Assembly (NCBI RefSeq): GCF_000685275.1
Contig: NZ_ARYK01000002.1
Span: 310,001-374,000 of the forward strand
Source of the DNA: Hyphomonas johnsonii MHS-2
Lineage (GTDB): Bacteria; Pseudomonadota; Alphaproteobacteria; Caulobacterales; Hyphomonadaceae
Reading direction: 5' to 3'
DNA length: 64,000 bases
Below the pieces are notes generated by a model. That model was not told the DNA's origin and ran no database searches. It saw only the letters and a program-made list of their open reading frames with translations. The number at the start of each line of letters is the position of its first letter. Position 1 is the stretch's first letter. Positions 1-64,000 of the stretch are shown piece by piece. Made by a program: the position numbers and the translations under genes.

Positions 1-1366
1 ATGTCAGTCTGCCCCCTGTCAGATCGTAGGCGAACGGCGTGCCGTTGTCGTTTGCCGTGTACGTCGGCGAGGTGGGCGCATTCGGGTTGAGGAAATTGAG
101 CGTCGTATTGATGCTGGGGGTCTTGGTGTCAGACGTTGCGGTCGCAATCTCGACGCGCCCTGAAAGCTTGTCACCGAGGGTCCAGTCTGTACCCAATCGG
201 AAAATCCGGCTGTCCGTCAGGCGAGAGTTTGTATCGCCCGAAAGACGCAGGTTTCCGTCACTCCCGTCGGACTGGACGGGAATGACGCCCCGGACCGCCG
301 CTTCCACGCTACCGAGATTCTGGCCACCAATGGAGCCAAAATTGACCGTTTCAAACTGATCGGGAACCGATGTACCAGCAAGATCGGAAACGCCTGACGC
401 CTGTACCCGAGAGCTCTGTTCCCTGCGCTCCTGATCGTTCACGATTGCATCAAAATAGAACTTCATGTTCTCAAGACCAGTTGGCCTGAACTCCAACGAA
501 CCGGAAAAATTGGTCGTTTCCGATTCGTAGTTGTCATAGTCCTGGATCAGGAACTGAATGGGCAGAAAATTGAACGCTTGGGCGTTCGCGGAGCCGCCAT
601 CTGCTGCGACGAAATTGTCGCGATCGACGCGCGGACGGAAGGCGGTCGCATCTTGTTCAGCATAGCTCAAGCTCGCCACGACTCCGAACTCGCCGGCGGA
701 TGTTGTCCAATTGTCACCATAGGCGCCGGATAATCTGGGCTTGATGCCATCGGTTGTCAGACTGCTGTCTTCGCCTTGAATGCGCACACTCAACAGACGA
801 TCGTCCAGATCAAGCGGACGAATTGTTCGCAGGTTGATGGTCCCGCCGACGGAACCTTCAATCGTTTTCGCTTCGGACGCCTTGGTAACTTCAACGGCTG
901 CGATCATGGCAGCAGAAACGTCCTCGAAGCTGATGCCGCCGCGGCCAGAGCCAGAGCCCACCGTCGATACACCGTTGATCTCTGTCCGGTTTGAATTCGT
1001 ACCGCGGATCTGAACGCCTTTGCCAACACCTGCTTCACGCGTGATCTGGACGCCCGGGATGTTCTCAAGAACTTCGGCGAGGTTTTGATCCGGCAGCTTG
1101 CCGATATCTTCTGCCCGGATGACCTCGACCAGGTTGTCAGCCGCGCGTTTCTCATTGAGTGCCGTCGCGAGCGAGGCCCGGATCCCGGTAACAACAACGA
1201 CGTCCTGGCGCGCCTCTCCCTCAACCGAGGCTGCCGGCACCGCTGCAGGGTCTTCTTGCGCCAAAGCCATCGAGCCCAGCGGCAACGCCACACCCGCAAG
1301 CAAGCCAGCGCGCCAAAACCGGCTAGGTCCACAGCGGACGGAGTTCTTTTGTGATTGAGTTGGCAT
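1..1366 (-). CDS. TonB-dependent receptor, N-terminal 455 residues (cut by window start)
   Basis: This is an outer-membrane TonB-dependent receptor, probably importing alginate oligosaccharides. I followed the minus-strand frame from the ATG at 1366 to base 1 and met no stop, so the gene runs out of the window. A signal peptide ends near MALA-Q (about residue 36). A TonB-box-like VVVVTGIRAS follows, then a plug domain containing EDIGKLPDQNLAEVLENIPG and an IRGTNSNRTEING element, typical of the proteobacterial TIGR01782 receptor family. Its promoter carries an operator palindrome that recurs at the GntR regulator gene (10269-10283), which ties it to the alginate operon. The substrate is inferred from neighbours only. 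Confidence 0.9.
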   Translation of the reverse strand, partial: MPTQSQKNSVRCGPSRFWRAGLLAGVALPLGSMALAQEDPAAVPAASVEGEARQDVVVVTGIRASLATALNEKRAADNLVEVIRAEDIGKLPDQNLAEVLENIPGVQITREAGVGKGVQIRGTNSNRTEINGVSTVGSGSGRGGISFEDVSAAMIAAVEVTKASEAKTIEGSVGGTINLRTIRPLDLDDRLLSVRIQGEDSSLTTDGIKPRLSGAYGDNWTTSAGEFGVVASLSYAEQDATAFRPRVDRDNFVAADGGSANAQAFNFLPIQFLIQDYDNYESETTNFSGSLEFRPTGLENMKFYFDAIVNDQERREQSSRVQASGVSDLAGTSVPDQFETVNFGSIGGQNLGSVEAAVRGVIPVQSDGSDGNLRLSGDTNSRLTDSRIFRLGTDWTLGDKLSGRVEIATATSDTKTPSINTTLNFLNPNAPTSPTYTANDNGTPFAYDLTGGRLT

Positions 1367-1426
1367 TCCGGTTCTCTCCCTTTGGAATTATCTCAGACTT
1401 CATCTCGAGGCGAAGGCTTGACCGAT

Positions 1427-1455
1427 AGCCAACACGCAACCCCATAAAGTGTCAA
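1427..1455 (-). promoter_or_regulatory. Candidate promoter of the TonB receptor gene
   Basis: On the minus strand a perfect -35 hexamer TTGACA (1455-1450) is followed after 17 bp by TTGGCT (1432-1427), a weak -10. The receptor start codon is about 60 bp further on. The PL6 operon has the same TTGACA hexamer next to the same operator half-site. Confidence 0.5.
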
Positions 1456-1481
1456 CCGCTTTGGTTTACTTATTTTGATTT

Positions 1482-1496
1482 ATTGGTCCTACCAAT
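1482..1496. promoter_or_regulatory. Palindromic operator ATTGGT-N3-ACCAAT
   Basis: ATTGGTCCTACCAAT is a palindrome with perfect 6-bp arms and a 3-bp centre, about 26 bp upstream of the receptor -35 element. Near-identical ATTGGT-TAT-ACCA lies in front of the GntR regulator gene at 10269-10283. Two ATTGGT half-sites overlap the PL6 promoter. FadR-subfamily GntR proteins bind short palindromes of this shape, so the local regulator is the natural candidate. Confidence 0.6.
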
Positions 1497-1817
1497 TATG
1501 GTTTTCTGTTGCCATGTAGCAATAATACGACACAACTGACGGACCAATGCAGGCCGGCACAGCACGTTTTTTCTCCAATCAATTTGAATTGGTAGTCAAT
1601 CTGGACCGTACATATGGCATGGCAACCTGCTCTCGGTGGTACGGATGCGAAGCCGACTGCGCTGACGCCTCGTGCACAGATTGCGGCCATGGCCAACTAA
1701 CGCGATCCCGTACCGAAACGGGCCACACTTTTGCAGATCAACGAAAGCACCGGGAGAGTGGCCACACGCCGCGAGTGCGACCAGAATCGCTTGCAGTGGC
1801 GCAGGCCCGGCGCCTGC

Positions 1818-2837
1818 CTAGCGTCTCAATCGCCCAAATGAGGTCGCGCTGGCGAGGGCCTTGACCTCATCGACGGTGACGCAATTCGCATCGCCTCTGA
1901 TGGCGTGTTTCAGGCAGTTGGCGGCAGCGGCGAAATCCACCACCTCTTGCGCGTCCTGATGCTGGACAAGCCCGTAGATCAGACCCGCGCTGAATGCGTC
2001 GCCTGTGCCCACGCGGTCGATGACGCCATGCATGTCATAGGCACGCGAGAAGACCGCGTTGTCGCCCCGGCGCAGGAAGGCCTTCCACTCATGGTGCTCA
2101 GCGGTTGTGGACGAGCGGATTGTAATGGCAATATTGGCCAGGTTCGGAAATCGGTCTGTCAGCTTCACGCCGAGTGAATGCGCCCATTCATCGCTACCGT
2201 TTTCACCATCTCCGTCGATGCCGAGACAGGCAGGACAATCACCCCGGCCGGCAATCAGCGTGTCGGCCTGCTCGACCAGTGCCGGCAGGACATCGCAAGG
2301 CGCCACACCGTAAGTCCACAAACGCTCTCGATAATTGAGATCAATGGAGACCGGCACCCCGCTGCTTCTGGCTTCTGCAACACTCCGCTCCGCCAGGCGC
2401 CTCGTTGCTGCGCATATCGCCGGCGTGATGCCACTCAGATGAAACATGTCTGCACCATCGAAAACGGCATCCCAATCCACACTTGCCGCATCAAGGTGTG
2501 TAAAGGCGCTATCGGCACGGTCATAGATCACGCAACCAGCGCGATAGTCTGCCCCCTCTTCCATGAAATAAAGGCCCATGCGGCCATCGCTGCGAGACAC
2601 AAAGCGCGCATCGACGCCCTGTGCCTGCAGCGTCATCAACGCCTGAGTGCCCAGTTCGGTGTCCGGCAAAGCTGAAACAAAGCGCGCGACAACGCCGAAA
2701 TTTGCGAGGGATACCGCAACATTCGCTTCCGCACCGCCATGGCAAACATCGAAACACGTCGCCTGCCTCAAGCGCAACTTGCGTGGCGGCGACAACCTCA
2801 TCATCAGTTCACCGAGGGTTACTATGGTGGCTGTCAT
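1818..2837 (-). CDS. kdgK: 2-keto-3-deoxygluconate kinase (PfkB family)
   Basis: This sugar kinase of 339 residues would phosphorylate 2-keto-3-deoxygluconate (KDG), the last step specific to alginate or uronate breakdown before KDPG aldolase. It has the PfkB/ribokinase layout: an N-terminal GELMMRLSPP start with a glycine pair in CHGGAEANVAV, and a C-terminal GTGDAFSAG motif whose Asp is the catalytic base of the family. I place the start at the ATG at 2837 rather than the GTG two codons earlier. It is the distal gene of the minus-strand alginate operon, 89 bp after the SDR gene. No KDPG aldolase gene is in the window, so that step must be encoded elsewhere. Confidence 0.85.
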   Translation of the reverse strand: MTATIVTLGELMMRLSPPRKLRLRQATCFDVCHGGAEANVAVSLANFGVVARFVSALPDTELGTQALMTLQAQGVDARFVSRSDGRMGLYFMEEGADYRAGCVIYDRADSAFTHLDAASVDWDAVFDGADMFHLSGITPAICAATRRLAERSVAEARSSGVPVSIDLNYRERLWTYGVAPCDVLPALVEQADTLIAGRGDCPACLGIDGDGENGSDEWAHSLGVKLTDRFPNLANIAITIRSSTTAEHHEWKAFLRRGDNAVFSRAYDMHGVIDRVGTGDAFSAGLIYGLVQHQDAQEVVDFAAAANCLKHAIRGDANCVTVDEVKALASATSFGRLRR

Positions 2838-2926
2838 ATCCACACTTTCTGATTTGAAGACAATGGACCGACGCGCAGTCCCAGAGTACGCGCCGGTCCA
2901 CCTGAAGCAGCAGGGAGGCCGTCACC

Positions 2927-3682
2927 TTACGAGAAGAACATACCGCCATTTATATCAATGTTCGCGCCTGTGATGTAGGCCGACTTTTCAGACGCGAGAA
3001 ACACTACCGTCTCCGCACACTCATCGGGATGACCCTGACGACGCAAGGGCACTGAACTCTCGACATTCCTTCGAACAGCATCCGGCGTGAACGTATCGTG
3101 AAATGTCGTGTCGATCATGCCAGGACAGAGCGCATTGCAGCGAATGCCTTCAGGGCCAAGTTCCTTGGCCATCGACCGTGTGAAGGTAATCACCGCCCCC
3201 TTGGACACAGAGTAGGCAGACGCGCCGCCACCCCCGCCGTCACGGCCGGCCAGTGATGCAAGATTCACGATCGAGCTTCCCTTTGGCATATGCGGAACAA
3301 CCGCCTGTGTTGCCAGGAATGTCGAGTTCATGTTCAGAGCCATGACGTGATTGAAGAATTCCTCGTCCATCTCGGCGAGTTTCTTGCGCGCTACCAAGCC
3401 GCCAACATTGTTTACCAGAACATGGATATCAGCTCCGTAAGCTTTGACCGTCTTGGCAACGAGCCTGTCCACGTCAGCCTTCCTGGTCATGTCTCCCTTC
3501 ACGGCGATGGCTCTGCCGCCAGCCGCCTTGATGGCTGCGACTGTCTCGTCAGCGGCAGTCTGGTTGGCGTTGTAGTTGACGACGACATTGCAGCCCTGTT
3601 CTCCCAGCTTGATGGAGCAGGACCGGCCGATGTCGCGGGAGCCACCGGTCACGATGGCTGTCTTACCTTTTAGGTCACTCAT
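2927..3682 (-). CDS. SDR oxidoreductase, probable DEH reductase
   Basis: This classical short-chain dehydrogenase (251 residues) probably reduces 4-deoxy-L-erythro-5-hexoseulose uronate (DEH) to KDG with NAD(P)H. The nucleotide-binding motif is TGGSRDIG at residues 12-19, with Asp where most family members have Gly. NNVGG follows the fourth strand, and catalytic Ser and YSVSK lie near residues 143-160. C-terminal features (NALCPGMIDT, GANIDINGG) are typical. The neighbouring lyases, KdgF and KDG kinase give the functional assignment. The sequence alone only proves an SDR. It lies 51 bp downstream of the transporter gene. Confidence 0.8.
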   Translation of the reverse strand: MSDLKGKTAIVTGGSRDIGRSCSIKLGEQGCNVVVNYNANQTAADETVAAIKAAGGRAIAVKGDMTRKADVDRLVAKTVKAYGADIHVLVNNVGGLVARKKLAEMDEEFFNHVMALNMNSTFLATQAVVPHMPKGSSIVNLASLAGRDGGGGGASAYSVSKGAVITFTRSMAKELGPEGIRCNALCPGMIDTTFHDTFTPDAVRRNVESSVPLRRQGHPDECAETVVFLASEKSAYITGANIDINGGMFFS

Positions 3683-3733
3683 ATTCTTTTCCTGTTACTT
3701 GCAGATCGATGGTCAAAGGATCAGGCGATGATT

Positions 3734-5047
3734 TTAGGCCGCGATGGTGCGGGGCTTGAGGGGGCGAATCTCACCACACAAGATCCACACGCTCGCGATC
3801 GCCGTGATGGCTAGAGCAGCGCCCAGGACAAAGACCGGCGCGTAATTTGCGCCCATCGTCAGCCAGGGCACAAGATAGGTCAGGCCAGCCGCCGCGAGCT
3901 TGGCGGCCATACCAGCGAACCCGGACAATGTTCCGACCGTCTTGCCACCGTAAAAATCGCTGGGCAGGGTCTGGACGTTCCCGATGGCCGTTTGGAAGCC
4001 GAACAGGATGACGAACATCAGGCCAAGCGCCAAAGCGGGAGTCACGGCAACAGCCATCGCCAGCAGTGCCGGCAGCATGATCAGGCAACCCAAGGTAATT
4101 GTGAACTTGCGTGTCTTGTTGACACTCCAGCCGGCTTTCAGGCGGCTTTGCGCCAGGAGGCCGCCAAACCACGCCCCGATCATCGCACCGACATAAGGCA
4201 GCCATCCTGAAGCCGCGAGCTCCTTAATGTTGAAATCGTGGACCTCAAAGAGATAGGTCGGGATCCAGATAATGAACAACCACCAGATGGGATCAATCGC
4301 GGCAGATGCGATGATCACCCCCCAGCTCTGCTTGCGCGAAAGAAGCTCAGGCGTGGAGGGGTTATACCCTCCATCCAGATTTCCGTCATCGTTCAAGTCC
4401 TCATTGATCTGTCCTCTGAGGATGTACTCGCGCTCACCATCACTCAACCAGGCATGATACTTTGGCGGAGCCTTCACGATGACCAGCCATGGCACAAGCC
4501 ACAACAGGCCAACCGCTCCGACCAGAATGAATATCAGCTTCCAGTCCAGGAAGATCGCCAGGTAGGCAATCAATGGAATGGAGATAATGCCGCCGATGGC
4601 CGCGCCTGAATTGAAGATGCCCTGAGCCAACGCCCGCTCATCAACCGGAAACCATTCAGCGTTCGCCTTGGCGGCGCCCGGCCAGTTTCCTGCTTCAGCC
4701 ATCCCCAGAATGGACCTGAAGACACTAAAGCTCAAAACGCCTTGAGCGAATGCGTGGGCCGCCGTCGCCAAAGACCAGACACCGATGGAGAGAACGAAGC
4801 CGAGACGTGTTCCGACCCAATCGAAGATCTTCCCGAAAATCGCCTGACCCAAGGCGTAGGAGAAAATGAAGACAACCGAAACAATACCCAGAATGTGCTT
4901 GTGCCCATCGGCACTCATTTCAGGGAAAAGGTCTGGCGCGATCTGCGCAGGCCACAACACGTTAAGCGTCTGCCTATCGATGTAATTGATAACAGTGGCT
5001 AACGCGACCAGCGTCACGACCCACCACCTGAGCCCCTTGATCTTCAT
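3734..5047 (-). CDS. MFS hexuronate-type transporter (ExuT-like, ACS family)
   Basis: This inner-membrane permease has 437 residues and about 12 predicted helices. It resembles the anion:cation symporter branch of the major facilitator superfamily (ExuT/GarP). The N-terminal INYIDRQTLNVLWP segment is characteristic, followed by a GKIFDWVGTRLG loop between helices 2 and 3. It probably imports unsaturated uronate or DEH released in the periplasm by the lyases. Its start overlaps the end of kdgF by four bases, which implies translational coupling. Confidence 0.85.
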   Translation of the reverse strand: MKIKGLRWWVVTLVALATVINYIDRQTLNVLWPAQIAPDLFPEMSADGHKHILGIVSVVFIFSYALGQAIFGKIFDWVGTRLGFVLSIGVWSLATAAHAFAQGVLSFSVFRSILGMAEAGNWPGAAKANAEWFPVDERALAQGIFNSGAAIGGIISIPLIAYLAIFLDWKLIFILVGAVGLLWLVPWLVIVKAPPKYHAWLSDGEREYILRGQINEDLNDDGNLDGGYNPSTPELLSRKQSWGVIIASAAIDPIWWLFIIWIPTYLFEVHDFNIKELAASGWLPYVGAMIGAWFGGLLAQSRLKAGWSVNKTRKFTITLGCLIMLPALLAMAVAVTPALALGLMFVILFGFQTAIGNVQTLPSDFYGGKTVGTLSGFAGMAAKLAAAGLTYLVPWLTMGANYAPVFVLGAALAITAIASVWILCGEIRPLKPRTIAA

Positions 5048-5409
5048 GACGAGACAGCCTCCCCACCAAGAAAGTCTTCGCGCGCCGGGCTGAACACATC
5101 CAACAGGACTCCCGGCTCCAGACAGACAGACCCGTGCAGAGCCATTGACGGAACGAAGAAGCAGCCTCCGACGTCAAGGACCTGCTTTCGCCCATCGACC
5201 TCCACTTCGAACTTCCCAGAAAGCACATAGGACACCTGGGAATGATGGTGTTTGTGTACGTCCCCTACCGCGCCACCGTCGAACCAAACCTTGGCCATCA
5301 GTATCCTGTCATCATGCCCGAGCAGGGTGCGGTAGATACCGCCTCCAAGCTCTTCTGCCTCATGCCGCGGGCTGGTCATGAACAGCTTCGACTGAATGTG
5401 CGCCGTCAT
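5044..5409 (-). CDS. kdgF: KdgF-like cupin, unsaturated uronate conversion
   Basis: This small cupin (121 residues) probably converts 4,5-unsaturated uronate monomers to linear 4-deoxy-5-keto uronate. The metal-binding cupin residues are visible: HKHHHSQ at 52-58 and a later His at 92, in line with the His/His/Gln/His set of KdgF enzymes. I place the start at the ATG at 5409, one base after the PL17 stop codon, rather than at the longer upstream frame, which would run inside the lyase gene. The tight coupling fits a role just after exolytic cleavage. Confidence 0.8.
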   Translation of the reverse strand: MTAHIQSKLFMTSPRHEAEELGGGIYRTLLGHDDRILMAKVWFDGGAVGDVHKHHHSQVSYVLSGKFEVEVDGRKQVLDVGGCFFVPSMALHGSVCLEPGVLLDVFSPAREDFLGGEAVSS

Positions 5410-5410
5410 T

Positions 5411-7633
5411 CTAGTTCTCCCCTTTGGTGCTGTGTTCAGTGCCAGCCGAAATGTGCAGGCCAACAGGACCATTCCAGTTGACGGTCTGGTCATCGAGCTG
5501 AATTTGATGGGTCGCGGTCGGCGCCGTATCGTCTGAAAACAGCACCCGGATACTGCCGCCGCTTTTCGGAATGACAGTATAGACATCGCTACGTCCAGAC
5601 CGGCTGATATCAAGGCGCTCTACAGAGCCGCCTGAAAAGACCGTGACTTCCTCGTCATTGTCATATCGACCATGGCGCTCATACACCGAAAGGAACGTCG
5701 CATCCTTGCCCGTCGCGCGAAGGATCATCGCTTGCTCGTTGCGCAGATTGTTGTTGGGGTCGTTCGCTCCGAGCCGGGTAAGGTAGGCACCGAGCGTTTG
5801 GCGCGCCGTGAAGGTCAGGGTGTAGAACTGGTCATCAATCAAAAAGGACAGATCAGACGTCACGCCAGCAGCGACCCCACTGGCTTCGGCAGTTTTCCAG
5901 AGATGCTGGTAACCAGCGCGAATGCCGAGCGGAACGAGTTGTGCGACCGCGTAGGTGAATGGCAGATTCGTCTCGATCAGCTGGCCCTTGAAGTGGACCG
6001 GCAGATCATACGTATGAGGGGCATCACTCGCGCCGCGCACGACATCGATCACGTACGAGCCGCCGCCATCACGATCAACCATTGCCACGACGCGCTGGTA
6101 GGTAACCCCCGTATACGCGGTGGTGATTTCAGCTGCGGCGTAGCTTGCGCCCACGGTGTCATCAAAGGCCAGGATTGTCGGCGTATACGCCTCGCCCTCT
6201 TCCCAATCGCCATCAAACTGACTGGACTGATCGACCACTAATGTGTTGTGCGCCACCGTCTGCTTTGCCCAACTCGCATTTTCCGGCAAATAGCGCCCGC
6301 CATCCTTTGGTTCGACATTCAGGAACCTTGCTGCGCCGTAATCTGCCACCACTTCATCGCCATTGTCATAATAGAGCAGTCCGAGGCGGTCGAAATGCCC
6401 ATGGCCCAAGCCCTGGGACGTTGCCTTGAAGACCAGTGCCGCCGCGTCCGGTTCCGGCCCTGAGCGCAGCGTGATCAGCGCGCCACGGTCGCCATCCGGT
6501 CCGTCCCGCAGTTTTTGTGATTTGAACGCGAATGGTTTTGACTTGCCTGCCGCAATGGCATCTGAAAGCTTTTTGCCTTCCGGGGTCGGCACAATACTTT
6601 TCTGCTGCTGCGCGATGCTGAGCAGGGAGGCATCGCCCGTCAGATCATAGGCTATCGCGACGGCGTAACGCAGCTCGGCTGTGTTCAGGCCTTTTTCCCG
6701 TATCGCATCATTGATCGGAAAGAAGCGTCCGCCATAGGTCTCCTGGATGTTGGCCGTAATGGCTTTGCGCAACACGCCGCCGCGGTGCTCGAAGATCCTG
6801 AGTTCAGGATCACCCCGCTCAATGGCCTGGGCAAACAAGACAAACGGCATCAGCGCGAAGCGTTGATAATAGGGCCCTTCTGCATAGTAACCGTCCGGCG
6901 AGAAAAGCGCGTCCACCTGTTTGATGAACCCGGCGTCTCCTGACTTATCGAGCCCATAGAGCGCCTTTTCGACATAGTCGCGCTCACCCAGCGCATACCC
7001 CGTCATGCCGACCGCGGCGGCGGCCCATGTGCCGTGATTATGGATGCGGTCGAATGTCTGCGGAGAGCCCACTGACAGAAAGTCTGCCATGGGACGAAGG
7101 AGCTGGTCTTCGATCTTGCTGCGCTGTTCGGCGGACAAGTCATCCTGGATGGCATCATAGCCCTGAACAGCATAGACGAGCCACATCGCTTCATTCAGGC
7201 CCTGCCAGAACAGGCGGCTGGGTGTTTCGGGATTGACCTGCGGATGCAGACCGAGCGTTGGATACAGGTCTGAATAATCGGAAAGGATACGCGCTGCGAA
7301 GTCGAGATATTTCGACTCGCCGGTCAGCTGATACAGCATGCCGGCCTCATAGATTGTCTTGGCGTTCTGCTTGTGCTGCTCATGGGTGTAGCCGCCGCCA
7401 GCATCAACGGGGACAGGCACATCGACACCTTCCGCTCGCCGCTCATCAACCGACGCCCTCAATGCGGCGATGGAGTGGTCGAACAGTGTTTCGCCGGACG
7501 GTGCAGCGACGCCTGGACGGGCATGCACATCAACAGGATTTGCGGTTGAGCAAGCTACCAGCGTGATGCCGAACAGCGCCAGGCCTGCCGTGCGGGCCCA
7601 ATGTCCTGGATGGGAGAAGGGTTGGTTCAACAC
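5411..7633 (-). CDS. PL17 oligoalginate lyase, lipoprotein (heparinase II/III fold)
   Basis: This exo-acting oligoalginate lyase (740 residues) would degrade alginate oligomers to unsaturated monomers. An N-terminal lipobox (LVAC, Cys28) predicts a lipid-anchored periplasmic or outer-membrane protein. The alpha/alpha-barrel domain contains the PL17 stretch RIHNHGTWA, with the Asn-His pair of the active site, and a Tyr-rich GYYAEGPYYQRFAL segment. The heparinase II/III-like beta-sheet domain follows from about residue 380 (GHGHFDRLGLLYYDNG). It starts with GTG two bases after the PL6 stop codon. PL15 is the main alternative, but the NHGTWA context favours PL17. Confidence 0.85.
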   Translation of the reverse strand: MLNQPFSHPGHWARTAGLALFGITLVACSTANPVDVHARPGVAAPSGETLFDHSIAALRASVDERRAEGVDVPVPVDAGGGYTHEQHKQNAKTIYEAGMLYQLTGESKYLDFAARILSDYSDLYPTLGLHPQVNPETPSRLFWQGLNEAMWLVYAVQGYDAIQDDLSAEQRSKIEDQLLRPMADFLSVGSPQTFDRIHNHGTWAAAAVGMTGYALGERDYVEKALYGLDKSGDAGFIKQVDALFSPDGYYAEGPYYQRFALMPFVLFAQAIERGDPELRIFEHRGGVLRKAITANIQETYGGRFFPINDAIREKGLNTAELRYAVAIAYDLTGDASLLSIAQQQKSIVPTPEGKKLSDAIAAGKSKPFAFKSQKLRDGPDGDRGALITLRSGPEPDAAALVFKATSQGLGHGHFDRLGLLYYDNGDEVVADYGAARFLNVEPKDGGRYLPENASWAKQTVAHNTLVVDQSSQFDGDWEEGEAYTPTILAFDDTVGASYAAAEITTAYTGVTYQRVVAMVDRDGGGSYVIDVVRGASDAPHTYDLPVHFKGQLIETNLPFTYAVAQLVPLGIRAGYQHLWKTAEASGVAAGVTSDLSFLIDDQFYTLTFTARQTLGAYLTRLGANDPNNNLRNEQAMILRATGKDATFLSVYERHGRYDNDEEVTVFSGGSVERLDISRSGRSDVYTVIPKSGGSIRVLFSDDTAPTATHQIQLDDQTVNWNGPVGLHISAGTEHSTKGEN

Positions 7634-7635
7634 AG

Positions 7636-9867
7636 CTAGCGGTTCCTCTCGTCAGCGATGTCGGCAAACGCGTCCTGGGTCGCCCCATCAATGGTATTGC
7701 CGCTGGATGTGAAGACCGGGAGCCCGGTCGTAAACGTCAGGGCGATAGGCTTGGCACCCACAACCGTGTTTCCCGTAAAACTGCCCTTCTGAATGCCATA
7801 CAGCTCCATCAGGGGCTGGTCGCCATTCGCGACCGTCTCGAAACTTGATCCGGTCACATCGACATGCGGCCCGAATGTGCTTTCATCCCGGCCGCCGCGA
7901 TAGACGGCCGCGATGGGGCCGCCGATCATCTTGAAATGGCTGTCCCTGATGCTGAGAAATTCGGCATTGTAGATCCCGTAGTCGTCGGTTTCTTCATCGA
8001 GCTTGAAGACGGCTCCCGAAATGTTCTCGAAGTCAGAATTCTCGACATCTATTCGGTCAAAGAATGAGCCCTTGGCAGCCGAGACGACCGAGAAGCCCCT
8101 GTTCACATCGAAGTCCTGAACCCGAATATGGCTGAGTGACAGAATGTGATTTCCACTGCCACGTATTGAGCTGGTGCTGATAAAGCTGTTGCCTGATCCA
8201 TCGGGCGCGGCGTCACCGCTTACGACAAGGCCGCCAAGCGCGAGGCTTCCATTGCCGGTCAGAACAAACAGGTGCGAGCGCTCGAACGACAGGACCGCAA
8301 CGTCGCCCCCGCGCGACGCGATGGTTACAGGTGTATCGACCTGGATAATCTTCGATTCGCGGTATGATCCTGGTGCAAGCGTATAGTGATCGCCCGGTTC
8401 AGCCGTCTTCAGGGCTGTAAACAGGACGTCCGTGCCTGGTTGCAGCTGAATGTCCCGGCCGCCTTCAAATGGCGACGCTTCGGAGGCCTTGGGATACCAG
8501 GACACACCCGTTTGGTCTTTTGCGACCCCATAAGTGCCCGATGCTCCGGCGCCATCAATCATTGCCAGAAACGCGCCACCGGACGGCGTCAGATTCTGGC
8601 GGAGGTCAAATCCGCCCGCGATAACGGCCGGCGGGGCCGCAGATGACAGGTTCCCGGAAAAAGCCACGCCACCCATGTCGTCATACAGATTGATCGGACT
8701 GCCACCATCAGCGCCGACCACTAGGTTACGGCTGAAGACAGAGTTGACGGGAGTGGCCGTGCGCTCGGCGTCAGACCCTTCTCCCAATTCAATCGCCGCG
8801 ACGCCATCAAACGTATTGTTCTCGATCACGGCGCCAACCACCTGATGATAGCGGTTGATGGGCGAGTCCGGCACGCCGTTCATGATGACAAGCGCGCCGG
8901 AGAACCGATTGCCTGTCAGGTCCTTGAAGTAATTGTTCCGGATTGTTTGCCGGGCATTGATGACCCGCACGCCGCCCGTATACGGTGCACCTGCGCCGTC
9001 AAACAGATTGTTTTCTACCAACGTTCCATTGCCGTGACGCAGCGTCAGCGTTCCGCGCGATGCATAGAATGTATTGCCACGGAATATATTGCCGCCGGAC
9101 TTGTTCGAGATGATCTCCACTTCACCGCTGCACCGGTCAAAGAAGTTATTCTCCACGATGGTCAGGGAATCGGTCAGCGAATAGTGGCTGGTGCCTATGC
9201 GAAGTGTCTCACCGCCGTTTGAGCCGAATACCGGGCGCGGACCGAAATAGTTGTGCCTGATCCGATGCCTGTTTTCCTGGCTGGCTGCTGTATCCAGGCG
9301 CACGGCGAGCGTGGGGCCCGCATTCAGCTTTCCCGAGAGATGATTGAAGTCGAACGTATTGTTCCTGCCGTAAAGGCCGACCCAAAGATCGCGCTGCGTG
9401 CGATCGGGATTACTGTAGCCATCGATGACAACGTTCGTGACGCGCGTGTTGTTCGCCAATGCCTCGCTATCACGCCGAAAGCTGATGACTTCACTGCGGG
9501 GCGTATAGCCATCCTTGAACACAAGTCCCGATACAAGCAGATGATTTCCGGCAAGCCTGAGACTTGATTGTCCTGACAGGATGACCTTTCCCGGTGTTTC
9601 AGCCGTCAGCTGGACAGGGTGTTCCTGTGTCCCTTCGGCTTGAAAAAGCGCATCGAAATCCTGCCAGGTGCCATCGGCAAGAACGATTTGATCGCCCGGC
9701 TTGGCTGATGCGACGGCTTCGGAAAAGGCATCCTGAGTGGCAACCCGTATCATCGCGCCCGTTTCAGCCGGCAAAGGATAGACGGCCTGGGCGGGCTTGA
9801 GCGCCTGCCCGCTACAACTGCCCAGAATCAAAATCGCCGACGCGACCGCCAGTCTTCCAAAAGCCAT
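7636..9867 (-). CDS. PL6 alginate lyase, lipoprotein
   Basis: This polysaccharide lyase of family 6 (parallel beta-helix, chondroitinase-B-like) is about 743 residues long. That length suggests a two-domain PL6 alginate lyase with a second beta-helix after about residue 450. The lipobox LGSC gives a lipoprotein signal. Repeated NNxF and IRNNYF rungs and the GSNGGETLRIGTS segment are PL6 hallmarks. I start it at the ATG at 9867, preceded by AGGGAGGT, instead of the GTG at 9882. It is the first gene of the alginate operon and should make the oligomers that the PL17 enzyme trims. Confidence 0.88.
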   Translation of the reverse strand: MAFGRLAVASAILILGSCSGQALKPAQAVYPLPAETGAMIRVATQDAFSEAVASAKPGDQIVLADGTWQDFDALFQAEGTQEHPVQLTAETPGKVILSGQSSLRLAGNHLLVSGLVFKDGYTPRSEVISFRRDSEALANNTRVTNVVIDGYSNPDRTQRDLWVGLYGRNNTFDFNHLSGKLNAGPTLAVRLDTAASQENRHRIRHNYFGPRPVFGSNGGETLRIGTSHYSLTDSLTIVENNFFDRCSGEVEIISNKSGGNIFRGNTFYASRGTLTLRHGNGTLVENNLFDGAGAPYTGGVRVINARQTIRNNYFKDLTGNRFSGALVIMNGVPDSPINRYHQVVGAVIENNTFDGVAAIELGEGSDAERTATPVNSVFSRNLVVGADGGSPINLYDDMGGVAFSGNLSSAAPPAVIAGGFDLRQNLTPSGGAFLAMIDGAGASGTYGVAKDQTGVSWYPKASEASPFEGGRDIQLQPGTDVLFTALKTAEPGDHYTLAPGSYRESKIIQVDTPVTIASRGGDVAVLSFERSHLFVLTGNGSLALGGLVVSGDAAPDGSGNSFISTSSIRGSGNHILSLSHIRVQDFDVNRGFSVVSAAKGSFFDRIDVENSDFENISGAVFKLDEETDDYGIYNAEFLSIRDSHFKMIGGPIAAVYRGGRDESTFGPHVDVTGSSFETVANGDQPLMELYGIQKGSFTGNTVVGAKPIALTFTTGLPVFTSSGNTIDGATQDAFADIADERNR

Positions 9868-9902
9868 CGAAACCTCCCTCACCGCTTTTGCGGTTTTTTC
9901 AA

Positions 9903-9948
9903 TAGCTAACGGCGCGGATCAATATGTCAACCAATCTTCTATACCAAT
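9903..9948 (-). promoter_or_regulatory. Promoter of the alginate operon with two ATTGGT half-sites
   Basis: On the minus strand TTGACA (9930-9925) is followed about 16 bp later by a weak -10 (TAGCTA, 9908-9903). Two ATTGGT half-sites, at 9948-9943 and 9935-9930, lie 13 bp apart, and the second touches the -35. They match the arm of the palindromes at 1482 and 10269. Binding here would block RNA polymerase, consistent with repression by the GntR protein. Confidence 0.5.
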
Positions 9949-10268
9949 ATTGCTCAAGGGTAGAGACGTTTGCTGTCTTCGCAGCAAATTCCAGGGCAGA
10001 ATATACCCACACATCGGGGATTCTCCGTAAATCCCATGCCATGTCACACACCAATATGCAGATTGCGTACAGTCCAATGGAATGGAGCCAAATCCTCCCT
10101 GGCCCGGCTCCGAAGTGAATTCTGGCTATGAATACGTTCGGATGCGTAGCGATCGCCAGGCATCTACGGGGCGCTCATTGTCAGGGTGTCGACCACATCC
10201 GGGCGCATGACAAGTTTCGCCAGATGGCAGCTGGCCCCCATTTGATCGCTCAGGCCCGCAATCGCACA
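9949..10268. other. Intergenic stretch between alginate operon and regulator
   Basis: This is the central part of the divergent region between the PL6 gene and the GntR gene. I see no gene or clear repeat in it. Nearer the PL6 start, ACCGC-TTTT-GCGGT followed by six T (9881-9899, plus-strand reading) forms a small hairpin in the PL6 leader. Confidence 0.5.
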
Positions 10269-10283
10269 ATTGGTTATACCATC
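10269..10283. promoter_or_regulatory. Operator ATTGGT-TAT-ACCA in front of the GntR gene
   Basis: ATTGGTTATACCATC has a perfect left arm and four of six right-arm bases of the palindrome at 1482-1496, with the same 3-bp spacing. It lies about 100 bp upstream of the regulator start codon, suggesting autoregulation. Confidence 0.5.
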
Positions 10284-10383
10284 TTGTAAACCTTTTTCCT
10301 GTACTGTATGTTTTGAAAGTATCCAGGGTTGAGTGGAGCAGGATGATTGTGCTCACTTTGACCGTCAACAGAGGAAGACCAGA

Positions 10384-11130
10384 ATGTCCGAAAAGCGGCT
10401 CTATCACACTGTCGCCCGCGCCATTCTCGACATGATCGAATCCGGCTCCTATCCGCCGGGCACACGTTTGCCTGGCGAGCGCGAGCTGGCCGAACGGTTC
10501 GGCGTCAGCCGGGTTGTTGTTCGAGAGGCGGAGATCTCACTTGAGGCCGTTGGCCGCGTCGAAATCAAGGTCGGCTCAGGCGTATACGTGCGTGACTCGC
10601 TCGCCGCCGGTGGCTTGGCCCTACCGGGAGTTACCCCGTTCGAGCTGACCCAGACACGCCTTCTGTTTGAATCTGAGTGCGCCGCGCTTGCTGCAACAAC
10701 AATCACCGACGATCAAATCGCCGGGCTCGAAGCAACCGTCAGGAAGATGGCAAACGCTCCGCACGACTCTCCGGACGGAGAGGCGGCTGATCAGGAATTC
10801 CACATGCTGATTGCAAAGGCGACAGGCAATGAGGCGAACGTGTTCATGCTGCAAACGCTTTGGCGCATGCGAACAGAAATCGCTGCCGTGAAGCGCGTCT
10901 ATTCAGCCGTGTGCCACAAGGATTCCGACCACCGCGTGAACGAGCACTCCGAAGTCATGGAAGCCCTTAGGCGCCGTGATCCGGACGCGGCCAGAGCCGC
11001 CATGCGGGGGCATTTCTCGAGGCTTTTGAGAGCACTTCTCGATGCATCGGAACAGCAAGCCATTGAAGATGCCAAACGAAAATCCCACGAGAACAGGGAA
11101 CGCTACCTGCGGACAAATATCGGCGCCTGA
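10384..11130 (+). CDS. GntR-family (FadR subfamily) regulator of alginate genes
   Basis: This DNA-binding repressor has 248 residues. The N-terminal winged helix carries LPGERELAERFGVSRVVVRE, the classic GntR recognition helix. The C-terminal helical FCD domain holds the usual Asp/His metal and ligand residues, including a HRVNEHSEVMEAL stretch. The start at 10384 has a GAGGAAG ribosome-binding site eight bases upstream; a longer GTG-initiated version from 10333 is less likely. It is divergent from the alginate operon and probably senses a uronate intermediate such as KDG or KDPG. The ligand is inferred from family and context. Confidence 0.85.
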   Translation: MSEKRLYHTVARAILDMIESGSYPPGTRLPGERELAERFGVSRVVVREAEISLEAVGRVEIKVGSGVYVRDSLAAGGLALPGVTPFELTQTRLLFESECAALAATTITDDQIAGLEATVRKMANAPHDSPDGEAADQEFHMLIAKATGNEANVFMLQTLWRMRTEIAAVKRVYSAVCHKDSDHRVNEHSEVMEALRRRDPDAARAAMRGHFSRLLRALLDASEQQAIEDAKRKSHENRERYLRTNIGA

Positions 11131-11440
11131 TGGGCACGGATTGAGCGGCGAAACATTGTCAGGGCGCCAGGGCTGGAGATGATCGATTCTGGTGATTGGC
11201 CCTCTAATATTATCAAGAACCCGTTCCGCTACTTCAAGACCTCGCCCGAAGTCAGCCAACTCGGGGGGAGTAATGTAGGTGCGATTTCCACTCTCGCTTC
11301 GGAATGCTGACAAGAGTGCCGGTTGCTCGAACTAACGGTCTCCCTCGGAAGGAACATGCGCTCGTTCATTCGCGGCTTCCCGGATTTCGGTAATCGCAGC
11401 ATCCGGCGGGGTCACTGCCGCAGAGACTATAAAATGTCTC
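11131..11440. other. Intergenic stretch between GntR gene and tRNA-Ser
   Basis: This is about 310 bp without a gene I can support. It lies directly downstream of the 3' end of tRNA-Ser, a common integration point. I searched by eye for a repeated copy of the tRNA 3' end and found none within the window. Confidence 0.5.
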
Positions 11441-11530
11441 TGGCGGAGAGAGAGGGATTCGAACCCTCGGAACCCTTGCGAGTTCACTAGTTTTCGAGAC
11501 TAGCCTATTCAACCACTCTAGCACCTCTCC
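11441..11530 (-). tRNA. tRNA-Ser (anticodon CGA)
   Basis: On the minus strand a 90-nt class II tRNA folds with acceptor GGAGAGG / TCTCTCC, discriminator G and an encoded CCA. The anticodon loop CTCGAAA gives anticodon CGA, closed by the CTAGT/ACTAG stem. A long variable arm and a GGTTCGAATCC T-loop complete it. It reads serine UCG codons. Confidence 0.95.
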
Positions 11531-11711
11531 GCAGAGGCCTTGAAGGTTGGTTGCACTATACTGGCCGCTCAGAAAGTGCAAGCGCCTGACAACGCCTGAA
11601 GATGACATTTGACAGCAGAACAGGATTGGTGTTTACCCCCGGCTTCAGGCGCGGACCGGCGACGGTTTCGCGCATATTCCATTTTGATTTCATACCGGAA
11701 GGATGAGACCC

Positions 11712-12374
11712 ATGTTCGCGGTCATCAAGACAGGCGGCAAGCAGTACAAAGTCTCCGAAGGCGATACGCTCGTCATCGAGAAACTGGATGCTGAAGCCGG
11801 TAAAGACGTGACGTTCGATAGCGTCCTGATGCTCGGAAGCGGTGATTCCGTTACGGTTGGCGCGCCTCTCGTGGCTGGCGCGACTGTTTCCGCCGAAGTT
11901 GCCGAGCACATGCGCGGTCCGAAGCTGATCACGCGCAAGAAGCGCCAGCGCCAGACATACCGGCGCACGATCGGCCACAAGCAGCACCTCACAACGGTGA
12001 CGATCACTTCGATCAACGCTGACGGTAAAAAGCCCGCCAAAAAGGCTGCGCCCAAGAAGGCCGCTGCTCCGAAGGCTGAAACGGCCCCTGTCGCTGAAAC
12101 TGCGCCGAAGGCCGAAACTGCCGCCAAGCCGGCCGTTGATGCCCGCGGCCGCATTGCCAATCTCGAAGGCAAGCCCGACAATCTGAAAAAGATCTCGGGC
12201 GTCGGCCCGGTGCTTGAGAAAAAGCTCCATGCTGCCGGCATCTATTACTTCTGGCAGGTCGCAGCCCTCAAGGAAGATCAGATCGTCGAGCTGGAAGAAG
12301 AGATGAGCTTCCCCGGCCGCATCACCCGCGACGAGTGGGTCAAGCAAGCCGAAGAATTCGCCAAGGACGCATAA
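11712..12374 (+). CDS. rplU: Ribosomal protein L21 with C-terminal HhH-like extension
   Basis: Residues 1 to about 100 are a complete L21 beginning MFAVIKTGGKQYKV, with the conserved RKKRQRQTYRRTIGHKQ RNA-binding stretch. The usual length is about 103 residues but this protein has about 220. The extension has a Lys/Ala/Pro-rich linker (KKAAPKKAAAPKAE) and then a compact domain around NLKKISGVGPVLEKKL, a helix-hairpin-helix pattern. I use the ATG at 11712 rather than the ATG three codons earlier because it matches the family start. It is followed by rpmA, the usual order. Such extended L21 proteins occur in alphaproteobacteria. The role of the added domain is unclear. Confidence 0.95.
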   Translation: MFAVIKTGGKQYKVSEGDTLVIEKLDAEAGKDVTFDSVLMLGSGDSVTVGAPLVAGATVSAEVAEHMRGPKLITRKKRQRQTYRRTIGHKQHLTTVTITSINADGKKPAKKAAPKKAAAPKAETAPVAETAPKAETAAKPAVDARGRIANLEGKPDNLKKISGVGPVLEKKLHAAGIYYFWQVAALKEDQIVELEEEMSFPGRITRDEWVKQAEEFAKDA

Positions 12375-12412
12375 GGGCGCTATAAGGCCCTCAGACAGGA
12401 CAGGAGCAAACC

Positions 12413-12682
12413 ATGGCTCACAAAAAATCAGGCGGCTCGTCACGTAACGGTCGCGATTCGAACCCGAAATACCTCGGCGTCAAGAAATATGGCGGCGAAC
12501 ATGTCGTTCCGGGCAATATCATTGTGCGCCAGCGTGGCACGCAGAAATGGCCAGGCAAGGGCGTCGGCATTGGCCGCGACCACACTCTTTTTGCGCTGAT
12601 CGAAGGCAATATCGAGTTTGCCAAGAAGGCCGGCGGCCGCATGTACGTCAATATTGTACCGCTCGCGAGCGCAGCAGAATAG
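12413..12682 (+). CDS. rpmA: Ribosomal protein L27
   Basis: This 89-residue L27 has the conserved N-terminal tail [16 protein letters not shown] reaching towards the peptidyl-transferase centre, followed by [10 protein letters not shown]. There is no N-terminal cleavage extension of the Firmicutes type. It lies 38 bp after rplU, and a strong terminator follows it. Confidence 0.97.
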
Positions 12683-12734
12683 CGGCTGACGCACGGCCGC
12701 GGGAACGTGGCCGGATCGCAAGACGATCATTCCG

Positions 12735-12766
12735 AAGGGGAGGCAGGCCACTGCTTCCCCTTTTTC
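12735..12766 (+). terminator. Rho-independent terminator after rplU-rpmA
   Basis: The inverted repeat AAGGGG-A-GGCAG / CTGC-T-TCCCCTT has a short GCCA loop and runs into TTTTTC. It ends the ribosomal operon and lies just before the acetyltransferase gene. Confidence 0.8.
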
Positions 12767-12805
12767 TTTGTCCTCCCCTGCCCTGTCCTGCCTGAGGAGG
12801 CGAAC

Positions 12806-13330
12806 ATGAGCGACGAGATGAGAACGAAGAGGCTGGTCCTGCGCCCGGTCAGGCCAGTTGATGCCGGGCCGATCACAGAAATCATCCAGGATCCGCGGAT
12901 TCACAGGAATCTGGCCCGCGTGGCCCCGAACCAGAACAAGGCACAGACTCTGGCCTGGATCGCGACGCACGACCTTGGCCGCGAGAATGATACTGGCCAC
13001 GTGTTTGCCATCACACTTGATGATGGCTTCCTCGGCATAATGGGCGCCAATCGCTCTGGCCGTCACGCACCTTTCAATCTCGGCTACTGGCTCGCACCGG
13101 CGGTCTGGGGAAAGGGGCTGGTCACCGAAGCGGCCGGCGCCGTACTGGGGTGGCTGGAGAGCCGTGGTGAGAAGGCATTCGTGTCAGGATACTTTGCCGA
13201 CAATCCCGCTTCGGGTCGTGTGCTTCAGAAGCTCGGCTTCATGAAAGCCGACCGCGCCCCGATGTTCTGCCTTGGGCGCGGCGAAACGGTTGATCACTTC
13301 CACATGGCGCGCATCGCGCGAAACGCGTAA
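12806..13330 (+). CDS. GNAT family N-acetyltransferase (RimJ/RimL-like)
   Basis: This single-domain acetyltransferase has 174 residues and follows the RimJ-like pattern: TKRLVLRPVRPVDA at the start, GYWLAPAVWGKGLVTEA as the acetyl-CoA loop, and NPASGRVLQKLGF near the end. I choose the ATG at 12806, eight codons or so downstream of the terminator, because GAGGAGG lies six bases upstream. It sits between rpmA and obgE, as GNATs often do in alphaproteobacteria. The substrate is unknown. Confidence 0.85.
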   Translation: MSDEMRTKRLVLRPVRPVDAGPITEIIQDPRIHRNLARVAPNQNKAQTLAWIATHDLGRENDTGHVFAITLDDGFLGIMGANRSGRHAPFNLGYWLAPAVWGKGLVTEAAGAVLGWLESRGEKAFVSGYFADNPASGRVLQKLGFMKADRAPMFCLGRGETVDHFHMARIARNA

Positions 13331-14374
<1,044 letters not shown>

Positions 14375-14391
14375 CATGCCAGCGCGATGAT

Positions 14392-14622
14392 TCAATGATG
14401 GTGGTGAGGTTCGGTATTCAGCTTCCCGCACTTGCCGCATTTCACGACAACACCATGCGCATCGTGGTGGGAAACATTGACCAGCAGCTTGGTCTTGCAG
14501 GCTCCGCACCGATAGGTCTCGTCACCGCCCCCCTCCCGCACCGGCGTACCGGCCGTGTGCTCAAGCACATCCGCATTGGCGGCGGCGGCTGGCGTAAGAA
14601 TGATCATGTCGAATTGGGGCAT
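14392..14622 (-). CDS. Small zinc-ribbon protein (76 aa)
   Basis: This short minus-strand gene lies between obgE and proB. The protein has two CxxC knuckles (Cys39-Cys42 as CGAC and Cys62-Cys65 as CGKC) about 20 residues apart, the spacing of a zinc ribbon, and ends in four histidines. I start it at the ATG at 14622, before MPQFDMIILTP. The longer frame upstream would overlap proB. I do not recognise a named family, and no function can be assigned. It fills a gap that would otherwise be empty. Confidence 0.6.
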   Translation of the reverse strand: MPQFDMIILTPAAAANADVLEHTAGTPVREGGGDETYRCGACKTKLLVNVSHHDAHGVVVKCGKCGKLNTEPHHHH

Positions 14623-14711
14623 GGAACGGGCCTTGCAATAGCTGGATACGAATCTGCCCTCCAGACAGCACAGCGCCACAGGAAATGCCAGCGCCCGATG
14701 AGCCTCACCGT

Positions 14712-15827
14712 ATGACCGACGACATTTTCGACAAGGCAAACCGCATCGTGGTGAAGACCGGCTCGACGCTGATCGCCGAAGACGGCATGCCGCGCACAGA
14801 CTGGCTGGCACGCCTGGCGACAGACTTCGCGGACCTGCGCGCGCGCGGCAAGCAGGTCATCCTTGTTTCATCCGGTGCAGTCGCCCTCGGCCGGGCCGCT
14901 CTCGGCACGCACACCACGTCCCGGCTCGACCAGAAACAGGCCGCCGCTTCCATCGGCCAGCCGCGCCTCATGACGGCGCTGGCCGACGCCTTTGCGCCGC
15001 ACGGGATAGCGCTCGGCCAGGCGCTGCTGACATTGAGCGACACGGAAATCCGCCAGCGCTGGCTGAATGCACGAGCAACGCTGGACACCCTGCTGGATGC
15101 CGGCATTGTTCCAGTCATCAACGAAAACGACACCGTCGCGACAGACGAAATCCGGTATGGCGACAATGACCGCCTGGCGGCGCGCGTGGCACAGATGATG
15201 GGCGCAGACCTGCTGGTCCTGTTGTCGGATATCGACGGATTGTACACGGCTGACCCGAACACAGATCCGGCCGCAACCCACATCCCTGTTTTGCAACAGA
15301 TATCCTCCGAGCATGACGCCATGGCGACGGGCGCGAATGCCGCCGCCGGCGTTGGATCAGGCGGCATGGTCACCAAGCTGGCAGCCGCCAGGATCGCCCA
15401 TGCGGCAGGGTGCTCGACAATTATCACGAAGGGCAATCGGGATCGGCCGCTTGCCGCCATTGCAGAAGGCGCACGCTCAACGTTGATCGCTGCAGCGATC
15501 ACGCCCGCGCGGGCGCGCGAGGCCTGGCTTATGGGCCACCTGAAACCCGAAGGCACTGTCCTTGTCGACGCGGGTGCCGCGAGAGCGCTGCGCGGGGGCG
15601 CGAGTCTCCTGGCTGTGGGTGTGACGGGCGTGCTGGGGGTGTTTGAGCGGGGCGCCGCGGTGGCGATAAAGCGCGAAAATGGCGAGGTTGTTGCCAAGGG
15701 CGTGACCTCTTACGGGTCTGCAGAAATCCTGCACATAAGTGGCCACCAGAGTGAGGAGCTCGAAACCCTGCTCGGCTATCGCGGCCGGCCCGCAATCATC
15801 CACCGCGACGACCTGGTGTGCGTGTGA
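14712..15827 (+). CDS. proB: Glutamate 5-kinase with PUA domain
   Basis: This enzyme phosphorylates L-glutamate in the first step of proline synthesis. The 371 residues comprise an amino-acid-kinase domain (NRIVVKTGSTL, LVSSGAVALGR, VINENDTVATDEI, GSGGMVTKLAAA) followed by a C-terminal PUA domain from about residue 280. The start at 14712 fits the family N-terminus better than the upstream ATG at 14685. The partner proA is not next to it in this window. Confidence 0.95.
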   Translation: MTDDIFDKANRIVVKTGSTLIAEDGMPRTDWLARLATDFADLRARGKQVILVSSGAVALGRAALGTHTTSRLDQKQAAASIGQPRLMTALADAFAPHGIALGQALLTLSDTEIRQRWLNARATLDTLLDAGIVPVINENDTVATDEIRYGDNDRLAARVAQMMGADLLVLLSDIDGLYTADPNTDPAATHIPVLQQISSEHDAMATGANAAAGVGSGGMVTKLAAARIAHAAGCSTIITKGNRDRPLAAIAEGARSTLIAAAITPARAREAWLMGHLKPEGTVLVDAGAARALRGGASLLAVGVTGVLGVFERGAAVAIKRENGEVVAKGVTSYGSAEILHISGHQSEELETLLGYRGRPAIIHRDDLVCV

Positions 15828-15955
15828 GGGCGAACCCGGTTCGCACTGATAATTCTGTTGTAAGTCGAACAATCCGGTGCATAGAGTTTTCGTGACCGTT
15901 CGACCCGGCACACCGGCTCAAGCATGCAATTTGCCCCAGACATATCATTCATCGG

Positions 15956-17104
15956 TTGCACCACGTGACAGACCTTCCTTCCGAGCATAGCTGCGTTCCG
16001 CAAGGCGCCCATATCGCGATTATCATGCCGTTCCATTCAGACGGTGGTTTCACCGTTCCCGCCGGTCCGGACTGGCAGACCGGGGCCGAATTCGATTTCT
16101 TCCAGAACCGGCACTCCCTCTTCCCGGGTCTGAAATGGATCGACCTTGCATGCAGCGCAGAGACGCAGATAGCGGGCCGCGCGGTGACAGGCGCGCGCCT
16201 GGTCGTGCTCGATACGTTTTCGGCCTATCTCGAACTTTGCCTGGACCTGGCCGATTTCGCGACGGTCCCGGACGCAACGCTCCGGACGCTTTATACAGAA
16301 ATCTGTGATTTTCAGCTCGACGCCGGCCACGCCCTGATCAGGCGCGCACAGGACTATCTGGGCAAGGGCGCAGCGCTCACCTGGCACTTCTCGATCAATG
16401 TGCTGACCGACGGCGTCCGGGCCGAAGGTATCAATGCCTTCGAGGGCATCATCGGCCGCAGCCAGGCGGCCGCCGACGAATCCACACAGCAGTCTGACGC
16501 CCTGCAGCTTGTTGTCATGGGCAAGACGGGCGGCTGGGTCGCCCTGACACCCGCAGCCACCGCAGAGACCTACAGCACGGCGCGTTTCTGGCTGGCCCGC
16601 ACCCAGATGGCATTCAGCGCGATCCAACTTGTTTCGGACGCCCTCATGCGGCAGCGCAGGACCATTCTGGACAGGCGGCAGATCGCACCGAAGGAATTCG
16701 ATGCCTTCCTGAAACTGAAGCAGCGTGCCATCGGCCTGCTGTTCAAGATTTCGCCTGGCGCCAATTGCGCATCCTGGATGGATTCAGATATCTACGGCCA
16801 TTGCTACAAGGCCTGGGCAATCGACGATGACAAGCAGACCCTTCTCGACATGGTCGACCGACTGGAAGGTGTCATCGGGAATCTCGAGGAGCGGCGGGTC
16901 CGCAAGAACAACTTCCTCCTGTCTGTCCTGATCAACATCATCACCATTACCGGTCTGTTTGCGGTCCTCGATTATTTCATCGGCTTCTCCAGTCGACAGG
17001 GGCTGGACATGGCGGTGGCCCTGTCCGTGGAACGCCAGGGCGCCCTTGCCGTCGTCGTGTTGATGTCTGCATTCGTCCTGTTCTTGACCGTCCGAAACCG
17101 ATAG
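15956..17104 (+). CDS. Uncharacterised protein with two C-terminal membrane helices
   Basis: I do not recognise this 382-residue protein. Most of it is soluble. A charged helical region (LLDMVDRLEGVIGNLEERRVRKNN) comes just before two membrane segments near residues 319-338 and 364-378, and the protein ends in VRNR. This architecture recalls CorA-like or RMD1-like proteins, but the CorA GMN signature is missing. The start is TTG at 15956 or GTG at 15965, and neither has a strong ribosome-binding site. The GNAT gene follows 9 bp later, so the two and the ATP-grasp gene may form an operon. Confidence 0.7.
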   Translation: MHHVTDLPSEHSCVPQGAHIAIIMPFHSDGGFTVPAGPDWQTGAEFDFFQNRHSLFPGLKWIDLACSAETQIAGRAVTGARLVVLDTFSAYLELCLDLADFATVPDATLRTLYTEICDFQLDAGHALIRRAQDYLGKGAALTWHFSINVLTDGVRAEGINAFEGIIGRSQAAADESTQQSDALQLVVMGKTGGWVALTPAATAETYSTARFWLARTQMAFSAIQLVSDALMRQRRTILDRRQIAPKEFDAFLKLKQRAIGLLFKISPGANCASWMDSDIYGHCYKAWAIDDDKQTLLDMVDRLEGVIGNLEERRVRKNNFLLSVLINIITITGLFAVLDYFIGFSSRQGLDMAVALSVERQGALAVVVLMSAFVLFLTVRNR

Positions 17105-17113
17105 AGGCTGGCA

Positions 17114-17593
17114 ATGACCGTATTGATACGAACTGCGGAGGGACCTGATTGCGCCCGCCTGGCCGAAATCGAGGAATTGTGCTTCCGCGATGGCTATTCG
17201 GACAAGATGCTTTCGCGGGAGGAATTCCGGGATCTCGTTGCAGACGACGTGAACCAGGTCCTCGTCGCCACCGACGGCGCCCAAGTCTGCGGCTATGCCT
17301 TGTTACTCGTCGAACGCGACGAAAATGCGGGATACTTTGACAGCCTTGCAATTGACCCCCAATTTCAGGGAAAGGGCATCGGCGAAGACCTGTTCAAAGC
17401 CGTCGAGACGACGTGCGTGCAAATGAAGCTCGGTGTTCTCAACCTAGAGATCAAGGAGAATAACTACACGCTACTGAAGCGTTACCACAGGTTTGGCTAC
17501 AAATGCTTCCAGGTCGAGGAAGCCTACTATGCGGACGGCTGGTCGGCCTTGCGGATGCGCAAGACCGTTGCCGCAATTGCCGGCACTGAATGA
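17114..17593 (+). CDS. GNAT acetyltransferase linked to the RLAN/ATP-grasp gene
   Basis: This stand-alone GNAT domain (159 residues) has the acetyl-CoA loop QFQGKGIGEDL and the C-terminal RYHRFGYKC element of RimI-like enzymes. In other proteobacteria the RLAN-type RimK protein is accompanied by a GNAT fused to a papain-like (C39-type) peptidase. Here only the GNAT part is present. It may acetylate or condense the product of the ligase encoded 121 bp downstream. The target is unknown. Confidence 0.8.
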   Translation: MTVLIRTAEGPDCARLAEIEELCFRDGYSDKMLSREEFRDLVADDVNQVLVATDGAQVCGYALLLVERDENAGYFDSLAIDPQFQGKGIGEDLFKAVETTCVQMKLGVLNLEIKENNYTLLKRYHRFGYKCFQVEEAYYADGWSALRMRKTVAAIAGTE

Positions 17594-17714
17594 CCAGTGT
17601 TGGCCCGCACGGACTCATGAAATACCATCTATGCAATGCTCCACTCTCATTCCAGATTGAGAACAATTCCATGACCTTTGATTTCCTGATCATTCCCATA
17701 TCGGACGATCCGGC

Positions 17715-19184
17715 ATGACCGAATGGGTCATTCTCGTCGAAACGATGAGCGATATTTCTCAGGCCGAAACGCCCCACAAGGTGCTGCGCGTCAGTGACTA
17801 TATCTCCAAACCTACCCTGTTTGCGGGGCGCAGGCCGTATATCCTGAACCTGTCACGGTCCTATTCCTACCAGTCGGAAGGCTATTATGCTTCCCTTCTG
17901 GCCGAGGCACGTGGCCACCGCGTCAGCCCCAGCGTCCAGACTATGGTCGAATTGTCAGCCAAGGGGCTGTACGCGCACGCCCTGCCCGATCTTGGCGAGC
18001 GTCTGAGCGAGGCCCTGGCCAAGGGTGCACCGAAAATCGACAGCCTGTTCGTGGCCTTCTCGAAATCCGAAATTCCGGGCTACGAACGGCTCGCGCGCGA
18101 AGTGTCGGACTGGTTCCGGACGCCGGCCCTTGAGGTCGATTTCGACGCCAGCGCACCGCACGGCATTGCCCGTGTCCGCATGATGTCGCCCCACAAGCTG
18201 AAAGACCAGCGCCGGGAGTTCTTCCTCGAGGCCATGGGCACCTATACGAGCGGACGGATCAGCGCACCGAAACCCCGGACTCCTGCCAAATGGTCGCTTG
18301 CGGTGCTGGTCGATCCCAAGGAACAGCACGCCCCGTCCAAACCGGCATCGATCAAGCGCCTGGCTGATGTCGCAGCGAAGATGGGCGTGGAAGTCGAGAT
18401 CATCGATCCTTCCGACCTGACCAGCCTCGCCGAATTCGATGCGCTGTTCATCCGGGCCACCACCGCGATCGACAATTTCACCTACCGCTTCGCCCGACGC
18501 GCCGAGCAGGAGGGCATGCCGGTCATCGATGACACCCATTCGATGATCCGTTGCACGAACAAGGTGTACCTGAAGGAAATCCTCGAAAAGGCCGGCTTGC
18601 CGATCCCCCGTACCGAGATCCTCGACAAAAAGACCGACCTTGCCGCCGTGTTCGAACTGCTTGGTTCACCGGTCATTCTCAAAACGCCTGACGGCTCGTT
18701 CGGAAACCATATGGTCAAGGCGACAAGTCTCGATGAACTGAAGTCGGCCGTGAAGGGCATGTTCGACGACACGGCGCTCATCATCGCGCAGGAATTCATC
18801 CCGACCAAGTTCGACTGGCGCATCGGTGTTCTCAACGGTGAGCCCCTCTATGCCTGCCAGTACCGGATGGCGCGCGGCCACTGGCAGATCGTCAAGCACA
18901 ACCCCGGCGGCAAGTCGACCGAGGGCGGGTTTACCACCATGCCCGTCGAAGACGCCCCGCCGGAAGTGGTTGATGCCGCCGTGCGCGCGGCGCGGCTCAT
19001 TGGCGAAGGCCTGTACGGTGTGGACCTCAAGGAAACGGAAAAGGGCGTCGTGATCATCGAGATCAATGACAATCCCAGCATCGATCATGATGTCGAGGGC
19101 GCCGTGATGAAAGACGAGCTGTGGCGCCGGATTATTTCATGGTTCTCCACCCGCCTGGAGGAACGTATGGGCCGCGTGGCCTGA
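17715..19184 (+). CDS. RimK-family ATP-grasp ligase with RLAN N-terminal domain
   Basis: This 489-residue protein has an N-terminal RLAN (RimK-like ATP-grasp N-terminal) domain, seen in YILNLSRSYSYQSEGYYASLLAEARGH. A C-terminal ATP-grasp domain begins at about residue 270, with the SVNK-like CTNKVYLKEILEKAGLP, PVILKTPDGSFG and EINDNPSIDHDVEG for ATP and magnesium. Enzymes of this fold join a carboxylate to an amine. I keep the start at 17715 because WVILVE fits the first beta-strand of the family. The peptide or small-molecule substrate is unknown. It converges with the acyl-CoA synthetase gene. Confidence 0.85.
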   Translation: MTEWVILVETMSDISQAETPHKVLRVSDYISKPTLFAGRRPYILNLSRSYSYQSEGYYASLLAEARGHRVSPSVQTMVELSAKGLYAHALPDLGERLSEALAKGAPKIDSLFVAFSKSEIPGYERLAREVSDWFRTPALEVDFDASAPHGIARVRMMSPHKLKDQRREFFLEAMGTYTSGRISAPKPRTPAKWSLAVLVDPKEQHAPSKPASIKRLADVAAKMGVEVEIIDPSDLTSLAEFDALFIRATTAIDNFTYRFARRAEQEGMPVIDDTHSMIRCTNKVYLKEILEKAGLPIPRTEILDKKTDLAAVFELLGSPVILKTPDGSFGNHMVKATSLDELKSAVKGMFDDTALIIAQEFIPTKFDWRIGVLNGEPLYACQYRMARGHWQIVKHNPGGKSTEGGFTTMPVEDAPPEVVDAAVRAARLIGEGLYGVDLKETEKGVVIIEINDNPSIDHDVEGAVMKDELWRRIISWFSTRLEERMGRVA

Positions 19185-19188
19185 CCGG

Positions 19189-20976
19189 TCAGAACTTGAA
19201 GGCGCCGGCCCTCAGGCTTTCGTACCGGTCGTGCGTGAAGGGGACATATTCCTTCCGTTCGGGGTGGTACATCCATATCGGGTCGGTCACGTCGTCCAGG
19301 TCGAACCCTTCCTTGACGAGTTCCACCTTGCGGTACTTGAAAGTCCCGGTCGTTTCCGCATCGCGCTGCACACGGATGAATATCGGAACAGCATAGCTCG
19401 GCAGGCGCGCACTGAGCGCAGCGTAAAGGCCTTCAAAATCGACGTCGCCGTCCGTTGTTATTGCCGCCATGCCGGCTTTCCCATCCGTTCCCGGCACCTG
19501 GACGCCATAGACATTCGCCGTGGAGATGCCGTCTATCTGCGACAGGGCTTCGCCGACCTGGTTGGTTGACACGTTCTCGCCCTTCCAGCGGAAGGTATCG
19601 CCGATGCGGTCGACGAAATAGATATACCCGTCCTTGTCCTTGCGCAGCAGGTCTCCGGTCCGGAACCAGAGATCGCCCTTTTCGAAGACATCGTGGAGGA
19701 TCTTCTTCTTCGTCGCCTGTTCGTCATTATAGCCTTCGAACCGGTTGCGGACATCGTCGCCGATCTTGCCGAGCGCTTCGCCGGGCTCGTCTATGTCCGC
19801 GCGGACGCAGAAGCCGTCTGCATTGCGGACCGGTTCTTCCGTCTCAACATCGAATTTCACGAACGCGATGTGGGCGTACTGCTTTTCCAGCCAACCGGGA
19901 ATCCGCCCGACCGCGCCGATCTTCCCGTCGAAATTCAGGAAACTGACATTTCCCTCGGTCGATCCGTAGAACTCGCACAGGTGGTTGATATTGAACCGCT
20001 CCTGGAATTCCGCCCAGATCTCGGGTCTCAGGCCATTGCCAAAGCCCGTGCGGATCTTGTGCGCGCGTTCGTTCGGCCCCACCGGCTGGTTCAGCAGGTA
20101 GCGGCAGAGCTCGCCGATATAGACGATCGATGTCGCGCCTTCGGCAACCGCCTCGTCCCAGAACGCGCTGGCCGAGAACTTGCGGCGCAGGATTATGCTG
20201 GCACCTGTAAACAGTGCCTGCCCGACGGCGCACAGGCCGCCCGTGCCGTGGTAGAGCGGCAGCGTGATGTAGATCCGGTCGCGCGGGGTGATGTGGCAGG
20301 GCGAGATGAACGAGGCCATCATGCCCTGCGTGCGCGCGTTGGTCAGCTTGGCGGCCTTGGGCATTCCGGTGGTTCCGGAAGTGTACACGTAAAGACATAG
20401 GTCGCGGCCGCGCAGCGGCGCCCGGTAATCCCGGGGTGGCCGTGTCGCCGGCATGCCGGCAAGCGCGCCCTCAAGATCGTCGCCAACCTTGCCGCCAAGA
20501 GTCCAGACCGGCGGATTGGACGTCAGCAAGTCCAGGGCGCCTGTCACGACATCGTCCTGCTCGGTGCCGGTGATCACGTAACGGGCATCGACGATGTTGA
20601 TACTGTGCGCCAGCGCCTCCCCCTCGAGGTTCGAGTTGATCAACGCAACGACGACCCCGATTTTCGACATGGCAAACCATGTCGCGACATAGTCCGGGCG
20701 ATTCTCCATGAACAATGCGACGCAGTCCCCGGCCTTCAGGCCGCGCTCGAGCGCCCAATGCGCTAGCCGGTTCGCGCGGGCCTCGAACTCGTCATATGTC
20801 GTGAGCGCCCCTTCGAAACGGAAAGCAACGTTCGCCCCGTGGCGGTCAACCACCCCCTCGATGTCATCTGCCACCAACTGCTTGGAGTCCGGTGAGATCG
20901 ATTTGGTCCACTTCAGGAGTCCCTGGATGGATCGAAAGAATTTGGCCTCGCGGACGAGAATGGAAATCGGGTTCAT
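19189..20976 (-). CDS. Long-chain fatty acyl-CoA synthetase (FATP/SLC27-like)
   Basis: This AMP-forming acyl-CoA synthetase (595 residues) resembles the fatty-acid-transport-protein branch more than classical FadD. The AMP-binding motif is YTSGTTGMPKAAK. FYGSTEGN, TGDLLRKDKDGYIYFVDRIGDTFRWKGENVST-type sequence (split here by function) and a C-terminal TGTFKYRKVELV segment carry the adenylate and CoA-site residues. It activates long or very-long chain fatty acids. It is divergent from tesB, which could hydrolyse its products. The intergenic 180 bp presumably holds both promoters. Confidence 0.9.
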   Translation of the reverse strand: MNPISILVREAKFFRSIQGLLKWTKSISPDSKQLVADDIEGVVDRHGANVAFRFEGALTTYDEFEARANRLAHWALERGLKAGDCVALFMENRPDYVATWFAMSKIGVVVALINSNLEGEALAHSINIVDARYVITGTEQDDVVTGALDLLTSNPPVWTLGGKVGDDLEGALAGMPATRPPRDYRAPLRGRDLCLYVYTSGTTGMPKAAKLTNARTQGMMASFISPCHITPRDRIYITLPLYHGTGGLCAVGQALFTGASIILRRKFSASAFWDEAVAEGATSIVYIGELCRYLLNQPVGPNERAHKIRTGFGNGLRPEIWAEFQERFNINHLCEFYGSTEGNVSFLNFDGKIGAVGRIPGWLEKQYAHIAFVKFDVETEEPVRNADGFCVRADIDEPGEALGKIGDDVRNRFEGYNDEQATKKKILHDVFEKGDLWFRTGDLLRKDKDGYIYFVDRIGDTFRWKGENVSTNQVGEALSQIDGISTANVYGVQVPGTDGKAGMAAITTDGDVDFEGLYAALSARLPSYAVPIFIRVQRDAETTGTFKYRKVELVKEGFDLDDVTDPIWMYHPERKEYVPFTHDRYESLRAGAFKF

Positions 20977-21157
20977 AGGGGAAAGTGTCTTTCACGGGGG
21001 GGCTGTATGGACCATATGCGAGGCATCCCGGTGAACACAAGATGCACACGAAATCGTCAGCCTTGCCAAGGGCCTGCGACGCCAGTCACCTCCAACGAGG
21101 GTTTGCAGCAGCGACGCTGTCTGGTACGTCCGGCAGATTCTGAATGGAGCATGCGAA

Positions 21158-22030
21158 ATGACCGATCCTGTTGGAAATTTGCTGGCCCTGCTCGACATCG
21201 AGCGGCTCGAACACGACCTGTTCCGCGGGCAAAGCCCCGATGAGCAGACCAACCAGCGTGTTTTCGGCGGCCAGGTGATCGCGCAGGCCCTCGTCGCGGC
21301 CCAGCGTACGGTGACACCGGACCGCATTTGCCACTCCCTGCACGCCTATTTCATCCGGCCTGGCGACCCCAAAGTACCGATCATCTACCAGGTGGACCAC
21401 GCCCGGGACGGCGGCAGCTTTACGACGCGGCGCGTGGTCGCGATCCAGCACGGCAAGCAGATCTTCAACCTGGCCGCCAGTTTCCAGGTGCCGGAGGAAA
21501 GCTGGGAACACCAGCATGACATGCCGGACGTGCCAGCCCCCGAGACGCTCAAAGGCCTGCGCGAGCGGCGATTGGATATCGTCGACGAGGTGCCGGCACA
21601 CCTGCGTGATGAGTTCACACGCGAACGCGACATCGAAATGCGTGACGTGGGGCCGCTACATCTCTTCCATCCGGAACCGGCCAGCGACGTGCACCAGGTC
21701 TGGTTCCGGGTTGCCCGCGACGTTGGTGATGACCCTGCACTGCACCTGTGCCTGCTGGCCTATGCGTCGGACATGAGCCTGCTGGGCACCGGCAATCGCC
21801 CGCATGGCCTGACATGGTTCGACCCACAACTGATGCAAGCGAGCCTCGACCATGCCATCTGGTTCCACGCACCGGTCAATTTCTCGGACTGGCATCTCTA
21901 CGCCATGGACAGCCCGTTTGCGGGCGGCGGGCGCAGTTTCAACCGGGGCAGCGTCTATGATCGAAGCGGCAAACTGGTCGCCAGCGTCGCCCAGGAAGGG
22001 CTGATGCGCCGGAAAAAGCCGAAAACCTGA
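21158..22030 (+). CDS. tesB: Acyl-CoA thioesterase II
   Basis: This double hotdog-fold thioesterase (290 residues) cleaves medium- and long-chain acyl-CoA. It shows the N-terminal repeat with RVFGGQVIAQAL and HSLHAYFIRPGD, and the C-terminal repeat with LAYASDMSLLGT and SLDHAIWFHAP, where the catalytic Asp of the family sits. It is followed by tRNA-Pro. As the last gene before the island junction it marks the chromosomal backbone on the left. Confidence 0.95.
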   Translation: MTDPVGNLLALLDIERLEHDLFRGQSPDEQTNQRVFGGQVIAQALVAAQRTVTPDRICHSLHAYFIRPGDPKVPIIYQVDHARDGGSFTTRRVVAIQHGKQIFNLAASFQVPEESWEHQHDMPDVPAPETLKGLRERRLDIVDEVPAHLRDEFTRERDIEMRDVGPLHLFHPEPASDVHQVWFRVARDVGDDPALHLCLLAYASDMSLLGTGNRPHGLTWFDPQLMQASLDHAIWFHAPVNFSDWHLYAMDSPFAGGGRSFNRGSVYDRSGKLVASVAQEGLMRRKKPKT

Positions 22031-22156
22031 TCTTTCTGCCGCCAGCCCGGTAATAATGCCCTGATTGGCAACAAATTTTGCGCTGCGCTGAAAACAGTTC
22101 GGAATCACAGCTGAAAAGGGCTTGCGCCAAAGCGGGGGCCCATTATTACGGGACTC

Positions 22157-22233
<77 letters not shown>

Positions 22234-22316
22234 ATCACTTCCCGGGGCGCCCCCCGGACCGATTGAGAATTTCCCGGTAAAATTCCCCGCCCCGCACGCG
22301 CGCGGACAATCTCCCG

Positions 22317-23729
22317 TCAGGCAGACGTTTCGGCACCAGCTGCAATGCGCCGCCATTCGCGCCTGTAGCCCGCGAGATCGACATTCAGCGCTTTGACTGG
22401 CTTGAGGTTTTCCTTTGGCCTCAGGCCGGGAATGATCAAGCTTAGCGCACCAAACGACACGTCATTGATTGCGTGGGACGTGTAGATGGATTCATGGGGG
22501 CGCAATGCCGCCAAAGCCTGAACCATCACCTGCGCTTCGGCAAACCGCCCCTCGATGAGGATCGTGTTGTGTGCCCCGATCAGGTCAAGGCTGACATCAG
22601 CAACCAATGCCGCGTACAGGCACGCACCTGCGCGCCGCGACAGCCAGTCTTCCGGTGCGTTGATCCATTGCCCCGGGCCGCTGGGAAACGGGCCGAAGCC
22701 CTGTGCGAATGTTGGCTGCAGCATGGCGCCCCGCCCGACCAGGCCGGGAACGGCCGCCAGAAGCGCCGGCTGGTCCTGCTTGATGTCGACCCGCCTTGCG
22801 TCATCTCCAGTCAATGTTTCGATTTCACGGCCGCCCATGAAACGTGCCGACGGCACCACCTGGCCCCATGCGTCAACATTCAGCAGGCAGTCGTGTCCCG
22901 CCGGGAGGCTGGCTGCATCAAAAGCGCTTTTTGGAGACCTCATGGCAACAAACCAGGTACCCGTGGACAAGACCGTTGCATCCTGTTCACCCACTTCCGG
23001 GAAGGCGCGCGCAGCAATCAGGGCCGCATTCGAATCATGCAGGCCGCAATGCACCTGAACGTCGCCCGCCAGGCCTGTAAGACCAGCCAGCTTCGGACTG
23101 ATGTGCCCGATTACATCGCCTGCAAGAGCGAGCGGCGCGAATTTTTCTGCCCATCCGAGCCGTTTCGCCATTGGCGAAAAGTCATGCGTCCGTGGGGCCC
23201 AGAGGTCAGTGTGGCATCCAAGACTCGTGACTTCTGATCTTGCGACGCCGGAGAGGAACCACGCCCAGAACTGTGCCCACGGCATCAACGTCGCGCCATC
23301 GAAAATGTCGGGGACCTCCTGCGCCATCTGGTACAGCTGGATACCCGCGTTCAACCCGTCCGAAAGCGCTGGCGATCCTGTGATCGCGAACGAGTCACGT
23401 TCTGCCAGATAGGCGTCTCGAACTGGTCCGGGAACCGCCGCCTCATAGTCGCGCGGCAAGTGTGCAAGGGCGCCATCGCGAATGACCGCAATTCCGGCGC
23501 CATGTGCGACCGGGATAATGTGCGCAATGTGCGCCTGATGACCGAAGGCAGAGAGCGTGTCGATGACCCACGGCGCGATGCCTGCAACATCCAGTACAGC
23601 GAAATCACCATCCAGGCACCGCGCATTGGGTCGGACTTTCCGGTCGATCAACTCGCCGCCTGATGTCCAGAGGCTCAATTTGCTCATCGACTTTCCGACG
23701 TCGAGCACAACGATCGCGTTGCCCTGCAT
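22317..23729 (-). CDS. rhaK: FGGY-family carbohydrate kinase, probable L-rhamnulokinase
   Basis: This two-domain sugar kinase (470 residues) probably makes rhamnulose-1-phosphate. The N-terminal ATPase fold begins VVLDVGKSMSKLSLW. A DLWAPRTHDFSPMAKRLGW segment and the phosphate-binding CGLHDSNAAL and STGTWFVA pieces are typical of the fuculokinase/rhamnulokinase group. The ATG at 23729 is preceded by GAGGAGGG, better than the longer frame from 23783. It is divergent from the aldolase gene and shares its 104-bp regulatory region. L-fuculose as substrate is possible, but the adjacent isomerase and aldolase favour rhamnulose. Confidence 0.82.
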   Translation of the reverse strand: MQGNAIVVLDVGKSMSKLSLWTSGGELIDRKVRPNARCLDGDFAVLDVAGIAPWVIDTLSAFGHQAHIAHIIPVAHGAGIAVIRDGALAHLPRDYEAAVPGPVRDAYLAERDSFAITGSPALSDGLNAGIQLYQMAQEVPDIFDGATLMPWAQFWAWFLSGVARSEVTSLGCHTDLWAPRTHDFSPMAKRLGWAEKFAPLALAGDVIGHISPKLAGLTGLAGDVQVHCGLHDSNAALIAARAFPEVGEQDATVLSTGTWFVAMRSPKSAFDAASLPAGHDCLLNVDAWGQVVPSARFMGGREIETLTGDDARRVDIKQDQPALLAAVPGLVGRGAMLQPTFAQGFGPFPSGPGQWINAPEDWLSRRAGACLYAALVADVSLDLIGAHNTILIEGRFAEAQVMVQALAALRPHESIYTSHAINDVSFGALSLIIPGLRPKENLKPVKALNVDLAGYRREWRRIAAGAETSA

Positions 23730-23744
23730 GATCTGCCCTCCTCG

Positions 23745-23806
23745 TTTTGATTGATAACTATCTATTTTGATTGTTTTTGACAATTTGAAATGTTAAGCGC
23801 TGTAAA
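23745..23806. promoter_or_regulatory. Divergent rha promoter with direct repeats
   Basis: TTTTGATTG occurs at 23745-23753 and again at 23765-23773, exactly 20 bp (two helical turns) apart. A degenerate third copy, TTTGAAATG, is at 23784-23792. For the aldolase gene, TTGACA (23777-23782) and TGTAAA (23801-23806) with an 18-bp spacer form a promoter overlapping the third copy. The TTGATTGAT core also occurs at about 27257-27266, just before the DeoR regulator gene. DeoR-family proteins often bind such direct repeats, so this is the likely operator. Confidence 0.5.
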
Positions 23807-23833
23807 TTCCGTCATCAGGAGCATTGAAACGCC

Positions 23834-25939
23834 ATGGATACGATGTCGCCATCTGAATCTAAGCCCGCAACGAAGTTCGCCGTTCCAACGAGCCTCTGGG
23901 ACGAGCCGACAGCAAAGCGCCTCTCTGCCGGACAGCTCCTGCTCTACCGCTCGAACCTGCTTGGATCAGACCTGACGGTGACAAATTTCGGTGGCGGGAA
24001 CACGTCAGCGAAAATCCGCGAGGTCGACCCGCTGACAGGCGAGAAGGTAGACGTCCTGTGGGTGAAAGGGTCCGGCGGCGATATCGGCTCCATGAAGCTG
24101 GATGGATTTTCCACGCTCTACCAATCCAAGCTCCTGGATCTCGAACGCCACTATGATGGCCCGGAAGACGACGACAAGATGGTCGGCTACCTGCCCCACT
24201 GCACATTCAATCTGAACCCACGCGCCGCGTCCATCGACACGCCGCTCCATTCGCTCCTGCCATTCGCACACATCGACCACGTCCACCCGGATGCAATTAT
24301 TGCGTTGGCCGCGTCCTCTGGCGGCGAGGAGGCCACTCAAAAAATCTGGGGCGGAAAGATCGGCTGGCTGCCGTGGAAGCGTCCCGGGTTCACCCTTGGC
24401 GTGATGATCCGCGACTATGTGAAAGAGAATCCCGGCCTGCAAGGCGTGATCCTGGCAGGCCACGGCATCATCTGCTGGGCCGATACGGCCAGGACCTGCT
24501 ACGAACACACGGTCCAACTGATCGCCGATGCGGCACACTACCTCAATGAAAAGGCTGGAAGCACGCCGGCCTTTGGCGGTGAAATCGTTGCACCCAAGCC
24601 CGACCGACGCGCATTGGCCGCTTCGCTGATGCCTAAAATCCGTAGCCTGATGACAGGGCCGCGCACGAAAATCGGACACTTTTCCGACGATAAGGAAACG
24701 ATGGAATTCATCGGCTCTGCAGATTTTTCTCGCCTCGTACCGCTCGGCACATCCTGTCCTGATCACTTCCTGCGCACCAAGATCGCACCCCTCGCGCTCG
24801 ACCCGGCGCATCTTGACGACGACGCCTATCTGGCAGACGCGATCGCAAGCTATCGCGACCGCTATGCGGCTTACTACGCGCGTTGCGCCGGACCAAAGGC
24901 CCCGGCGATGCGCGACGCCAATCCCGTCGTGGTGCTGGTTCCCGGTGTTGGGCGCATGACTTTCGCCGCAGACAAGGCGACGGCCCGCATTGCCGGCGAA
25001 TTCTACGGCAATGCCATCAACGTGATGCGGGGCGCTGAGGCAATCGGCGAATATATTGCCCTCGACGAACAGGAAGCATTCAACATTGAGTATTGGGCTC
25101 TTGAAGAAGCCAAGCTCCAACGCATGCCTCCCCCCAAACCGCTGGCTGGCAAGATTGCCGTTGTCACCGGCGCGGCTGGCGGTATCGGGGCAGCAACAGC
25201 AACGCGCCTGATGTCGGACGGAGCCTGCGTTATGCTGCTGGACCGGGACGAAAGTGCGCTCGGCGCTGTCGAGTCACGCCTGCAGGAACGTTTCGGACGG
25301 GACGTCGTTCGTGCTGCCGTATGCGACGTGACAAATGAAGAGGCTGTTGAATCGGCCTTCGCATTGTCTGCGCTGGAGTTTGGCGGATGCGATATATTCG
25401 TGGCAAATGCCGGCATCGCATCATCTGCTCCGATCGAGGAAACCACGCGCGCTCTGTGGCGGAAGAATTTCGACGTCTTGGCTGAAGGGTATTTCCTGAC
25501 AGCGCGCTCAGCCTTCAGCTTGATGAAGCAGCAGGGCGAAGGCTCAATCGTATTCATCGGATCGAAAAACGGAGTCGCAGCCGCCAAAGGCGCTTCGGCC
25601 TATGCATCCGCCAAAGCCGCAGCGAACCATCTCGCCCGCTGCCTTGCGCTGGAAGGAGCGCCCCACGGCATCCGGGTCAACGTCGTCAATCCGGATGCCG
25701 TGATCAAGGGCTCTCGCATCTGGGATGGCGACTGGCGCAAGGAGCGCGCCAGCGCGCACGGCATCGATTCAGGTGAGGCACTGGAGGAGCACTATCGCAT
25801 GCGATCGATGCTCCAGCGCGATGTGCTGCCTGAAGATGTAGCGGAGGCTGTCTATTTCTTTGCGAGCGATATGTCGGCAAAGTCGACAGGAAACATGCTG
25901 AATGTGGATGCCGGCAACGCCCAGGCGTTCACCCGCTAA
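23834..25939 (+). CDS. rhaD: Bifunctional rhamnulose-1-phosphate aldolase / L-lactaldehyde dehydrogenase
   Basis: This fusion enzyme has 701 residues. The N-terminal class II aldolase domain (about 20-420) shows VTNFGGGNTSAK, metal-site histidines in FAHIDHVHPDA and GHGIICWADT, and cleaves rhamnulose-1-phosphate to DHAP and L-lactaldehyde. The C-terminal SDR domain (about 430-700) carries TGAAGGIG, NAGIASS and YASAK, and would oxidise the lactaldehyde to lactate. This is the RhaEW-type arrangement known from bacilli and rhizobia. It is followed directly by the isomerase gene. Confidence 0.93.
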   Translation: MDTMSPSESKPATKFAVPTSLWDEPTAKRLSAGQLLLYRSNLLGSDLTVTNFGGGNTSAKIREVDPLTGEKVDVLWVKGSGGDIGSMKLDGFSTLYQSKLLDLERHYDGPEDDDKMVGYLPHCTFNLNPRAASIDTPLHSLLPFAHIDHVHPDAIIALAASSGGEEATQKIWGGKIGWLPWKRPGFTLGVMIRDYVKENPGLQGVILAGHGIICWADTARTCYEHTVQLIADAAHYLNEKAGSTPAFGGEIVAPKPDRRALAASLMPKIRSLMTGPRTKIGHFSDDKETMEFIGSADFSRLVPLGTSCPDHFLRTKIAPLALDPAHLDDDAYLADAIASYRDRYAAYYARCAGPKAPAMRDANPVVVLVPGVGRMTFAADKATARIAGEFYGNAINVMRGAEAIGEYIALDEQEAFNIEYWALEEAKLQRMPPPKPLAGKIAVVTGAAGGIGAATATRLMSDGACVMLLDRDESALGAVESRLQERFGRDVVRAAVCDVTNEEAVESAFALSALEFGGCDIFVANAGIASSAPIEETTRALWRKNFDVLAEGYFLTARSAFSLMKQQGEGSIVFIGSKNGVAAAKGASAYASAKAAANHLARCLALEGAPHGIRVNVVNPDAVIKGSRIWDGDWRKERASAHGIDSGEALEEHYRMRSMLQRDVLPEDVAEAVYFFASDMSAKSTGNMLNVDAGNAQAFTR

Positions 25940-25950
25940 TGGAGACCAAT

Positions 25951-27249
25951 ATGACAATCAGCACCCTTCCAATCTCCACTGAACTCATTGCAGAGCACAA
26001 CGCCGCGTTGATGGCGTCAGTGGATGAAGACTATGATGCATTGGGTCGGAAACTCTCGCGTACTGGCGTTGATATTGATGTGGTAAAAAACAAGGTCGCC
26101 GAATTCACGGTGGCAGTTCCCTCATGGGGGGCTGGTCGCGGCGGTACGCGTTTTGCCAAGTTCCCAATCCCGGGCGAGCCAACGAATATCCACGAAAAGC
26201 TGGAAGACTGCGCCGTCATCAACCAGCTTTCGCAGGCGACACCGCGGGTCAGCCCGCACTTCCCCTGGGATAAAGTGGACGACTACAGCGCGTTGCGCGA
26301 GGAAGCGGCAAGCTTGGGCCTCGGCTTTGATGCGGTCAACTCAAACACTTTCCAGGATCAGCTCGGACAAGCCCACTCCTATTCAACCGGCTCTCTGTCC
26401 TCGACCGATGCCGCCACCCGTGCGCAGGCTGTTGAACACAATATCGAATGCATCGAAATCGGGCAGAAGCTCGGCTCGACAGACCTGACCGTATGGGTCG
26501 GCGATGGCACCAACTTCCCAGGCCAGCAGGACCTCGGCCGGTCGCTGGACCGCTATCTCGATTCAGCCGCTGAAGTCTACGCGGCGCTTCCCGGTACCTG
26601 GCGCATGTTGCTGGAACACAAGATGTTCGAACCCGCTTTCTACTCATCCGTCATTTCAGATTGGGGCAGCTCGATCCTGGCAGCGCAATCGCTCGGCGAC
26701 AAATGCAAGTGCCTCGTCGACCTTGGACACCACGCGCCCAATGTGAACATCGAACAGATTGTCGCCCGCCTGCACCGGTTCGGCAAACTCGGAGGCTTTC
26801 ATTTCAACGATTCCAAATACGGTGACGACGACCTCGATTCCGGTTCGATCAATCCTCACCAATTGTTCCTCGTGTTCAATGAACTCATCGAAGCCGAATT
26901 GCACCCGCGTGAGGGCTTCAATCCGGCCTACATGATCGACCAGTCCCACAACGTGACCGATCCGATCGAATCAATGATGGCGTCAGCTGATGCCATCCTG
27001 ACCGCCTACACCAAAGCCATTCTCGTAGATCGCCAAGGCCTGACCGCCGCCCAGGAGGCAAACGACACCATGTTGGCGTTCCAGGCGCTGCGGTCTGCCT
27101 ACAAGACAGACACCTCTCCCATCCTTGCCAAGGTACGCCAGGAGAAAGGGGGGGCGATCGACATGATCCAGGCTTATCGCACGTCGAAGTATCGCGAGCG
27201 CAAGTCGCAGGCGCGCAAGCCCGTCGGGCTCGGATCGGGAATTGTCTGA
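25951..27249 (+). CDS. rhaI: L-rhamnose isomerase (RhaI type)
   Basis: This 432-residue TIM-barrel isomerase converts L-rhamnose to L-rhamnulose. It belongs to the rhizobial/Pseudomonas RhaI branch rather than to E. coli RhaA. Metal and substrate residues appear in VPSWGAGRGGTRF, the HNIECIEIGQ helix, KCLVDLGHHAPNVNIEQ and GGFHFNDSKYGDDDLDSG. I choose the ATG at 25951, preceded by GGAGA, rather than the ATG at 25939 overlapping the aldolase stop. The spacing of 11 bp supports one operon with rhaD. Confidence 0.92.
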   Translation: MTISTLPISTELIAEHNAALMASVDEDYDALGRKLSRTGVDIDVVKNKVAEFTVAVPSWGAGRGGTRFAKFPIPGEPTNIHEKLEDCAVINQLSQATPRVSPHFPWDKVDDYSALREEAASLGLGFDAVNSNTFQDQLGQAHSYSTGSLSSTDAATRAQAVEHNIECIEIGQKLGSTDLTVWVGDGTNFPGQQDLGRSLDRYLDSAAEVYAALPGTWRMLLEHKMFEPAFYSSVISDWGSSILAAQSLGDKCKCLVDLGHHAPNVNIEQIVARLHRFGKLGGFHFNDSKYGDDDLDSGSINPHQLFLVFNELIEAELHPREGFNPAYMIDQSHNVTDPIESMMASADAILTAYTKAILVDRQGLTAAQEANDTMLAFQALRSAYKTDTSPILAKVRQEKGGAIDMIQAYRTSKYRERKSQARKPVGLGSGIV

Positions 27250-27285
27250 TTGAACTTGATTGATTATTAGCCGTTAGCAGACAGA

Positions 27286-28083
27286 ATGGTCGGCATGCAC
27301 GCGACAGAACGAGAATCCGCCATCCTAGATCTCCTGTCCGTTCGGGGGTTTATCAGCTTTCGCGAGCTGGAACAGAAGCTTGAGGGTTCGCCGGCAACCA
27401 TCAGACGCGATCTCGAACGCCTCGATGCGCAGGGCCGGCTGATCAGGGTCCGCGGTGGCGCCAAGGCACTGGACGCCGAAACACCGGCGCATGCCGCGCT
27501 CTCCGCAATGCGGCTTGGGGGAACACCGTTTGCCGAGAACGTCACCCGCAACCTGCCCGAAAAGAAGCGGATCGGCGCGGCTGCCGCTGCAATGTGCGGA
27601 CAGGGCGAAGGCATCATGATTGATGGCGGGTCTACAACGTTGCAGATGTGCCCGCATCTGGAAGGCCTCGGCCTGCAGGTTCTGACCAACTCTCTTCACA
27701 TCGTTCTGGCGCTTACCGGCCAGAATGGCACGCGGGTCCTCGTGCCGGGCGGTGCGGTCTTTCCTGAACAGAATATTATTCTGCCCATGTTTGGAGAAGA
27801 CCTGACGCCAGCGTTTCACGCACCAAAACTGTTCATGGGTGCCGCAGCAATTGGAGCCTGCGGGCTGATGCAGGATGACGTTGTCCTCGTCGCAAGCGAG
27901 CGGCGTTTCATTGAGCGAGCCGAAGAAGTGATCGTACTGGCGGACGCGAGCAAGTTCGATCAGTCATCCGGCAGTGTCGTATGCGCGCTGGAAGATATTG
28001 ATGCCCTCATTACGGACGACCGGATAACGGACAAGGCGGCGGCGGTTATTGAAGCGGCCGGCGTGAATCTGGTCGTGGCATAG
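27286..28083 (+). CDS. DeoR/GlpR-family regulator of rhamnose genes
   Basis: This sugar-responsive repressor has 265 residues. The N-terminal helix-turn-helix (ERESAILDLLSVRGFISFRELEQ, ATIRRDLERLDAQGRLIRVRGGA) is the DeoR signature. The C-terminal DeoRC sensor domain shows DGGSTTLQM and the late ADASKFD motif. It starts 36 bp after rhaI. Rhizobial rhamnose operons are controlled by a DeoR protein in the same position, so regulation of rhaK and rhaDI is likely, with a phosphorylated rhamnose intermediate as inducer. Confidence 0.85.
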   Translation: MVGMHATERESAILDLLSVRGFISFRELEQKLEGSPATIRRDLERLDAQGRLIRVRGGAKALDAETPAHAALSAMRLGGTPFAENVTRNLPEKKRIGAAAAAMCGQGEGIMIDGGSTTLQMCPHLEGLGLQVLTNSLHIVLALTGQNGTRVLVPGGAVFPEQNIILPMFGEDLTPAFHAPKLFMGAAAIGACGLMQDDVVLVASERRFIERAEEVIVLADASKFDQSSGSVVCALEDIDALITDDRITDKAAAVIEAAGVNLVVA

Positions 28084-28232
28084 GACAGGCCATCGCGCCC
28101 GCCTCCGACTTTGGGGTTTCCGGTTCCGATCCCGTCCCCGCCCTGGGAATACTCGCAACGACACTGCTTTGTCCGCTTCATCCCGTCGCCAGAGGGGCGC
28201 CTCAAAGGACAGTCAGTCCTGAATTCGGGCAT

Positions 28233-29636
28233 CTATCTCTCGGCGCGGCCAACCAGATCCGCCTTGATTTCTTCAAACCGAGCTTCACTGAGCGTGTATT
28301 TTCGCAGGATCAACCAGGCGGCGATATAGCACGAGACCGGGAACAGGACGTAGCCCAGGCGTATGCCGTTGAGCGCTTCGGGAGACTGGGACGTCGCCCC
28401 CGGGACAAATCCAGACCAGCCAAGCATAAGGCTAACGACATAGGCGCCCAGCGCCATGCCGAGTTTCCGGCTGAAGGTCCAGGCCCCCAGAATGGTTCCC
28501 TCACGCCTGGTGCCTGATTGAAGCTCATCTGCCTCGACCGTGTCGGGGATCATGGCATTGGGTGCCAGGATGGCGCCGGAATCGCCGAGCGAAGCCAGGA
28601 TCAAAATGCCCGCGACCGCTATCACGGCGCCGTTCACGGCCTCTGCCACAAAAGGAATCTTGAATGAAAAGTCGAATGCGTCCGGCTGGACAAACAGGAG
28701 CGGCAGCATGGCGAAAGAGAGAATAAGCAACGCGGCAGAGTAGGCCTGCTTTTTTCCCCATTTCTGCATCAGCCACATCCAAAGCGGCAGGAACAAGGTG
28801 GCCGTGGCAGCCGTCGCCGAAAGCACGACGCCAACTGACTGAGGTGGCGCTTTCAACACAAACACCAAATAATAGATCACACACGTACCGGCCGCACCGA
28901 TTCCCGTGAATTTCAGCAAGTGCGCACAAAACAGGACCTTGAACGGCTTGTTCTTCCAGAGTGCGGACAACTCCTGACGCAAGTGGAATTTCTTGTGTGG
29001 GCGCTCGACCCTCGGAGCATCCCCAGTCGTGGTGAACACGACGATGCTCGCCACTGCGATCACAACGGCTGCAAACAGTCCGATACGGCGGAAACCGGCA
29101 GCCACATCGGCGTCCGCAGCAAAGATATAGGGGCCCACCAGCATCGTCGCGATCAGTCCGGTCCGTATCGCGATCATATTGTACCCAGCCAGCCGGGCGC
29201 GCTGTCGGTAGTCCTGGCTCATCTCTGGCAACATCGCGTTGAGCGGGACTTCGAACATGGTGTAGCCCGTGCCGACCAGCATGTAGAAGCCTGTGACCCA
29301 GACGGCCCGCTGCCAGGCAGCATCAAAATCCGGTATCGCGAACATGAAGTAGAAGCTGACAGCGAATACCAGTCCGCCGAACAAAATCCATGGACGCCGC
29401 CGTCCGGCGCGCCCTCTTGTCCTGTCGGAAATCGCTCCCATGATCGGGTCCGTCACGACATCCCATAGCCTCGGGAGCAAAAGCACCATACTGGCCATGC
29501 CAACAGGAATGGTCGCGCCCTGAGTGAGGAAGAACAGGAAATAATTGATTGTAACGCCGAGATAAACAGCGACCGCAAAGCCGCCACTGGACCATCCCAG
29601 AATGTGGCGCAGGCGCAGAGGACTGGAAGTTGTCAA
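28233..29636 (-). CDS. GPH-family sugar:cation symporter (MelB-like)
   Basis: This inner-membrane carrier (467 residues, about 12 helices) belongs to the glycoside-pentoside-hexuronide family. The LPRLWDVVTDPIMGAISDRTRGRAGRRRPW stretch (a family hallmark, here abbreviated by its core LWDVVTDP and RTRGRAGRRRP) identifies it. It likely takes up rhamnose or a short rhamnoside. It starts with TTG inside the overlap TTGA with the GH78 stop codon, so the two are translationally coupled. It converges on the DeoR gene with a 149-bp gap in which I see no clear terminator. Confidence 0.85.
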   Translation of the reverse strand: MTTSSPLRLRHILGWSSGGFAVAVYLGVTINYFLFFLTQGATIPVGMASMVLLLPRLWDVVTDPIMGAISDRTRGRAGRRRPWILFGGLVFAVSFYFMFAIPDFDAAWQRAVWVTGFYMLVGTGYTMFEVPLNAMLPEMSQDYRQRARLAGYNMIAIRTGLIATMLVGPYIFAADADVAAGFRRIGLFAAVVIAVASIVVFTTTGDAPRVERPHKKFHLRQELSALWKNKPFKVLFCAHLLKFTGIGAAGTCVIYYLVFVLKAPPQSVGVVLSATAATATLFLPLWMWLMQKWGKKQAYSAALLILSFAMLPLLFVQPDAFDFSFKIPFVAEAVNGAVIAVAGILILASLGDSGAILAPNAMIPDTVEADELQSGTRREGTILGAWTFSRKLGMALGAYVVSLMLGWSGFVPGATSQSPEALNGIRLGYVLFPVSCYIAAWLILRKYTLSEARFEEIKADLVGRAER

Positions 29637-32257
29637 TTCAACTGCCCCCGCCGTTGCAGGTCATGGAGCCTCCTGAACACAAATCTCTGCTGAGACCTCT
29701 TGATAGGCTCAAAGCCTGCAGGCGTCTGCACGGTCATGACAATCGCGTCTGGCGCTTTGACCCACACATTCAGCGTGTCATTCACCAAAGTCCAATCGAC
29801 ATCGACGTTACCGTGGGGCGTAGGAACAGTGCCTTTCGCCCAGTCCAGCCCGGATGGCGAGATCGCAACACTCGCAGAGCGATAACCCGCGCTGGTTGGA
29901 CGGACACCCAGGATGTTGGCACTGAGATGGTGAACCGGGCTAGCGGAGAACACATGGCAGAGACTGGCATTCGGCGCATAGCTCTCCCAGAGGGTTGTCG
30001 TGCCTGAATCCAGCATCGGCCCATACGCGCTCCGCATCGCATCTAGCGCAGTCCCGAAACGCCCTCCCCTGGCGAGGGCGTCGAACAGAAACGTGGAATA
30101 GAATGTGCCGGCGGCCACAACGTCCGATTCAGGATCGAATGGCTGATCGGTTTCAACGATCGGTGGCGCGGCGGTTGTATGAACCCGGCGCCGGTCAGTT
30201 ACGACATCCAGCATCTGATCCCAGCGATGCCGGGGAGCGAGATCGAACACAATCATCAACGCATTGGCCTGTTGCGAAATCCGGGCGCTCTTTTTCCCCG
30301 AGACCGGATCGGCACAATCGGCATATGCTCCTCGCTCCGGTGACCATAACCTGGCGTTGAGGGCATCTTTTACCTGGTCACGAATGTTCAGCCATCTTGT
30401 CCGCAGGCGCGGTCGCTCAACCGCCTCAGCAAGCGAAGCGGCGGCCGCCAGCGCACCTGCATAGAGCGCATTGATCACGGCAGATTCCCCGTCCCGGCCA
30501 ACGTTGGCCCACTCAATGAAATTCCACTCCGGAATATCGGACAAAAGGCCGTTCGGCCCACGCCACGCAGCAAACCGGTCCAGGCTGCGCTCGACTGCGG
30601 CCATGATGCTTTCAACCGTCGCCAGATCACCTGTGTAGGTTAAATACGTCGCGGCAGACATAATATAGTGAAGGCTGAAATCCGGGATCACCACCCCGTT
30701 TTCTCCCTGATCGCCCGGGCCGAACATGGGAAACAGACCATCCTGCCTTTGTGCATCAGACAGAGAGAGAAGGAAATTCCGGTGGAGTTCAATTGCGTCC
30801 GCCCCGAACGCTGACGATGCGATCTGGAATGCGGCCGCCGCATCTCCCACCCATTGTCGTTTCTCTCGTCCAGGGCAGTCTTCCCAGGCGTCGTGCATGC
30901 AAAGGTGCGCTGTGTTCGCGCCGATATCCCATAACCTCGACAACTCGGGATCCGAGCAGGTGAATACCCCGGACCGAGCCACCGGATAGGAAATGGCACG
31001 GGATCCCGCGGCGCGCAGGATGAGTCCCTCTGGCGCATTTCTGACGGTTACCTGCATTGCGCGAATTGCCGCCCATTCAAACTTCTCAATGCGTTGGCGC
31101 CCCGGACGAGCAGTATAACGCAAGAGATTCGACACGGCATGGACGCCCATGTGCCGAAGTGGCCCGGCTGATCCGCCGTCGAACTCACCAGGCAACCGTT
31201 CTGACACCGCGATCTCGATGATTTCCCCACCTGATGCTTCGATTTCCACGAACGGAAATCCTGTATGATACCGAAACGCCAGGACAATTGCTGCATCCGC
31301 GTCGCCGGACGTTTTCAATACGCAATCTGCACGGTCAGACAGTAATGCAGAAGGTTCGACAGCACCGGCGATATTGTCGGCGCAGGGCGCCTCCCTGAAC
31401 AGGCGCTCGTTCAAGGGCAGGTCCGGTAGCGGCGATACGGCACCGGACCAGACAATATCCGTAGCGGATTCCAGGTGATGCTCAAGAAGATGCGGTATCC
31501 GTTGCGTCAGCACTGGAAATGGATAACTCCTTCCTCGCCCGATTGCTTGGTCGTCGCAGTCCCCCTCCGCCTTCATTCTGCGCGCGAAATCCCAGCCAGA
31601 ATCATCAAAGTCCGTTTCGCACCACCGATCTGGATACTCTACGCCATCAATGTCCTCCATATGCCCCTGTCCCCAGCCCTCGCGCGGGACATCCTGGCGC
31701 CAGCAATCAGCTTGCTTGATTTTCCAAAGTTCATCCGACGCAATCTCGAAGGATTCTCCCCCACACACACCTTCCAGAAAAGCCCAAAGTCCACCATCAC
31801 CGAACACCGGCTGCCAAGATCCACGCATCGCTTGATACCAGGCCAAATCCGTTCCCGGCACGTAAACCAGCGCCGCAAGTACGTTTCGACCCGCGCGCAG
31901 ATGACCTGTCAAATCGTAATGATCGACACTTTTCCTTTGCGGCACCGACCGGGCCGGACCGAAGCCGACATATGTTCCATTGACCGATAACCGATACCGG
32001 CCATCAACCGTCAAGGACAAGTCGGCATGGCTGGGCGCTTGGTCTAGGTCGAAACTGCGGCGGAGAAAGAACCAGCGATTCTCGCCATCATCTCGCCGAT
32101 TCGATCCGCCATGCATCATCGCGCCATAGGCCGAGAGATTGACCGATTGATCCGGTGACCAGATGAAGTCCGCTTTGGTTCGCAAGTCTGGCTGCTCCCG
32201 TATCGAAGAAAAGGAACGAGTTGCCGAGCGAACCCGGCAACTCGCGACAAGCTCCAC
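29633..32257 (-). CDS. GH78 alpha-L-rhamnosidase, no signal peptide
   Basis: This glycoside hydrolase (874 residues) removes terminal L-rhamnose. The (alpha/alpha)6 catalytic domain around residues 420-760 has the GH78 motif DCPGREKRQWVGD with its acid residues. N-terminal beta-sandwich domains include LSLTVDGRYRLSVNGTYVGFGP and precede it. No signal peptide is evident, so hydrolysis should be cytoplasmic after import of the intact rhamnoside. The annotated GTG start abuts the receptor stop codon. A later start is possible because the first 30 residues are not family-like. Confidence 0.85.
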   Translation of the reverse strand: MELVASCRVRSATRSFSSIREQPDLRTKADFIWSPDQSVNLSAYGAMMHGGSNRRDDGENRWFFLRRSFDLDQAPSHADLSLTVDGRYRLSVNGTYVGFGPARSVPQRKSVDHYDLTGHLRAGRNVLAALVYVPGTDLAWYQAMRGSWQPVFGDGGLWAFLEGVCGGESFEIASDELWKIKQADCWRQDVPREGWGQGHMEDIDGVEYPDRWCETDFDDSGWDFARRMKAEGDCDDQAIGRGRSYPFPVLTQRIPHLLEHHLESATDIVWSGAVSPLPDLPLNERLFREAPCADNIAGAVEPSALLSDRADCVLKTSGDADAAIVLAFRYHTGFPFVEIEASGGEIIEIAVSERLPGEFDGGSAGPLRHMGVHAVSNLLRYTARPGRQRIEKFEWAAIRAMQVTVRNAPEGLILRAAGSRAISYPVARSGVFTCSDPELSRLWDIGANTAHLCMHDAWEDCPGREKRQWVGDAAAAFQIASSAFGADAIELHRNFLLSLSDAQRQDGLFPMFGPGDQGENGVVIPDFSLHYIMSAATYLTYTGDLATVESIMAAVERSLDRFAAWRGPNGLLSDIPEWNFIEWANVGRDGESAVINALYAGALAAAASLAEAVERPRLRTRWLNIRDQVKDALNARLWSPERGAYADCADPVSGKKSARISQQANALMIVFDLAPRHRWDQMLDVVTDRRRVHTTAAPPIVETDQPFDPESDVVAAGTFYSTFLFDALARGGRFGTALDAMRSAYGPMLDSGTTTLWESYAPNASLCHVFSASPVHHLSANILGVRPTSAGYRSASVAISPSGLDWAKGTVPTPHGNVDVDWTLVNDTLNVWVKAPDAIVMTVQTPAGFEPIKRSQQRFVFRRLHDLQRRGQLN

Positions 32258-34444
32258 TTACATCTTCACTCGCACGCGCAGCACCACCATTCTCGGACGG
32301 TTGGGATACATGATCGTTGTCAGCCGGCCTGGTCCGGCAGGCGGCGGAGGAAGGTTTATGTTGAAGCTGTGCGTGGGATACTCTTCCTCGAAGAGATTCT
32401 TGCCGGCCAATTCGACTTCCCACTGACCGCCAGGCAGTTTGTAGCCTATCCTGGCATCAACAATCGTATGTGCGGGAACTTCCCTAACCGGATCATTATC
32501 GATTCCGGGAAAGTAGGTATCCTCATGAGCTGCGCTCGCGGATGCAAAGAATTCCCCTCCGTTTGCCAGGGAACGGTTGTAATCTGCCGTGACCGAGTAG
32601 GCGAACTCAGGCGTATACTTGGCGCGGTTTCCGTTTTGCTTGATTTCGCTGTCCAGCGTGCCCCCTTGAAATCCAACCCGGAAATCGTCTGTAAGGAGCG
32701 CGCTCGCTTCAATTTCAAACCCGCTGATTTCAGCGTCTGAGTTCAGTGTTGCGAATCCGCCTCCCTGCAGGGATGCCTCCTGCAGGTTCTTGAAATCAGA
32801 AGAGAAATATGTGGCATTGAAGCGCAGGCGCCCATTGGCCCAATCGCTCTTCATGCCAATCTCGGCAGTGTCGACAGTTTCATCATCAAACGGCGGCGCA
32901 GCGACCTGTGCCAACGTCCGCGCCCCACCATTGAATCCACCGCTGCGATATCCCGTTGAATAGCTGACATAGCCCAGAATATTTTCGGTGAATGCATAGT
33001 CGGCACTGGCGCGATACGACGTGTTGCCAAAATCCTTGCTGTCGTCAAACGTGAATGCGGGCGTGCCTGTCGGTGTTCCGCCCTCGGCCACCGCCGGACC
33101 GGTCTTGTCGAATCCGTCCGCGTGAAAATCTTTCGTTTCCTCAGTGTATCGCAAGCCACCCGTCACACTGAGTTTATCGGTGACATCAAACGTCGCCTGT
33201 CCGAAGACCGCCCAGGCTTCAGTGCTCTGGTCAAATAGTTGGAAGTTTTGTGGCGATCCGAGATTCCCGAACACCGTGAGATCCCAGAGAAAGTCATTCT
33301 GCTCCTGAAAATAGTACAGGCCGCCAAGCCAATTAAATCGGTCGCCACCACCAGACAGATTGAACTCCTGGCTGAAGGTCTGGTTTTCCAGTCTCTGGTT
33401 AGGCTCAAAACGCGCCGCAACAGTTCCATCCGAATCTGCGCGAACACCAAAATCCAACTCACGGTAGGCGGAAATGGATGTGAATTTCATGCCCCCGGAG
33501 AGATCCCAGTCGACATGTGCCGTCAGTCCGGAATTATCCACCGATTGGTAGGGATTACTGAGTCCGCTATAGTACGTATAAAGACTTCCATCATAGGAAT
33601 AATCGACGATGCCGTCAAAATTCAGGTCCTCGTCCCTGAACGAAACGCCCTCGCCCGGCAAGCTCCGCTCCCTTACAAAGTCTGCCGCCAACACGACCCT
33701 GACGTCCGGCGAAGCGGTCCAAAGCAACTTGGCACGGCCGCCCTGAGTGCTCTTGTCGAAGGCGCCACTGCCATCGAGAATGTTCTCCTGAATCGGATCG
33801 TGGCTCGAACTGAAGAGCGATACGCGCGCTGCAAGCTTGTCTTCGACGACCGGGAGGTTGAACGCCGCCTTGGCTTCGATCTGCCCGATATTGCCGGCTG
33901 CGACCTCTGCCTTGACCAGCGTCTCGTTCATTACCGGGTCAGCTGTTTGTATCTTGAGAGCACCACCGGACGAGTTCCGTCCATAAAGAGTGCCTTGCGG
34001 CCCGCGCAGGACTTCAACGCGATCAACGTCGTACAAGTCAAAATTGGCACCCAGCGCGCGCGCGATGAAGACGTCGTCGATATACACGCCAACAGCCCCA
34101 TCCCCGGAAAAGACCGGATTGTCCGTGCCGACGCCGCGCAAGAACAGTTTGACACTCGTCCCGCTGCCTGGCGCGTCCTCGATCACGATATTGGGTACGA
34201 TCGATTTGAGAGACTGAACTTCCGCGATCTGGCGCGCGTCGAGCGCGGCAGCATCCAATGCGGTAACCGCGATGGGCACGCTCTGGATCGACTCCGCTCT
34301 GCGTTCGGCGGTTACGGTAATCGTACCCAGTCGCGCCGTGTCCTCATCCTGCTCCTGCGCGATGCCGGGCATGGACGCCGCAAGCGCCAGCGCCGAGACA
34401 CCGATCAGTCGAAAAGCTGTTGCCCTGATCTTGTTGCCGTTCAT
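32258..34444 (-). CDS. TonB-dependent receptor of the rhamnoside locus
   Basis: This outer-membrane receptor has 728 residues. A signal peptide ends near GIA-QEQD. The plug shows ITVTAERRAESIQSVPIAVTAL and LRGVGTDNPVFSGDGAVGVY, and a long beta-barrel with a C-terminal aromatic-rich strand follows. It is of the pesticin/FyuA-like group often used for plant-type or aromatic glycosides in Sphingomonadales and relatives. The ATG at 34444 has AGGAGG upstream and is preferred over 34489. It opens the receptor-rhamnosidase-symporter operon and is divergent from the IclR gene. The exact ligand is unknown. Confidence 0.9.
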   Translation of the reverse strand: MNGNKIRATAFRLIGVSALALAASMPGIAQEQDEDTARLGTITVTAERRAESIQSVPIAVTALDAAALDARQIAEVQSLKSIVPNIVIEDAPGSGTSVKLFLRGVGTDNPVFSGDGAVGVYIDDVFIARALGANFDLYDVDRVEVLRGPQGTLYGRNSSGGALKIQTADPVMNETLVKAEVAAGNIGQIEAKAAFNLPVVEDKLAARVSLFSSSHDPIQENILDGSGAFDKSTQGGRAKLLWTASPDVRVVLAADFVRERSLPGEGVSFRDEDLNFDGIVDYSYDGSLYTYYSGLSNPYQSVDNSGLTAHVDWDLSGGMKFTSISAYRELDFGVRADSDGTVAARFEPNQRLENQTFSQEFNLSGGGDRFNWLGGLYYFQEQNDFLWDLTVFGNLGSPQNFQLFDQSTEAWAVFGQATFDVTDKLSVTGGLRYTEETKDFHADGFDKTGPAVAEGGTPTGTPAFTFDDSKDFGNTSYRASADYAFTENILGYVSYSTGYRSGGFNGGARTLAQVAAPPFDDETVDTAEIGMKSDWANGRLRFNATYFSSDFKNLQEASLQGGGFATLNSDAEISGFEIEASALLTDDFRVGFQGGTLDSEIKQNGNRAKYTPEFAYSVTADYNRSLANGGEFFASASAAHEDTYFPGIDNDPVREVPAHTIVDARIGYKLPGGQWEVELAGKNLFEEEYPTHSFNINLPPPPAGPGRLTTIMYPNRPRMVVLRVRVKM

Positions 34445-34492
34445 GATTTCCTCCTGAAAAATGGTGTCTGTACCCGTCGCCCGACGCAAACA

Positions 34493-34579
34493 TTCTCTAT
34501 TCGCGAAAACTTTCGCTTGATGTGAACGAATAAGGAATTGCGAATTTTGTCAATCGCGATTACGTTCGCTAATAGTGAA
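34493..34579. promoter_or_regulatory. Three 15-bp palindromes, likely IclR-family operators
   Basis: The divergent intergenic region holds TTCTCTATTCGCGAA (34493-34507), TTCGCTTGATGTGAA (34512-34526) and TTCGCTAATAGTGAA (34565-34579). All fit TTCnCTnnnnGnGAA. Centres are 19 bp and 53 bp apart, close to whole helical turns. The first lies near the receptor start and the third just before the IclR gene, so they probably control both directions. Confidence 0.6.
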
Positions 34580-34608
34580 ACGAGGGAATGGGTCCGCGGG
34601 GGATAGAG

Positions 34609-35406
34609 ATGGCCAGCACGTCAGGACCGAGCGACAATCAGAAAGGTGTTCAATCCGTTGAGGTTGCTGCACGTTTGCTCGATGCGCTTGTTCGGGCGGG
34701 AGGCGGAGCGGCGCTCAAACGCATCTCAGCCGATGCCGGTCTGTCGCCGAGCCGTGCGCACAGTTACCTCGTGAGCTTGAAACGCGCCGGGCTCGTTGAA
34801 CAGGATACCGGCTCAGGCGAATACATCCTCGGTCCGCAAGCGCGCCAGATCGGCCTCGCCGCAATAGACCATCGCGACCAATATGACGTCCTGCTTGCTG
34901 CGACCCGCCGCGCCCGCGACGAAACCGGTCGCACGGTGTATCTGGCAATCTGGTCGGAACGCGGCCCGACGGTCGCACATTGGTCTCGCGGCCGGGAACC
35001 GCTGACACTGCTCGTCATGAATTCTGGCCTCAACCCACCCCTGCTCACGACAGCCATGGGAAGGATCTTTCTGACCTTCCTGCCCACTGAGCACACTGAA
35101 GCCATCGTACGCGATGAGCTAGCCGCCCTGAAGGGCGGCGAAGTGTTTCCAGGCCTGCTCGAAAAAGGCGCGATCGATCGCCTGAAAGCCAAAGTTCACG
35201 AAGATGGCTTCTCATATATCAAGGGCAGCTTGTCACCATTCGTATCGGCAATCGCGGCGCCGATCATGGATGAGTCAGGCAACCTCTTCGCAGTTCTCAA
35301 TGTGATGGGCATGAGACTGCATCCCGACCTAGCGGGCACGCAAACCGTCATTTCCCAGATCAAGAGCATCGCCCGACAAACTGAAAAGGAACTCGGCAGA
35401 ACATGA
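34609..35406 (+). CDS. IclR-family transcriptional regulator
   Basis: This regulator has about 265 residues. A winged helix-turn-helix covers residues 10-75 (QSVEVAARLLDALV, LKRISADAGLSPSRAHSYL). The C-terminal GAF-like effector domain contains VYLAIWSERGPTVAHWSRG and SAIAAPIMDESGNLFAVLN. I take the ATG at 34609, which has GGGGGAT upstream. It probably controls the divergent receptor/rhamnosidase operon through the three palindromes and is co-transcribed with the esterase gene, overlapping it by four bases. Effectors of this family are often aromatic or sugar acids. Confidence 0.85.
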   Translation: MASTSGPSDNQKGVQSVEVAARLLDALVRAGGGAALKRISADAGLSPSRAHSYLVSLKRAGLVEQDTGSGEYILGPQARQIGLAAIDHRDQYDVLLAATRRARDETGRTVYLAIWSERGPTVAHWSRGREPLTLLVMNSGLNPPLLTTAMGRIFLTFLPTEHTEAIVRDELAALKGGEVFPGLLEKGAIDRLKAKVHEDGFSYIKGSLSPFVSAIAAPIMDESGNLFAVLNVMGMRLHPDLAGTQTVISQIKSIARQTEKELGRT

Positions 35407-36359
35407 CCGCAAAAGTGAGTCTCCATCCGGAAGTCAGCAAAATGTTGGAGGCAGCGGCCCAACTTGCGACACCCGGCACCCCCAGCCTGTGGGACATCCC
35501 CCCCGCGATGGCGCGTATCGGTGCGAGCACCAAGGCCAAGGCCTGGAATGCAGGCTCCGTTGATGGTGCCGGATACAACAACCTGACGATCAATACCGAT
35601 CGCGGGCAGATTGCGGCGCGGCATTATCAACCAGGTGATCGTGGCACACAGAATGCCGCGCTGATCTATGCGCATGGAGGGGGCTGGATCGTGGGAGATC
35701 TTGACTTCGAGCACCTCAAACTGCTGAAGCTGTGCGCCTGGTCTGGCGTAGATATCATTTCAATCGACTATGCTCTTGCGCCGGAGCACCCTTTTCCCGA
35801 ACCGCGCGATGACATCGTGGCGGCAGCTGTATCCATTGCCTCCCTCGCCGGCAGTTTGGCAATTGACCCGGACCGGCTCGGGATTGGCGGTGCTTCAGCT
35901 GGTGCCAATCTTGCGCTTTCGGCAGCAATCGCGCTCCGGGATGCAGGCCAACCATTGAGCGCAATTGCGTTATTTTACGGCGTCTATGATCTTCGCTACA
36001 CTCATCCGAGCTTCATCAAAAATGCGACCGGATTCGTCCTCGAGACGCGGGCGATGGAATATTTCCGGAGTTTGTATGTCGGTGACTCCGCTGCGCGCTG
36101 GAGTGATCCGGAAGCCTCCCCCGGCCTGGCGAGGCTCGAGGGGCTCGCCCCGGTCTTTTTGAATGCCGTTACAAACGATCCGTTGTGTGACGATAGCCAC
36201 GCATTGGCCGATCGCCTGACCAAGGCTGGCGTTCCGCACGAGCTTCACGAGTACACGGACACCATTCACGGCTTCACGTCGATGAGCGCTGTCTTGCCTC
36301 ACGCTGACAAGGCCATCCACGACGCGGCAAACTGGCTGAAGCAGACACTCGAAACATGA
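35403..36359 (+). CDS. Alpha/beta hydrolase, HSL-type esterase
   Basis: This esterase has 318 residues and belongs to the hormone-sensitive-lipase family. The oxyanion-hole motif HGGGW lies near residue 90, the nucleophile elbow GASAGAN is around residue 160, and the catalytic Asp and His appear late (NDPLCDD, TIHGFTS). No signal peptide is seen, so it is cytoplasmic. Co-regulation with a rhamnosidase and TonB receptor suggests deacylation of an acylated or aromatic rhamnoside. That substrate is inferred from context only. Confidence 0.85.
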   Translation: MTAKVSLHPEVSKMLEAAAQLATPGTPSLWDIPPAMARIGASTKAKAWNAGSVDGAGYNNLTINTDRGQIAARHYQPGDRGTQNAALIYAHGGGWIVGDLDFEHLKLLKLCAWSGVDIISIDYALAPEHPFPEPRDDIVAAAVSIASLAGSLAIDPDRLGIGGASAGANLALSAAIALRDAGQPLSAIALFYGVYDLRYTHPSFIKNATGFVLETRAMEYFRSLYVGDSAARWSDPEASPGLARLEGLAPVFLNAVTNDPLCDDSHALADRLTKAGVPHELHEYTDTIHGFTSMSAVLPHADKAIHDAANWLKQTLET

Positions 36360-36448
36360 GCGAATCTGTCTCACGGGCATTCCGCCGCTGGCGGCGTGGA
36401 GACGAGGAAGCCTGGCACCAGGCGTCGACTCGCAAATCCCCACATCGC

Positions 36449-37960
36449 TCATCGATTGATTGAAATGACGTCCAGCCCGCGGATGAAGCGCGCCCACTCT
36501 GGCCCCCCGCATACCCACTGGTCGAACAAGGGCTCCATGCGGGCGCTCGCCTGCTTCACCTCATACAGGTCCAGTATCCTGTATGAGATGCCCATCAGCC
36601 GCTTGGTCGTTTCGTATGTGTCGGCGAGCGACCGATCCACCGTTACCTGTGCCGTGCTGATGGGACCATCGCCCCTCTGCGAACTGAGTTCAAATACTGT
36701 GGCGCCATTCGGTGTCTTCGCACCGCAGCGCTTGGAAGCGGTTTCGACATAGGCCAGCACCGTGAACCGGTTTTCCACGATCCTGGAACCACCGCTGTTG
36801 CGGTCATTTTCGGGACGCTCGCGAAAGTGCGGCGCCGGCACTGTCGACGCACCGCCCAGCATGTAGATGTCAAACAGGGCATCATCCCCAAGCGGCCAGT
36901 TCGACGCCGGCTTCTCTTTCTCAAACCAGGCTTGGCGCGCCACAATGCGCGCTTCTCGGGCGAGACGAGCTGCTTCGGCTTCTCTAAGCTTCTCTTCTGC
37001 CAGCTGCAATTGCCAATCAGCCTTCTGTCCATTGCGAACATATCTGGTCACATCGGTGTAGGCGTACCCGCGAATATCCTTGAGCAAACCGCGGAAGCTC
37101 ACGTCTCCGGGCCTGGACGGACGGCTCCAGGAAGAAAGCACCTTTCGTTGCAGAGATGTATTGACGGCCGCTTCCTCCGACAGTTCCTGAGCATCCCTGT
37201 TGATCGGATGCTCCGAAAAGTAGTGACTGACATTGGTCGCCGTCGAGGCTGGGCAAGACTTGGACATCAGTTCATCTATCAGGCCGCTGTAAAGCACCCG
37301 GCGGAGATATTCTTCTGTGATCGGAAAGTCATCGTCCACCTTGTGTACGGCAACCAGTCTGGTCGCGTCTCCGTCTGCGCCGCATCGTTTTTCGTTCGCC
37401 TGTTGCCATTCTCCGGCGCGAAAATGAATATCCAGATCGGGCTGGGAATGTATGCGGAGACCAGCTTTGTGTAACAGATAAGGCCCTTTGGGCTGTGGGC
37501 CTTGTCCGCGGGCCGAATCCACAAGCTGCCTGAACGTGATGTAGCGATTTTTAGCGCCGTTCTTGTCCAGTGTCCGATATGAGATGGGAGCGAAAGCGGT
37601 GTAGAGGGCGTCAGACACATTCCGCGGAAGGGCACACCCATAGAGGGTTCGATAGACGCCTCTGAGATGCTTGTCCTTCATGCTGTCATAGGACCTGCCG
37701 AACACCGGCACGAAGTGCTCGTCTCTGAATATACGGGCCAGATCGACTGTCGTGTCCTGCACACCAACCCATTGCTGGAGCGCCTGGCAGCGTTTCTGGG
37801 CATTGCCACCGAATTTTGTCTGAGCCATCGCCGCGGGCCCAATAAACAACATCATTGCCAGGACCACGAGACATTGCCGCGCCGCACCAATCGCCTGGCT
37901 GCGCATTGGCTGGCGTGCGCACGGGCGCGTTCCTGGATCGCGACGGGTCATGGTCTTCAT
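36449..37960 (-). CDS. Unrecognised secreted protein (503 aa)
   Basis: I do not recognise this gene. An N-terminal hydrophobic segment ending IGPAAMA-Q suggests a signal peptide after a long basic leader; an internal start at MRSQAIGAARQ would give a more normal one. The mature part has several Cys residues (RCQALQQW, YGCALPRN, KRCGADGD, KSCPAS, KRCGAKT, VCGGPEW), and an Ala/Glu/Arg-rich coiled-coil-like helix (EEKLREAEAARLAREARIVA) in the middle. Cys content suggests disulfides in the periplasm. It lies alone between the esterase and the bufferin operon. Confidence 0.7.
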   Translation of the reverse strand: MKTMTRRDPGTRPCARQPMRSQAIGAARQCLVVLAMMLFIGPAAMAQTKFGGNAQKRCQALQQWVGVQDTTVDLARIFRDEHFVPVFGRSYDSMKDKHLRGVYRTLYGCALPRNVSDALYTAFAPISYRTLDKNGAKNRYITFRQLVDSARGQGPQPKGPYLLHKAGLRIHSQPDLDIHFRAGEWQQANEKRCGADGDATRLVAVHKVDDDFPITEEYLRRVLYSGLIDELMSKSCPASTATNVSHYFSEHPINRDAQELSEEAAVNTSLQRKVLSSWSRPSRPGDVSFRGLLKDIRGYAYTDVTRYVRNGQKADWQLQLAEEKLREAEAARLAREARIVARQAWFEKEKPASNWPLGDDALFDIYMLGGASTVPAPHFRERPENDRNSGGSRIVENRFTVLAYVETASKRCGAKTPNGATVFELSSQRGDGPISTAQVTVDRSLADTYETTKRLMGISYRILDLYEVKQASARMEPLFDQWVCGGPEWARFIRGLDVISINR

Positions 37961-38331
37961 GCGTTGCTCCTGATCTGATCCCGGGTTTGCAGTCCGTGCC
38001 GATCATCGTCCGGTTTGTACCGGTGCAGCAACCCTTGTCAAAAGAAACCCCTTCGCATCCTCTCTCACCGCCCCGGGTATACGTGTTTCGGGCGTGCGGA
38101 AGCTGGCTCGTATACTTGTGCAGGCCCATTCGGACATCACCTGCCGCTCGAAATTGAAGTGCCTGCACACTGACGAATGGACTGAATTCGGGGCCGATCA
38201 ATCTCGACTCGCGTATCCGTGAACACGACTGGGCATGTCGTGATTGTCCTTTTCCTCCTGCGCCCGATAGCAGTGGCTTCGCACCGGCAATTCGCCGGGC
38301 GAACCATTGCCACTAAAGAGGAAAACGATTC
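37961..38331. other. Divergent intergenic region before bufA
   Basis: This 371-bp gap lies between the divergent secreted-protein gene and bufA and must hold the bufferin promoter. I looked for the Caulobacter SigF-type promoter (GTAACC-N16-CGAA) and did not find a clean match. A GAGGAAA ribosome-binding site precedes bufA. Nothing else is recognisable. Confidence 0.5.
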
Positions 38332-38703
38332 ATGTCCCAAACCAGCTTTATCGCCAAATCGGTCTTTGCCGGTCTCGCACTCGCCGCTGTCGCAGGCGCA
38401 GCCAATGCCAAACCGAACGCTCAGCTGACAGTCGCTGAAAATGCGCCTGCAGACGTTCAATCCGCAATCACCCAATGGCTGGGTGGCGAACGTCTCGCTG
38501 GCCGGAAAGACAAATGCTACGGCATTGCGCTTGCTGGCGAGAATGACTGCAAAGCTGGCAAAGGCACCAGCTGTGAAGGCACATCAACAGTCGACTTCCA
38601 GGGTAACGCCTGGACCTACGCGCCCAAAGGGTCCTGCGAATTCATCGTGACGCCCGAAGGCGCTGCCTCGCTCAACGAACTCGACCGTAACACGCCCGCC
38701 TGA
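38332..38703 (+). CDS. bufA: Bufferin precursor BufA (DUF2282)
   Basis: This precursor peptide has 123 residues. A signal peptide ends at AANA-K (residue 26). The mature part has four cysteines (62, 73, 81, 102) in the conserved DUF2282 context: [26 protein letters not shown] and PKGSCEF. DUF2282 proteins are bufferins, RiPP metallophores whose cysteines are modified by a MNIO enzyme and which bind copper in the periplasm. It is the first gene of a tightly packed operon with its modifying enzyme next. Confidence 0.9.
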
Positions 38704-38739
38704 TTCCGGCGCGGCCACACAGTTCCTCGGATCACATTC

Positions 38740-39597
38740 ATGAGATTTCCAGCGCCCCCTCCTCCCAGCGCCGGTCTCGGGCTCAAGCCGGAACACTTCC
38801 GGCCGGCGCTCGAGACCGAGGTCGAAGGTTTGTGGTTCGAGGTTCACCCCGAGAACTATATGGTTGAAGGCGGTCCTCGCCTGGCCTGGCTCGCCGCCAT
38901 TCGTGACAAGCGCCCACTGAGCTTTCACGGCGTCGGCGCGTCCCTCGGCGGGCTGGACCCTTTCGATCCCGAACACCTGTTGGCACTCATCGCCCTGATC
39001 GACCGGTTCGAACCATTTCAGGTATCAGAGCACGCGACGTTCTCTGCTCACAAGAACCGCTATCACGCCGATCTGCTGCCTCTTCCCCGGACACAGGAAG
39101 CTGTGCAGCATCTCGCGAATCGGGTCGACGAATTTCAGACTGCACTTGGTCGCCGCATCATCATTGAGAACCCGACCAACTACCTGCCCTTCGCTTGCGA
39201 CCTGGATGAACCCGAGTTCCTGACCGACGTCGCCCGGCGCTCCGGCTGCGGACTTCTCATGGACATCAACAATATCTGGGTAAGCGCCAACAATGTTGGC
39301 ATCGATCCTTGCGCATACATCAGATCCATCCCGGCCAATCTCGTCGGTGAAATCCATGTCGCAGGACATTCACAGGATCCAGCGCTTGGCGCCGAATTCC
39401 TGATCGACAGTCATGACGCGCCTGTCAGCGAGGATGTCTGGAGCTTGCTTGCTCTGGCATTGCGCACATGGGGGCCGAAGCCCGTGCTGATCGAGCGTGA
39501 TGGCAATATTCCGGAATTCAACGACCTGCTCGTTGAGGTCCATAATGCCTCTCGCATCCTGACAGACGCCCGGGAGGTTGCTCCAAATGCGACTTGA
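38740..39597 (+). CDS. bufB: MNIO peptide-modifying enzyme (DUF692), BufB
   Basis: This iron-dependent TIM-barrel oxidase of the multinuclear non-haem iron family has 285 residues. Family metal ligands lie in WFEVHPENYM, LSFHGVGASLGG, SEHATFS, IIENPTNYLPF, LLMDINNIWVSANN and GEIHVAGHS. Family members convert precursor cysteines to thiooxazole- or oxazolone-type heterocycles. Here BufA is the obvious substrate. The gene overlaps bufC by 11 bases. Confidence 0.93.
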   Translation: MRFPAPPPPSAGLGLKPEHFRPALETEVEGLWFEVHPENYMVEGGPRLAWLAAIRDKRPLSFHGVGASLGGLDPFDPEHLLALIALIDRFEPFQVSEHATFSAHKNRYHADLLPLPRTQEAVQHLANRVDEFQTALGRRIIIENPTNYLPFACDLDEPEFLTDVARRSGCGLLMDINNIWVSANNVGIDPCAYIRSIPANLVGEIHVAGHSQDPALGAEFLIDSHDAPVSEDVWSLLALALRTWGPKPVLIERDGNIPEFNDLLVEVHNASRILTDAREVAPNAT

Positions 39598-40372
39598 AAA
39601 GCACATTGAGACCGTCTCGGAATTCGCATCAGGCCAGGCTGGCGCCGTGGCGCTGCAGCCCCTCATGAAAGATCATGCACACCCGGGGCAGCGCGCGAAT
39701 GTTTATCGGAATTCCGGCATACTAGCCTGTGTCGAGGCATTGCGATCCAATTACTCGCGTCTCGCGCGGATGATGGGTGACGAATTCTTTGGCGCAATGG
39801 CGCGTGCCTATGTCGCTTCCAAGCCGCCTTCGGTTCGGAGCCTCGTGGGCTATGGTGCCTCATTGCCCCCCTTCCTCGCCGCAGCCGATTCACAGCACGG
39901 CCTGCCCTGGCTATCGAACCTGGCACTCCTCGACCGCGCATGGCTTGCGGCGCATCTGGCCAGCGACGCCAGGCCACTGTCGGCAGACAGCGTCGCCAGG
40001 CATGGCCCCGACGCATTGATGCACACCCTTATCGATTTGAGCCCCAGCGCTCGCCTTGTTGAAACGGACTGGGGGCTTACCGCTCTCTGGTCCGCCCTCG
40101 ACGCTGGAAACGCTCCGTCTCGGGAGACGCCGATCCCACAACGGACAGAATATGTCCTGTTCTGGAGACCAGATGGAGAGGTCCGAATGCGCCAGCTCAG
40201 CCACGGAGAGTACACATTCCTCCAATCTCTGGCACGGGGCCACGCCATTGGCGCGGCGTGCGAAATGGCTCTCTCTGCCCAGCCCGACATTGACCTTTCC
40301 AGCCTTATCGCCGGCACGTTCGCATCCGGCATCTTTGTCAACGCCACATCACTTCAGGGGACCTCACAATGA
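39587..40372 (+). CDS. bufC: MNIO partner protein (DUF2063), BufC
   Basis: This partner protein of DUF692 enzymes has 261 residues. The DUF2063 core, about residues 1-95, includes HPGQRANVYRNSGILACVEALRSNY and a GDEFFGAMARAYV helix. The C-terminal part resembles a RiPP-recognition winged helix (LSHGEYTFLQSLARGHAIGAAC), which probably delivers BufA to BufB. I prefer the ATG at 39587 with GGGAGG upstream over the TTG at 39578. It overlaps bufD by four bases. Confidence 0.9.
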   Translation: MRLEKHIETVSEFASGQAGAVALQPLMKDHAHPGQRANVYRNSGILACVEALRSNYSRLARMMGDEFFGAMARAYVASKPPSVRSLVGYGASLPPFLAAADSQHGLPWLSNLALLDRAWLAAHLASDARPLSADSVARHGPDALMHTLIDLSPSARLVETDWGLTALWSALDAGNAPSRETPIPQRTEYVLFWRPDGEVRMRQLSHGEYTFLQSLARGHAIGAACEMALSAQPDIDLSSLIAGTFASGIFVNATSLQGTSQ

Positions 40373-40902
40373 AGATCAGAACAACTTTGATATCCGGATA
40401 TACCTGGTTCACACAGAAGGCAGACCTTCTTGAACCCTTTGCCCTACTGGCGGCCCGCCTGGCAGTCGCCCGGGTGTTCCTGATGTCCGGTTTCACTAAA
40501 TGGAACGGTTTCCTGTCATTCAATCCCGACAAGTACGACCTCTTCCTCTACGAGTTCTTCTGCCCGGAGGAAAAGCGCGCCGGGGCCCTCGTGCTTTGCA
40601 CAGACCAAGTCGAGGGAACGTACGCGCCGACGATGCAGTGGATCGTCGAGCGGTTCGCCAACATGGCGGGTATCATGGAGATCCTTCTTCCGATCCTGCT
40701 CATATTCGGGCTGACCTCACGCTTCGCCGCCGCTGGTCTCCTGACGATGACGCTGGTGATCGAGCGCCTTGTTTTTCCAGACGCAGACAGCTGGTGGGGC
40801 AGCCACGTTTGGTGGGCAGCGCTTCTGTTTGTCATCCTGGCCCGTGGCCCGGGTCTATTCTCGGTCGACAGGCTGATCAAACTCGAACGCCCCGGCGTTT
40901 GA
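40369..40902 (+). CDS. bufD: DoxX-family membrane protein, BufD
   Basis: This 177-residue inner-membrane protein has four predicted helices. The DoxX pattern RVFLMSGFTKWNGF is present, but with a long periplasmic insertion (DLFLYEFFCPEEKRAGALVLCTD) carrying two cysteines between helices 1 and 2. DoxX proteins are regular fourth members of bufferin operons; their role is unknown, possibly redox-related. It overlaps bufC and is followed 25 bp later by the FG-GAP gene. Confidence 0.85.
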   Translation: MKIRTTLISGYTWFTQKADLLEPFALLAARLAVARVFLMSGFTKWNGFLSFNPDKYDLFLYEFFCPEEKRAGALVLCTDQVEGTYAPTMQWIVERFANMAGIMEILLPILLIFGLTSRFAAAGLLTMTLVIERLVFPDADSWWGSHVWWAALLFVILARGPGLFSVDRLIKLERPGV

Positions 40903-40927
40903 ACTCAGGACCGGGGGGAAGAAGGAC

Positions 40928-42562
40928 ATGCAGAGTTTTGTGCGCAAATGGTTCTGGTTCGGCTGTGGAGCATTCGGCCTTGGAACGATCCTCGTCATGC
41001 TGCTCAGCTCGAGCTGGCTTGGTTTTCGGCTGTTCCAACTCGAATGGCAACCGCAGGGTAAAACCGATCTGACATTTTCTGCGGTTGATCTGGCATTCCA
41101 CAACCGGTCCGACATCCAGGCCGAGACGGGCGCACTCCCCTTCATGGCCGGGGTCGTCATCAACACCGACCACGATCTTCACGAAGACGTTTTTCTGGGT
41201 GGGGGGCGCGACCAGCCGGATGGCCTGTTCAGCTATAGCAGCGTGTCTGGAAGATTTGAGAGCAGGAGCCAGGCGCATGACCTCTCAAAACCAGCCGGAG
41301 ACGCGACCATGGGCGGTGTTTCTGTTGACGTGGACCGAGACGGCTGGACCGACCTGATTGTTGCGCGAGAGAGCGGCGTTTGGTTGTACCGGAACACGTC
41401 AGGCCGGCTGGGCGACGGCAAGATCATATTCACACCCGAAGATGGCACGACCGCCCTTTCGATTGCGCCAGGAGACGTAAATGGAGACGGTGACGTCGAT
41501 CTCTACGTTTCGGGCTATGTCAGCAACGACAGGGTGGAAGGACAAACGATCTTCACCCGCCCTTACGGCGGATACAGCTACTTGCTGCAGGGCGACGGCA
41601 TGGGCATGTTCGAGGACGTGTCGACTAAATGGGGCATAAGGCGTCAGCACAATACGTTTACGGCCGTCTTTGCCGACTTTGATGACGATGGTGATTCAGA
41701 TCTCGTTGTCGCCGAGGACACTGGCCGGGTCGAAACCTGGAGAAATGACGGCGCACCGCCTTTCAAGCCCCTGGAGAACCCGTCAGTCTACTCTTACCCG
41801 ATGGGCATTGCGGCCGGAGACTTTACGGGCGATGGCCGTCTGGACTTCTATTTCTCAAATGTCGGGCATACGCTGCCATCGGCACTCTTGCGCGGTGACC
41901 TTGAAAAATCGGCCCGGTTCAATCCCGACTACATGCTGTTTGCAGGTGATGGCCATGGCGCGTTCAGTGACCAGGCACAGGCCATGCGGGCTGCCCGCAT
42001 CGGGTTTGGGTGGGGCGTGGTCGCCGCCGACTTCAATCTCGACGGCTGGGAAGATATTGCCGTCGCGCAAAACTACGCAAAGTTTGGACAACCGGCCATT
42101 ATTCACAGGTATGCCGGCAAGGTCCTGCAGAACGCCAAGGGCAAGAGATTCCACCCGGTCGAGAAGCGCGCGGGCGCCGCGAACAGGCTGTTCGCAATCG
42201 CCCCACTCGTCGGCGATTTCGACGGCGACGGCCTGCCGGACCTCATATGGGCCAATCTCCAAGGGCCCACCCGGGCGCTCCTCAATCGCACACCGGATCG
42301 TCATGGCATCAGGATACGCTTGGATGATTCAGTGGCCGCATATACTGCCCGCATCGACGTGGAAGTCGCCGGGCGGTCACTCGTTCGCCAGGTAGTGCCC
42401 GCTCAAGGCCTTTCTTCAGACAGTTCGTCAGACATGTTTGTCGGACTGGGTGACGCAACATCAGCTGACCGTGTGTCGATCCGGTTTTCCACAGGCGCCA
42501 CAAGGTCACTCGACAATGTCGCAGCAGGCCAGGTCATCGACTGGCGGACGGTTCGGCCATGA
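40928..42562 (+). CDS. Membrane-anchored FG-GAP/VCBS repeat protein with UnbV-like C-terminus
   Basis: This 544-residue protein has one N-terminal membrane helix (about 12-33) and an extracytoplasmic beta-propeller. Six calcium-loop repeats can be seen: DVDRDGWTDL, DVNGDGDVDL, DFDDDGDSDL, DFTGDGRLDF, DFNLDGWEDI and DFDGDGLPDL. The last 80 residues (RIDVEVAGRSLVRQV, SSSDMFVGLG, SADRVSIRFSTG) match the UnbV/ASPIC domain seen at the end of CRTAC1-like proteins. It overlaps the next gene by four bases. Function in the bufferin operon is unknown; binding or surface presentation is the simplest idea. Confidence 0.8.
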   Translation: MQSFVRKWFWFGCGAFGLGTILVMLLSSSWLGFRLFQLEWQPQGKTDLTFSAVDLAFHNRSDIQAETGALPFMAGVVINTDHDLHEDVFLGGGRDQPDGLFSYSSVSGRFESRSQAHDLSKPAGDATMGGVSVDVDRDGWTDLIVARESGVWLYRNTSGRLGDGKIIFTPEDGTTALSIAPGDVNGDGDVDLYVSGYVSNDRVEGQTIFTRPYGGYSYLLQGDGMGMFEDVSTKWGIRRQHNTFTAVFADFDDDGDSDLVVAEDTGRVETWRNDGAPPFKPLENPSVYSYPMGIAAGDFTGDGRLDFYFSNVGHTLPSALLRGDLEKSARFNPDYMLFAGDGHGAFSDQAQAMRAARIGFGWGVVAADFNLDGWEDIAVAQNYAKFGQPAIIHRYAGKVLQNAKGKRFHPVEKRAGAANRLFAIAPLVGDFDGDGLPDLIWANLQGPTRALLNRTPDRHGIRIRLDDSVAAYTARIDVEVAGRSLVRQVVPAQGLSSDSSSDMFVGLGDATSADRVSIRFSTGATRSLDNVAAGQVIDWRTVRP

Positions 42563-43230
42563 CAGGGGACACTCCCACTCGCTCTCAAGGGCTTTTCTGG
42601 TTCGGATTGGCTGGCCTCGCCGGCGCTGTGATGACCGGCCTTGGCGAGGGCCTGATCCAGATGGTTCCAGGCGGGGTCTTTACCGATCCCGCCTATGGGT
42701 ACTTTCTGGAGATCAGTCGGAGCAGGCTGATGGTCGGGCACTTTCTAGCCATCGCCTCTGCGCCGCTTTACCTCATGGGATACTGGCATCTGACCGGTAA
42801 TCTTCTGCCCGCATCGCCGAAGATCCGTTTCATCATCTTTGCTGTTTGTGCATGGGCATTCATCCTGGCGACTGTCTGGATGGGTCAGCGCGCGCTGCTT
42901 GCCGCAACTGTCCAGGCGATCCAGGTCGGCGGGGCCGATCCAGACCTGCTTGCGCGACAGGTGTCGTTGCACGAACCGCTCGTCAATGCGCTTCGTATCG
43001 TGACGACGGCATTTTCTATCGTCTGGATCGCCGTCATCCTGAAGGGTGTGTCGCGCTACCCACGCTGGATGGCCCTGTTCAGTCCTGCTGCGCTGCTGGC
43101 ACTCATCTTCGGGTTTTACACAGTTGCGCCGGAATTTGGCTGGCTCGTGCTGCCAACGGCCATGAATACGGCACATGCAGTGCTTTTCATTCTGTCCCTG
43201 CTGAACGTCCGTAAAGCGAGTGAATTGTGA
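42559..43230 (+). CDS. Polytopic membrane protein of the bufferin operon (223 aa)
   Basis: I do not recognise a named family. Six hydrophobic segments fit membrane helices: about 12-30, 58-75, 88-108, 140-160, 170-187 and 198-216. A periplasmic or cytoplasmic loop between helices 3 and 4 (QAIQVGGADPDLLARQVSLHEP) contains the only long polar stretch. No obvious catalytic motif or cysteine pair is seen. Four-base overlaps with both neighbours show that it belongs to the same operon. Confidence 0.7.
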   Translation: MTGDTPTRSQGLFWFGLAGLAGAVMTGLGEGLIQMVPGGVFTDPAYGYFLEISRSRLMVGHFLAIASAPLYLMGYWHLTGNLLPASPKIRFIIFAVCAWAFILATVWMGQRALLAATVQAIQVGGADPDLLARQVSLHEPLVNALRIVTTAFSIVWIAVILKGVSRYPRWMALFSPAALLALIFGFYTVAPEFGWLVLPTAMNTAHAVLFILSLLNVRKASEL

Positions 43231-43604
43231 AGCACCGCCTTGTTCTCGCATTCCTCTCAATACTCGGCCTGGTTCCGGCTGCATCACTGGCAGGCACGCA
43301 CATGTCCACCGGATCTGCGTGCCCCATGCTTGGCCCCCTTCCGGCCTGTTTCGTGGTATTGGCTGGATATGGGCTTGTCTTGGTATCGACGCTGTTGACC
43401 GGCAGGCCGCGTCAGGTCGTTTTCCTCACGGGTTGGTTGCCGGTTGTCGGCCTCGCCGTGATCGCATCCGGATTCGAGCTGACCGCCGGGCATGTTTGCC
43501 CATTGGCGTTTGCGGTGCTTCCGCAATGCTATGTGTCGCTCATCCTTGCGATCTTGATTGGCGGAACCTGGGCATCAGGCTTACTGCACTTTGGCGATCC
43601 ATGA
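43227..43604 (+). CDS. Small four-helix protein with two paired periplasmic cysteines
   Basis: This membrane protein has 125 residues. Hydrophobic segments lie near 4-22, 42-57, 64-82 and 102-119. The basic GRPRQ loop predicts that helices 2 and 3 join in the cytoplasm. Both remaining loops would be periplasmic, and each carries a cysteine pair (Cys32/Cys41 in ACPMLGPLPAC, Cys91/Cys101 in VCPLAFAVLPQC). The two halves look like an internal repeat. Nearby His25, Met26, Met34 and His89 could add metal ligands. It overlaps the preceding gene by four bases. I do not recognise the family. Confidence 0.65.
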   Translation: MKHRLVLAFLSILGLVPAASLAGTHMSTGSACPMLGPLPACFVVLAGYGLVLVSTLLTGRPRQVVFLTGWLPVVGLAVIASGFELTAGHVCPLAFAVLPQCYVSLILAILIGGTWASGLLHFGDP

Positions 43605-43624
43605 TTTGGCATGAGGGCACGCAC

Positions 43625-44929
43625 ATGAGACTGGTTCCATTCTTGTTCGTATGCTTCTTCGTCGCAGGTTGCGCGAGCACCTACCCTGCGGCCATTTCGC
43701 CGAACGCCTGGGAAATGCCCGCCCCGTCTTTGCCACAGCGCGCCCCGTCAATCTGCCGCGAAAATCCGGAGATGCTCTACATCACGAACCGAAACCGCGC
43801 CGACGATCCGGAAGGTTATGGCAACAACCGGTCGAGTTCGATGGCTTTCGGATACGTCACGATAGAGCCTGCGAATATGAGTGCAGAGGCCTATGCAGAT
43901 TACATTTCCGGGCACGCAATCGACAAAGCCCCCCCGACCTACGCTCACGCGCGGATTGCGGAAGCCGTTCGGTTCCCAGGCACGCCGCTCGCCTTTGCGA
44001 TAGAACAGGGCGTGCTCACCCGTGACAGGCAAGCTATTGCCGAATACCAAAACGCTGGCGCGCAATTCCAGGACGAGCTGACCGGCGAGCTGGCGGAGCG
44101 CGGAACCGGAAAAGTTGTGCTCTTCGTGCACGGCTTCAATAACAGCTTTGAAGACGGCGCAATCAACCTGTTTGAACTCTGGTCTGCGTCTGGCAGGTCC
44201 GGCATTCCCCTGCTGTTCAGCTGGCCGACGGGCGGGCACAAGGCCCTTGGCTATCTTGGTGACACCCAGAATGGCGATTTCTCGGTCTACCACCTGAAGG
44301 AAACGTTGCGACTGATTGCGGCGACAGAGGCCGTCGATGAAGTCGTGGTGATCGCCCACAGTCATGGCGCATCGATCGTCACGACGGCTTTGAGGGAATT
44401 GCTGATTGAATCCCGTGGGGCAGACCTGTCGATGCGCGACACCTACCGGATCGAAACACTCATTCTGGCCGCTCCGGATATTGACCTCGGCGTCATGGAG
44501 CAACGCCTCGTCGCCGAAACGTTCGGGATCGGATTCGGGCAGATAGATGTATACCTCTATCCGGAAGACAACGCTCTTGGCATCGCAAGTTGGGTCTTCG
44601 GATCGCCCCGGTTTGGCGCGGCCCGACCCGATCAGATGTCTGCGGAATCGCGCGCCGTGTTTCAGGGCGTAAAGTCTGTCCACTTCATCCTCGTTCAGGA
44701 CGCCGGAGACTATGACCGGCATAATTATTTTCGGCGCCACCCCGGCGTATTATCGGATATTGCGATCACGATGCGCACGGGCGCCAGGCCGGCCGACGCG
44801 GAGCGCCCACTCAAGCACCTCGATCTCAATTTCTGGAGCATCGACAAGACTTACACGCCCTCATACTTCGGATCCTTGCACAGCCCTGACGGCTGCCGTT
44901 TGATAGACGCTCCGCAAATAACCCCCTGA
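43625..44929 (+). CDS. DUF900-type alpha/beta hydrolase lipoprotein
   Basis: This 434-residue protein has a lipobox FVAGC at Cys17. The alpha/beta hydrolase fold of the DUF900 (esterase/lipase superfamily) type shows LFVHGFNNSFEDG and the nucleophile elbow AHSHGAS, with Ser as nucleophile. The long N-terminal region before it may be a recognition domain. I start at the ATG at 43625; the upstream open frame overlaps two other genes. It begins 20 bp after the tetra-cysteine gene and is probably the last gene of the operon and of the island. Confidence 0.8.
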   Translation: MRLVPFLFVCFFVAGCASTYPAAISPNAWEMPAPSLPQRAPSICRENPEMLYITNRNRADDPEGYGNNRSSSMAFGYVTIEPANMSAEAYADYISGHAIDKAPPTYAHARIAEAVRFPGTPLAFAIEQGVLTRDRQAIAEYQNAGAQFQDELTGELAERGTGKVVLFVHGFNNSFEDGAINLFELWSASGRSGIPLLFSWPTGGHKALGYLGDTQNGDFSVYHLKETLRLIAATEAVDEVVVIAHSHGASIVTTALRELLIESRGADLSMRDTYRIETLILAAPDIDLGVMEQRLVAETFGIGFGQIDVYLYPEDNALGIASWVFGSPRFGAARPDQMSAESRAVFQGVKSVHFILVQDAGDYDRHNYFRRHPGVLSDIAITMRTGARPADAERPLKHLDLNFWSIDKTYTPSYFGSLHSPDGCRLIDAPQITP

Positions 44930-45390
44930 ATCCCACGGAGTTGAGAAACGCGTGTTGCCGAAGACGATCACATTTCGATGGTCGAAACTCGCGGACGCGC
45001 GCGAAAACGGACTCGGACCGCTGCGCCTCTCGCCAACAGGTCGAGCTTGATGGGCAAATATGCGTGGTCAAGGGTCGACTGATCCTGTTCAGGCATTTCG
45101 ACACGTCCGGGTGGTTTCCGGAGGCCCGCCGGTTCGTGCCCATTCCGTCGCAGATTCCGCCTGTTGCAGCCGAAAAATCGCAAGGGGCACATCAATGGAC
45201 CAACTCACTATAATGGTTGCGGGCGGGGCCGAGCCTCGCTATTCCGGCTTCATTGCACCTCGGATCGCGGCCTATTTGGCATCAGGCGTTTGGGGGCATT
45301 GCGGAAAGCGGGGTCCAAACCCACTTGATGTATAGTGTTTACAGTGGTTTTGCGGAGGGCTCCTTCCACCAACCTGTCTGGCATGAGCCG
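44930..45390. other. Island right end without intact genes
   Basis: About 460 bp lie between the lipoprotein gene and attR. Several short open frames exist but none has a recognisable product or ribosome-binding site. An integrase gene would be expected near one end of the island, but this stretch is far too short and shows no recombinase motif. It may be degraded sequence. Confidence 0.5.
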
Positions 45391-45425
45391 GAGGGTCGGA
45401 GGTTCGAATCCTCTCGCTCCGACCA
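45391..45425 (+). repeat. attR: 35-bp copy of the tRNA-Pro 3' end
   Basis: This sequence is identical over 35 bases, including the encoded CCA, to the end of tRNA-Pro at 22199-22233. Upstream of it there is no D-arm or anticodon arm, so this is a tRNA fragment, not a second tRNA gene. The NDUFS4 gene starts 28 bp further on, the place where it would have followed an undisturbed tRNA-Pro. Confidence 0.88.
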
Positions 45426-45453
45426 GAACTTTCTCGAGGCAAGAGGCTGTCAG

Positions 45454-45762
45454 ATGGAAGCGCGGATTTACAGACCCCAGAAAAGTGCCATGACTTCCGG
45501 ACGTGGCCAGACGCATACCTGGTACCTGGAATTCGTGAAGCCCGACGCCCGGCGGACCGCAGACCCCGTTATGGGCTGGACCAGTATCGACGATACGTCG
45601 GGCCAGGTTCGTCTCGAATTCGAGACCCAGGAAGAAGCGGTGGATTATGCCCGTCGGGAAGGCCTGGTCTTCCGCGTCGAAGAATCCCGCGAGCGCAAGC
45701 GTCTGGTGAAGTCGTATAGCGAGAATTTCTCGTTTGACCGCAAGCAGCCTTGGACCCATTAG
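45454..45762 (+). CDS. ETC complex I subunit (NDUFS4 homologue)
   Basis: This small accessory subunit of NADH:ubiquinone oxidoreductase has 102 residues and is typical of alphaproteobacteria and mitochondria. ARIYRPQKSAM at the start, MGWTSIDDT, and the C-terminal NFSFDRKQPWTH (the family ends in a similar sequence) identify it. The start at 45454 follows the tRNA fragment; a longer frame from 45217 would translate the tRNA remnant and is rejected. Confidence 0.93.
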   Translation: MEARIYRPQKSAMTSGRGQTHTWYLEFVKPDARRTADPVMGWTSIDDTSGQVRLEFETQEEAVDYARREGLVFRVEESRERKRLVKSYSENFSFDRKQPWTH

Positions 45763-45778
45763 GGTCCGGCGCCCATCC

Positions 45779-45855
45779 GGCCCCTTAGCTCAACTGGATA
45801 GAGCACCGGACTTCTAATCCGACGGTTGCAGGTTCAAGTCCTGCAGGGGTCACCA
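45779..45855 (+). tRNA. tRNA-Arg (anticodon TCT)
   Basis: This 77-nt tRNA has acceptor GGCCCCT / AGGGGTC (one G-U pair), discriminator A and encoded CCA. The anticodon loop CTTCTAA within the CCGGA/TCCGA stem gives anticodon TCT, which reads AGA/AGG arginine codons. It lies 16 bp after the NDUFS4 gene. Confidence 0.95.
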
Positions 45856-45910
45856 TTTGCCTGGCCACCTGATCCGGCGAGCGCTGCCGGAAGCCGGTAA
45901 ATGAGACGCG

Positions 45911-48900
45911 CTATTCAGCCGGTGCCGCACCGAGATCGGCCTGCGCCTCTTCCTTGTCGAGGCGCCGGGCAACGTCTCCCGGCGATCCGGACTTGCGTGC
46001 AAGCAGGGCATATGCCGTCGGCACGAACAGCACCGTCACGAAGATCGACGCCGTCACACCGAACAGGATCACCACGCCGATGGCCTGTCGGGTCTCCGCG
46101 CCGGCCCCCGCCGACAGGATGAGCGGTATCGACCCGGCCGCCGTGGTCAGGCTCGTCATCACGATCGGCCGGAACCGCGCCAGCGCCGCCTCCCGCAGCG
46201 CCGCATCGAATTCCATCCCCTTGTCGCGCAGCTGGTTGGCGAATTCGACAATCAGGATGCCGTTCTTGGCCGCCAGGCCGACCAGCATGATCAGGCCGAT
46301 CTGCGTATAGATGTTCAGCGTATTCCCGGTCAGCCAAAGGCCCAGCAGCCCGCCACCGATCGTCGCGGGCACGCACAGCATGATGATGATCGGGTGCCGA
46401 TAGCTCTCGAACTGCCCGGCCAGCACCAGGAACACGATCACGAGCCCGATCCCGAAGACGAACACGATAGAGGTGCCGGACGCCTTGAAGTCCAGCGACT
46501 GGCCCTTGAAGTCGATCGTCGCTTCCTGCGGCAGTGACTCTCGGGCGATCCGCTCCATGTTGGCAAGCGCCGTGCCCAGCGACACACCCGGCGCGAGGCC
46601 GGCCTCGATGGTGATCGATCGCACGCGGTTGTAGCGGTTGAGGCTGGGGCTGTCGGCCATCGACTGCATCGTCGTCAGGCTCGACAGAGGGATCAGTTGG
46701 CCGGACCGCGACGAACGGACGTAAATGTTCTGCACGTCAGTTGGCGTATTCTGGTCTGATCTGACACCCTCCAGGATCACGTCATATTCTTCACCGTCGT
46801 CGGTATAGGTCGTGACCCGGCGCGAGCCGAGCATGGTCTGCAGGGTCTGCCCGATCTCATCGACCGTCACGCCGAGGTCCGCCGCGCGGTCATAATCGAT
46901 CGTAATGCGGAATTGCGGCTGGGTTTCCTTGTAGTCCCAGTCGATATCGACCAGTCCGGGATTATTCGCCTCGAGGGCGGCAACAAACGTGTCGCGCCAT
47001 TGCGTCAGCTGTTCATACGAAGGGCCGCCAATGACGAACTGCACGGGCTTGCTGTTCCCGCCGCCAAGGCCCTGCCGCATGATCGCGAATGCGCGAATGC
47101 CCGGCAGGTCGGACAGCTTTCCGTTGACCTCCTGGATGATCTCGTCGGCCGGCCGCCGGTTCGCCCAGTCATCAAGCACAACTATGACGAAGCCCTGGTT
47201 GAAACCGGAGCTCCCGAATCCGGGCGCTCGCAGCAGAAGGCGCGAAACTTCACCTGAGTCCGTATAGGGCAGCAACCGGCGTTCGATTTCGTCGAGATAG
47301 GTCGACATGTAGTCGAAGGATGCGCCCTCTTCGCCGCGCACGCTGACGAAGAAGCTGCCACGATCCTCGCGCGGCACGTATTCCTCGTCGATGTTCTGGA
47401 ACAGCCAGACGGCGCCCCCGAAAATGCCGCACAGCATGATTGCCGCAAGGATCGGACGGTGCACCAGCCGGTCGAGTATCCAGGCATAACCCGCCTTCAG
47501 CCCGCCGAACGCGCCATTGATGAGAAACGGGATGAAGCTGAAAATGCCGCCCGATGCTGTAGGCTTCAGGATCTTGGACGCCAGCATCGGAACGATGGTC
47601 AGCGACAGGATGCTCGAAAAGGCAACAGCCGCCGCCATGGTCAGCGCGAACTCGGTGAACAGGCGCCCGATATCGCCCTGCAGGAACGTGATCGGGATGA
47701 AGACGGCGATCAGCACGAGCGTTGTTGCGATCACGGCGAACCCGACCTGCCGGGAACCGCGATAGGCCGCCACCAGCGAGGTTTCTCCATACTCGTCCAT
47801 CCGCCGGTGAATGTTCTCAAGCACCACGATGGCGTCGTCGACGACCAGGCCGATCGCCAGCACCAGCGCGAGCAGCGTCAGCAGGTTGATCGAAAGCCCC
47901 AGGGCGAACAGGACGATGAATGTCGAGATGATTGATACCGGAACGGTAATCGCCGGGATGATCGTCGCTCTCAGGCTGCCGAGGAACAGGAAGATCACCA
48001 GTGTCACCAGGCCGACGGCGATGAACAATGTGCGATACACTTCGGTGATCGACGCATCGATGAATACCGAACTGTCGAAACTGCGGGAAATGTTCATGCC
48101 CTCGGGCAGGGTGTCATTCAGCCGGTTGGCCAGCGCGCGCGCCGCGGCCGCAACCTCAACCGTGTTCGCTGTCGATTGCTTCACGATGCCCAGCCCGACC
48201 ATCGGCACGCCATTGCCCCGGAACGTGTTGCGATCCTCCACCGTTCCGCGCTCGACGCGGGCCACGTCACCAAGACGGACAAGATAGCCATCGTCGCCTT
48301 CGGTGATCACGAGGTTGGCAAAGTCCTGCGGTGTCTTGAACGCGCGCTCGATGCGAACGGTGAATGTCCGCGAGTCCGATTCAAGGCTGCCGGCCGGCGC
48401 CTCGATATTCTCGCTACGCAGGGCGCGTTCGATATCGCTGACGGCGAGATTGCGCGAGGCGAGTGCGCGCCGGTCGATCCAGATTCGCAGCGCATAGTCA
48501 CGCGCGCCGCCAACACGCACCCGCGCCACACCGTCCAGCGCCGAAAACCGGTCGACCAGATAGCGGTCGGCATAGTCCGACAGTTCCGGCGTGGTCAGGC
48601 TGTCACTTGCAAGGTTCAGCCAGACGATGACGTCGTCATTTGCATCGGCTTTTTCGATCTCCGGCGGGTCGGCTTCCGCAGGTAACTGGTCCAGCACACC
48701 CGATACCCGGTCGCGGATATCGTTGGCGGCCGCATCGATGTCCTGGTCGATGCTGAATTCGACGCTGATACGCGAACGGCCATCCGTGGAATTTGAATCG
48801 ATGAACCGGATACCGGACACACCGGCGATCCGGTCTTCGATCACCCGTGTGATCCGGGTCTCGATCACGTTCGCCGCGGCACCGGGATAGCGCGTATCGA

Positions 48901-49039
48901 TCGATACGATCGGTGCATCAATGTCCGGATATTCGCGCAGGGGCAGACGGTTGAAGGCCACCAGGCCGAAAATGATCAGGACGAGCGACAGGACCGAGGC
49001 GAAAACCGGGCGCTTGACGGAGATGTCTGAGAGCAGCAT
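45911..49039 (-). CDS. RND efflux transporter permease (HAE1/AcrB-like)
   Basis: This 1042-residue inner-membrane pump has the 12-helix RND layout with two large periplasmic loops. The helix-4 proton relay is visible in GLVVDDAIVVLENIHRR, and the N-terminus ISVKRPVFASVLS and LPLREYPDIDAP are typical. It works with the adaptor encoded just upstream (6-bp gap). No outer-membrane factor is in the window, so a TolC-like partner must come from elsewhere. Substrates, probably hydrophobic toxins or drugs, cannot be read from the sequence. Confidence 0.94.
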   Translation of the reverse strand: MLLSDISVKRPVFASVLSLVLIIFGLVAFNRLPLREYPDIDAPIVSIDTRYPGAAANVIETRITRVIEDRIAGVSGIRFIDSNSTDGRSRISVEFSIDQDIDAAANDIRDRVSGVLDQLPAEADPPEIEKADANDDVIVWLNLASDSLTTPELSDYADRYLVDRFSALDGVARVRVGGARDYALRIWIDRRALASRNLAVSDIERALRSENIEAPAGSLESDSRTFTVRIERAFKTPQDFANLVITEGDDGYLVRLGDVARVERGTVEDRNTFRGNGVPMVGLGIVKQSTANTVEVAAAARALANRLNDTLPEGMNISRSFDSSVFIDASITEVYRTLFIAVGLVTLVIFLFLGSLRATIIPAITVPVSIISTFIVLFALGLSINLLTLLALVLAIGLVVDDAIVVLENIHRRMDEYGETSLVAAYRGSRQVGFAVIATTLVLIAVFIPITFLQGDIGRLFTEFALTMAAAVAFSSILSLTIVPMLASKILKPTASGGIFSFIPFLINGAFGGLKAGYAWILDRLVHRPILAAIMLCGIFGGAVWLFQNIDEEYVPREDRGSFFVSVRGEEGASFDYMSTYLDEIERRLLPYTDSGEVSRLLLRAPGFGSSGFNQGFVIVVLDDWANRRPADEIIQEVNGKLSDLPGIRAFAIMRQGLGGGNSKPVQFVIGGPSYEQLTQWRDTFVAALEANNPGLVDIDWDYKETQPQFRITIDYDRAADLGVTVDEIGQTLQTMLGSRRVTTYTDDGEEYDVILEGVRSDQNTPTDVQNIYVRSSRSGQLIPLSSLTTMQSMADSPSLNRYNRVRSITIEAGLAPGVSLGTALANMERIARESLPQEATIDFKGQSLDFKASGTSIVFVFGIGLVIVFLVLAGQFESYRHPIIIMLCVPATIGGGLLGLWLTGNTLNIYTQIGLIMLVGLAAKNGILIVEFANQLRDKGMEFDAALREAALARFRPIVMTSLTTAAGSIPLILSAGAGAETRQAIGVVILFGVTASIFVTVLFVPTAYALLARKSGSPGDVARRLDKEEAQADLGAAPAE

Positions 49040-49045
49040 CCGGGC

Positions 49046-50161
49046 CTAGTTCGCGTTCGCTGCCGCGCCATTGCCTGACGCGCCGGCACTGGGCAGGACG
49101 GCAGAGCGTTCGCGCACGATAACGGGGGCGCCGTCCCGCACACGTATTGCGCCTTCCGTGACGATCCGGTCACCGAGTCCCAGCCCCGCAATCACTTCGA
49201 CATTGCCGCCCTGGCGCAGGCCGATCTCGATCTTGTGACGCACCGCGATGGTCTGGTCTCCCGACGTCTCCAGCAGCAGCACGAAATTATCCGGTCCCAC
49301 CGGCTGGATCGCGCCTTCGGGTATCGACAGGGCCATGCGGGAGTCGGCCAGAACCGCCACACGCATGAACATGCCGGCCTTCAGCAACCGGTCTGGATTG
49401 GGCAGGATCGCGCGCACCCGCACGGAGCGGGTCACGGGATCGATCGTGTTATCGACGCTGGCAATCGTGCCTGAAAACGCCATGCCCGGCAGGTCATCGG
49501 TCGACGCCTGCACGGTCGTGCCCTCGGTCAGGGCGCGCAGGAATGTCGATGGCACGGTAAAGTCCATCTTCATCTGGCTGTCATCGACCAGCGTGGCAAC
49601 AACATCGCCCGGCCGCACATAGGATCCGACACTGACATTGCGGAACCCCAGCACGCCGTCGAATGGCGCCACCAGCACGCGGTCCTTCTGGCGTACCTGC
49701 ACTGCGCGCAACTGCGCATTGGCGGAATCAAGGTTGCGGCGCGCGGCATCCAGGCTGGTTTGCGCAATGGCATCCTGCTTCGACAGCTGCAGTGTCCGGT
49801 CATATTGGCGGCGCGCTTCTTCTGCTGTCGCCTCGGCCGATTCCACCAGTGCCACCTGTTCACGCTGGGCCAGCGACAGCAGCGTCTTGCCAGCCAGTAC
49901 ACGCTCGCCATCGTCGAAATAGATCGCGGTCACCCGGTCGGCCACGTTCAGCGTCAGGTCAACGCGCTCGTTCGCCATCAGCGTACCCAGCGCTTCGATC
50001 CGCATCGAAAATTCCTGCTCGGCCACCTCGGCGGCAAACACGCTGGCCGGCGCGCGGGCCTGCGCCGCTGCTGTCAGGGCCGACAGGCCAAACACGGCAA
50101 GCAGCGCCACGAGCAATGCCAACGGCCTGTGCGCACGGGAACGGGAGACAAGTCGCGCCAT
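49046..50161 (-). CDS. RND membrane-fusion (periplasmic adaptor) protein
   Basis: This adaptor has 371 residues. An N-terminal hydrophobic export signal is followed by a lipoyl/barrel-sandwich half (TLNVADRVTAIYFDDGERVLAGKTL is the family region), an alpha-helical hairpin (EATAEEARRQYDRTLQLS to DSANAQLRAVQVR), the second lipoyl half (VAPFDGVLGFRNVSVGSYV) and beta-barrel domains. It lacks a lipobox, so it is held by its signal anchor or is soluble. It precedes the permease gene in one operon. Confidence 0.92.
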   Translation of the reverse strand: MARLVSRSRAHRPLALLVALLAVFGLSALTAAAQARAPASVFAAEVAEQEFSMRIEALGTLMANERVDLTLNVADRVTAIYFDDGERVLAGKTLLSLAQREQVALVESAEATAEEARRQYDRTLQLSKQDAIAQTSLDAARRNLDSANAQLRAVQVRQKDRVLVAPFDGVLGFRNVSVGSYVRPGDVVATLVDDSQMKMDFTVPSTFLRALTEGTTVQASTDDLPGMAFSGTIASVDNTIDPVTRSVRVRAILPNPDRLLKAGMFMRVAVLADSRMALSIPEGAIQPVGPDNFVLLLETSGDQTIAVRHKIEIGLRQGGNVEVIAGLGLGDRIVTEGAIRVRDGAPVIVRERSAVLPSAGASGNGAAANAN

Positions 50162-50366
50162 CTGGGTGCCTTATCGGGTCCTTTTACCACCGGACAGCCT
50201 TCCGGCCGCCGTCCAACGTCGGAAACGGTGACCGAGGGCAAATGCGGTACAATTTCGCAATTAGCCCGGACACCGGCAATGTAAAGCAGTATGTGTCAAT
50301 TGCATCCTGCCAGCAAATAACGAACATATTACCAAGGACGTCGGCAAAACCTGCACGAATTCCGGC

Positions 50367-51557
50367 CTAATTCGCATCCGTTTCGCGACGCGCCGGAACG
50401 CCCAATCCGAGCTCTGCCAGCACTTCATCGGTATGCTCGCCGACAAGGGGGGCCGGACGGATGGTGCGGGACGCAGCCCCCCGGAATGTCACCGGCGGCT
50501 GGGTTTCCCAATACCCACCCTCGGTCGGATGCTCGCGCTTCCGGAAGAACCCGACCGCCTGCAAGTGCGGATCGTCCTGCAATTCGCCCATGTCATTGAC
50601 GGGTGCGGCCGGAATATCGCTCGCGGCAAACGCATCCAGCCAGTACCGGGTCGGCTGCGCCGTGAGATGGAACTGAACGCGCTCCATCATGTAGGCCATG
50701 TTGTAATATCGGCCGCGACGGTCGGACAGGCGCTCATCCTGAAGCTCCTCCGGCGCTCCCAGCACATCGAACAGCCGTACCCAGCGGGCATCGACATAAG
50801 GGGCCACCACGATCCAGCCGTCGGATGTCTGGAGCGGCTGGCGCGAGGGGTCCACCTGGCGCTGGTAGCAGACCGGGCCCACCGGCGGGTCGAACACGGC
50901 CTCGTAGAAATGCTCTTCGAGCAGGAAGTGCGTGATGCATTCGAACATCGGCACTTCGACATGCACCGCCTCGCCCGTCTTGTCGCGCTGACGCAGCGCC
51001 GCCAGGGTCGCGTACACGGCATGCAGGCCGGATACCTTGTCGGCGAAGGCTGTCGGGATGAACCGCGGCTTGGGATTACCGTCCACACGGGGCAGCAGGC
51101 TCGCGGCGCCGGACAGGCCCTGGATCAGGTCGTCATAGGCTGGGCGGCCAGCATAGGGACCATCCGTGCCAAATCCGAGGCAATGGACATAGACGATATC
51201 CGGCTTGATCGTCTTGACCTCCTCGAACGTCAGGCCCAGTCGCTCGACCGCATCGGGGCGGATATTGTGGATAAACACGTCGCTGCCCGCAATCAGGGCG
51301 CGGATGGCCTCCTGCCCGGCTTCCGACTTCAGGTCCCAGACGACTGACCGCTTGCCGCGGTTGATCGTCATGTGGCACGGCCCCATGCCTCTGGTCGCCG
51401 CCGGCTTGCCGACTTCGCGAAAATCATCGCCGCCGTCCGGCTCCACCTTGATGACATCCGCGCCCATGTCCGCCAGCGTCTGTGTGCAATAGGGACCGAA
51501 GATCACGGTCGTCATGTCCGCCACCCGAATGTCCGACAGGAAATTTGTGCCCGGCAT
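50367..51557 (-). CDS. CaiB/BaiF family (class III) CoA-transferase
   Basis: This 396-residue enzyme moves CoA between acyl groups. The N-terminal VADMTTVIFGPYCTQTLADMGADVIKVE stretch is characteristic, as is the GPCHMTINRGKRSVVWDL segment. The conserved Asp nucleophile of the family lies in the AFADKVSGLHA region. I use the ATG at 51557, with GAGGAGA upstream, and not the longer frame to 51638. The acyl substrate cannot be told from sequence. The neighbours (efflux pump and iron genes) do not help. Confidence 0.9.
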   Translation of the reverse strand: MPGTNFLSDIRVADMTTVIFGPYCTQTLADMGADVIKVEPDGGDDFREVGKPAATRGMGPCHMTINRGKRSVVWDLKSEAGQEAIRALIAGSDVFIHNIRPDAVERLGLTFEEVKTIKPDIVYVHCLGFGTDGPYAGRPAYDDLIQGLSGAASLLPRVDGNPKPRFIPTAFADKVSGLHAVYATLAALRQRDKTGEAVHVEVPMFECITHFLLEEHFYEAVFDPPVGPVCYQRQVDPSRQPLQTSDGWIVVAPYVDARWVRLFDVLGAPEELQDERLSDRRGRYYNMAYMMERVQFHLTAQPTRYWLDAFAASDIPAAPVNDMGELQDDPHLQAVGFFRKREHPTEGGYWETQPPVTFRGAASRTIRPAPLVGEHTDEVLAELGLGVPARRETDAN

Positions 51558-51672
51558 TGTTGTCTCCTCACTCACTGACTGCGCGGTGACTAGGCATGGA
51601 ACGGCGCAGGGGCAAGACGCCCATGGCCTCTCAGGCACGCGGCACCCGCAGAATGACGCACACCTAATTTAT

Positions 51673-51691
51673 GAGAATGACTTGCATTAGC
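51673..51691. promoter_or_regulatory. Fur-box-like site before the PepSY gene
   Basis: GAGAATGACTTGCATTAGC resembles the 19-bp Fur consensus with inverted GAnAATGA / TnATTAnC elements. It lies about 55 bp before the chosen start of the PepSY gene, which places the operon under iron control. The ATG at 51671 falls within it, one reason not to use that start. Confidence 0.65.
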
Positions 51692-51745
51692 AAACCTCTG
51701 CATGATAGGCACCCGCATGTTTATTCCTCAGGACACCTGACAGCC

Positions 51746-52426
51746 GTGACCTCACAATTGACCGAGACCACCACCGTGAAACGGGGCCGCAGCAACGCGG
51801 CCGGCCAGCGTGCCCTCCGGTATGCCTTCGTAAAGCGGCAGGTGCGCACGATCCACTGGATGTCGGGCGCGATCTGCCTGATCGGCATGGTCCTCTTTGC
51901 GGCGACGGGCATCACGCTGAACCATGCGGCCGACATTCCGGCCCACCCGCAGGTGAAGGAATCGACCGCCACCCTGACACCCGACCTGGTGAGTGATCTT
52001 TCGTCCGGGCCGGCTGACGGCACGACAGATACCCTGCCGCGAACGGTCACGCGGTTCCTCAAGCGCAACCTCGGTGTCCACGCGTCCGGGCAGCCGGCTG
52101 AATGGACCGATGTCGATGTTTATGTCGGCCTGCCCCGCCCGGGCGGCGACGCCTGGCTCAGCATCGACCGGGCAACCGGCGAGGTCACCTACGAAACCAC
52201 TCGGCGCGGCGCCGTCGCCTACCTCAACGACCTGCACAAGGGCCGCAATACAGGCACGGCATGGTCATGGTTCCTCGACATTTTTGCCGTCGCTTCCATC
52301 CTGTTCTGCCTGTCCGGCCTGTGGTTGTTGCAGATCCATTCGACACGGCGCGCCAGCACATGGCCGCTCGCCTTCGCCGGCCTCGGCATCCCTGCCCTCC
52401 TTCTCATCTTCTTTGCTCACACCTGA
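51746..52426 (+). CDS. PepSY-associated TM helix protein (ferric reductase-like)
   Basis: This small PepSY-TM protein has 226 residues from the GTG at 51746; another GTG at 51776 is possible. The helix IHWMSGAICLIGMVLFAATGITLNHA carries the family His residues for haem (the pattern is split by me as IHW and TLNH). A periplasmic PepSY-like domain (DAWLSIDRATGEVTYETTRRG) comes next, then two helices with LNDLHKGRNTG between. Such proteins pass electrons across the inner membrane for iron reduction. It heads an operon with DUF2271, DUF4198 and ApbE genes. Confidence 0.8.
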   Translation: MTSQLTETTTVKRGRSNAAGQRALRYAFVKRQVRTIHWMSGAICLIGMVLFAATGITLNHAADIPAHPQVKESTATLTPDLVSDLSSGPADGTTDTLPRTVTRFLKRNLGVHASGQPAEWTDVDVYVGLPRPGGDAWLSIDRATGEVTYETTRRGAVAYLNDLHKGRNTGTAWSWFLDIFAVASILFCLSGLWLLQIHSTRRASTWPLAFAGLGIPALLLIFFAHT

Positions 52427-52433
52427 GGATATC

Positions 52434-52955
52434 ATGCGCGCACTATTCAGCCTGGCCGGAATGGCCCTCCTGTCGGGACCCGCTCTCGCCGACTCCATGG
52501 AAATCGAGATTGGCATCCCGCAGCTCAATGTCGCGGAATACCACCGCCCCTACATTGCCGCCTGGATCGCCCGGCCTGACCACACTGTCGCGGCCAATCT
52601 CGCCGTCTGGTACCAGCAGGAAAAACGTGGCGCGGACGAGGGTGAAACCTGGCTCAAGGACCTGCGCCAATGGTGGCGCCGCGCTGGTCGCGACCTCCAG
52701 ATGCCGGTCGATGGCGTGTCGGGCCCGACGCAGGCGCCCGGCCTGCAGACTTTGCGCATCCCCGGCGATTCCCTCGCGATCCAGGCGCTTACACCGGGCG
52801 ACTATGTCCTGACTGTGGAAGCTGTCCGCGAAGTCGGCGGACGGGAAATGGTGCAGATACCCTTCCACTGGCCGTCCGACGGACAGGCAGACCTGACGGT
52901 GAGCGGCGAGACCGAACTCGGCACCGTCGCCCTGAAACTCATCCCCGAAAACTAA
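52434..52955 (+). CDS. DUF2271 periplasmic protein with candidate flavinylation site
   Basis: This secreted protein (173 residues) has a signal peptide ending at ALA-DS. The DUF2271 body holds YIAAWIARPDH and AVWYQQEKRG. Residues 93-99 read DGVSGPT, close to the ApbE acceptor consensus Dxx(S/T)GA(S/T), with Pro98 in place of Ala and Thr99 as candidate FMN carrier. Family proteins occur beside PepSY, DUF4198 and ApbE genes in iron-regulated clusters. It could be the periplasmic flavoprotein that reduces ferric siderophore. It starts 7 bp after the PepSY gene. Confidence 0.8.
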   Translation: MRALFSLAGMALLSGPALADSMEIEIGIPQLNVAEYHRPYIAAWIARPDHTVAANLAVWYQQEKRGADEGETWLKDLRQWWRRAGRDLQMPVDGVSGPTQAPGLQTLRIPGDSLAIQALTPGDYVLTVEAVREVGGREMVQIPFHWPSDGQADLTVSGETELGTVALKLIPEN

Positions 52956-53000
52956 CCTGAATGCGGTCCGGCCGCGTGACGCCACACAAGGAATGATCCG

Positions 53001-53819
53001 ATGAAACGCCTCACCCTCAAACTGCTTGCCGCCTCGTCGCTGGTGATCGCAATGGCCGGCAGCGCGAGCGCCCACCGCGCCTGGCTGCTGCCTTCGACAT
53101 TCACCCTGTCAGGCGATGCACAATGGGTGACCGTTGACGCGGCCATCTCCAACGACCTCTTCTTCCCCAATCACCACGCCATCGACCCGGCCTCGATCAC
53201 CGTGACAGCGCCGGATGGCTCGCATGTCGCGATCGCGCATGCCGCTGAGGGCGAGATCCGGTCCATGTTCGATGTCCGGATGGACCAGCAAGGCACCTAC
53301 CGCATCTCAACGGCCGGCGCGCCGTCCTATTTCGCCGGCTGGATGGAGAATGGCGAGCGCAAGCGCTGGCGCGGTACGCTCGAAACACTCCGCGCCGAAG
53401 GCATCGACAAGAAGCCGGGCGTTGAAGTGTCCCAGGCCCAGCGCAGCGTCGAAACCTTCGTTACGCTCGGCGCGCCCTCCACAGAGGTCTTCTCGCCAAC
53501 GGGAACGGGTCTCGAATTTCAGCCTGTCACCCATCCGAACGATGTCTTCACCGGTGAACCTGTCAGCTTCAGGCTGTTGCTGGACGGTGCACCTGCCAGC
53601 GGCCTCGACGTCACCATCCTGCCCGGCAATGACCGCTACCGCGACACGCCCGGCGAGCTGTCAGTGAAGACTGATGCCGATGGCGTCTTCACCTTCACGC
53701 CTGAGCTGCCCGGCCCTTACTGGCTCACGACCGGCTCCGAAGGCGAGACAACCGTCGACGGCATGGCGATGAAAGTGCGCACGTCCTACACCGCAACATT
53801 CGAAGCCCTGCCGCTCTAG
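53001..53819 (+). CDS. DUF4198 periplasmic protein
   Basis: This secreted protein (272 residues) has a signal peptide ending SASA-H, so the mature N-terminus is HRAWLLPS, a typical DUF4198 beginning that may bind metal through its terminal His. The rest is beta-rich, with a transthyretin/Ig-like C-terminal domain (RDTPGELSVKTDADGVFTFTP). DUF4198 proteins are often linked to nickel, cobalt or iron uptake. Here it stands between the DUF2271 and ApbE genes, suggesting a metal-binding or substrate-presenting role. Confidence 0.82.
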   Translation: MKRLTLKLLAASSLVIAMAGSASAHRAWLLPSTFTLSGDAQWVTVDAAISNDLFFPNHHAIDPASITVTAPDGSHVAIAHAAEGEIRSMFDVRMDQQGTYRISTAGAPSYFAGWMENGERKRWRGTLETLRAEGIDKKPGVEVSQAQRSVETFVTLGAPSTEVFSPTGTGLEFQPVTHPNDVFTGEPVSFRLLLDGAPASGLDVTILPGNDRYRDTPGELSVKTDADGVFTFTPELPGPYWLTTGSEGETTVDGMAMKVRTSYTATFEALPL

Positions 53820-53821
53820 CC

Positions 53822-54781
53822 ATGCTGAACCTGCTCGTCCCGCACGATGTATCGCGTGCCGACTCCGTGCGCCCTGTGCTCGGTACGGCGTCGATACACC
53901 TGCGCGGCGAGACGATGGGCACGAACTGGTCGCTGGCGTGCCACGCGCCACCGCGGCTGGATGCACAGGACATCCGCTGTCGGATGGAATCGGTCTTCGA
54001 CGAGATCATCCACCAGATGAGCACATGGGAGCCGGACTCCCTGATCAGCCGGTTCAACCGCCTGCCCCCCGGCACCCGGATGGACGTCCCGCCCGCATTC
54101 CGGCAGGTGCTCGCCATAGCGCTGGACGTCGCCCAATTGACCGACGGCGCATTCAATCCCTGCCTCGGCGCCGAAGTGGCAAGGCGCGGCTTTGGCCCCG
54201 ACACCGGCGGCACCGCTGCCACTGACGGCGACCACGCCGCCTGGCGCCACCTCGCTCTCACCGCCGCGTCGCTCACGCGCACCACACCTGCCCTTCTCGA
54301 CCTTTCCGGCGTCGCCAAGGGTTACGCCGTCGACGAGATGGGCCGGGCGTTGCGCGCGCTCGGCATCACCAGCTATCTTGCCGACATCGGCGGCGAGTTC
54401 ACCGCCAGCGGCGTGAAGCCTGACGGCCTGCCCTGGTGGGTCGATATCGAGACACCCACCACCGGTCCCGGCTGGCGCGTCGCCCTCTGCGGGCGTTCCA
54501 TCGCCACGTCCGGCGATTACCGCAAGGTGCGCTTCAGCGACGGCGAGCGCGTGTCACACATTGTCAGCCACGCTGACGCCACGCACCACAGCGGCGACCT
54601 CGCCAGCGTGACCGTCCTGCATGCTTCCTGCGCCCTGGCCGACGCCTGGGCCACGGGCCTCTTCGCGGGCGGCGCAGCGACCGGCCTTGACCTGGCAACT
54701 CAGCACGGCCTCGCGGCCCTTTTCCAGTTCCGCAACCAGCCTGCGCGCGCGTCTCCCGTCCTGGCGCAGATGCTGGCCTGA
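53822..54781 (+). CDS. apbE: ApbE, FAD:protein FMN transferase, without signal peptide
   Basis: This flavinyltransferase has 319 residues. Family motifs are GETMGTNWSL near the start, a middle DLSGVAKGYAVDEMGRAL, TSGDYRK and a C-terminal ALADAWATGLF. It attaches FMN from FAD to Thr or Ser of partner proteins, here probably Thr99 of the DUF2271 protein. The ORF starts right after the DUF4198 stop, and no signal peptide or lipobox is visible. Most proteobacterial ApbE proteins are periplasmic, so this one may act in the cytoplasm before export. Confidence 0.9.
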   Translation: MLNLLVPHDVSRADSVRPVLGTASIHLRGETMGTNWSLACHAPPRLDAQDIRCRMESVFDEIIHQMSTWEPDSLISRFNRLPPGTRMDVPPAFRQVLAIALDVAQLTDGAFNPCLGAEVARRGFGPDTGGTAATDGDHAAWRHLALTAASLTRTTPALLDLSGVAKGYAVDEMGRALRALGITSYLADIGGEFTASGVKPDGLPWWVDIETPTTGPGWRVALCGRSIATSGDYRKVRFSDGERVSHIVSHADATHHSGDLASVTVLHASCALADAWATGLFAGGAATGLDLATQHGLAALFQFRNQPARASPVLAQMLA

Positions 54782-54829
54782 CGCCTCGGGGCAATGCGCT
54801 GCCCCGCGCCATCGGGCCGATCAAAACTA

Positions 54830-54848
54830 TTTGAGAATTATTCTCAAA
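54830..54848. promoter_or_regulatory. Perfect palindromic Fur-box before the TonB receptor
   Basis: TTTGAGAATTATTCTCAAA is a perfect 19-bp palindrome around a central T, about 70 bp upstream of the receptor start. GAGAAT/ATTCTC is the core of Fur and Irr/RirA-like iron boxes. The receptor, piuC and exb-tonB genes downstream fit iron repression. Confidence 0.75.
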
Positions 54849-54871
54849 AGGGGTTGCGCCAACTTTTTATT

Positions 54872-54892
54872 GCGAGTAATTCGCATTCTCAA
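54872..54892. promoter_or_regulatory. Second, weaker iron-box-like palindrome
   Basis: The sequence GAGTAATTCGCATTCTC (54874-54890) keeps the outer arms of the GAGAAT-ATTCTC palindrome and includes TGCGA-N5-TCGCA. It lies 25 bp before the receptor start codon, so two operators may act together. Confidence 0.45.
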
Positions 54893-54917
54893 TATGGGTC
54901 ACCAAGGGAACCAAACG

Positions 54918-57104
54918 ATGCCGTTCAAGACTGCCGAAACCGGCCAAACCAAACTCAACACGCTTCTGGCAACCACCGCGCTGGGGCTCGTTCTGTTTCC
55001 GCTGGCCGCACAGGCAGACCCGGTCGAGATCGGCGAAGTCACGATCGAAGCCGAAGCGCCGGACTACAAGGCCGAGCCCGAGTCGCCGAAATACACCGCG
55101 CCCCTGATCGACACGCCACGCTCTGTCACCGTCGTCACCGAGGAAGTGTTCGAGGACACAAACGCCACCACCCTCGTCGATGCGCTGCGCACCGTGCCGG
55201 GCATCACCATGGCCATGGGCGAGGGCGGCCAGCCCTTCGCCGACCGGCCCTTCATACGGGGATACGAGTCCACCAGCGGCATCATGGTCGACGGCATCCG
55301 TGACGCCTCGGCCCAGTCACGCGACGTATTCAATCTCGAACAGATCGAAGTCTCGCGCGGTGCCAATGGCGCGCTTGCCGGCCGTGGGGCACCGGGCGGC
55401 AGCCTCAATCTCGTGACCAAGACTGCCAAGGCGGACGACTTCATCGCCGGCTCTGCCGCTGTCGGCAACGCAGACCACCAGCGCGCCACACTCGACATCA
55501 ACGAGGCGCTCTCCGACACGGTCGCCGTTCGCGTCAACGGCATGTGGCAGGATTCCGGCATTCCGGGCCGCGACGCGGTCTTTGACAACCGCTGGGGATT
55601 CGCGCCGACCATCACCTGGGGCCTCAATACGCCAACGGAATTCACCGCCAGCTATTCCCACTATGAAGGCGACGGCATCATCGACTATGGCCATCCGCTC
55701 GATCTTGACACCGGCCAGCCCGTCAGCGGCATCGACCCCGACAATTTCTACGGCCTGCTCAACCGCGACTTCCACGATACCAAGACCGATTCCGGCCAGT
55801 TCGAGGTCTCCCACGCCCTCAACGACTATGTGACACTCCGCAACATCACGCGTGTCTCGCGCTCCAGCAACGCCTACATCGCCAGCAACCCGGACGACAG
55901 CCAGGGCAATATCGTCAACGGCCTTGTCCTCAGGAACGTGAAGAGTTCCAACTCCACCACTGAAAGCTTCGTCAACCAGACCGACCTGCAGGCAGGCTTC
56001 AGCCTCGGCGGCCTGGACCACAGCCTCTCGACCGGCGTCGAATTCGCCTACGAGACCACGGACCGCAGCACCTATGCCGTGTCCCAGCTTGCGCCCGGCG
56101 GAATCGCAATCCCGCGCGGCGAATGCGACCTGTTCGGCGCCGGCGCACCGAGTGGCTACAACTGCACAGACCTTTACAATCCGAACCCGAACGATCCGTG
56201 GACGGGTGCCATCTCACGCAATCCTGTCACCCGCACGAACGTCGACACGTTCGGTGCCTATGTCTTCGACTCGATCACCCTCAGCGAAAAATGGATCCTC
56301 AATCTCGGCCTCCGGCTCGATGATTTCCGCACTGACACGTCCACCGACCTCAACAATGACGACACGCTGTTCACCTATCAGGTCGGCGCCGTCTACAAGC
56401 CGGCGTTCAACACCAGCGTCTACGCCTCCTTCGCCACCTCAGCCAGTCCGTCCGGCGTGACGGCGGGCGACGGCGGCGACAATATTTCGATTTCGGATGA
56501 AGACCTGAAACCGGAACGGGCCCGCAATTACGAACTCGGCGTGAAATGGGAACCGGAGGGCCGCGACATCGCCCTGAATGCCGCGATCTTCCGAACAGAG
56601 GTCGTTGACGGGCACGTTGCCGTCGAGGCCGGCCGGGGCGCACCGCAGCAGGCGATCGGTGAACAGCGCGTCCAGGGCATCGAACTCAGCGCCACCGGGT
56701 CCATCACCGACGCGTGGGACATCTTTGCCGGGTACAGTTATCTCGACTCTGAAATCATCGACGCGGGTCCGATCAACACGGCCGATGTCGGCAACCAGAT
56801 GCCGAACACGCCGGAAAACAGTTTCACGCTCTGGACGACATATGACGTCCTCCCGCGCCTCACCGTCGGCGGTGGCACCAATTATGTGTCGAAACGCTTC
56901 GGCAATACGGCCAACACGAAGAGCGTCGATGGCTACTGGAAGTATGACGCCATGGCGTCCTACGACCTGACCTCGCACATCGCGCTCCAGCTCAACGTCA
57001 ACAACCTGACCGACGAACGCTATTATGACCGCGTCTACACCACGCACATGGCCACCATTGCGCCAGGCCGGTCGGTTGTCGGCAGTCTCAAATTCAAGTT
57101 CTAG
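54918..57104 (+). CDS. TonB-dependent siderophore receptor (FhuA/FiuA-like)
   Basis: This 728-residue outer-membrane receptor has a signal peptide ending near AAQA-DP. The plug begins [17 protein letters not shown], carries [18 protein letters not shown] and the conserved [22 protein letters not shown], and the protein ends in LKFKF, a typical barrel C-terminus. It resembles catecholate or hydroxamate siderophore receptors (CirA/Fiu group, usually next to PiuC). The ATG at 54918 has AAGGGA upstream. It is downstream of two iron boxes and starts a transport operon. Confidence 0.93.
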
Positions 57105-57123
57105 CCCCGGCGGAAATCCCTGC

Positions 57124-57804
57124 ATGCTGATCCGAATTCCAGAAGTCCTCACCAAGCCGGATGTCACAGGCATCCGTCAGCTGATCGACGGCGCAGACTG
57201 GCGCGATGGCAACGCCACGTCCGGCGCCCAGGCAGCGCGCGCAAAGCGCAATGCCCAGCTGGCGGATGACAGTCCGCAGGCGCGCGAGGCAGGTGACCGG
57301 GTGCTCGATGCGCTGCAGCGCCATCCCCTGTTCATTTCGGCCGCCCTGCCCCTCAAGGTCTTCCCGCCCCTGTTCAACCGTTACGAAGGCGGCCAGAATT
57401 TCGGCAACCATGTCGACAACGCAATCCGGCCGATGCGTGGCAACGACTTTCGTATCCGGACGGATGTCTCTGCGACACTCTTTCTGGCCGAGCCGGACAC
57501 GTATGACGGCGGCGAACTCGTCATTGATGACACCTACGGCTCGCATTCGGTCAAGCTGCCTGCGGGCGACATGATCCTCTATCCGTCGACCAGCCTGCAC
57601 CGTGTCATGCCGGTGACACGCGGCGCGCGGGTCGCCTCCTTCTTCTGGGTCCAGAGCATGGTGCGCGATGACGGCCAGCGGACGCTCCTGTTCGAACTGG
57701 ACAGCAGTATCCAGGCCCTGAACGCTACCACTCCCGATCATCCGTCGGTCGTCCAGCTGACCGGCGTCTACCACAACCTCATACGCCGGTGGGCCGATGC
57801 CTGA
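57124..57804 (+). CDS. piuC: PKHD-type Fe(II)/2-oxoglutarate dioxygenase (PiuC/YbiX)
   Basis: This 226-residue dioxygenase of the PiuC/YbiX family lies next to a siderophore receptor, as is usual. The start [13 protein letters not shown], the metal pair in [10 protein letters not shown] and the distal His with the 2-oxoglutarate Arg in [14 protein letters not shown] fit the double-stranded beta-helix core. The conserved C-terminal YHNLIRRWA is also present. The biological substrate of PiuC is unknown; a siderophore-linked modification is often proposed. Confidence 0.93.
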
Positions 57805-57840
57805 CCCACAGTCCCGACCGATCCTGAAAGGCCACTGACC

Positions 57841-58545
57841 ATGGACTCAACCACCCCCCTACCCGCCACCGCCCAAACGGTGAGCAGTCCTTTCGACCTT
57901 GTCATTGCCGGTGGTCCGGTTGTCTGGCTGCTCATCGCGATGTCCGTGGTGGCGCTGACGATCATCATCTACAAACTGGTCCAGTTCGCGGTCGCTGGTC
58001 TCGCCCGCCGCAACAATGTCGAAAAGGCTGTCAGCCTGTTCCGCGACGGTCGCAAGCGTGAAGCGCTCGCCGCCGTCCAGGGCGCGAAGGATCCGGCTTC
58101 GGCCACGGTCGCCACGGCCATTCGCGGGTCCCTGCGCAGCGATGTGACAGAGGCGGCCGTGCGCGAAGAGGTCGAGCGCGTCGCCTCGTCGGAGATCAAC
58201 ACCCTGCGCTCGCACATCGGCCTGCTCGAAATCATCGGGTCGCTGGCACCCTTGCTTGGCCTGCTCGGCACAGTGCTTGGCATGATCGAGGCCTTCCGCG
58301 CGATGGAGGCGGCCGGCCGCAACGTCGATCCGGCAATCCTGTCCGGCGGCATCTGGGCAGCCCTGCTGACCACCGCGGCGGGCCTCATCGTCGCCATCCC
58401 CGTCGTCGCCGTCGCCAACTGGTTTGACCGCTCCATCCTGCTGGTTGCCCGGCGCACCGAGGACGCCGTCACCCGCATCTTCACGCCTGACCTCACCCGA
58501 CGCACCGAAAGCGCACCAGATGAAATTCGCGCAGCCACAGCTTAA
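57841..58545 (+). CDS. exbB: TonB-system energiser ExbB
   Basis: This MotA/TolQ/ExbB family proton-channel subunit has 234 residues and three helices, near 20-42, 135-158 and 180-202. LLEIIGSLAPLLGLLGTVLGMIEAF and the SGGIWAALLTTAAGLIVAIPVV helix contain the conserved polar residues of the channel. It works with ExbD and TonB encoded downstream. The exbD gene overlaps its end by 26 bases. Confidence 0.93.
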   Translation: MDSTTPLPATAQTVSSPFDLVIAGGPVVWLLIAMSVVALTIIIYKLVQFAVAGLARRNNVEKAVSLFRDGRKREALAAVQGAKDPASATVATAIRGSLRSDVTEAAVREEVERVASSEINTLRSHIGLLEIIGSLAPLLGLLGTVLGMIEAFRAMEAAGRNVDPAILSGGIWAALLTTAAGLIVAIPVVAVANWFDRSILLVARRTEDAVTRIFTPDLTRRTESAPDEIRAATA

Positions 58546-58921
58546 GCCGGCAGGGACGAAGATCAGCCTGACGCCGCTGATTGACGTCGTTTTCATCCTG
58601 CTCCTTTTCTTCATGTTGACCTCCACGTTCGCTGACCGGCGCAGCATGGACATGGTGACACCCGCCCTGGCATCCGTGCCGGACGTGACAGACGCGCTCG
58701 TCACGCTGGACCTCACGACCGAAGGCATCCGGTTCGAAGGGCAGAGCGTGGCACCGGACGCGCTTGTCGCCACGCTCCAGCCGCGCCTTGCCTCGGGCGA
58801 CCCTGTCGTCATCCAGGTTGCGCCGGGCGTCGGCCTTGAAGCCTGCGTATCGGTCATGGACGCCCTCGAAGCGGCCGGGGCCCGGTCGATCTCGCTGCGC
58901 CGGCAGGACAGCCTCCAATGA
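58520..58921 (+). CDS. exbD: ExbD, with the membrane Asp (Asp22)
   Basis: This 133-residue ExbD/TolR protein has one membrane helix, LIDVVFILLLFFMLTSTF, and the essential aspartate (Asp22) in TPLIDVVF. The rest is periplasmic. It starts at the ATG at 58520 inside the exbB end; the longer frame from 58424 is a shadow of exbB. It overlaps the following exbD-like gene by four bases. Confidence 0.92.
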   Translation: MKFAQPQLKPAGTKISLTPLIDVVFILLLFFMLTSTFADRRSMDMVTPALASVPDVTDALVTLDLTTEGIRFEGQSVAPDALVATLQPRLASGDPVVIQVAPGVGLEACVSVMDALEAAGARSISLRRQDSLQ

Positions 58922-59337
58922 AGCTGCGCGCCGGATCAGACACGAAACGAATGGCCAGCATTGATGATCGCATCATGCCGCTCATCAATATCGTGTTCCT
59001 GCTTCTGATCTTCTTCCTCGTCGCCGGCGCCATCCGCGAGGCCGAGCCCATGGAGGTTGATCCGCCAGCCTCCACAGCGGAAGCCACCAGCGACGCCGCC
59101 GCCCTGATGATCTACATGTCCGCCGATGGCCGCCTCGCACTGGGTGACCGTGTCCTGCAAGGCGTGGACCTCAACCAGGCCCTGGCCGGCGCCCTCGGCG
59201 CGGATCCTGACCAGCCCGTCCGCATCGTTGCCGACAAGGGTGTCGAGGCGGTGAAAGTGGTTGAAGTTCTCGAAGCACTGCGCGCCGCCGGTTCCAGCCG
59301 GGTCAAACTGACGACCAGGTTGCAGGCCGCGCCATGA
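58918..59337 (+). CDS. Second ExbD-like protein, membrane Asp replaced by Asn
   Basis: This 139-residue protein has the ExbD layout: a short cytoplasmic tail, one helix (LINIVFLLLIFFLVAGA) and a periplasmic domain. At the position of the essential Asp it has Asn24 (MPLINIVF). Without that carboxylate it should not carry protons alone, so it may form mixed complexes with the first ExbD. Tandem exbD genes also occur in xanthomonads and some alphaproteobacteria. It overlaps both neighbours by four bases. Confidence 0.85.
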   Translation: MKLRAGSDTKRMASIDDRIMPLINIVFLLLIFFLVAGAIREAEPMEVDPPASTAEATSDAAALMIYMSADGRLALGDRVLQGVDLNQALAGALGADPDQPVRIVADKGVEAVKVVEVLEALRAAGSSRVKLTTRLQAAP

Positions 59338-60104
59338 ACTGGCGCGCGGCTGTCTGGATCGGAGCTTTCCTGTGTGCGCTCGCCGCGCATGCCGTCGGGC
59401 TTGCTGGAATCCACATCACGTCCGATACACCTCCCCCGCCCGTGGAGACCGAGCACGAAATCCTCCTCGCGCCCATCGGCACGCTGGACGGCGCACTCGA
59501 AGATGCCGGTGATGAGAGTGAAGCGCCCGCCGACCCCGAACCAGCGGCTCCACCACCCCCACAGCGCCCCCTTCCCGCACCCGAACCACCCACACCCGAA
59601 CCGGCCCCGACCACAACACCCGCACCTCCCCCCCTCCCCACACCCGCACCGGCCCCTGTGGACACAGCCCCTGCGGCCGCGCCAGTGACGACGGCGCAAC
59701 CTGCCCGCACCTCGTCCTCCGGCCCCCGCACCGCCACCGCCACACCTGCACGCACGACTGGCCAGCCTGGCACCAACCCCGGCCCGCAATTCGGCGTGCC
59801 CGGCGGCGTCGACAAGCGCCAGGCCGAATATGCAGGGCTGCTGCAGGCCTGGTTCATGAAGCACAAGCGTTATCCCTATCCCGCCAGGTCGCGCCGTCAG
59901 CAGGGCGTTGTGAAGGTCTGGTTCCGGGTGGATAGTGCGGGCAATATCCTTGAACAGCGGATCGATACCGGTTCCGGCTTCCGCATCCTCGACGAGGCCA
60001 CACTGGCCCTGCTCGAACGCGCCTCCCCCGTGCCACCCCCTCCGCCTCCCCTGCACGGTACTGATCTCACCTTCACGGTGCCCATCTCCTATTCGCTGAA
60101 CTGA
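59334..60104 (+). CDS. tonB: TonB energy-transducing protein
   Basis: This 256-residue protein has an N-terminal membrane anchor (residues 5-27), a long Pro-rich spacer from about 65 to 115 (repeats such as PEPPTPEPAP) and a C-terminal TonB domain (about 160-256). The domain contains YPYPARSRRQQGVVKVWFRV and the late LERASPVPPPPPP. The C-terminus ends in FTVPISYSLN. It contacts the TonB box of the receptor encoded at 54918. It completes the piuC-exbB-exbD-exbD-tonB set. Confidence 0.9.
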   Translation: MNWRAAVWIGAFLCALAAHAVGLAGIHITSDTPPPPVETEHEILLAPIGTLDGALEDAGDESEAPADPEPAAPPPPQRPLPAPEPPTPEPAPTTTPAPPPLPTPAPAPVDTAPAAAPVTTAQPARTSSSGPRTATATPARTTGQPGTNPGPQFGVPGGVDKRQAEYAGLLQAWFMKHKRYPYPARSRRQQGVVKVWFRVDSAGNILEQRIDTGSGFRILDEATLALLERASPVPPPPPPLHGTDLTFTVPISYSLN

Positions 60105-60161
60105 CCGGCGGATCCGACCGGCGTAATCCACCGCAAAATACGCTCTTTTCCGGTGCTCCGC

Positions 60162-60193
60162 TTGACTCCGGACCAAAAGAACAAAATAAGAAC
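60162..60193 (+). promoter_or_regulatory. SOS promoter with LexA box of imuA
   Basis: GAAC-AAAATAA-GAAC (60179-60193) is an exact alphaproteobacterial LexA box (direct GAAC/GTTC repeats with 7 bp between). TTGACT (60162-60167) and AATAAG (60185-60190) with a 17-bp spacer form a promoter whose -10 lies inside the box, so LexA would block it. The predicted transcription start lies at about 60197, next to the imuA start codon. Confidence 0.8.
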
Positions 60194-60195
60194 AT

Positions 60196-60912
60196 ATGCG
60201 TGGAGAAACCTGCCTTCCCCCCAATGTTTACCGGGCCTCACAGCCTGATGCCTGCCCGCCAATGCCCGGCAGCATGGGCGTCCACGAAGTGTGCGAGGCC
60301 GCCTTTGGCTGCTGGCCGGCCCTGACCGGATTTTCAATGGCGGCCAGCGCAATCCGCCCCGGCCCCGTTGCCTGGATCGCACAGGGCCGGGTCACGCGCG
60401 AACACGGCCACCTGATGCAGGCCGGCCTGCCCGACCTCCGCGCGAAACCGCCCGCCATCCTGTCCATCTGCACGAACAAGCTGTCCGACACGCTCTGGGC
60501 CACCGAAGAGTCCGTGCGGTCCGGCGCTGTCAGCCTGGTTGTCGCAGAACTGGAGGCCATTGACTTCACCGCCAGCCGCCGGCTCGCCCTCGCCTCCGGC
60601 CGCCACAATGTGCCGGTCATCCTGCTCATGCCCTACACATGCGCGGGTGCAACCGCCGCCTCTGCCCGCTGGCGGGTCAGCGCCCGCCCGTCTGCGCCCA
60701 ACAGGTTCGACCCCCGCGCTCCCGGCTTTCCGCGCTGGCGGGCTGTTCTCGAGCGCGCCCGGCAGGCCCCGCACATGACGGGCAAGGTTTTCGACATCGA
60801 GCTGAACAATGAAACGCTATCTCTCTCTATGGTTTCCGGAATGGCCACTGACCCGGCTCATGCGGGCCCGGCGCGCGCAGCCCTCCCACACGGTCACCGC
60901 CAGCGCGCCTGA
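60196..60912 (+). CDS. imuA: ImuA, mutasome accessory protein
   Basis: This 238-residue protein is related to RecA/SulA-type ImuA, which recruits ImuB and DnaE2 for mutagenic lesion bypass. VHEVCEAAFG and SAIRPGPVAWIAQGR, plus the RRLALASGRHNVPVILLM strand, are recognisable. The ATG at 60196 is only three bases past the LexA box. Translation may be leaderless, or may start at the ATG at 60262 or 60274. Its 3' end overlaps imuB by about 100 bases in another frame. Confidence 0.85.
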   Translation: MRGETCLPPNVYRASQPDACPPMPGSMGVHEVCEAAFGCWPALTGFSMAASAIRPGPVAWIAQGRVTREHGHLMQAGLPDLRAKPPAILSICTNKLSDTLWATEESVRSGAVSLVVAELEAIDFTASRRLALASGRHNVPVILLMPYTCAGATAASARWRVSARPSAPNRFDPRAPGFPRWRAVLERARQAPHMTGKVFDIELNNETLSLSMVSGMATDPAHAGPARAALPHGHRQRA

Positions 60913-62422
60913 TCCGCAGGTTCCCTTTGTCCTGACCGAACCGGGGGCACACGGGCTGTGCGTTGTCGCCGCCAATGCCGCCGCCCGGGCAAAAGGCATA
61001 TCCGAACCCCTGCGGTTTGCCGATGCCCGGGCGCGCGTTCCCGCGATTGTGTCAGAGGAGGTGGACCGCGCGGCCGACAAGCTCGCGCTAGAAGCCCTTG
61101 CCGCCTGGATGATCCGGATCGCGCCATTGGTCGCCCTCGATGGGCCGGACGGGCTGATGCTGGAAGTGACAGGTTGTGCCCACCTCTATGGCGGGGAAAG
61201 AGACATGCTGGCGCAGGTGACGAAACTGCTGGACCGGGGCGGCATTCCTCACCGCGCCGGCCTCGCCAGTACACCCGGCGCGGCAAGCGCCCTTGCCCGC
61301 GCAGCGCCCGGCATGATCCTGGACAGGGGAGAGGAAGAGGCCGGCCTCGCCACCCTGCCCGTCTCCGCCCTGCGCCTGTCGCCTGAGACTGACACCCTGC
61401 TGCGCCGGTTCGGCCTCAGGCATATTGGCCAGCTCTACGCTATCGACCGCAAGGCGCTGGCGCGGCGCTTCCGGTCGAAGGCGACCGCAGATGCTGTCCT
61501 CCTGCGGCTCGACCAGGCCCTCGGCCGCCGCATCGAACCCATACACCCCCTGCGCCCCACCCCCGCCTGCGCCGTACGCCTTTCCTGCCCTGACCCCCTG
61601 CTCAGTGCTGACGCCATCCGGCTGGGCCTGGAAACACTGGCCGCAGAACTCTGCACAAAACTTGAAGTCTCCGGCAAGGGCGCCCGGAAATTCACGCTGC
61701 ATGCCTTTCGCTCGGATGGCACATCAGGCGCCGTCGGCATCGCAGTCGCCCGGGCGGTGCGTAATCCCCTGCATATCCTCCGCCTGTTCAGGGAGCGGGT
61801 TGACCAACTCGACCCGGGTTTCGGCATCGACCTCCTGCTGCTCGAAGCCCACCGCACCGGACCGATGGAGGCTGGCACGGTTGCCCTTTCCGGGGACCTG
61901 GCTGGCGTCGACACAGATCATGTCGTCCTCGCCGCACTGGCCGATCGGATCATGGCGCGGCTGGGCGAAGACGTCGTAAGAATCGCTGTCCCGGTGGAAA
62001 GCCACTTGCCCGAGCGGACCGAGCAATACGCCCCTTTCGACGGAACCCTCGTCGACGGTGCCATGAAAAGATCCGCCGCGGGGCCAAGGCCAATCCGGTT
62101 CCTGTCGCGCCCCGAGCCGATCAACGTGCTGGCCGAAGTGCCCGACGGCCCGCCCCTGCGTTTCACCTGGCGCCGCCTGCCCCGCACTGTGCTCAGGGCG
62201 GACGGGCCCGAGCGGATCAGCCCGGAATGGTGGCGCTGCCACATCCCCCCGCCGCCCGAACAGGACGGCCCCGGCGAGCGCGTCAGGCACTTGCCCCGCG
62301 CCCGCGACTATTACCGCGTCGAGGATGCTGCCGGGGCGCGCTACTGGCTGTTCCGCAACGGGCTTTACGACGATGGCCGGGGCGGGCCGCCCGCCTGGTA
62401 CATACACGGGCTGTTCGCATGA
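60809..62422 (+). CDS. imuB: ImuB, Y-family polymerase-like protein
   Basis: This 537-residue protein belongs to the catalytically inactive Y-family polymerase branch. The N-terminus [16 protein letters not shown] replaces the acidic DxD site of active polymerases, and the palm shows [13 protein letters not shown]. The little-finger region and a C-terminal tail follow. ImuB proteins tether the mutasome to the beta clamp. The start at 60809 fits the family; the gene overlaps imuA, and its end overlaps dnaE2 by four bases. Confidence 0.9.
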
Positions 62423-64000
62423 GCGGATATGCCGAACTGGCCGTCACGAGCAATTTCTCCTTCCTGCGCGGGGCATCCCACGCCGAGGAACTTGTTATCC
62501 AGGCCAAGGCCCTTGGCCTTTCGGCCATCGGCATTGCGGACCACAACACGCTGGCGGGAGTCGTGCGCGCGCATGTCGCCGCCAAGGAGGCCGGGCTGAA
62601 ACTGCTGGTCGGCGCGCGGCTGGTGCCGACCGATGGACCGCACCTGATCTGCTACCCGGAGAACCGGGCCGCCTACGGGCGCCTCTCGGCCCTCCTGTCC
62701 CTCGGCAAGCGGCGCGCCGAAAAGGGCGACTGCCTGATTTCCCTTGAAGACATCATCACCCATGGCGAAGGCCAGGTCTTCATTGCCATTCCCCCTGACC
62801 ACCCCGGCACCGCCTTTTCGGAAACCCTGGAACGGCTCGGCCGCGAATGGCCCCGCCGCCTCTATCTCGCTGCGCGGCATGACTATGGCGGGCGCAACCG
62901 GGAACGCATCGCGCGGCTGGCCGACCTTGGCGCACGGGCCGGCGTGCCGCTCGTCGCCGTCAATGACGTGCTCTACCACATGCCGGAACGCCGTCCGCTG
63001 CAGGATGTCCTGACCTGTATCCGCGAACACTGCACGATCGATGCGGCCGGGTTCCGCCTCGCCGCGAATGCAGAACGCCATATCAAGAGTCCGGACGAGA
63101 TGGCGCGCCTGTTCAGGGGGTTCGAGCCGGCTCTCGCCCGTACGCAGGTGATTGCCGACCGCTGCACATTCAGCCTTGATGAACTCGCCTATGAGTATCC
63201 GGACGAGCCCGTACCACCTGGAAAGACCCCGCAGGAGCATCTTGAAACCCTCACCTGGAAAGGGGCGGACCGGCGATACCCGACCGGCATTCCGGAAGCC
63301 GTCAGCGCCGCGCTTCACAAGGAGCTCGCCATGATCGCCGCCCTTGATTATGCGCCCTACTTCCTGACCGTCCATGACATCGTGGCCTGGGCCCGTGGAA
63401 AGGATATTCTCTGCCAGGGGCGCGGATCGGCGGCGAACTCCGCTGTCTGCTTCTGCCTCGGCATCACGAGTGTCGATCCCGGCACAACCAGCCTCCTGTT
63501 CGAGCGGTTCCTGTCAAAGGAACGCCGCGAACCACCGGATATCGATGTCGATTTCGAGCACGAGCGGCGCGAAGAGGTGATCCAGTATGTCTACCGCCGC
63601 TATGGCCGCCACAGGGCCGCCCTCACGGCGACCGTCATCTCCTATCGTCCCCGCTCTGCCGTGCGTGAAGTCTGCAAGGCGCTCGGCCTGTCGGAGGATA
63701 TTTCCTCAGCCCTTGCCGGAACGGTCTGGGGCAGTTGGGGTAGCACGATAAAGGAAGACCAGATCCGGCAGGCGGCGCTCGACCCCGCGAACGCGATGAT
63801 CCGCCGGGCCATCATCCTGATCCGCCAGCTGATCGGTTTCCCGCGCCACCTGTCGCAGCATGTCGGCGGCTTTGTGCTGACGCGCGGGCCTCTCACCGAG
63901 ACAGTCCCGATCGGCAATGCGGCGATGGACGAGCGCACATTCATCGAATGGGACAAGGACGACATCAGTGCGCTTGGCATCATGAAGGTCGACGTGCTCG
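62419..64000 (+). CDS. dnaE2: Error-prone DNA polymerase III alpha DnaE2, N-terminal 527 residues (cut by window end)
   Basis: This replicase-type polymerase is made under SOS control for damage bypass. The frame is open to base 64000. The N-terminal PHP domain begins [22 protein letters not shown] and includes [13 protein letters not shown]. The polymerase palm starts near residue 330, with [14 protein letters not shown] and the catalytic acidic [15 protein letters not shown]. The last visible stretch LGIMKVDVL is the usual C family motif. Gene order imuA-imuB-dnaE2 is the classic mutasome cassette. Confidence 0.96.

Follow-up and report, generated by a model that had tools for sequence, protein, structure and literature searches.

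The 64 kb window analysed here, a stretch of the Hyphomonas johnsonii MHS-2 genome, carries eight open reading frames on its forward strand at the positions given by an earlier sequence-only reading: bufA, bufB, bufC and bufD occupy 38332-40902, and four more genes (unbV, DUF6796, cys4 and duf900) follow directly 3'. The gaps of 25, -4, -4 and 20 bp claimed from the DoxX gene bufD through to duf900 were exact when the reading frames were re-measured. We describe the locus as two modules, bufABCD and a four-gene envelope cassette, in one predicted transcription unit.

The first gene, bufA (38332-38703), encodes a Buf1 bufferin precursor (DUF2282; PF10048, 76 bits against a cut-off of 22.4) with a signal peptide and four cysteines at positions 62, 73, 81 and 102. 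BufA proteins carry their own Sec signal peptide (PMC12452194); that of the window protein is visible by eye as a hydrophobic segment ending in ANA. In Buf1, a disulfide joins the outer two cysteines (PMC12452194). Next comes bufB (38740-39597), the MNIO bufferin maturase, which lies above the NCBIfam bufferin-maturase equivalog cut-off (NF050167, 336.5 versus 310 bits) and matches PF05114 at 298.6 bits. It is followed by bufC (39587-40372), a DUF2063 partner protein (PF09836, 56.4 versus 27.2 bits), and by bufD (40369-40902), a DoxX-family membrane protein (PF07681, 37.1 versus 23.6 bits) whose conserved loop (FFCPEEKRAGALVLC) holds a cysteine pair that is invariant in six homologues. With the Pfam and NCBIfam cut-offs passed, the earlier assignment of the four genes through DUF2282, MNIO, DUF2063 and DoxX stands, and bufA-B-C-D is, judged by sequence, a standard Buf1 bufferin operon. 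Precursor, MNIO, DUF2063 and DoxX genes come in the same order as in known Buf1 operons (e.g., Caulobacter CC3254-CC3257 and the gig operons), but the window operon runs on into four further genes. In the published bufferin survey, further conserved genes appear in extremely low proportions only (PMC12452194).

Unlike Buf1 in Caulobacter, the window operon has no adjacent sigF or nrsF, and no match to the SigF promoter motif known from that genus (GTAACC-N16-CGAA; PMC3511200) was found upstream of bufA when up to one mismatch was allowed. A candidate operator or promoter element, CGTGA-N16-CGTGA (38218-38243, forward strand), is shared with relatives and lies some 115 bp ahead of the ATG of bufA in the window and in the Hyphomonas-lineage metagenome-assembled genomes (MAGs) G056 and G057. 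In the Henriciella MAG G021 the spacing is 1 bp shorter and the first half is degenerate, and in Hyphomonas chukchiensis (G039) the second half alone is kept. The 64 kb window holds two such matches against 0.32 expected. The element was not found before unbV and cys4 in G021, where the modules are dispersed, and common control of those modules through it was accordingly rejected. Because it is not a SigF site and was not found at the separate G021 modules, we take it as no more than a candidate site of control for the joined operon. Scanning the region yielded no convincing promoter and no sigma-70-like one, and terminator-like matches were near chance (9 seen, 6.6 expected). The DoxX-unbV gap measures 3-25 bp across the linked operon copies, which leaves little space for a promoter there. 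GC content is 0.59 in the cluster, 0.59 to its left and 0.65 to its right, a comparison that is uninformative as to a compositional island.

The first of the additional genes, unbV (40928-42562), encodes a protein with FG-GAP propeller repeats and a C-terminal ASPIC/UnbV domain (PF13517, 128 bits; PF07593, 43 bits). In aligned orthologues, a single N-terminal hydrophobic segment, the membrane anchor, precedes the repeats and the UnbV domain. This domain order is that of CRTAC1 and other FG-GAP-UnbV proteins, but unbV belongs to a membrane-anchored subfamily that adjoins DUF6796, and plasmid-borne CRTAC1 homologues share less than 30% identity with it. The DUF6796 gene (42559-43230) overlaps unbV by 4 bp, an overlap that is kept even in G021, and unbV adjoins every close DUF6796 orthologue found. 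Its product is a polytopic six-helix membrane protein (PF20599, 42.5 versus 26.9 bits), modelled by AlphaFold2 as helical throughout (pLDDT 87.7). Comparison with solved structures gave no convincing relative, the best scores (Z 9.2, rmsd 5.1) being to general seven-helix proteins. DUF6796 orthologues are rare, with matches in 4 of 385 genomes of the class (two of them weak) and in 2 of 398 genomes of the phylum. A search of 72,556 plasmids returned no DUF6796 homologue, and plasmid carriage was discarded on that count. Pfam describes no function for DUF6796 or DUF900, and our literature search found neither a paper naming DUF6796 nor one tying UnbV to copper.

The third gene, cys4 (43227-43604, GTG start), encodes a protein of 125 amino acids without a Pfam match. 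AlphaFold2 models it as a four-helix membrane protein (pLDDT 87.4) with the cysteine pairs C32/C41 and C91/C101 lying between helices 1 and 2 and between helices 3 and 4, the second cysteine of each pair being placed at the start of helix 2 or helix 4. The protein had been described as tetra-cysteine, which is correct for the window copy and only in part for the family: C32 and C41 are invariant in seven homologues, and the C91/C101 pair is present in five of seven members, having been lost in G056 and G057. A Foldseek search with the model ranked the VKOR structure 4nv5 first, with probability 1.00 but an E-value of 0.057. VIA-align superposed cys4 on VKOR over 117 aligned residues with Z 12.3 and rmsd 2.9, on a scale where unrelated helical bundles reach Z 10-11. 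With Foldseek and VIA-align alike, the majority of the highest-ranking matches were VKOR structures, with weak E-values and unrelated four-helix bundles close behind. The sequence route to VKOR was abandoned when Pfam and PDB sequence searches returned no match even at permissive settings. A VKOR-like four-helix fold is predicted from the model, and the basic residues beside the cytoplasmic helix ends suggest that both cysteine loops are periplasmic. Like VKOR and DsbB, cys4 would be a four-helix bundle with a cysteine pair following each of helices 1 and 3; unlike them, it has CX8C and CX9C in place of the CXXC active site, which is absent, shows no detectable sequence similarity and lacks the second pair in two members.

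The last gene, duf900 (43625-44929), encodes a predicted lipoprotein (lipobox VAGC) of the alpha/beta hydrolase fold (PF05990, 140 versus 20.5 bits). A 569-aa GTG reading frame at 43220-44929 was dismissed as a start-codon artefact, the true lipoprotein start being at 43625. Ser246, Asp285 and His366 are invariant in eight aligned homologues and probably serve as its catalytic triad. The gene is less tightly tied to the locus than its neighbours, as a relative with 34% identity occurs in G015 without the other cassette genes.

The distribution of the two modules was surveyed in 105 genomes of the family, which were searched for MNIO, unbV, DUF6796 and duf900. An MNIO gene is present in 15 of them, and close orthologues of DUF6796, unbV and duf900 in six, all of which are among the 15. 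In five of these six (the window genome, G039, G049, G056 and G057) the order bufA-B-C-D-unbV-DUF6796-cys4-duf900 is contiguous. G039 and G049 give the same values when matched to the window and could be almost identical to each other, which puts the number of independent copies below five. Named records with the eight-gene order are Hyphomonas chukchiensis, Hyphomonas sp. BRH_c22, HGW-Alphaproteobacteria-18 and Hyphomonas sp. S2_81, and a further MAG contig keeps the order from bufB to duf900, within which the contig ends. Wherever bufferin genes were found in a genome of the Hyphomonas lineage, the four genes sit tightly behind bufABCD; identities to the window copies range from about 35% (cys4) to 86% (DoxX). 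The recurrence of this order in G039, G049, G056 and G057 argues against chance.

The flanks of the operon differ among these genomes. Upstream of it stand an unrelated gene of 503 aa in the window and tetR with two CMD/AhpD-like genes in G039, G056 and G057. A thioredoxin-like gene follows downstream in those three genomes, whereas the window has neither an AhpD-like nor a thioredoxin-like gene near the operon. In G057, a metal-binding P-type ATPase and CopB are encoded a few kb upstream.

Outside this lineage, the two modules come apart. INDEPENDENCE from bufferin is seen in nine further genomes of the family, mostly of one genus, that have MNIO and are without the cassette. G021 has a separate contig for each of bufABCD, unbV-DUF6796 and cys4-duf900, none of them close to a contig end, and in G106 the cassette genes are likewise away from bufABCD. 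In the BufB tree, G021 is sister to the linked group and the cassette-less G088 is nested inside it with weak support (0.79), which leaves the history of the linkage uncertain. In two MAGs, one of which bears the label Parvularcula, unbV-DUF6796 adjoins queA and tgt, genes of tRNA modification that were named by eye; a duf900 relative lies elsewhere in both, and MNIO is present in one only, on another contig. The cassette also extends to genomes in which no MNIO match was found. One is G116, of another alphaproteobacterial family, where the genes for an ECF sigma factor, unbV, DUF6796 and cys4 all point the same way. The other is G511, 99% complete and belonging to a different class, which encodes duf900, an AraC-type regulator, an ECF sigma factor, DUF6796, unbV and cys4 within 6 kb. 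Three cassette genes are thus contiguous behind an ECF sigma gene in both, and in one of the two the fourth is about 2 kb off.

The co-occurrence proposed by the sequence-only reading holds for linkage with bufABCD in the Hyphomonas genomes that have bufferin genes, but the cassette also occurs in genomes where no MNIO match turned up. These comparisons show the locus to be modular in architecture, as far as gene content and order can tell. The presence of the cassette without MNIO in G511 and G116, together with its split in G021, leads us to read unbV-DUF6796-cys4-duf900 as an independent module of the envelope, outside bufferin biosynthesis, and since bufferins are common without it, it would be dispensable for them. 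The suggestion that the four genes are in themselves a part of the bufferin system is not borne out by these genomes.

Nor did we find evidence for the more specific proposal of that reading, that the four genes display, export or break down the modified bufferin. Tight packing behind bufABCD speaks for it, as does the presence of a propeller protein and a predicted lipoprotein hydrolase, to which the binding or cutting of a peptide could fall. However, the cassette is present where MNIO was not found, BufA brings a Sec signal peptide of its own, and the domain searches picked up no protease or exporter family, DUF900 being an alpha/beta hydrolase family. We regard such a role as quite improbable.

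A stronger alternative is that the cassette has an envelope job of its own, came to lie behind bufABCD by co-transfer or for the sake of a useful stress promoter, and never touches bufferin or copper. Its occurrence without MNIO in G511 and G116, its separation from bufABCD in G021 and G106, and its absence from most bufferin loci all fit this account. Yet copies that have diverged deeply and differ in their flanks hold the same gene order, and MNIO is present in all six family genomes with cassette orthologues, both of which suggest selection for the pairing. We consider it a serious contender that is nonetheless somewhat improbable.

The explanation that we favour, and to which we give roughly an even chance, is that an independent cassette was recruited into a copper-response operon and serves to maintain the envelope's thiols and disulfides during metal or oxidative stress. 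By analogy with other Buf1 systems, in which these steps are established, BufB and BufC would put copper-chelating groups on BufA, and BufA, exported by Sec, would buffer periplasmic copper. The cassette would have been joined to bufABCD in the Hyphomonas lineage; the linkage comes from genome comparison, and its history is a reconstruction. From their sequences, DUF6796, cys4 and the UnbV anchor are likely to reside in the inner membrane and the UnbV propeller in the periplasm, with DUF900 as a lipoprotein. Scaffolded by UnbV and DUF6796, cys4 may connect periplasmic thiols with the membrane by electron transfer, as VKOR or DsbB does, and DUF900 may cleave some envelope ester or amide. Together they would keep envelope thiols and disulfides intact in metal or oxidative stress, and under copper stress the cassette could close the outer-cysteine disulfide of BufA or mend disulfides damaged by copper. 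From the predicted VKOR-like fold of cys4 and the AhpD-like and thioredoxin-like flanks in three relatives we infer that the cassette is a module for thiol redox chemistry or repair in the envelope, and thiol/disulfide homeostasis of the envelope is our best guess at its role. A bolder form of this explanation seems to us unlikely. In it, a transferable and so far undescribed envelope system of four genes, with cys4 as a VKOR-fold double-dithiol protein whose motifs are not CXXC, would operate a thiol-redox relay in the periplasm, and Hyphomonas would have coupled this relay to its bufferin response to copper so as to finish or protect the bufferin.

The four-gene envelope cassette has apparently not been described so far. 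Published accounts give bufferin operons a four-gene core that very rarely has further conserved genes; here, one lineage has a conserved extension made up of proteins of unknown function that form a module of their own elsewhere. The locus offers a testable handle on DUF6796, on membrane-anchored UnbV proteins and on a possible VKOR-like family missed by sequence models, as well as on the periplasmic formation of the outer-cysteine disulfide of bufferin.

The bufD gene of the window (40369-40902) encodes a DoxX subtype with an extra loop that holds a conserved Cys pair (FFCPEEKRAGALVLC), and this pair is retained in six homologues, whether or not the unbV-DUF6796-cys4-duf900 cassette is adjacent.

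In three relatives, a tetR gene and two AhpD-like (CMD) genes lie 5' of the eight-gene cluster and a thioredoxin-like gene lies 3' of it (L009, 5017-6928 and 16036-16419; L010, the locus of Hyphomonas sp. S2_81, 5169-6824 and 13802-14245; L011, 4949-6796 and 13748-14191, respectively). The cluster of the window lacks these tetR, CMD and thioredoxin-like neighbours. At another locus, L046, a related CMD gene adjoins the bufferin cluster. In a genome of another group, a solitary unbV relative (L071, 8984-10861) adjoins peroxiredoxin and cytochrome c genes, and the same contig carries a gene of the bufferin maturase family (MNIO) at a distance of about 100 kb.

In the window, the gene divergent from bufA (36449-37960) encodes a 503-aa secreted-looking protein for which Pfam gave no match. 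On the other side, 0.85 kb 3' of the cluster, lies a tRNA-Arg (TCT) gene (45779-45855), which is a possible integration site.

In Hyphomonas sp. S2_81, genes for CopB, a metal-binding P-type ATPase and a DUF302 protein (L010, 722-4677) are located a few kb 5' of the bufferin operon. Near the operon of the window, genes for a DUF4198 protein, a TonB-dependent receptor, ExbB and ExbD form a cluster (53001-59337) that likely serves metal or cofactor uptake.
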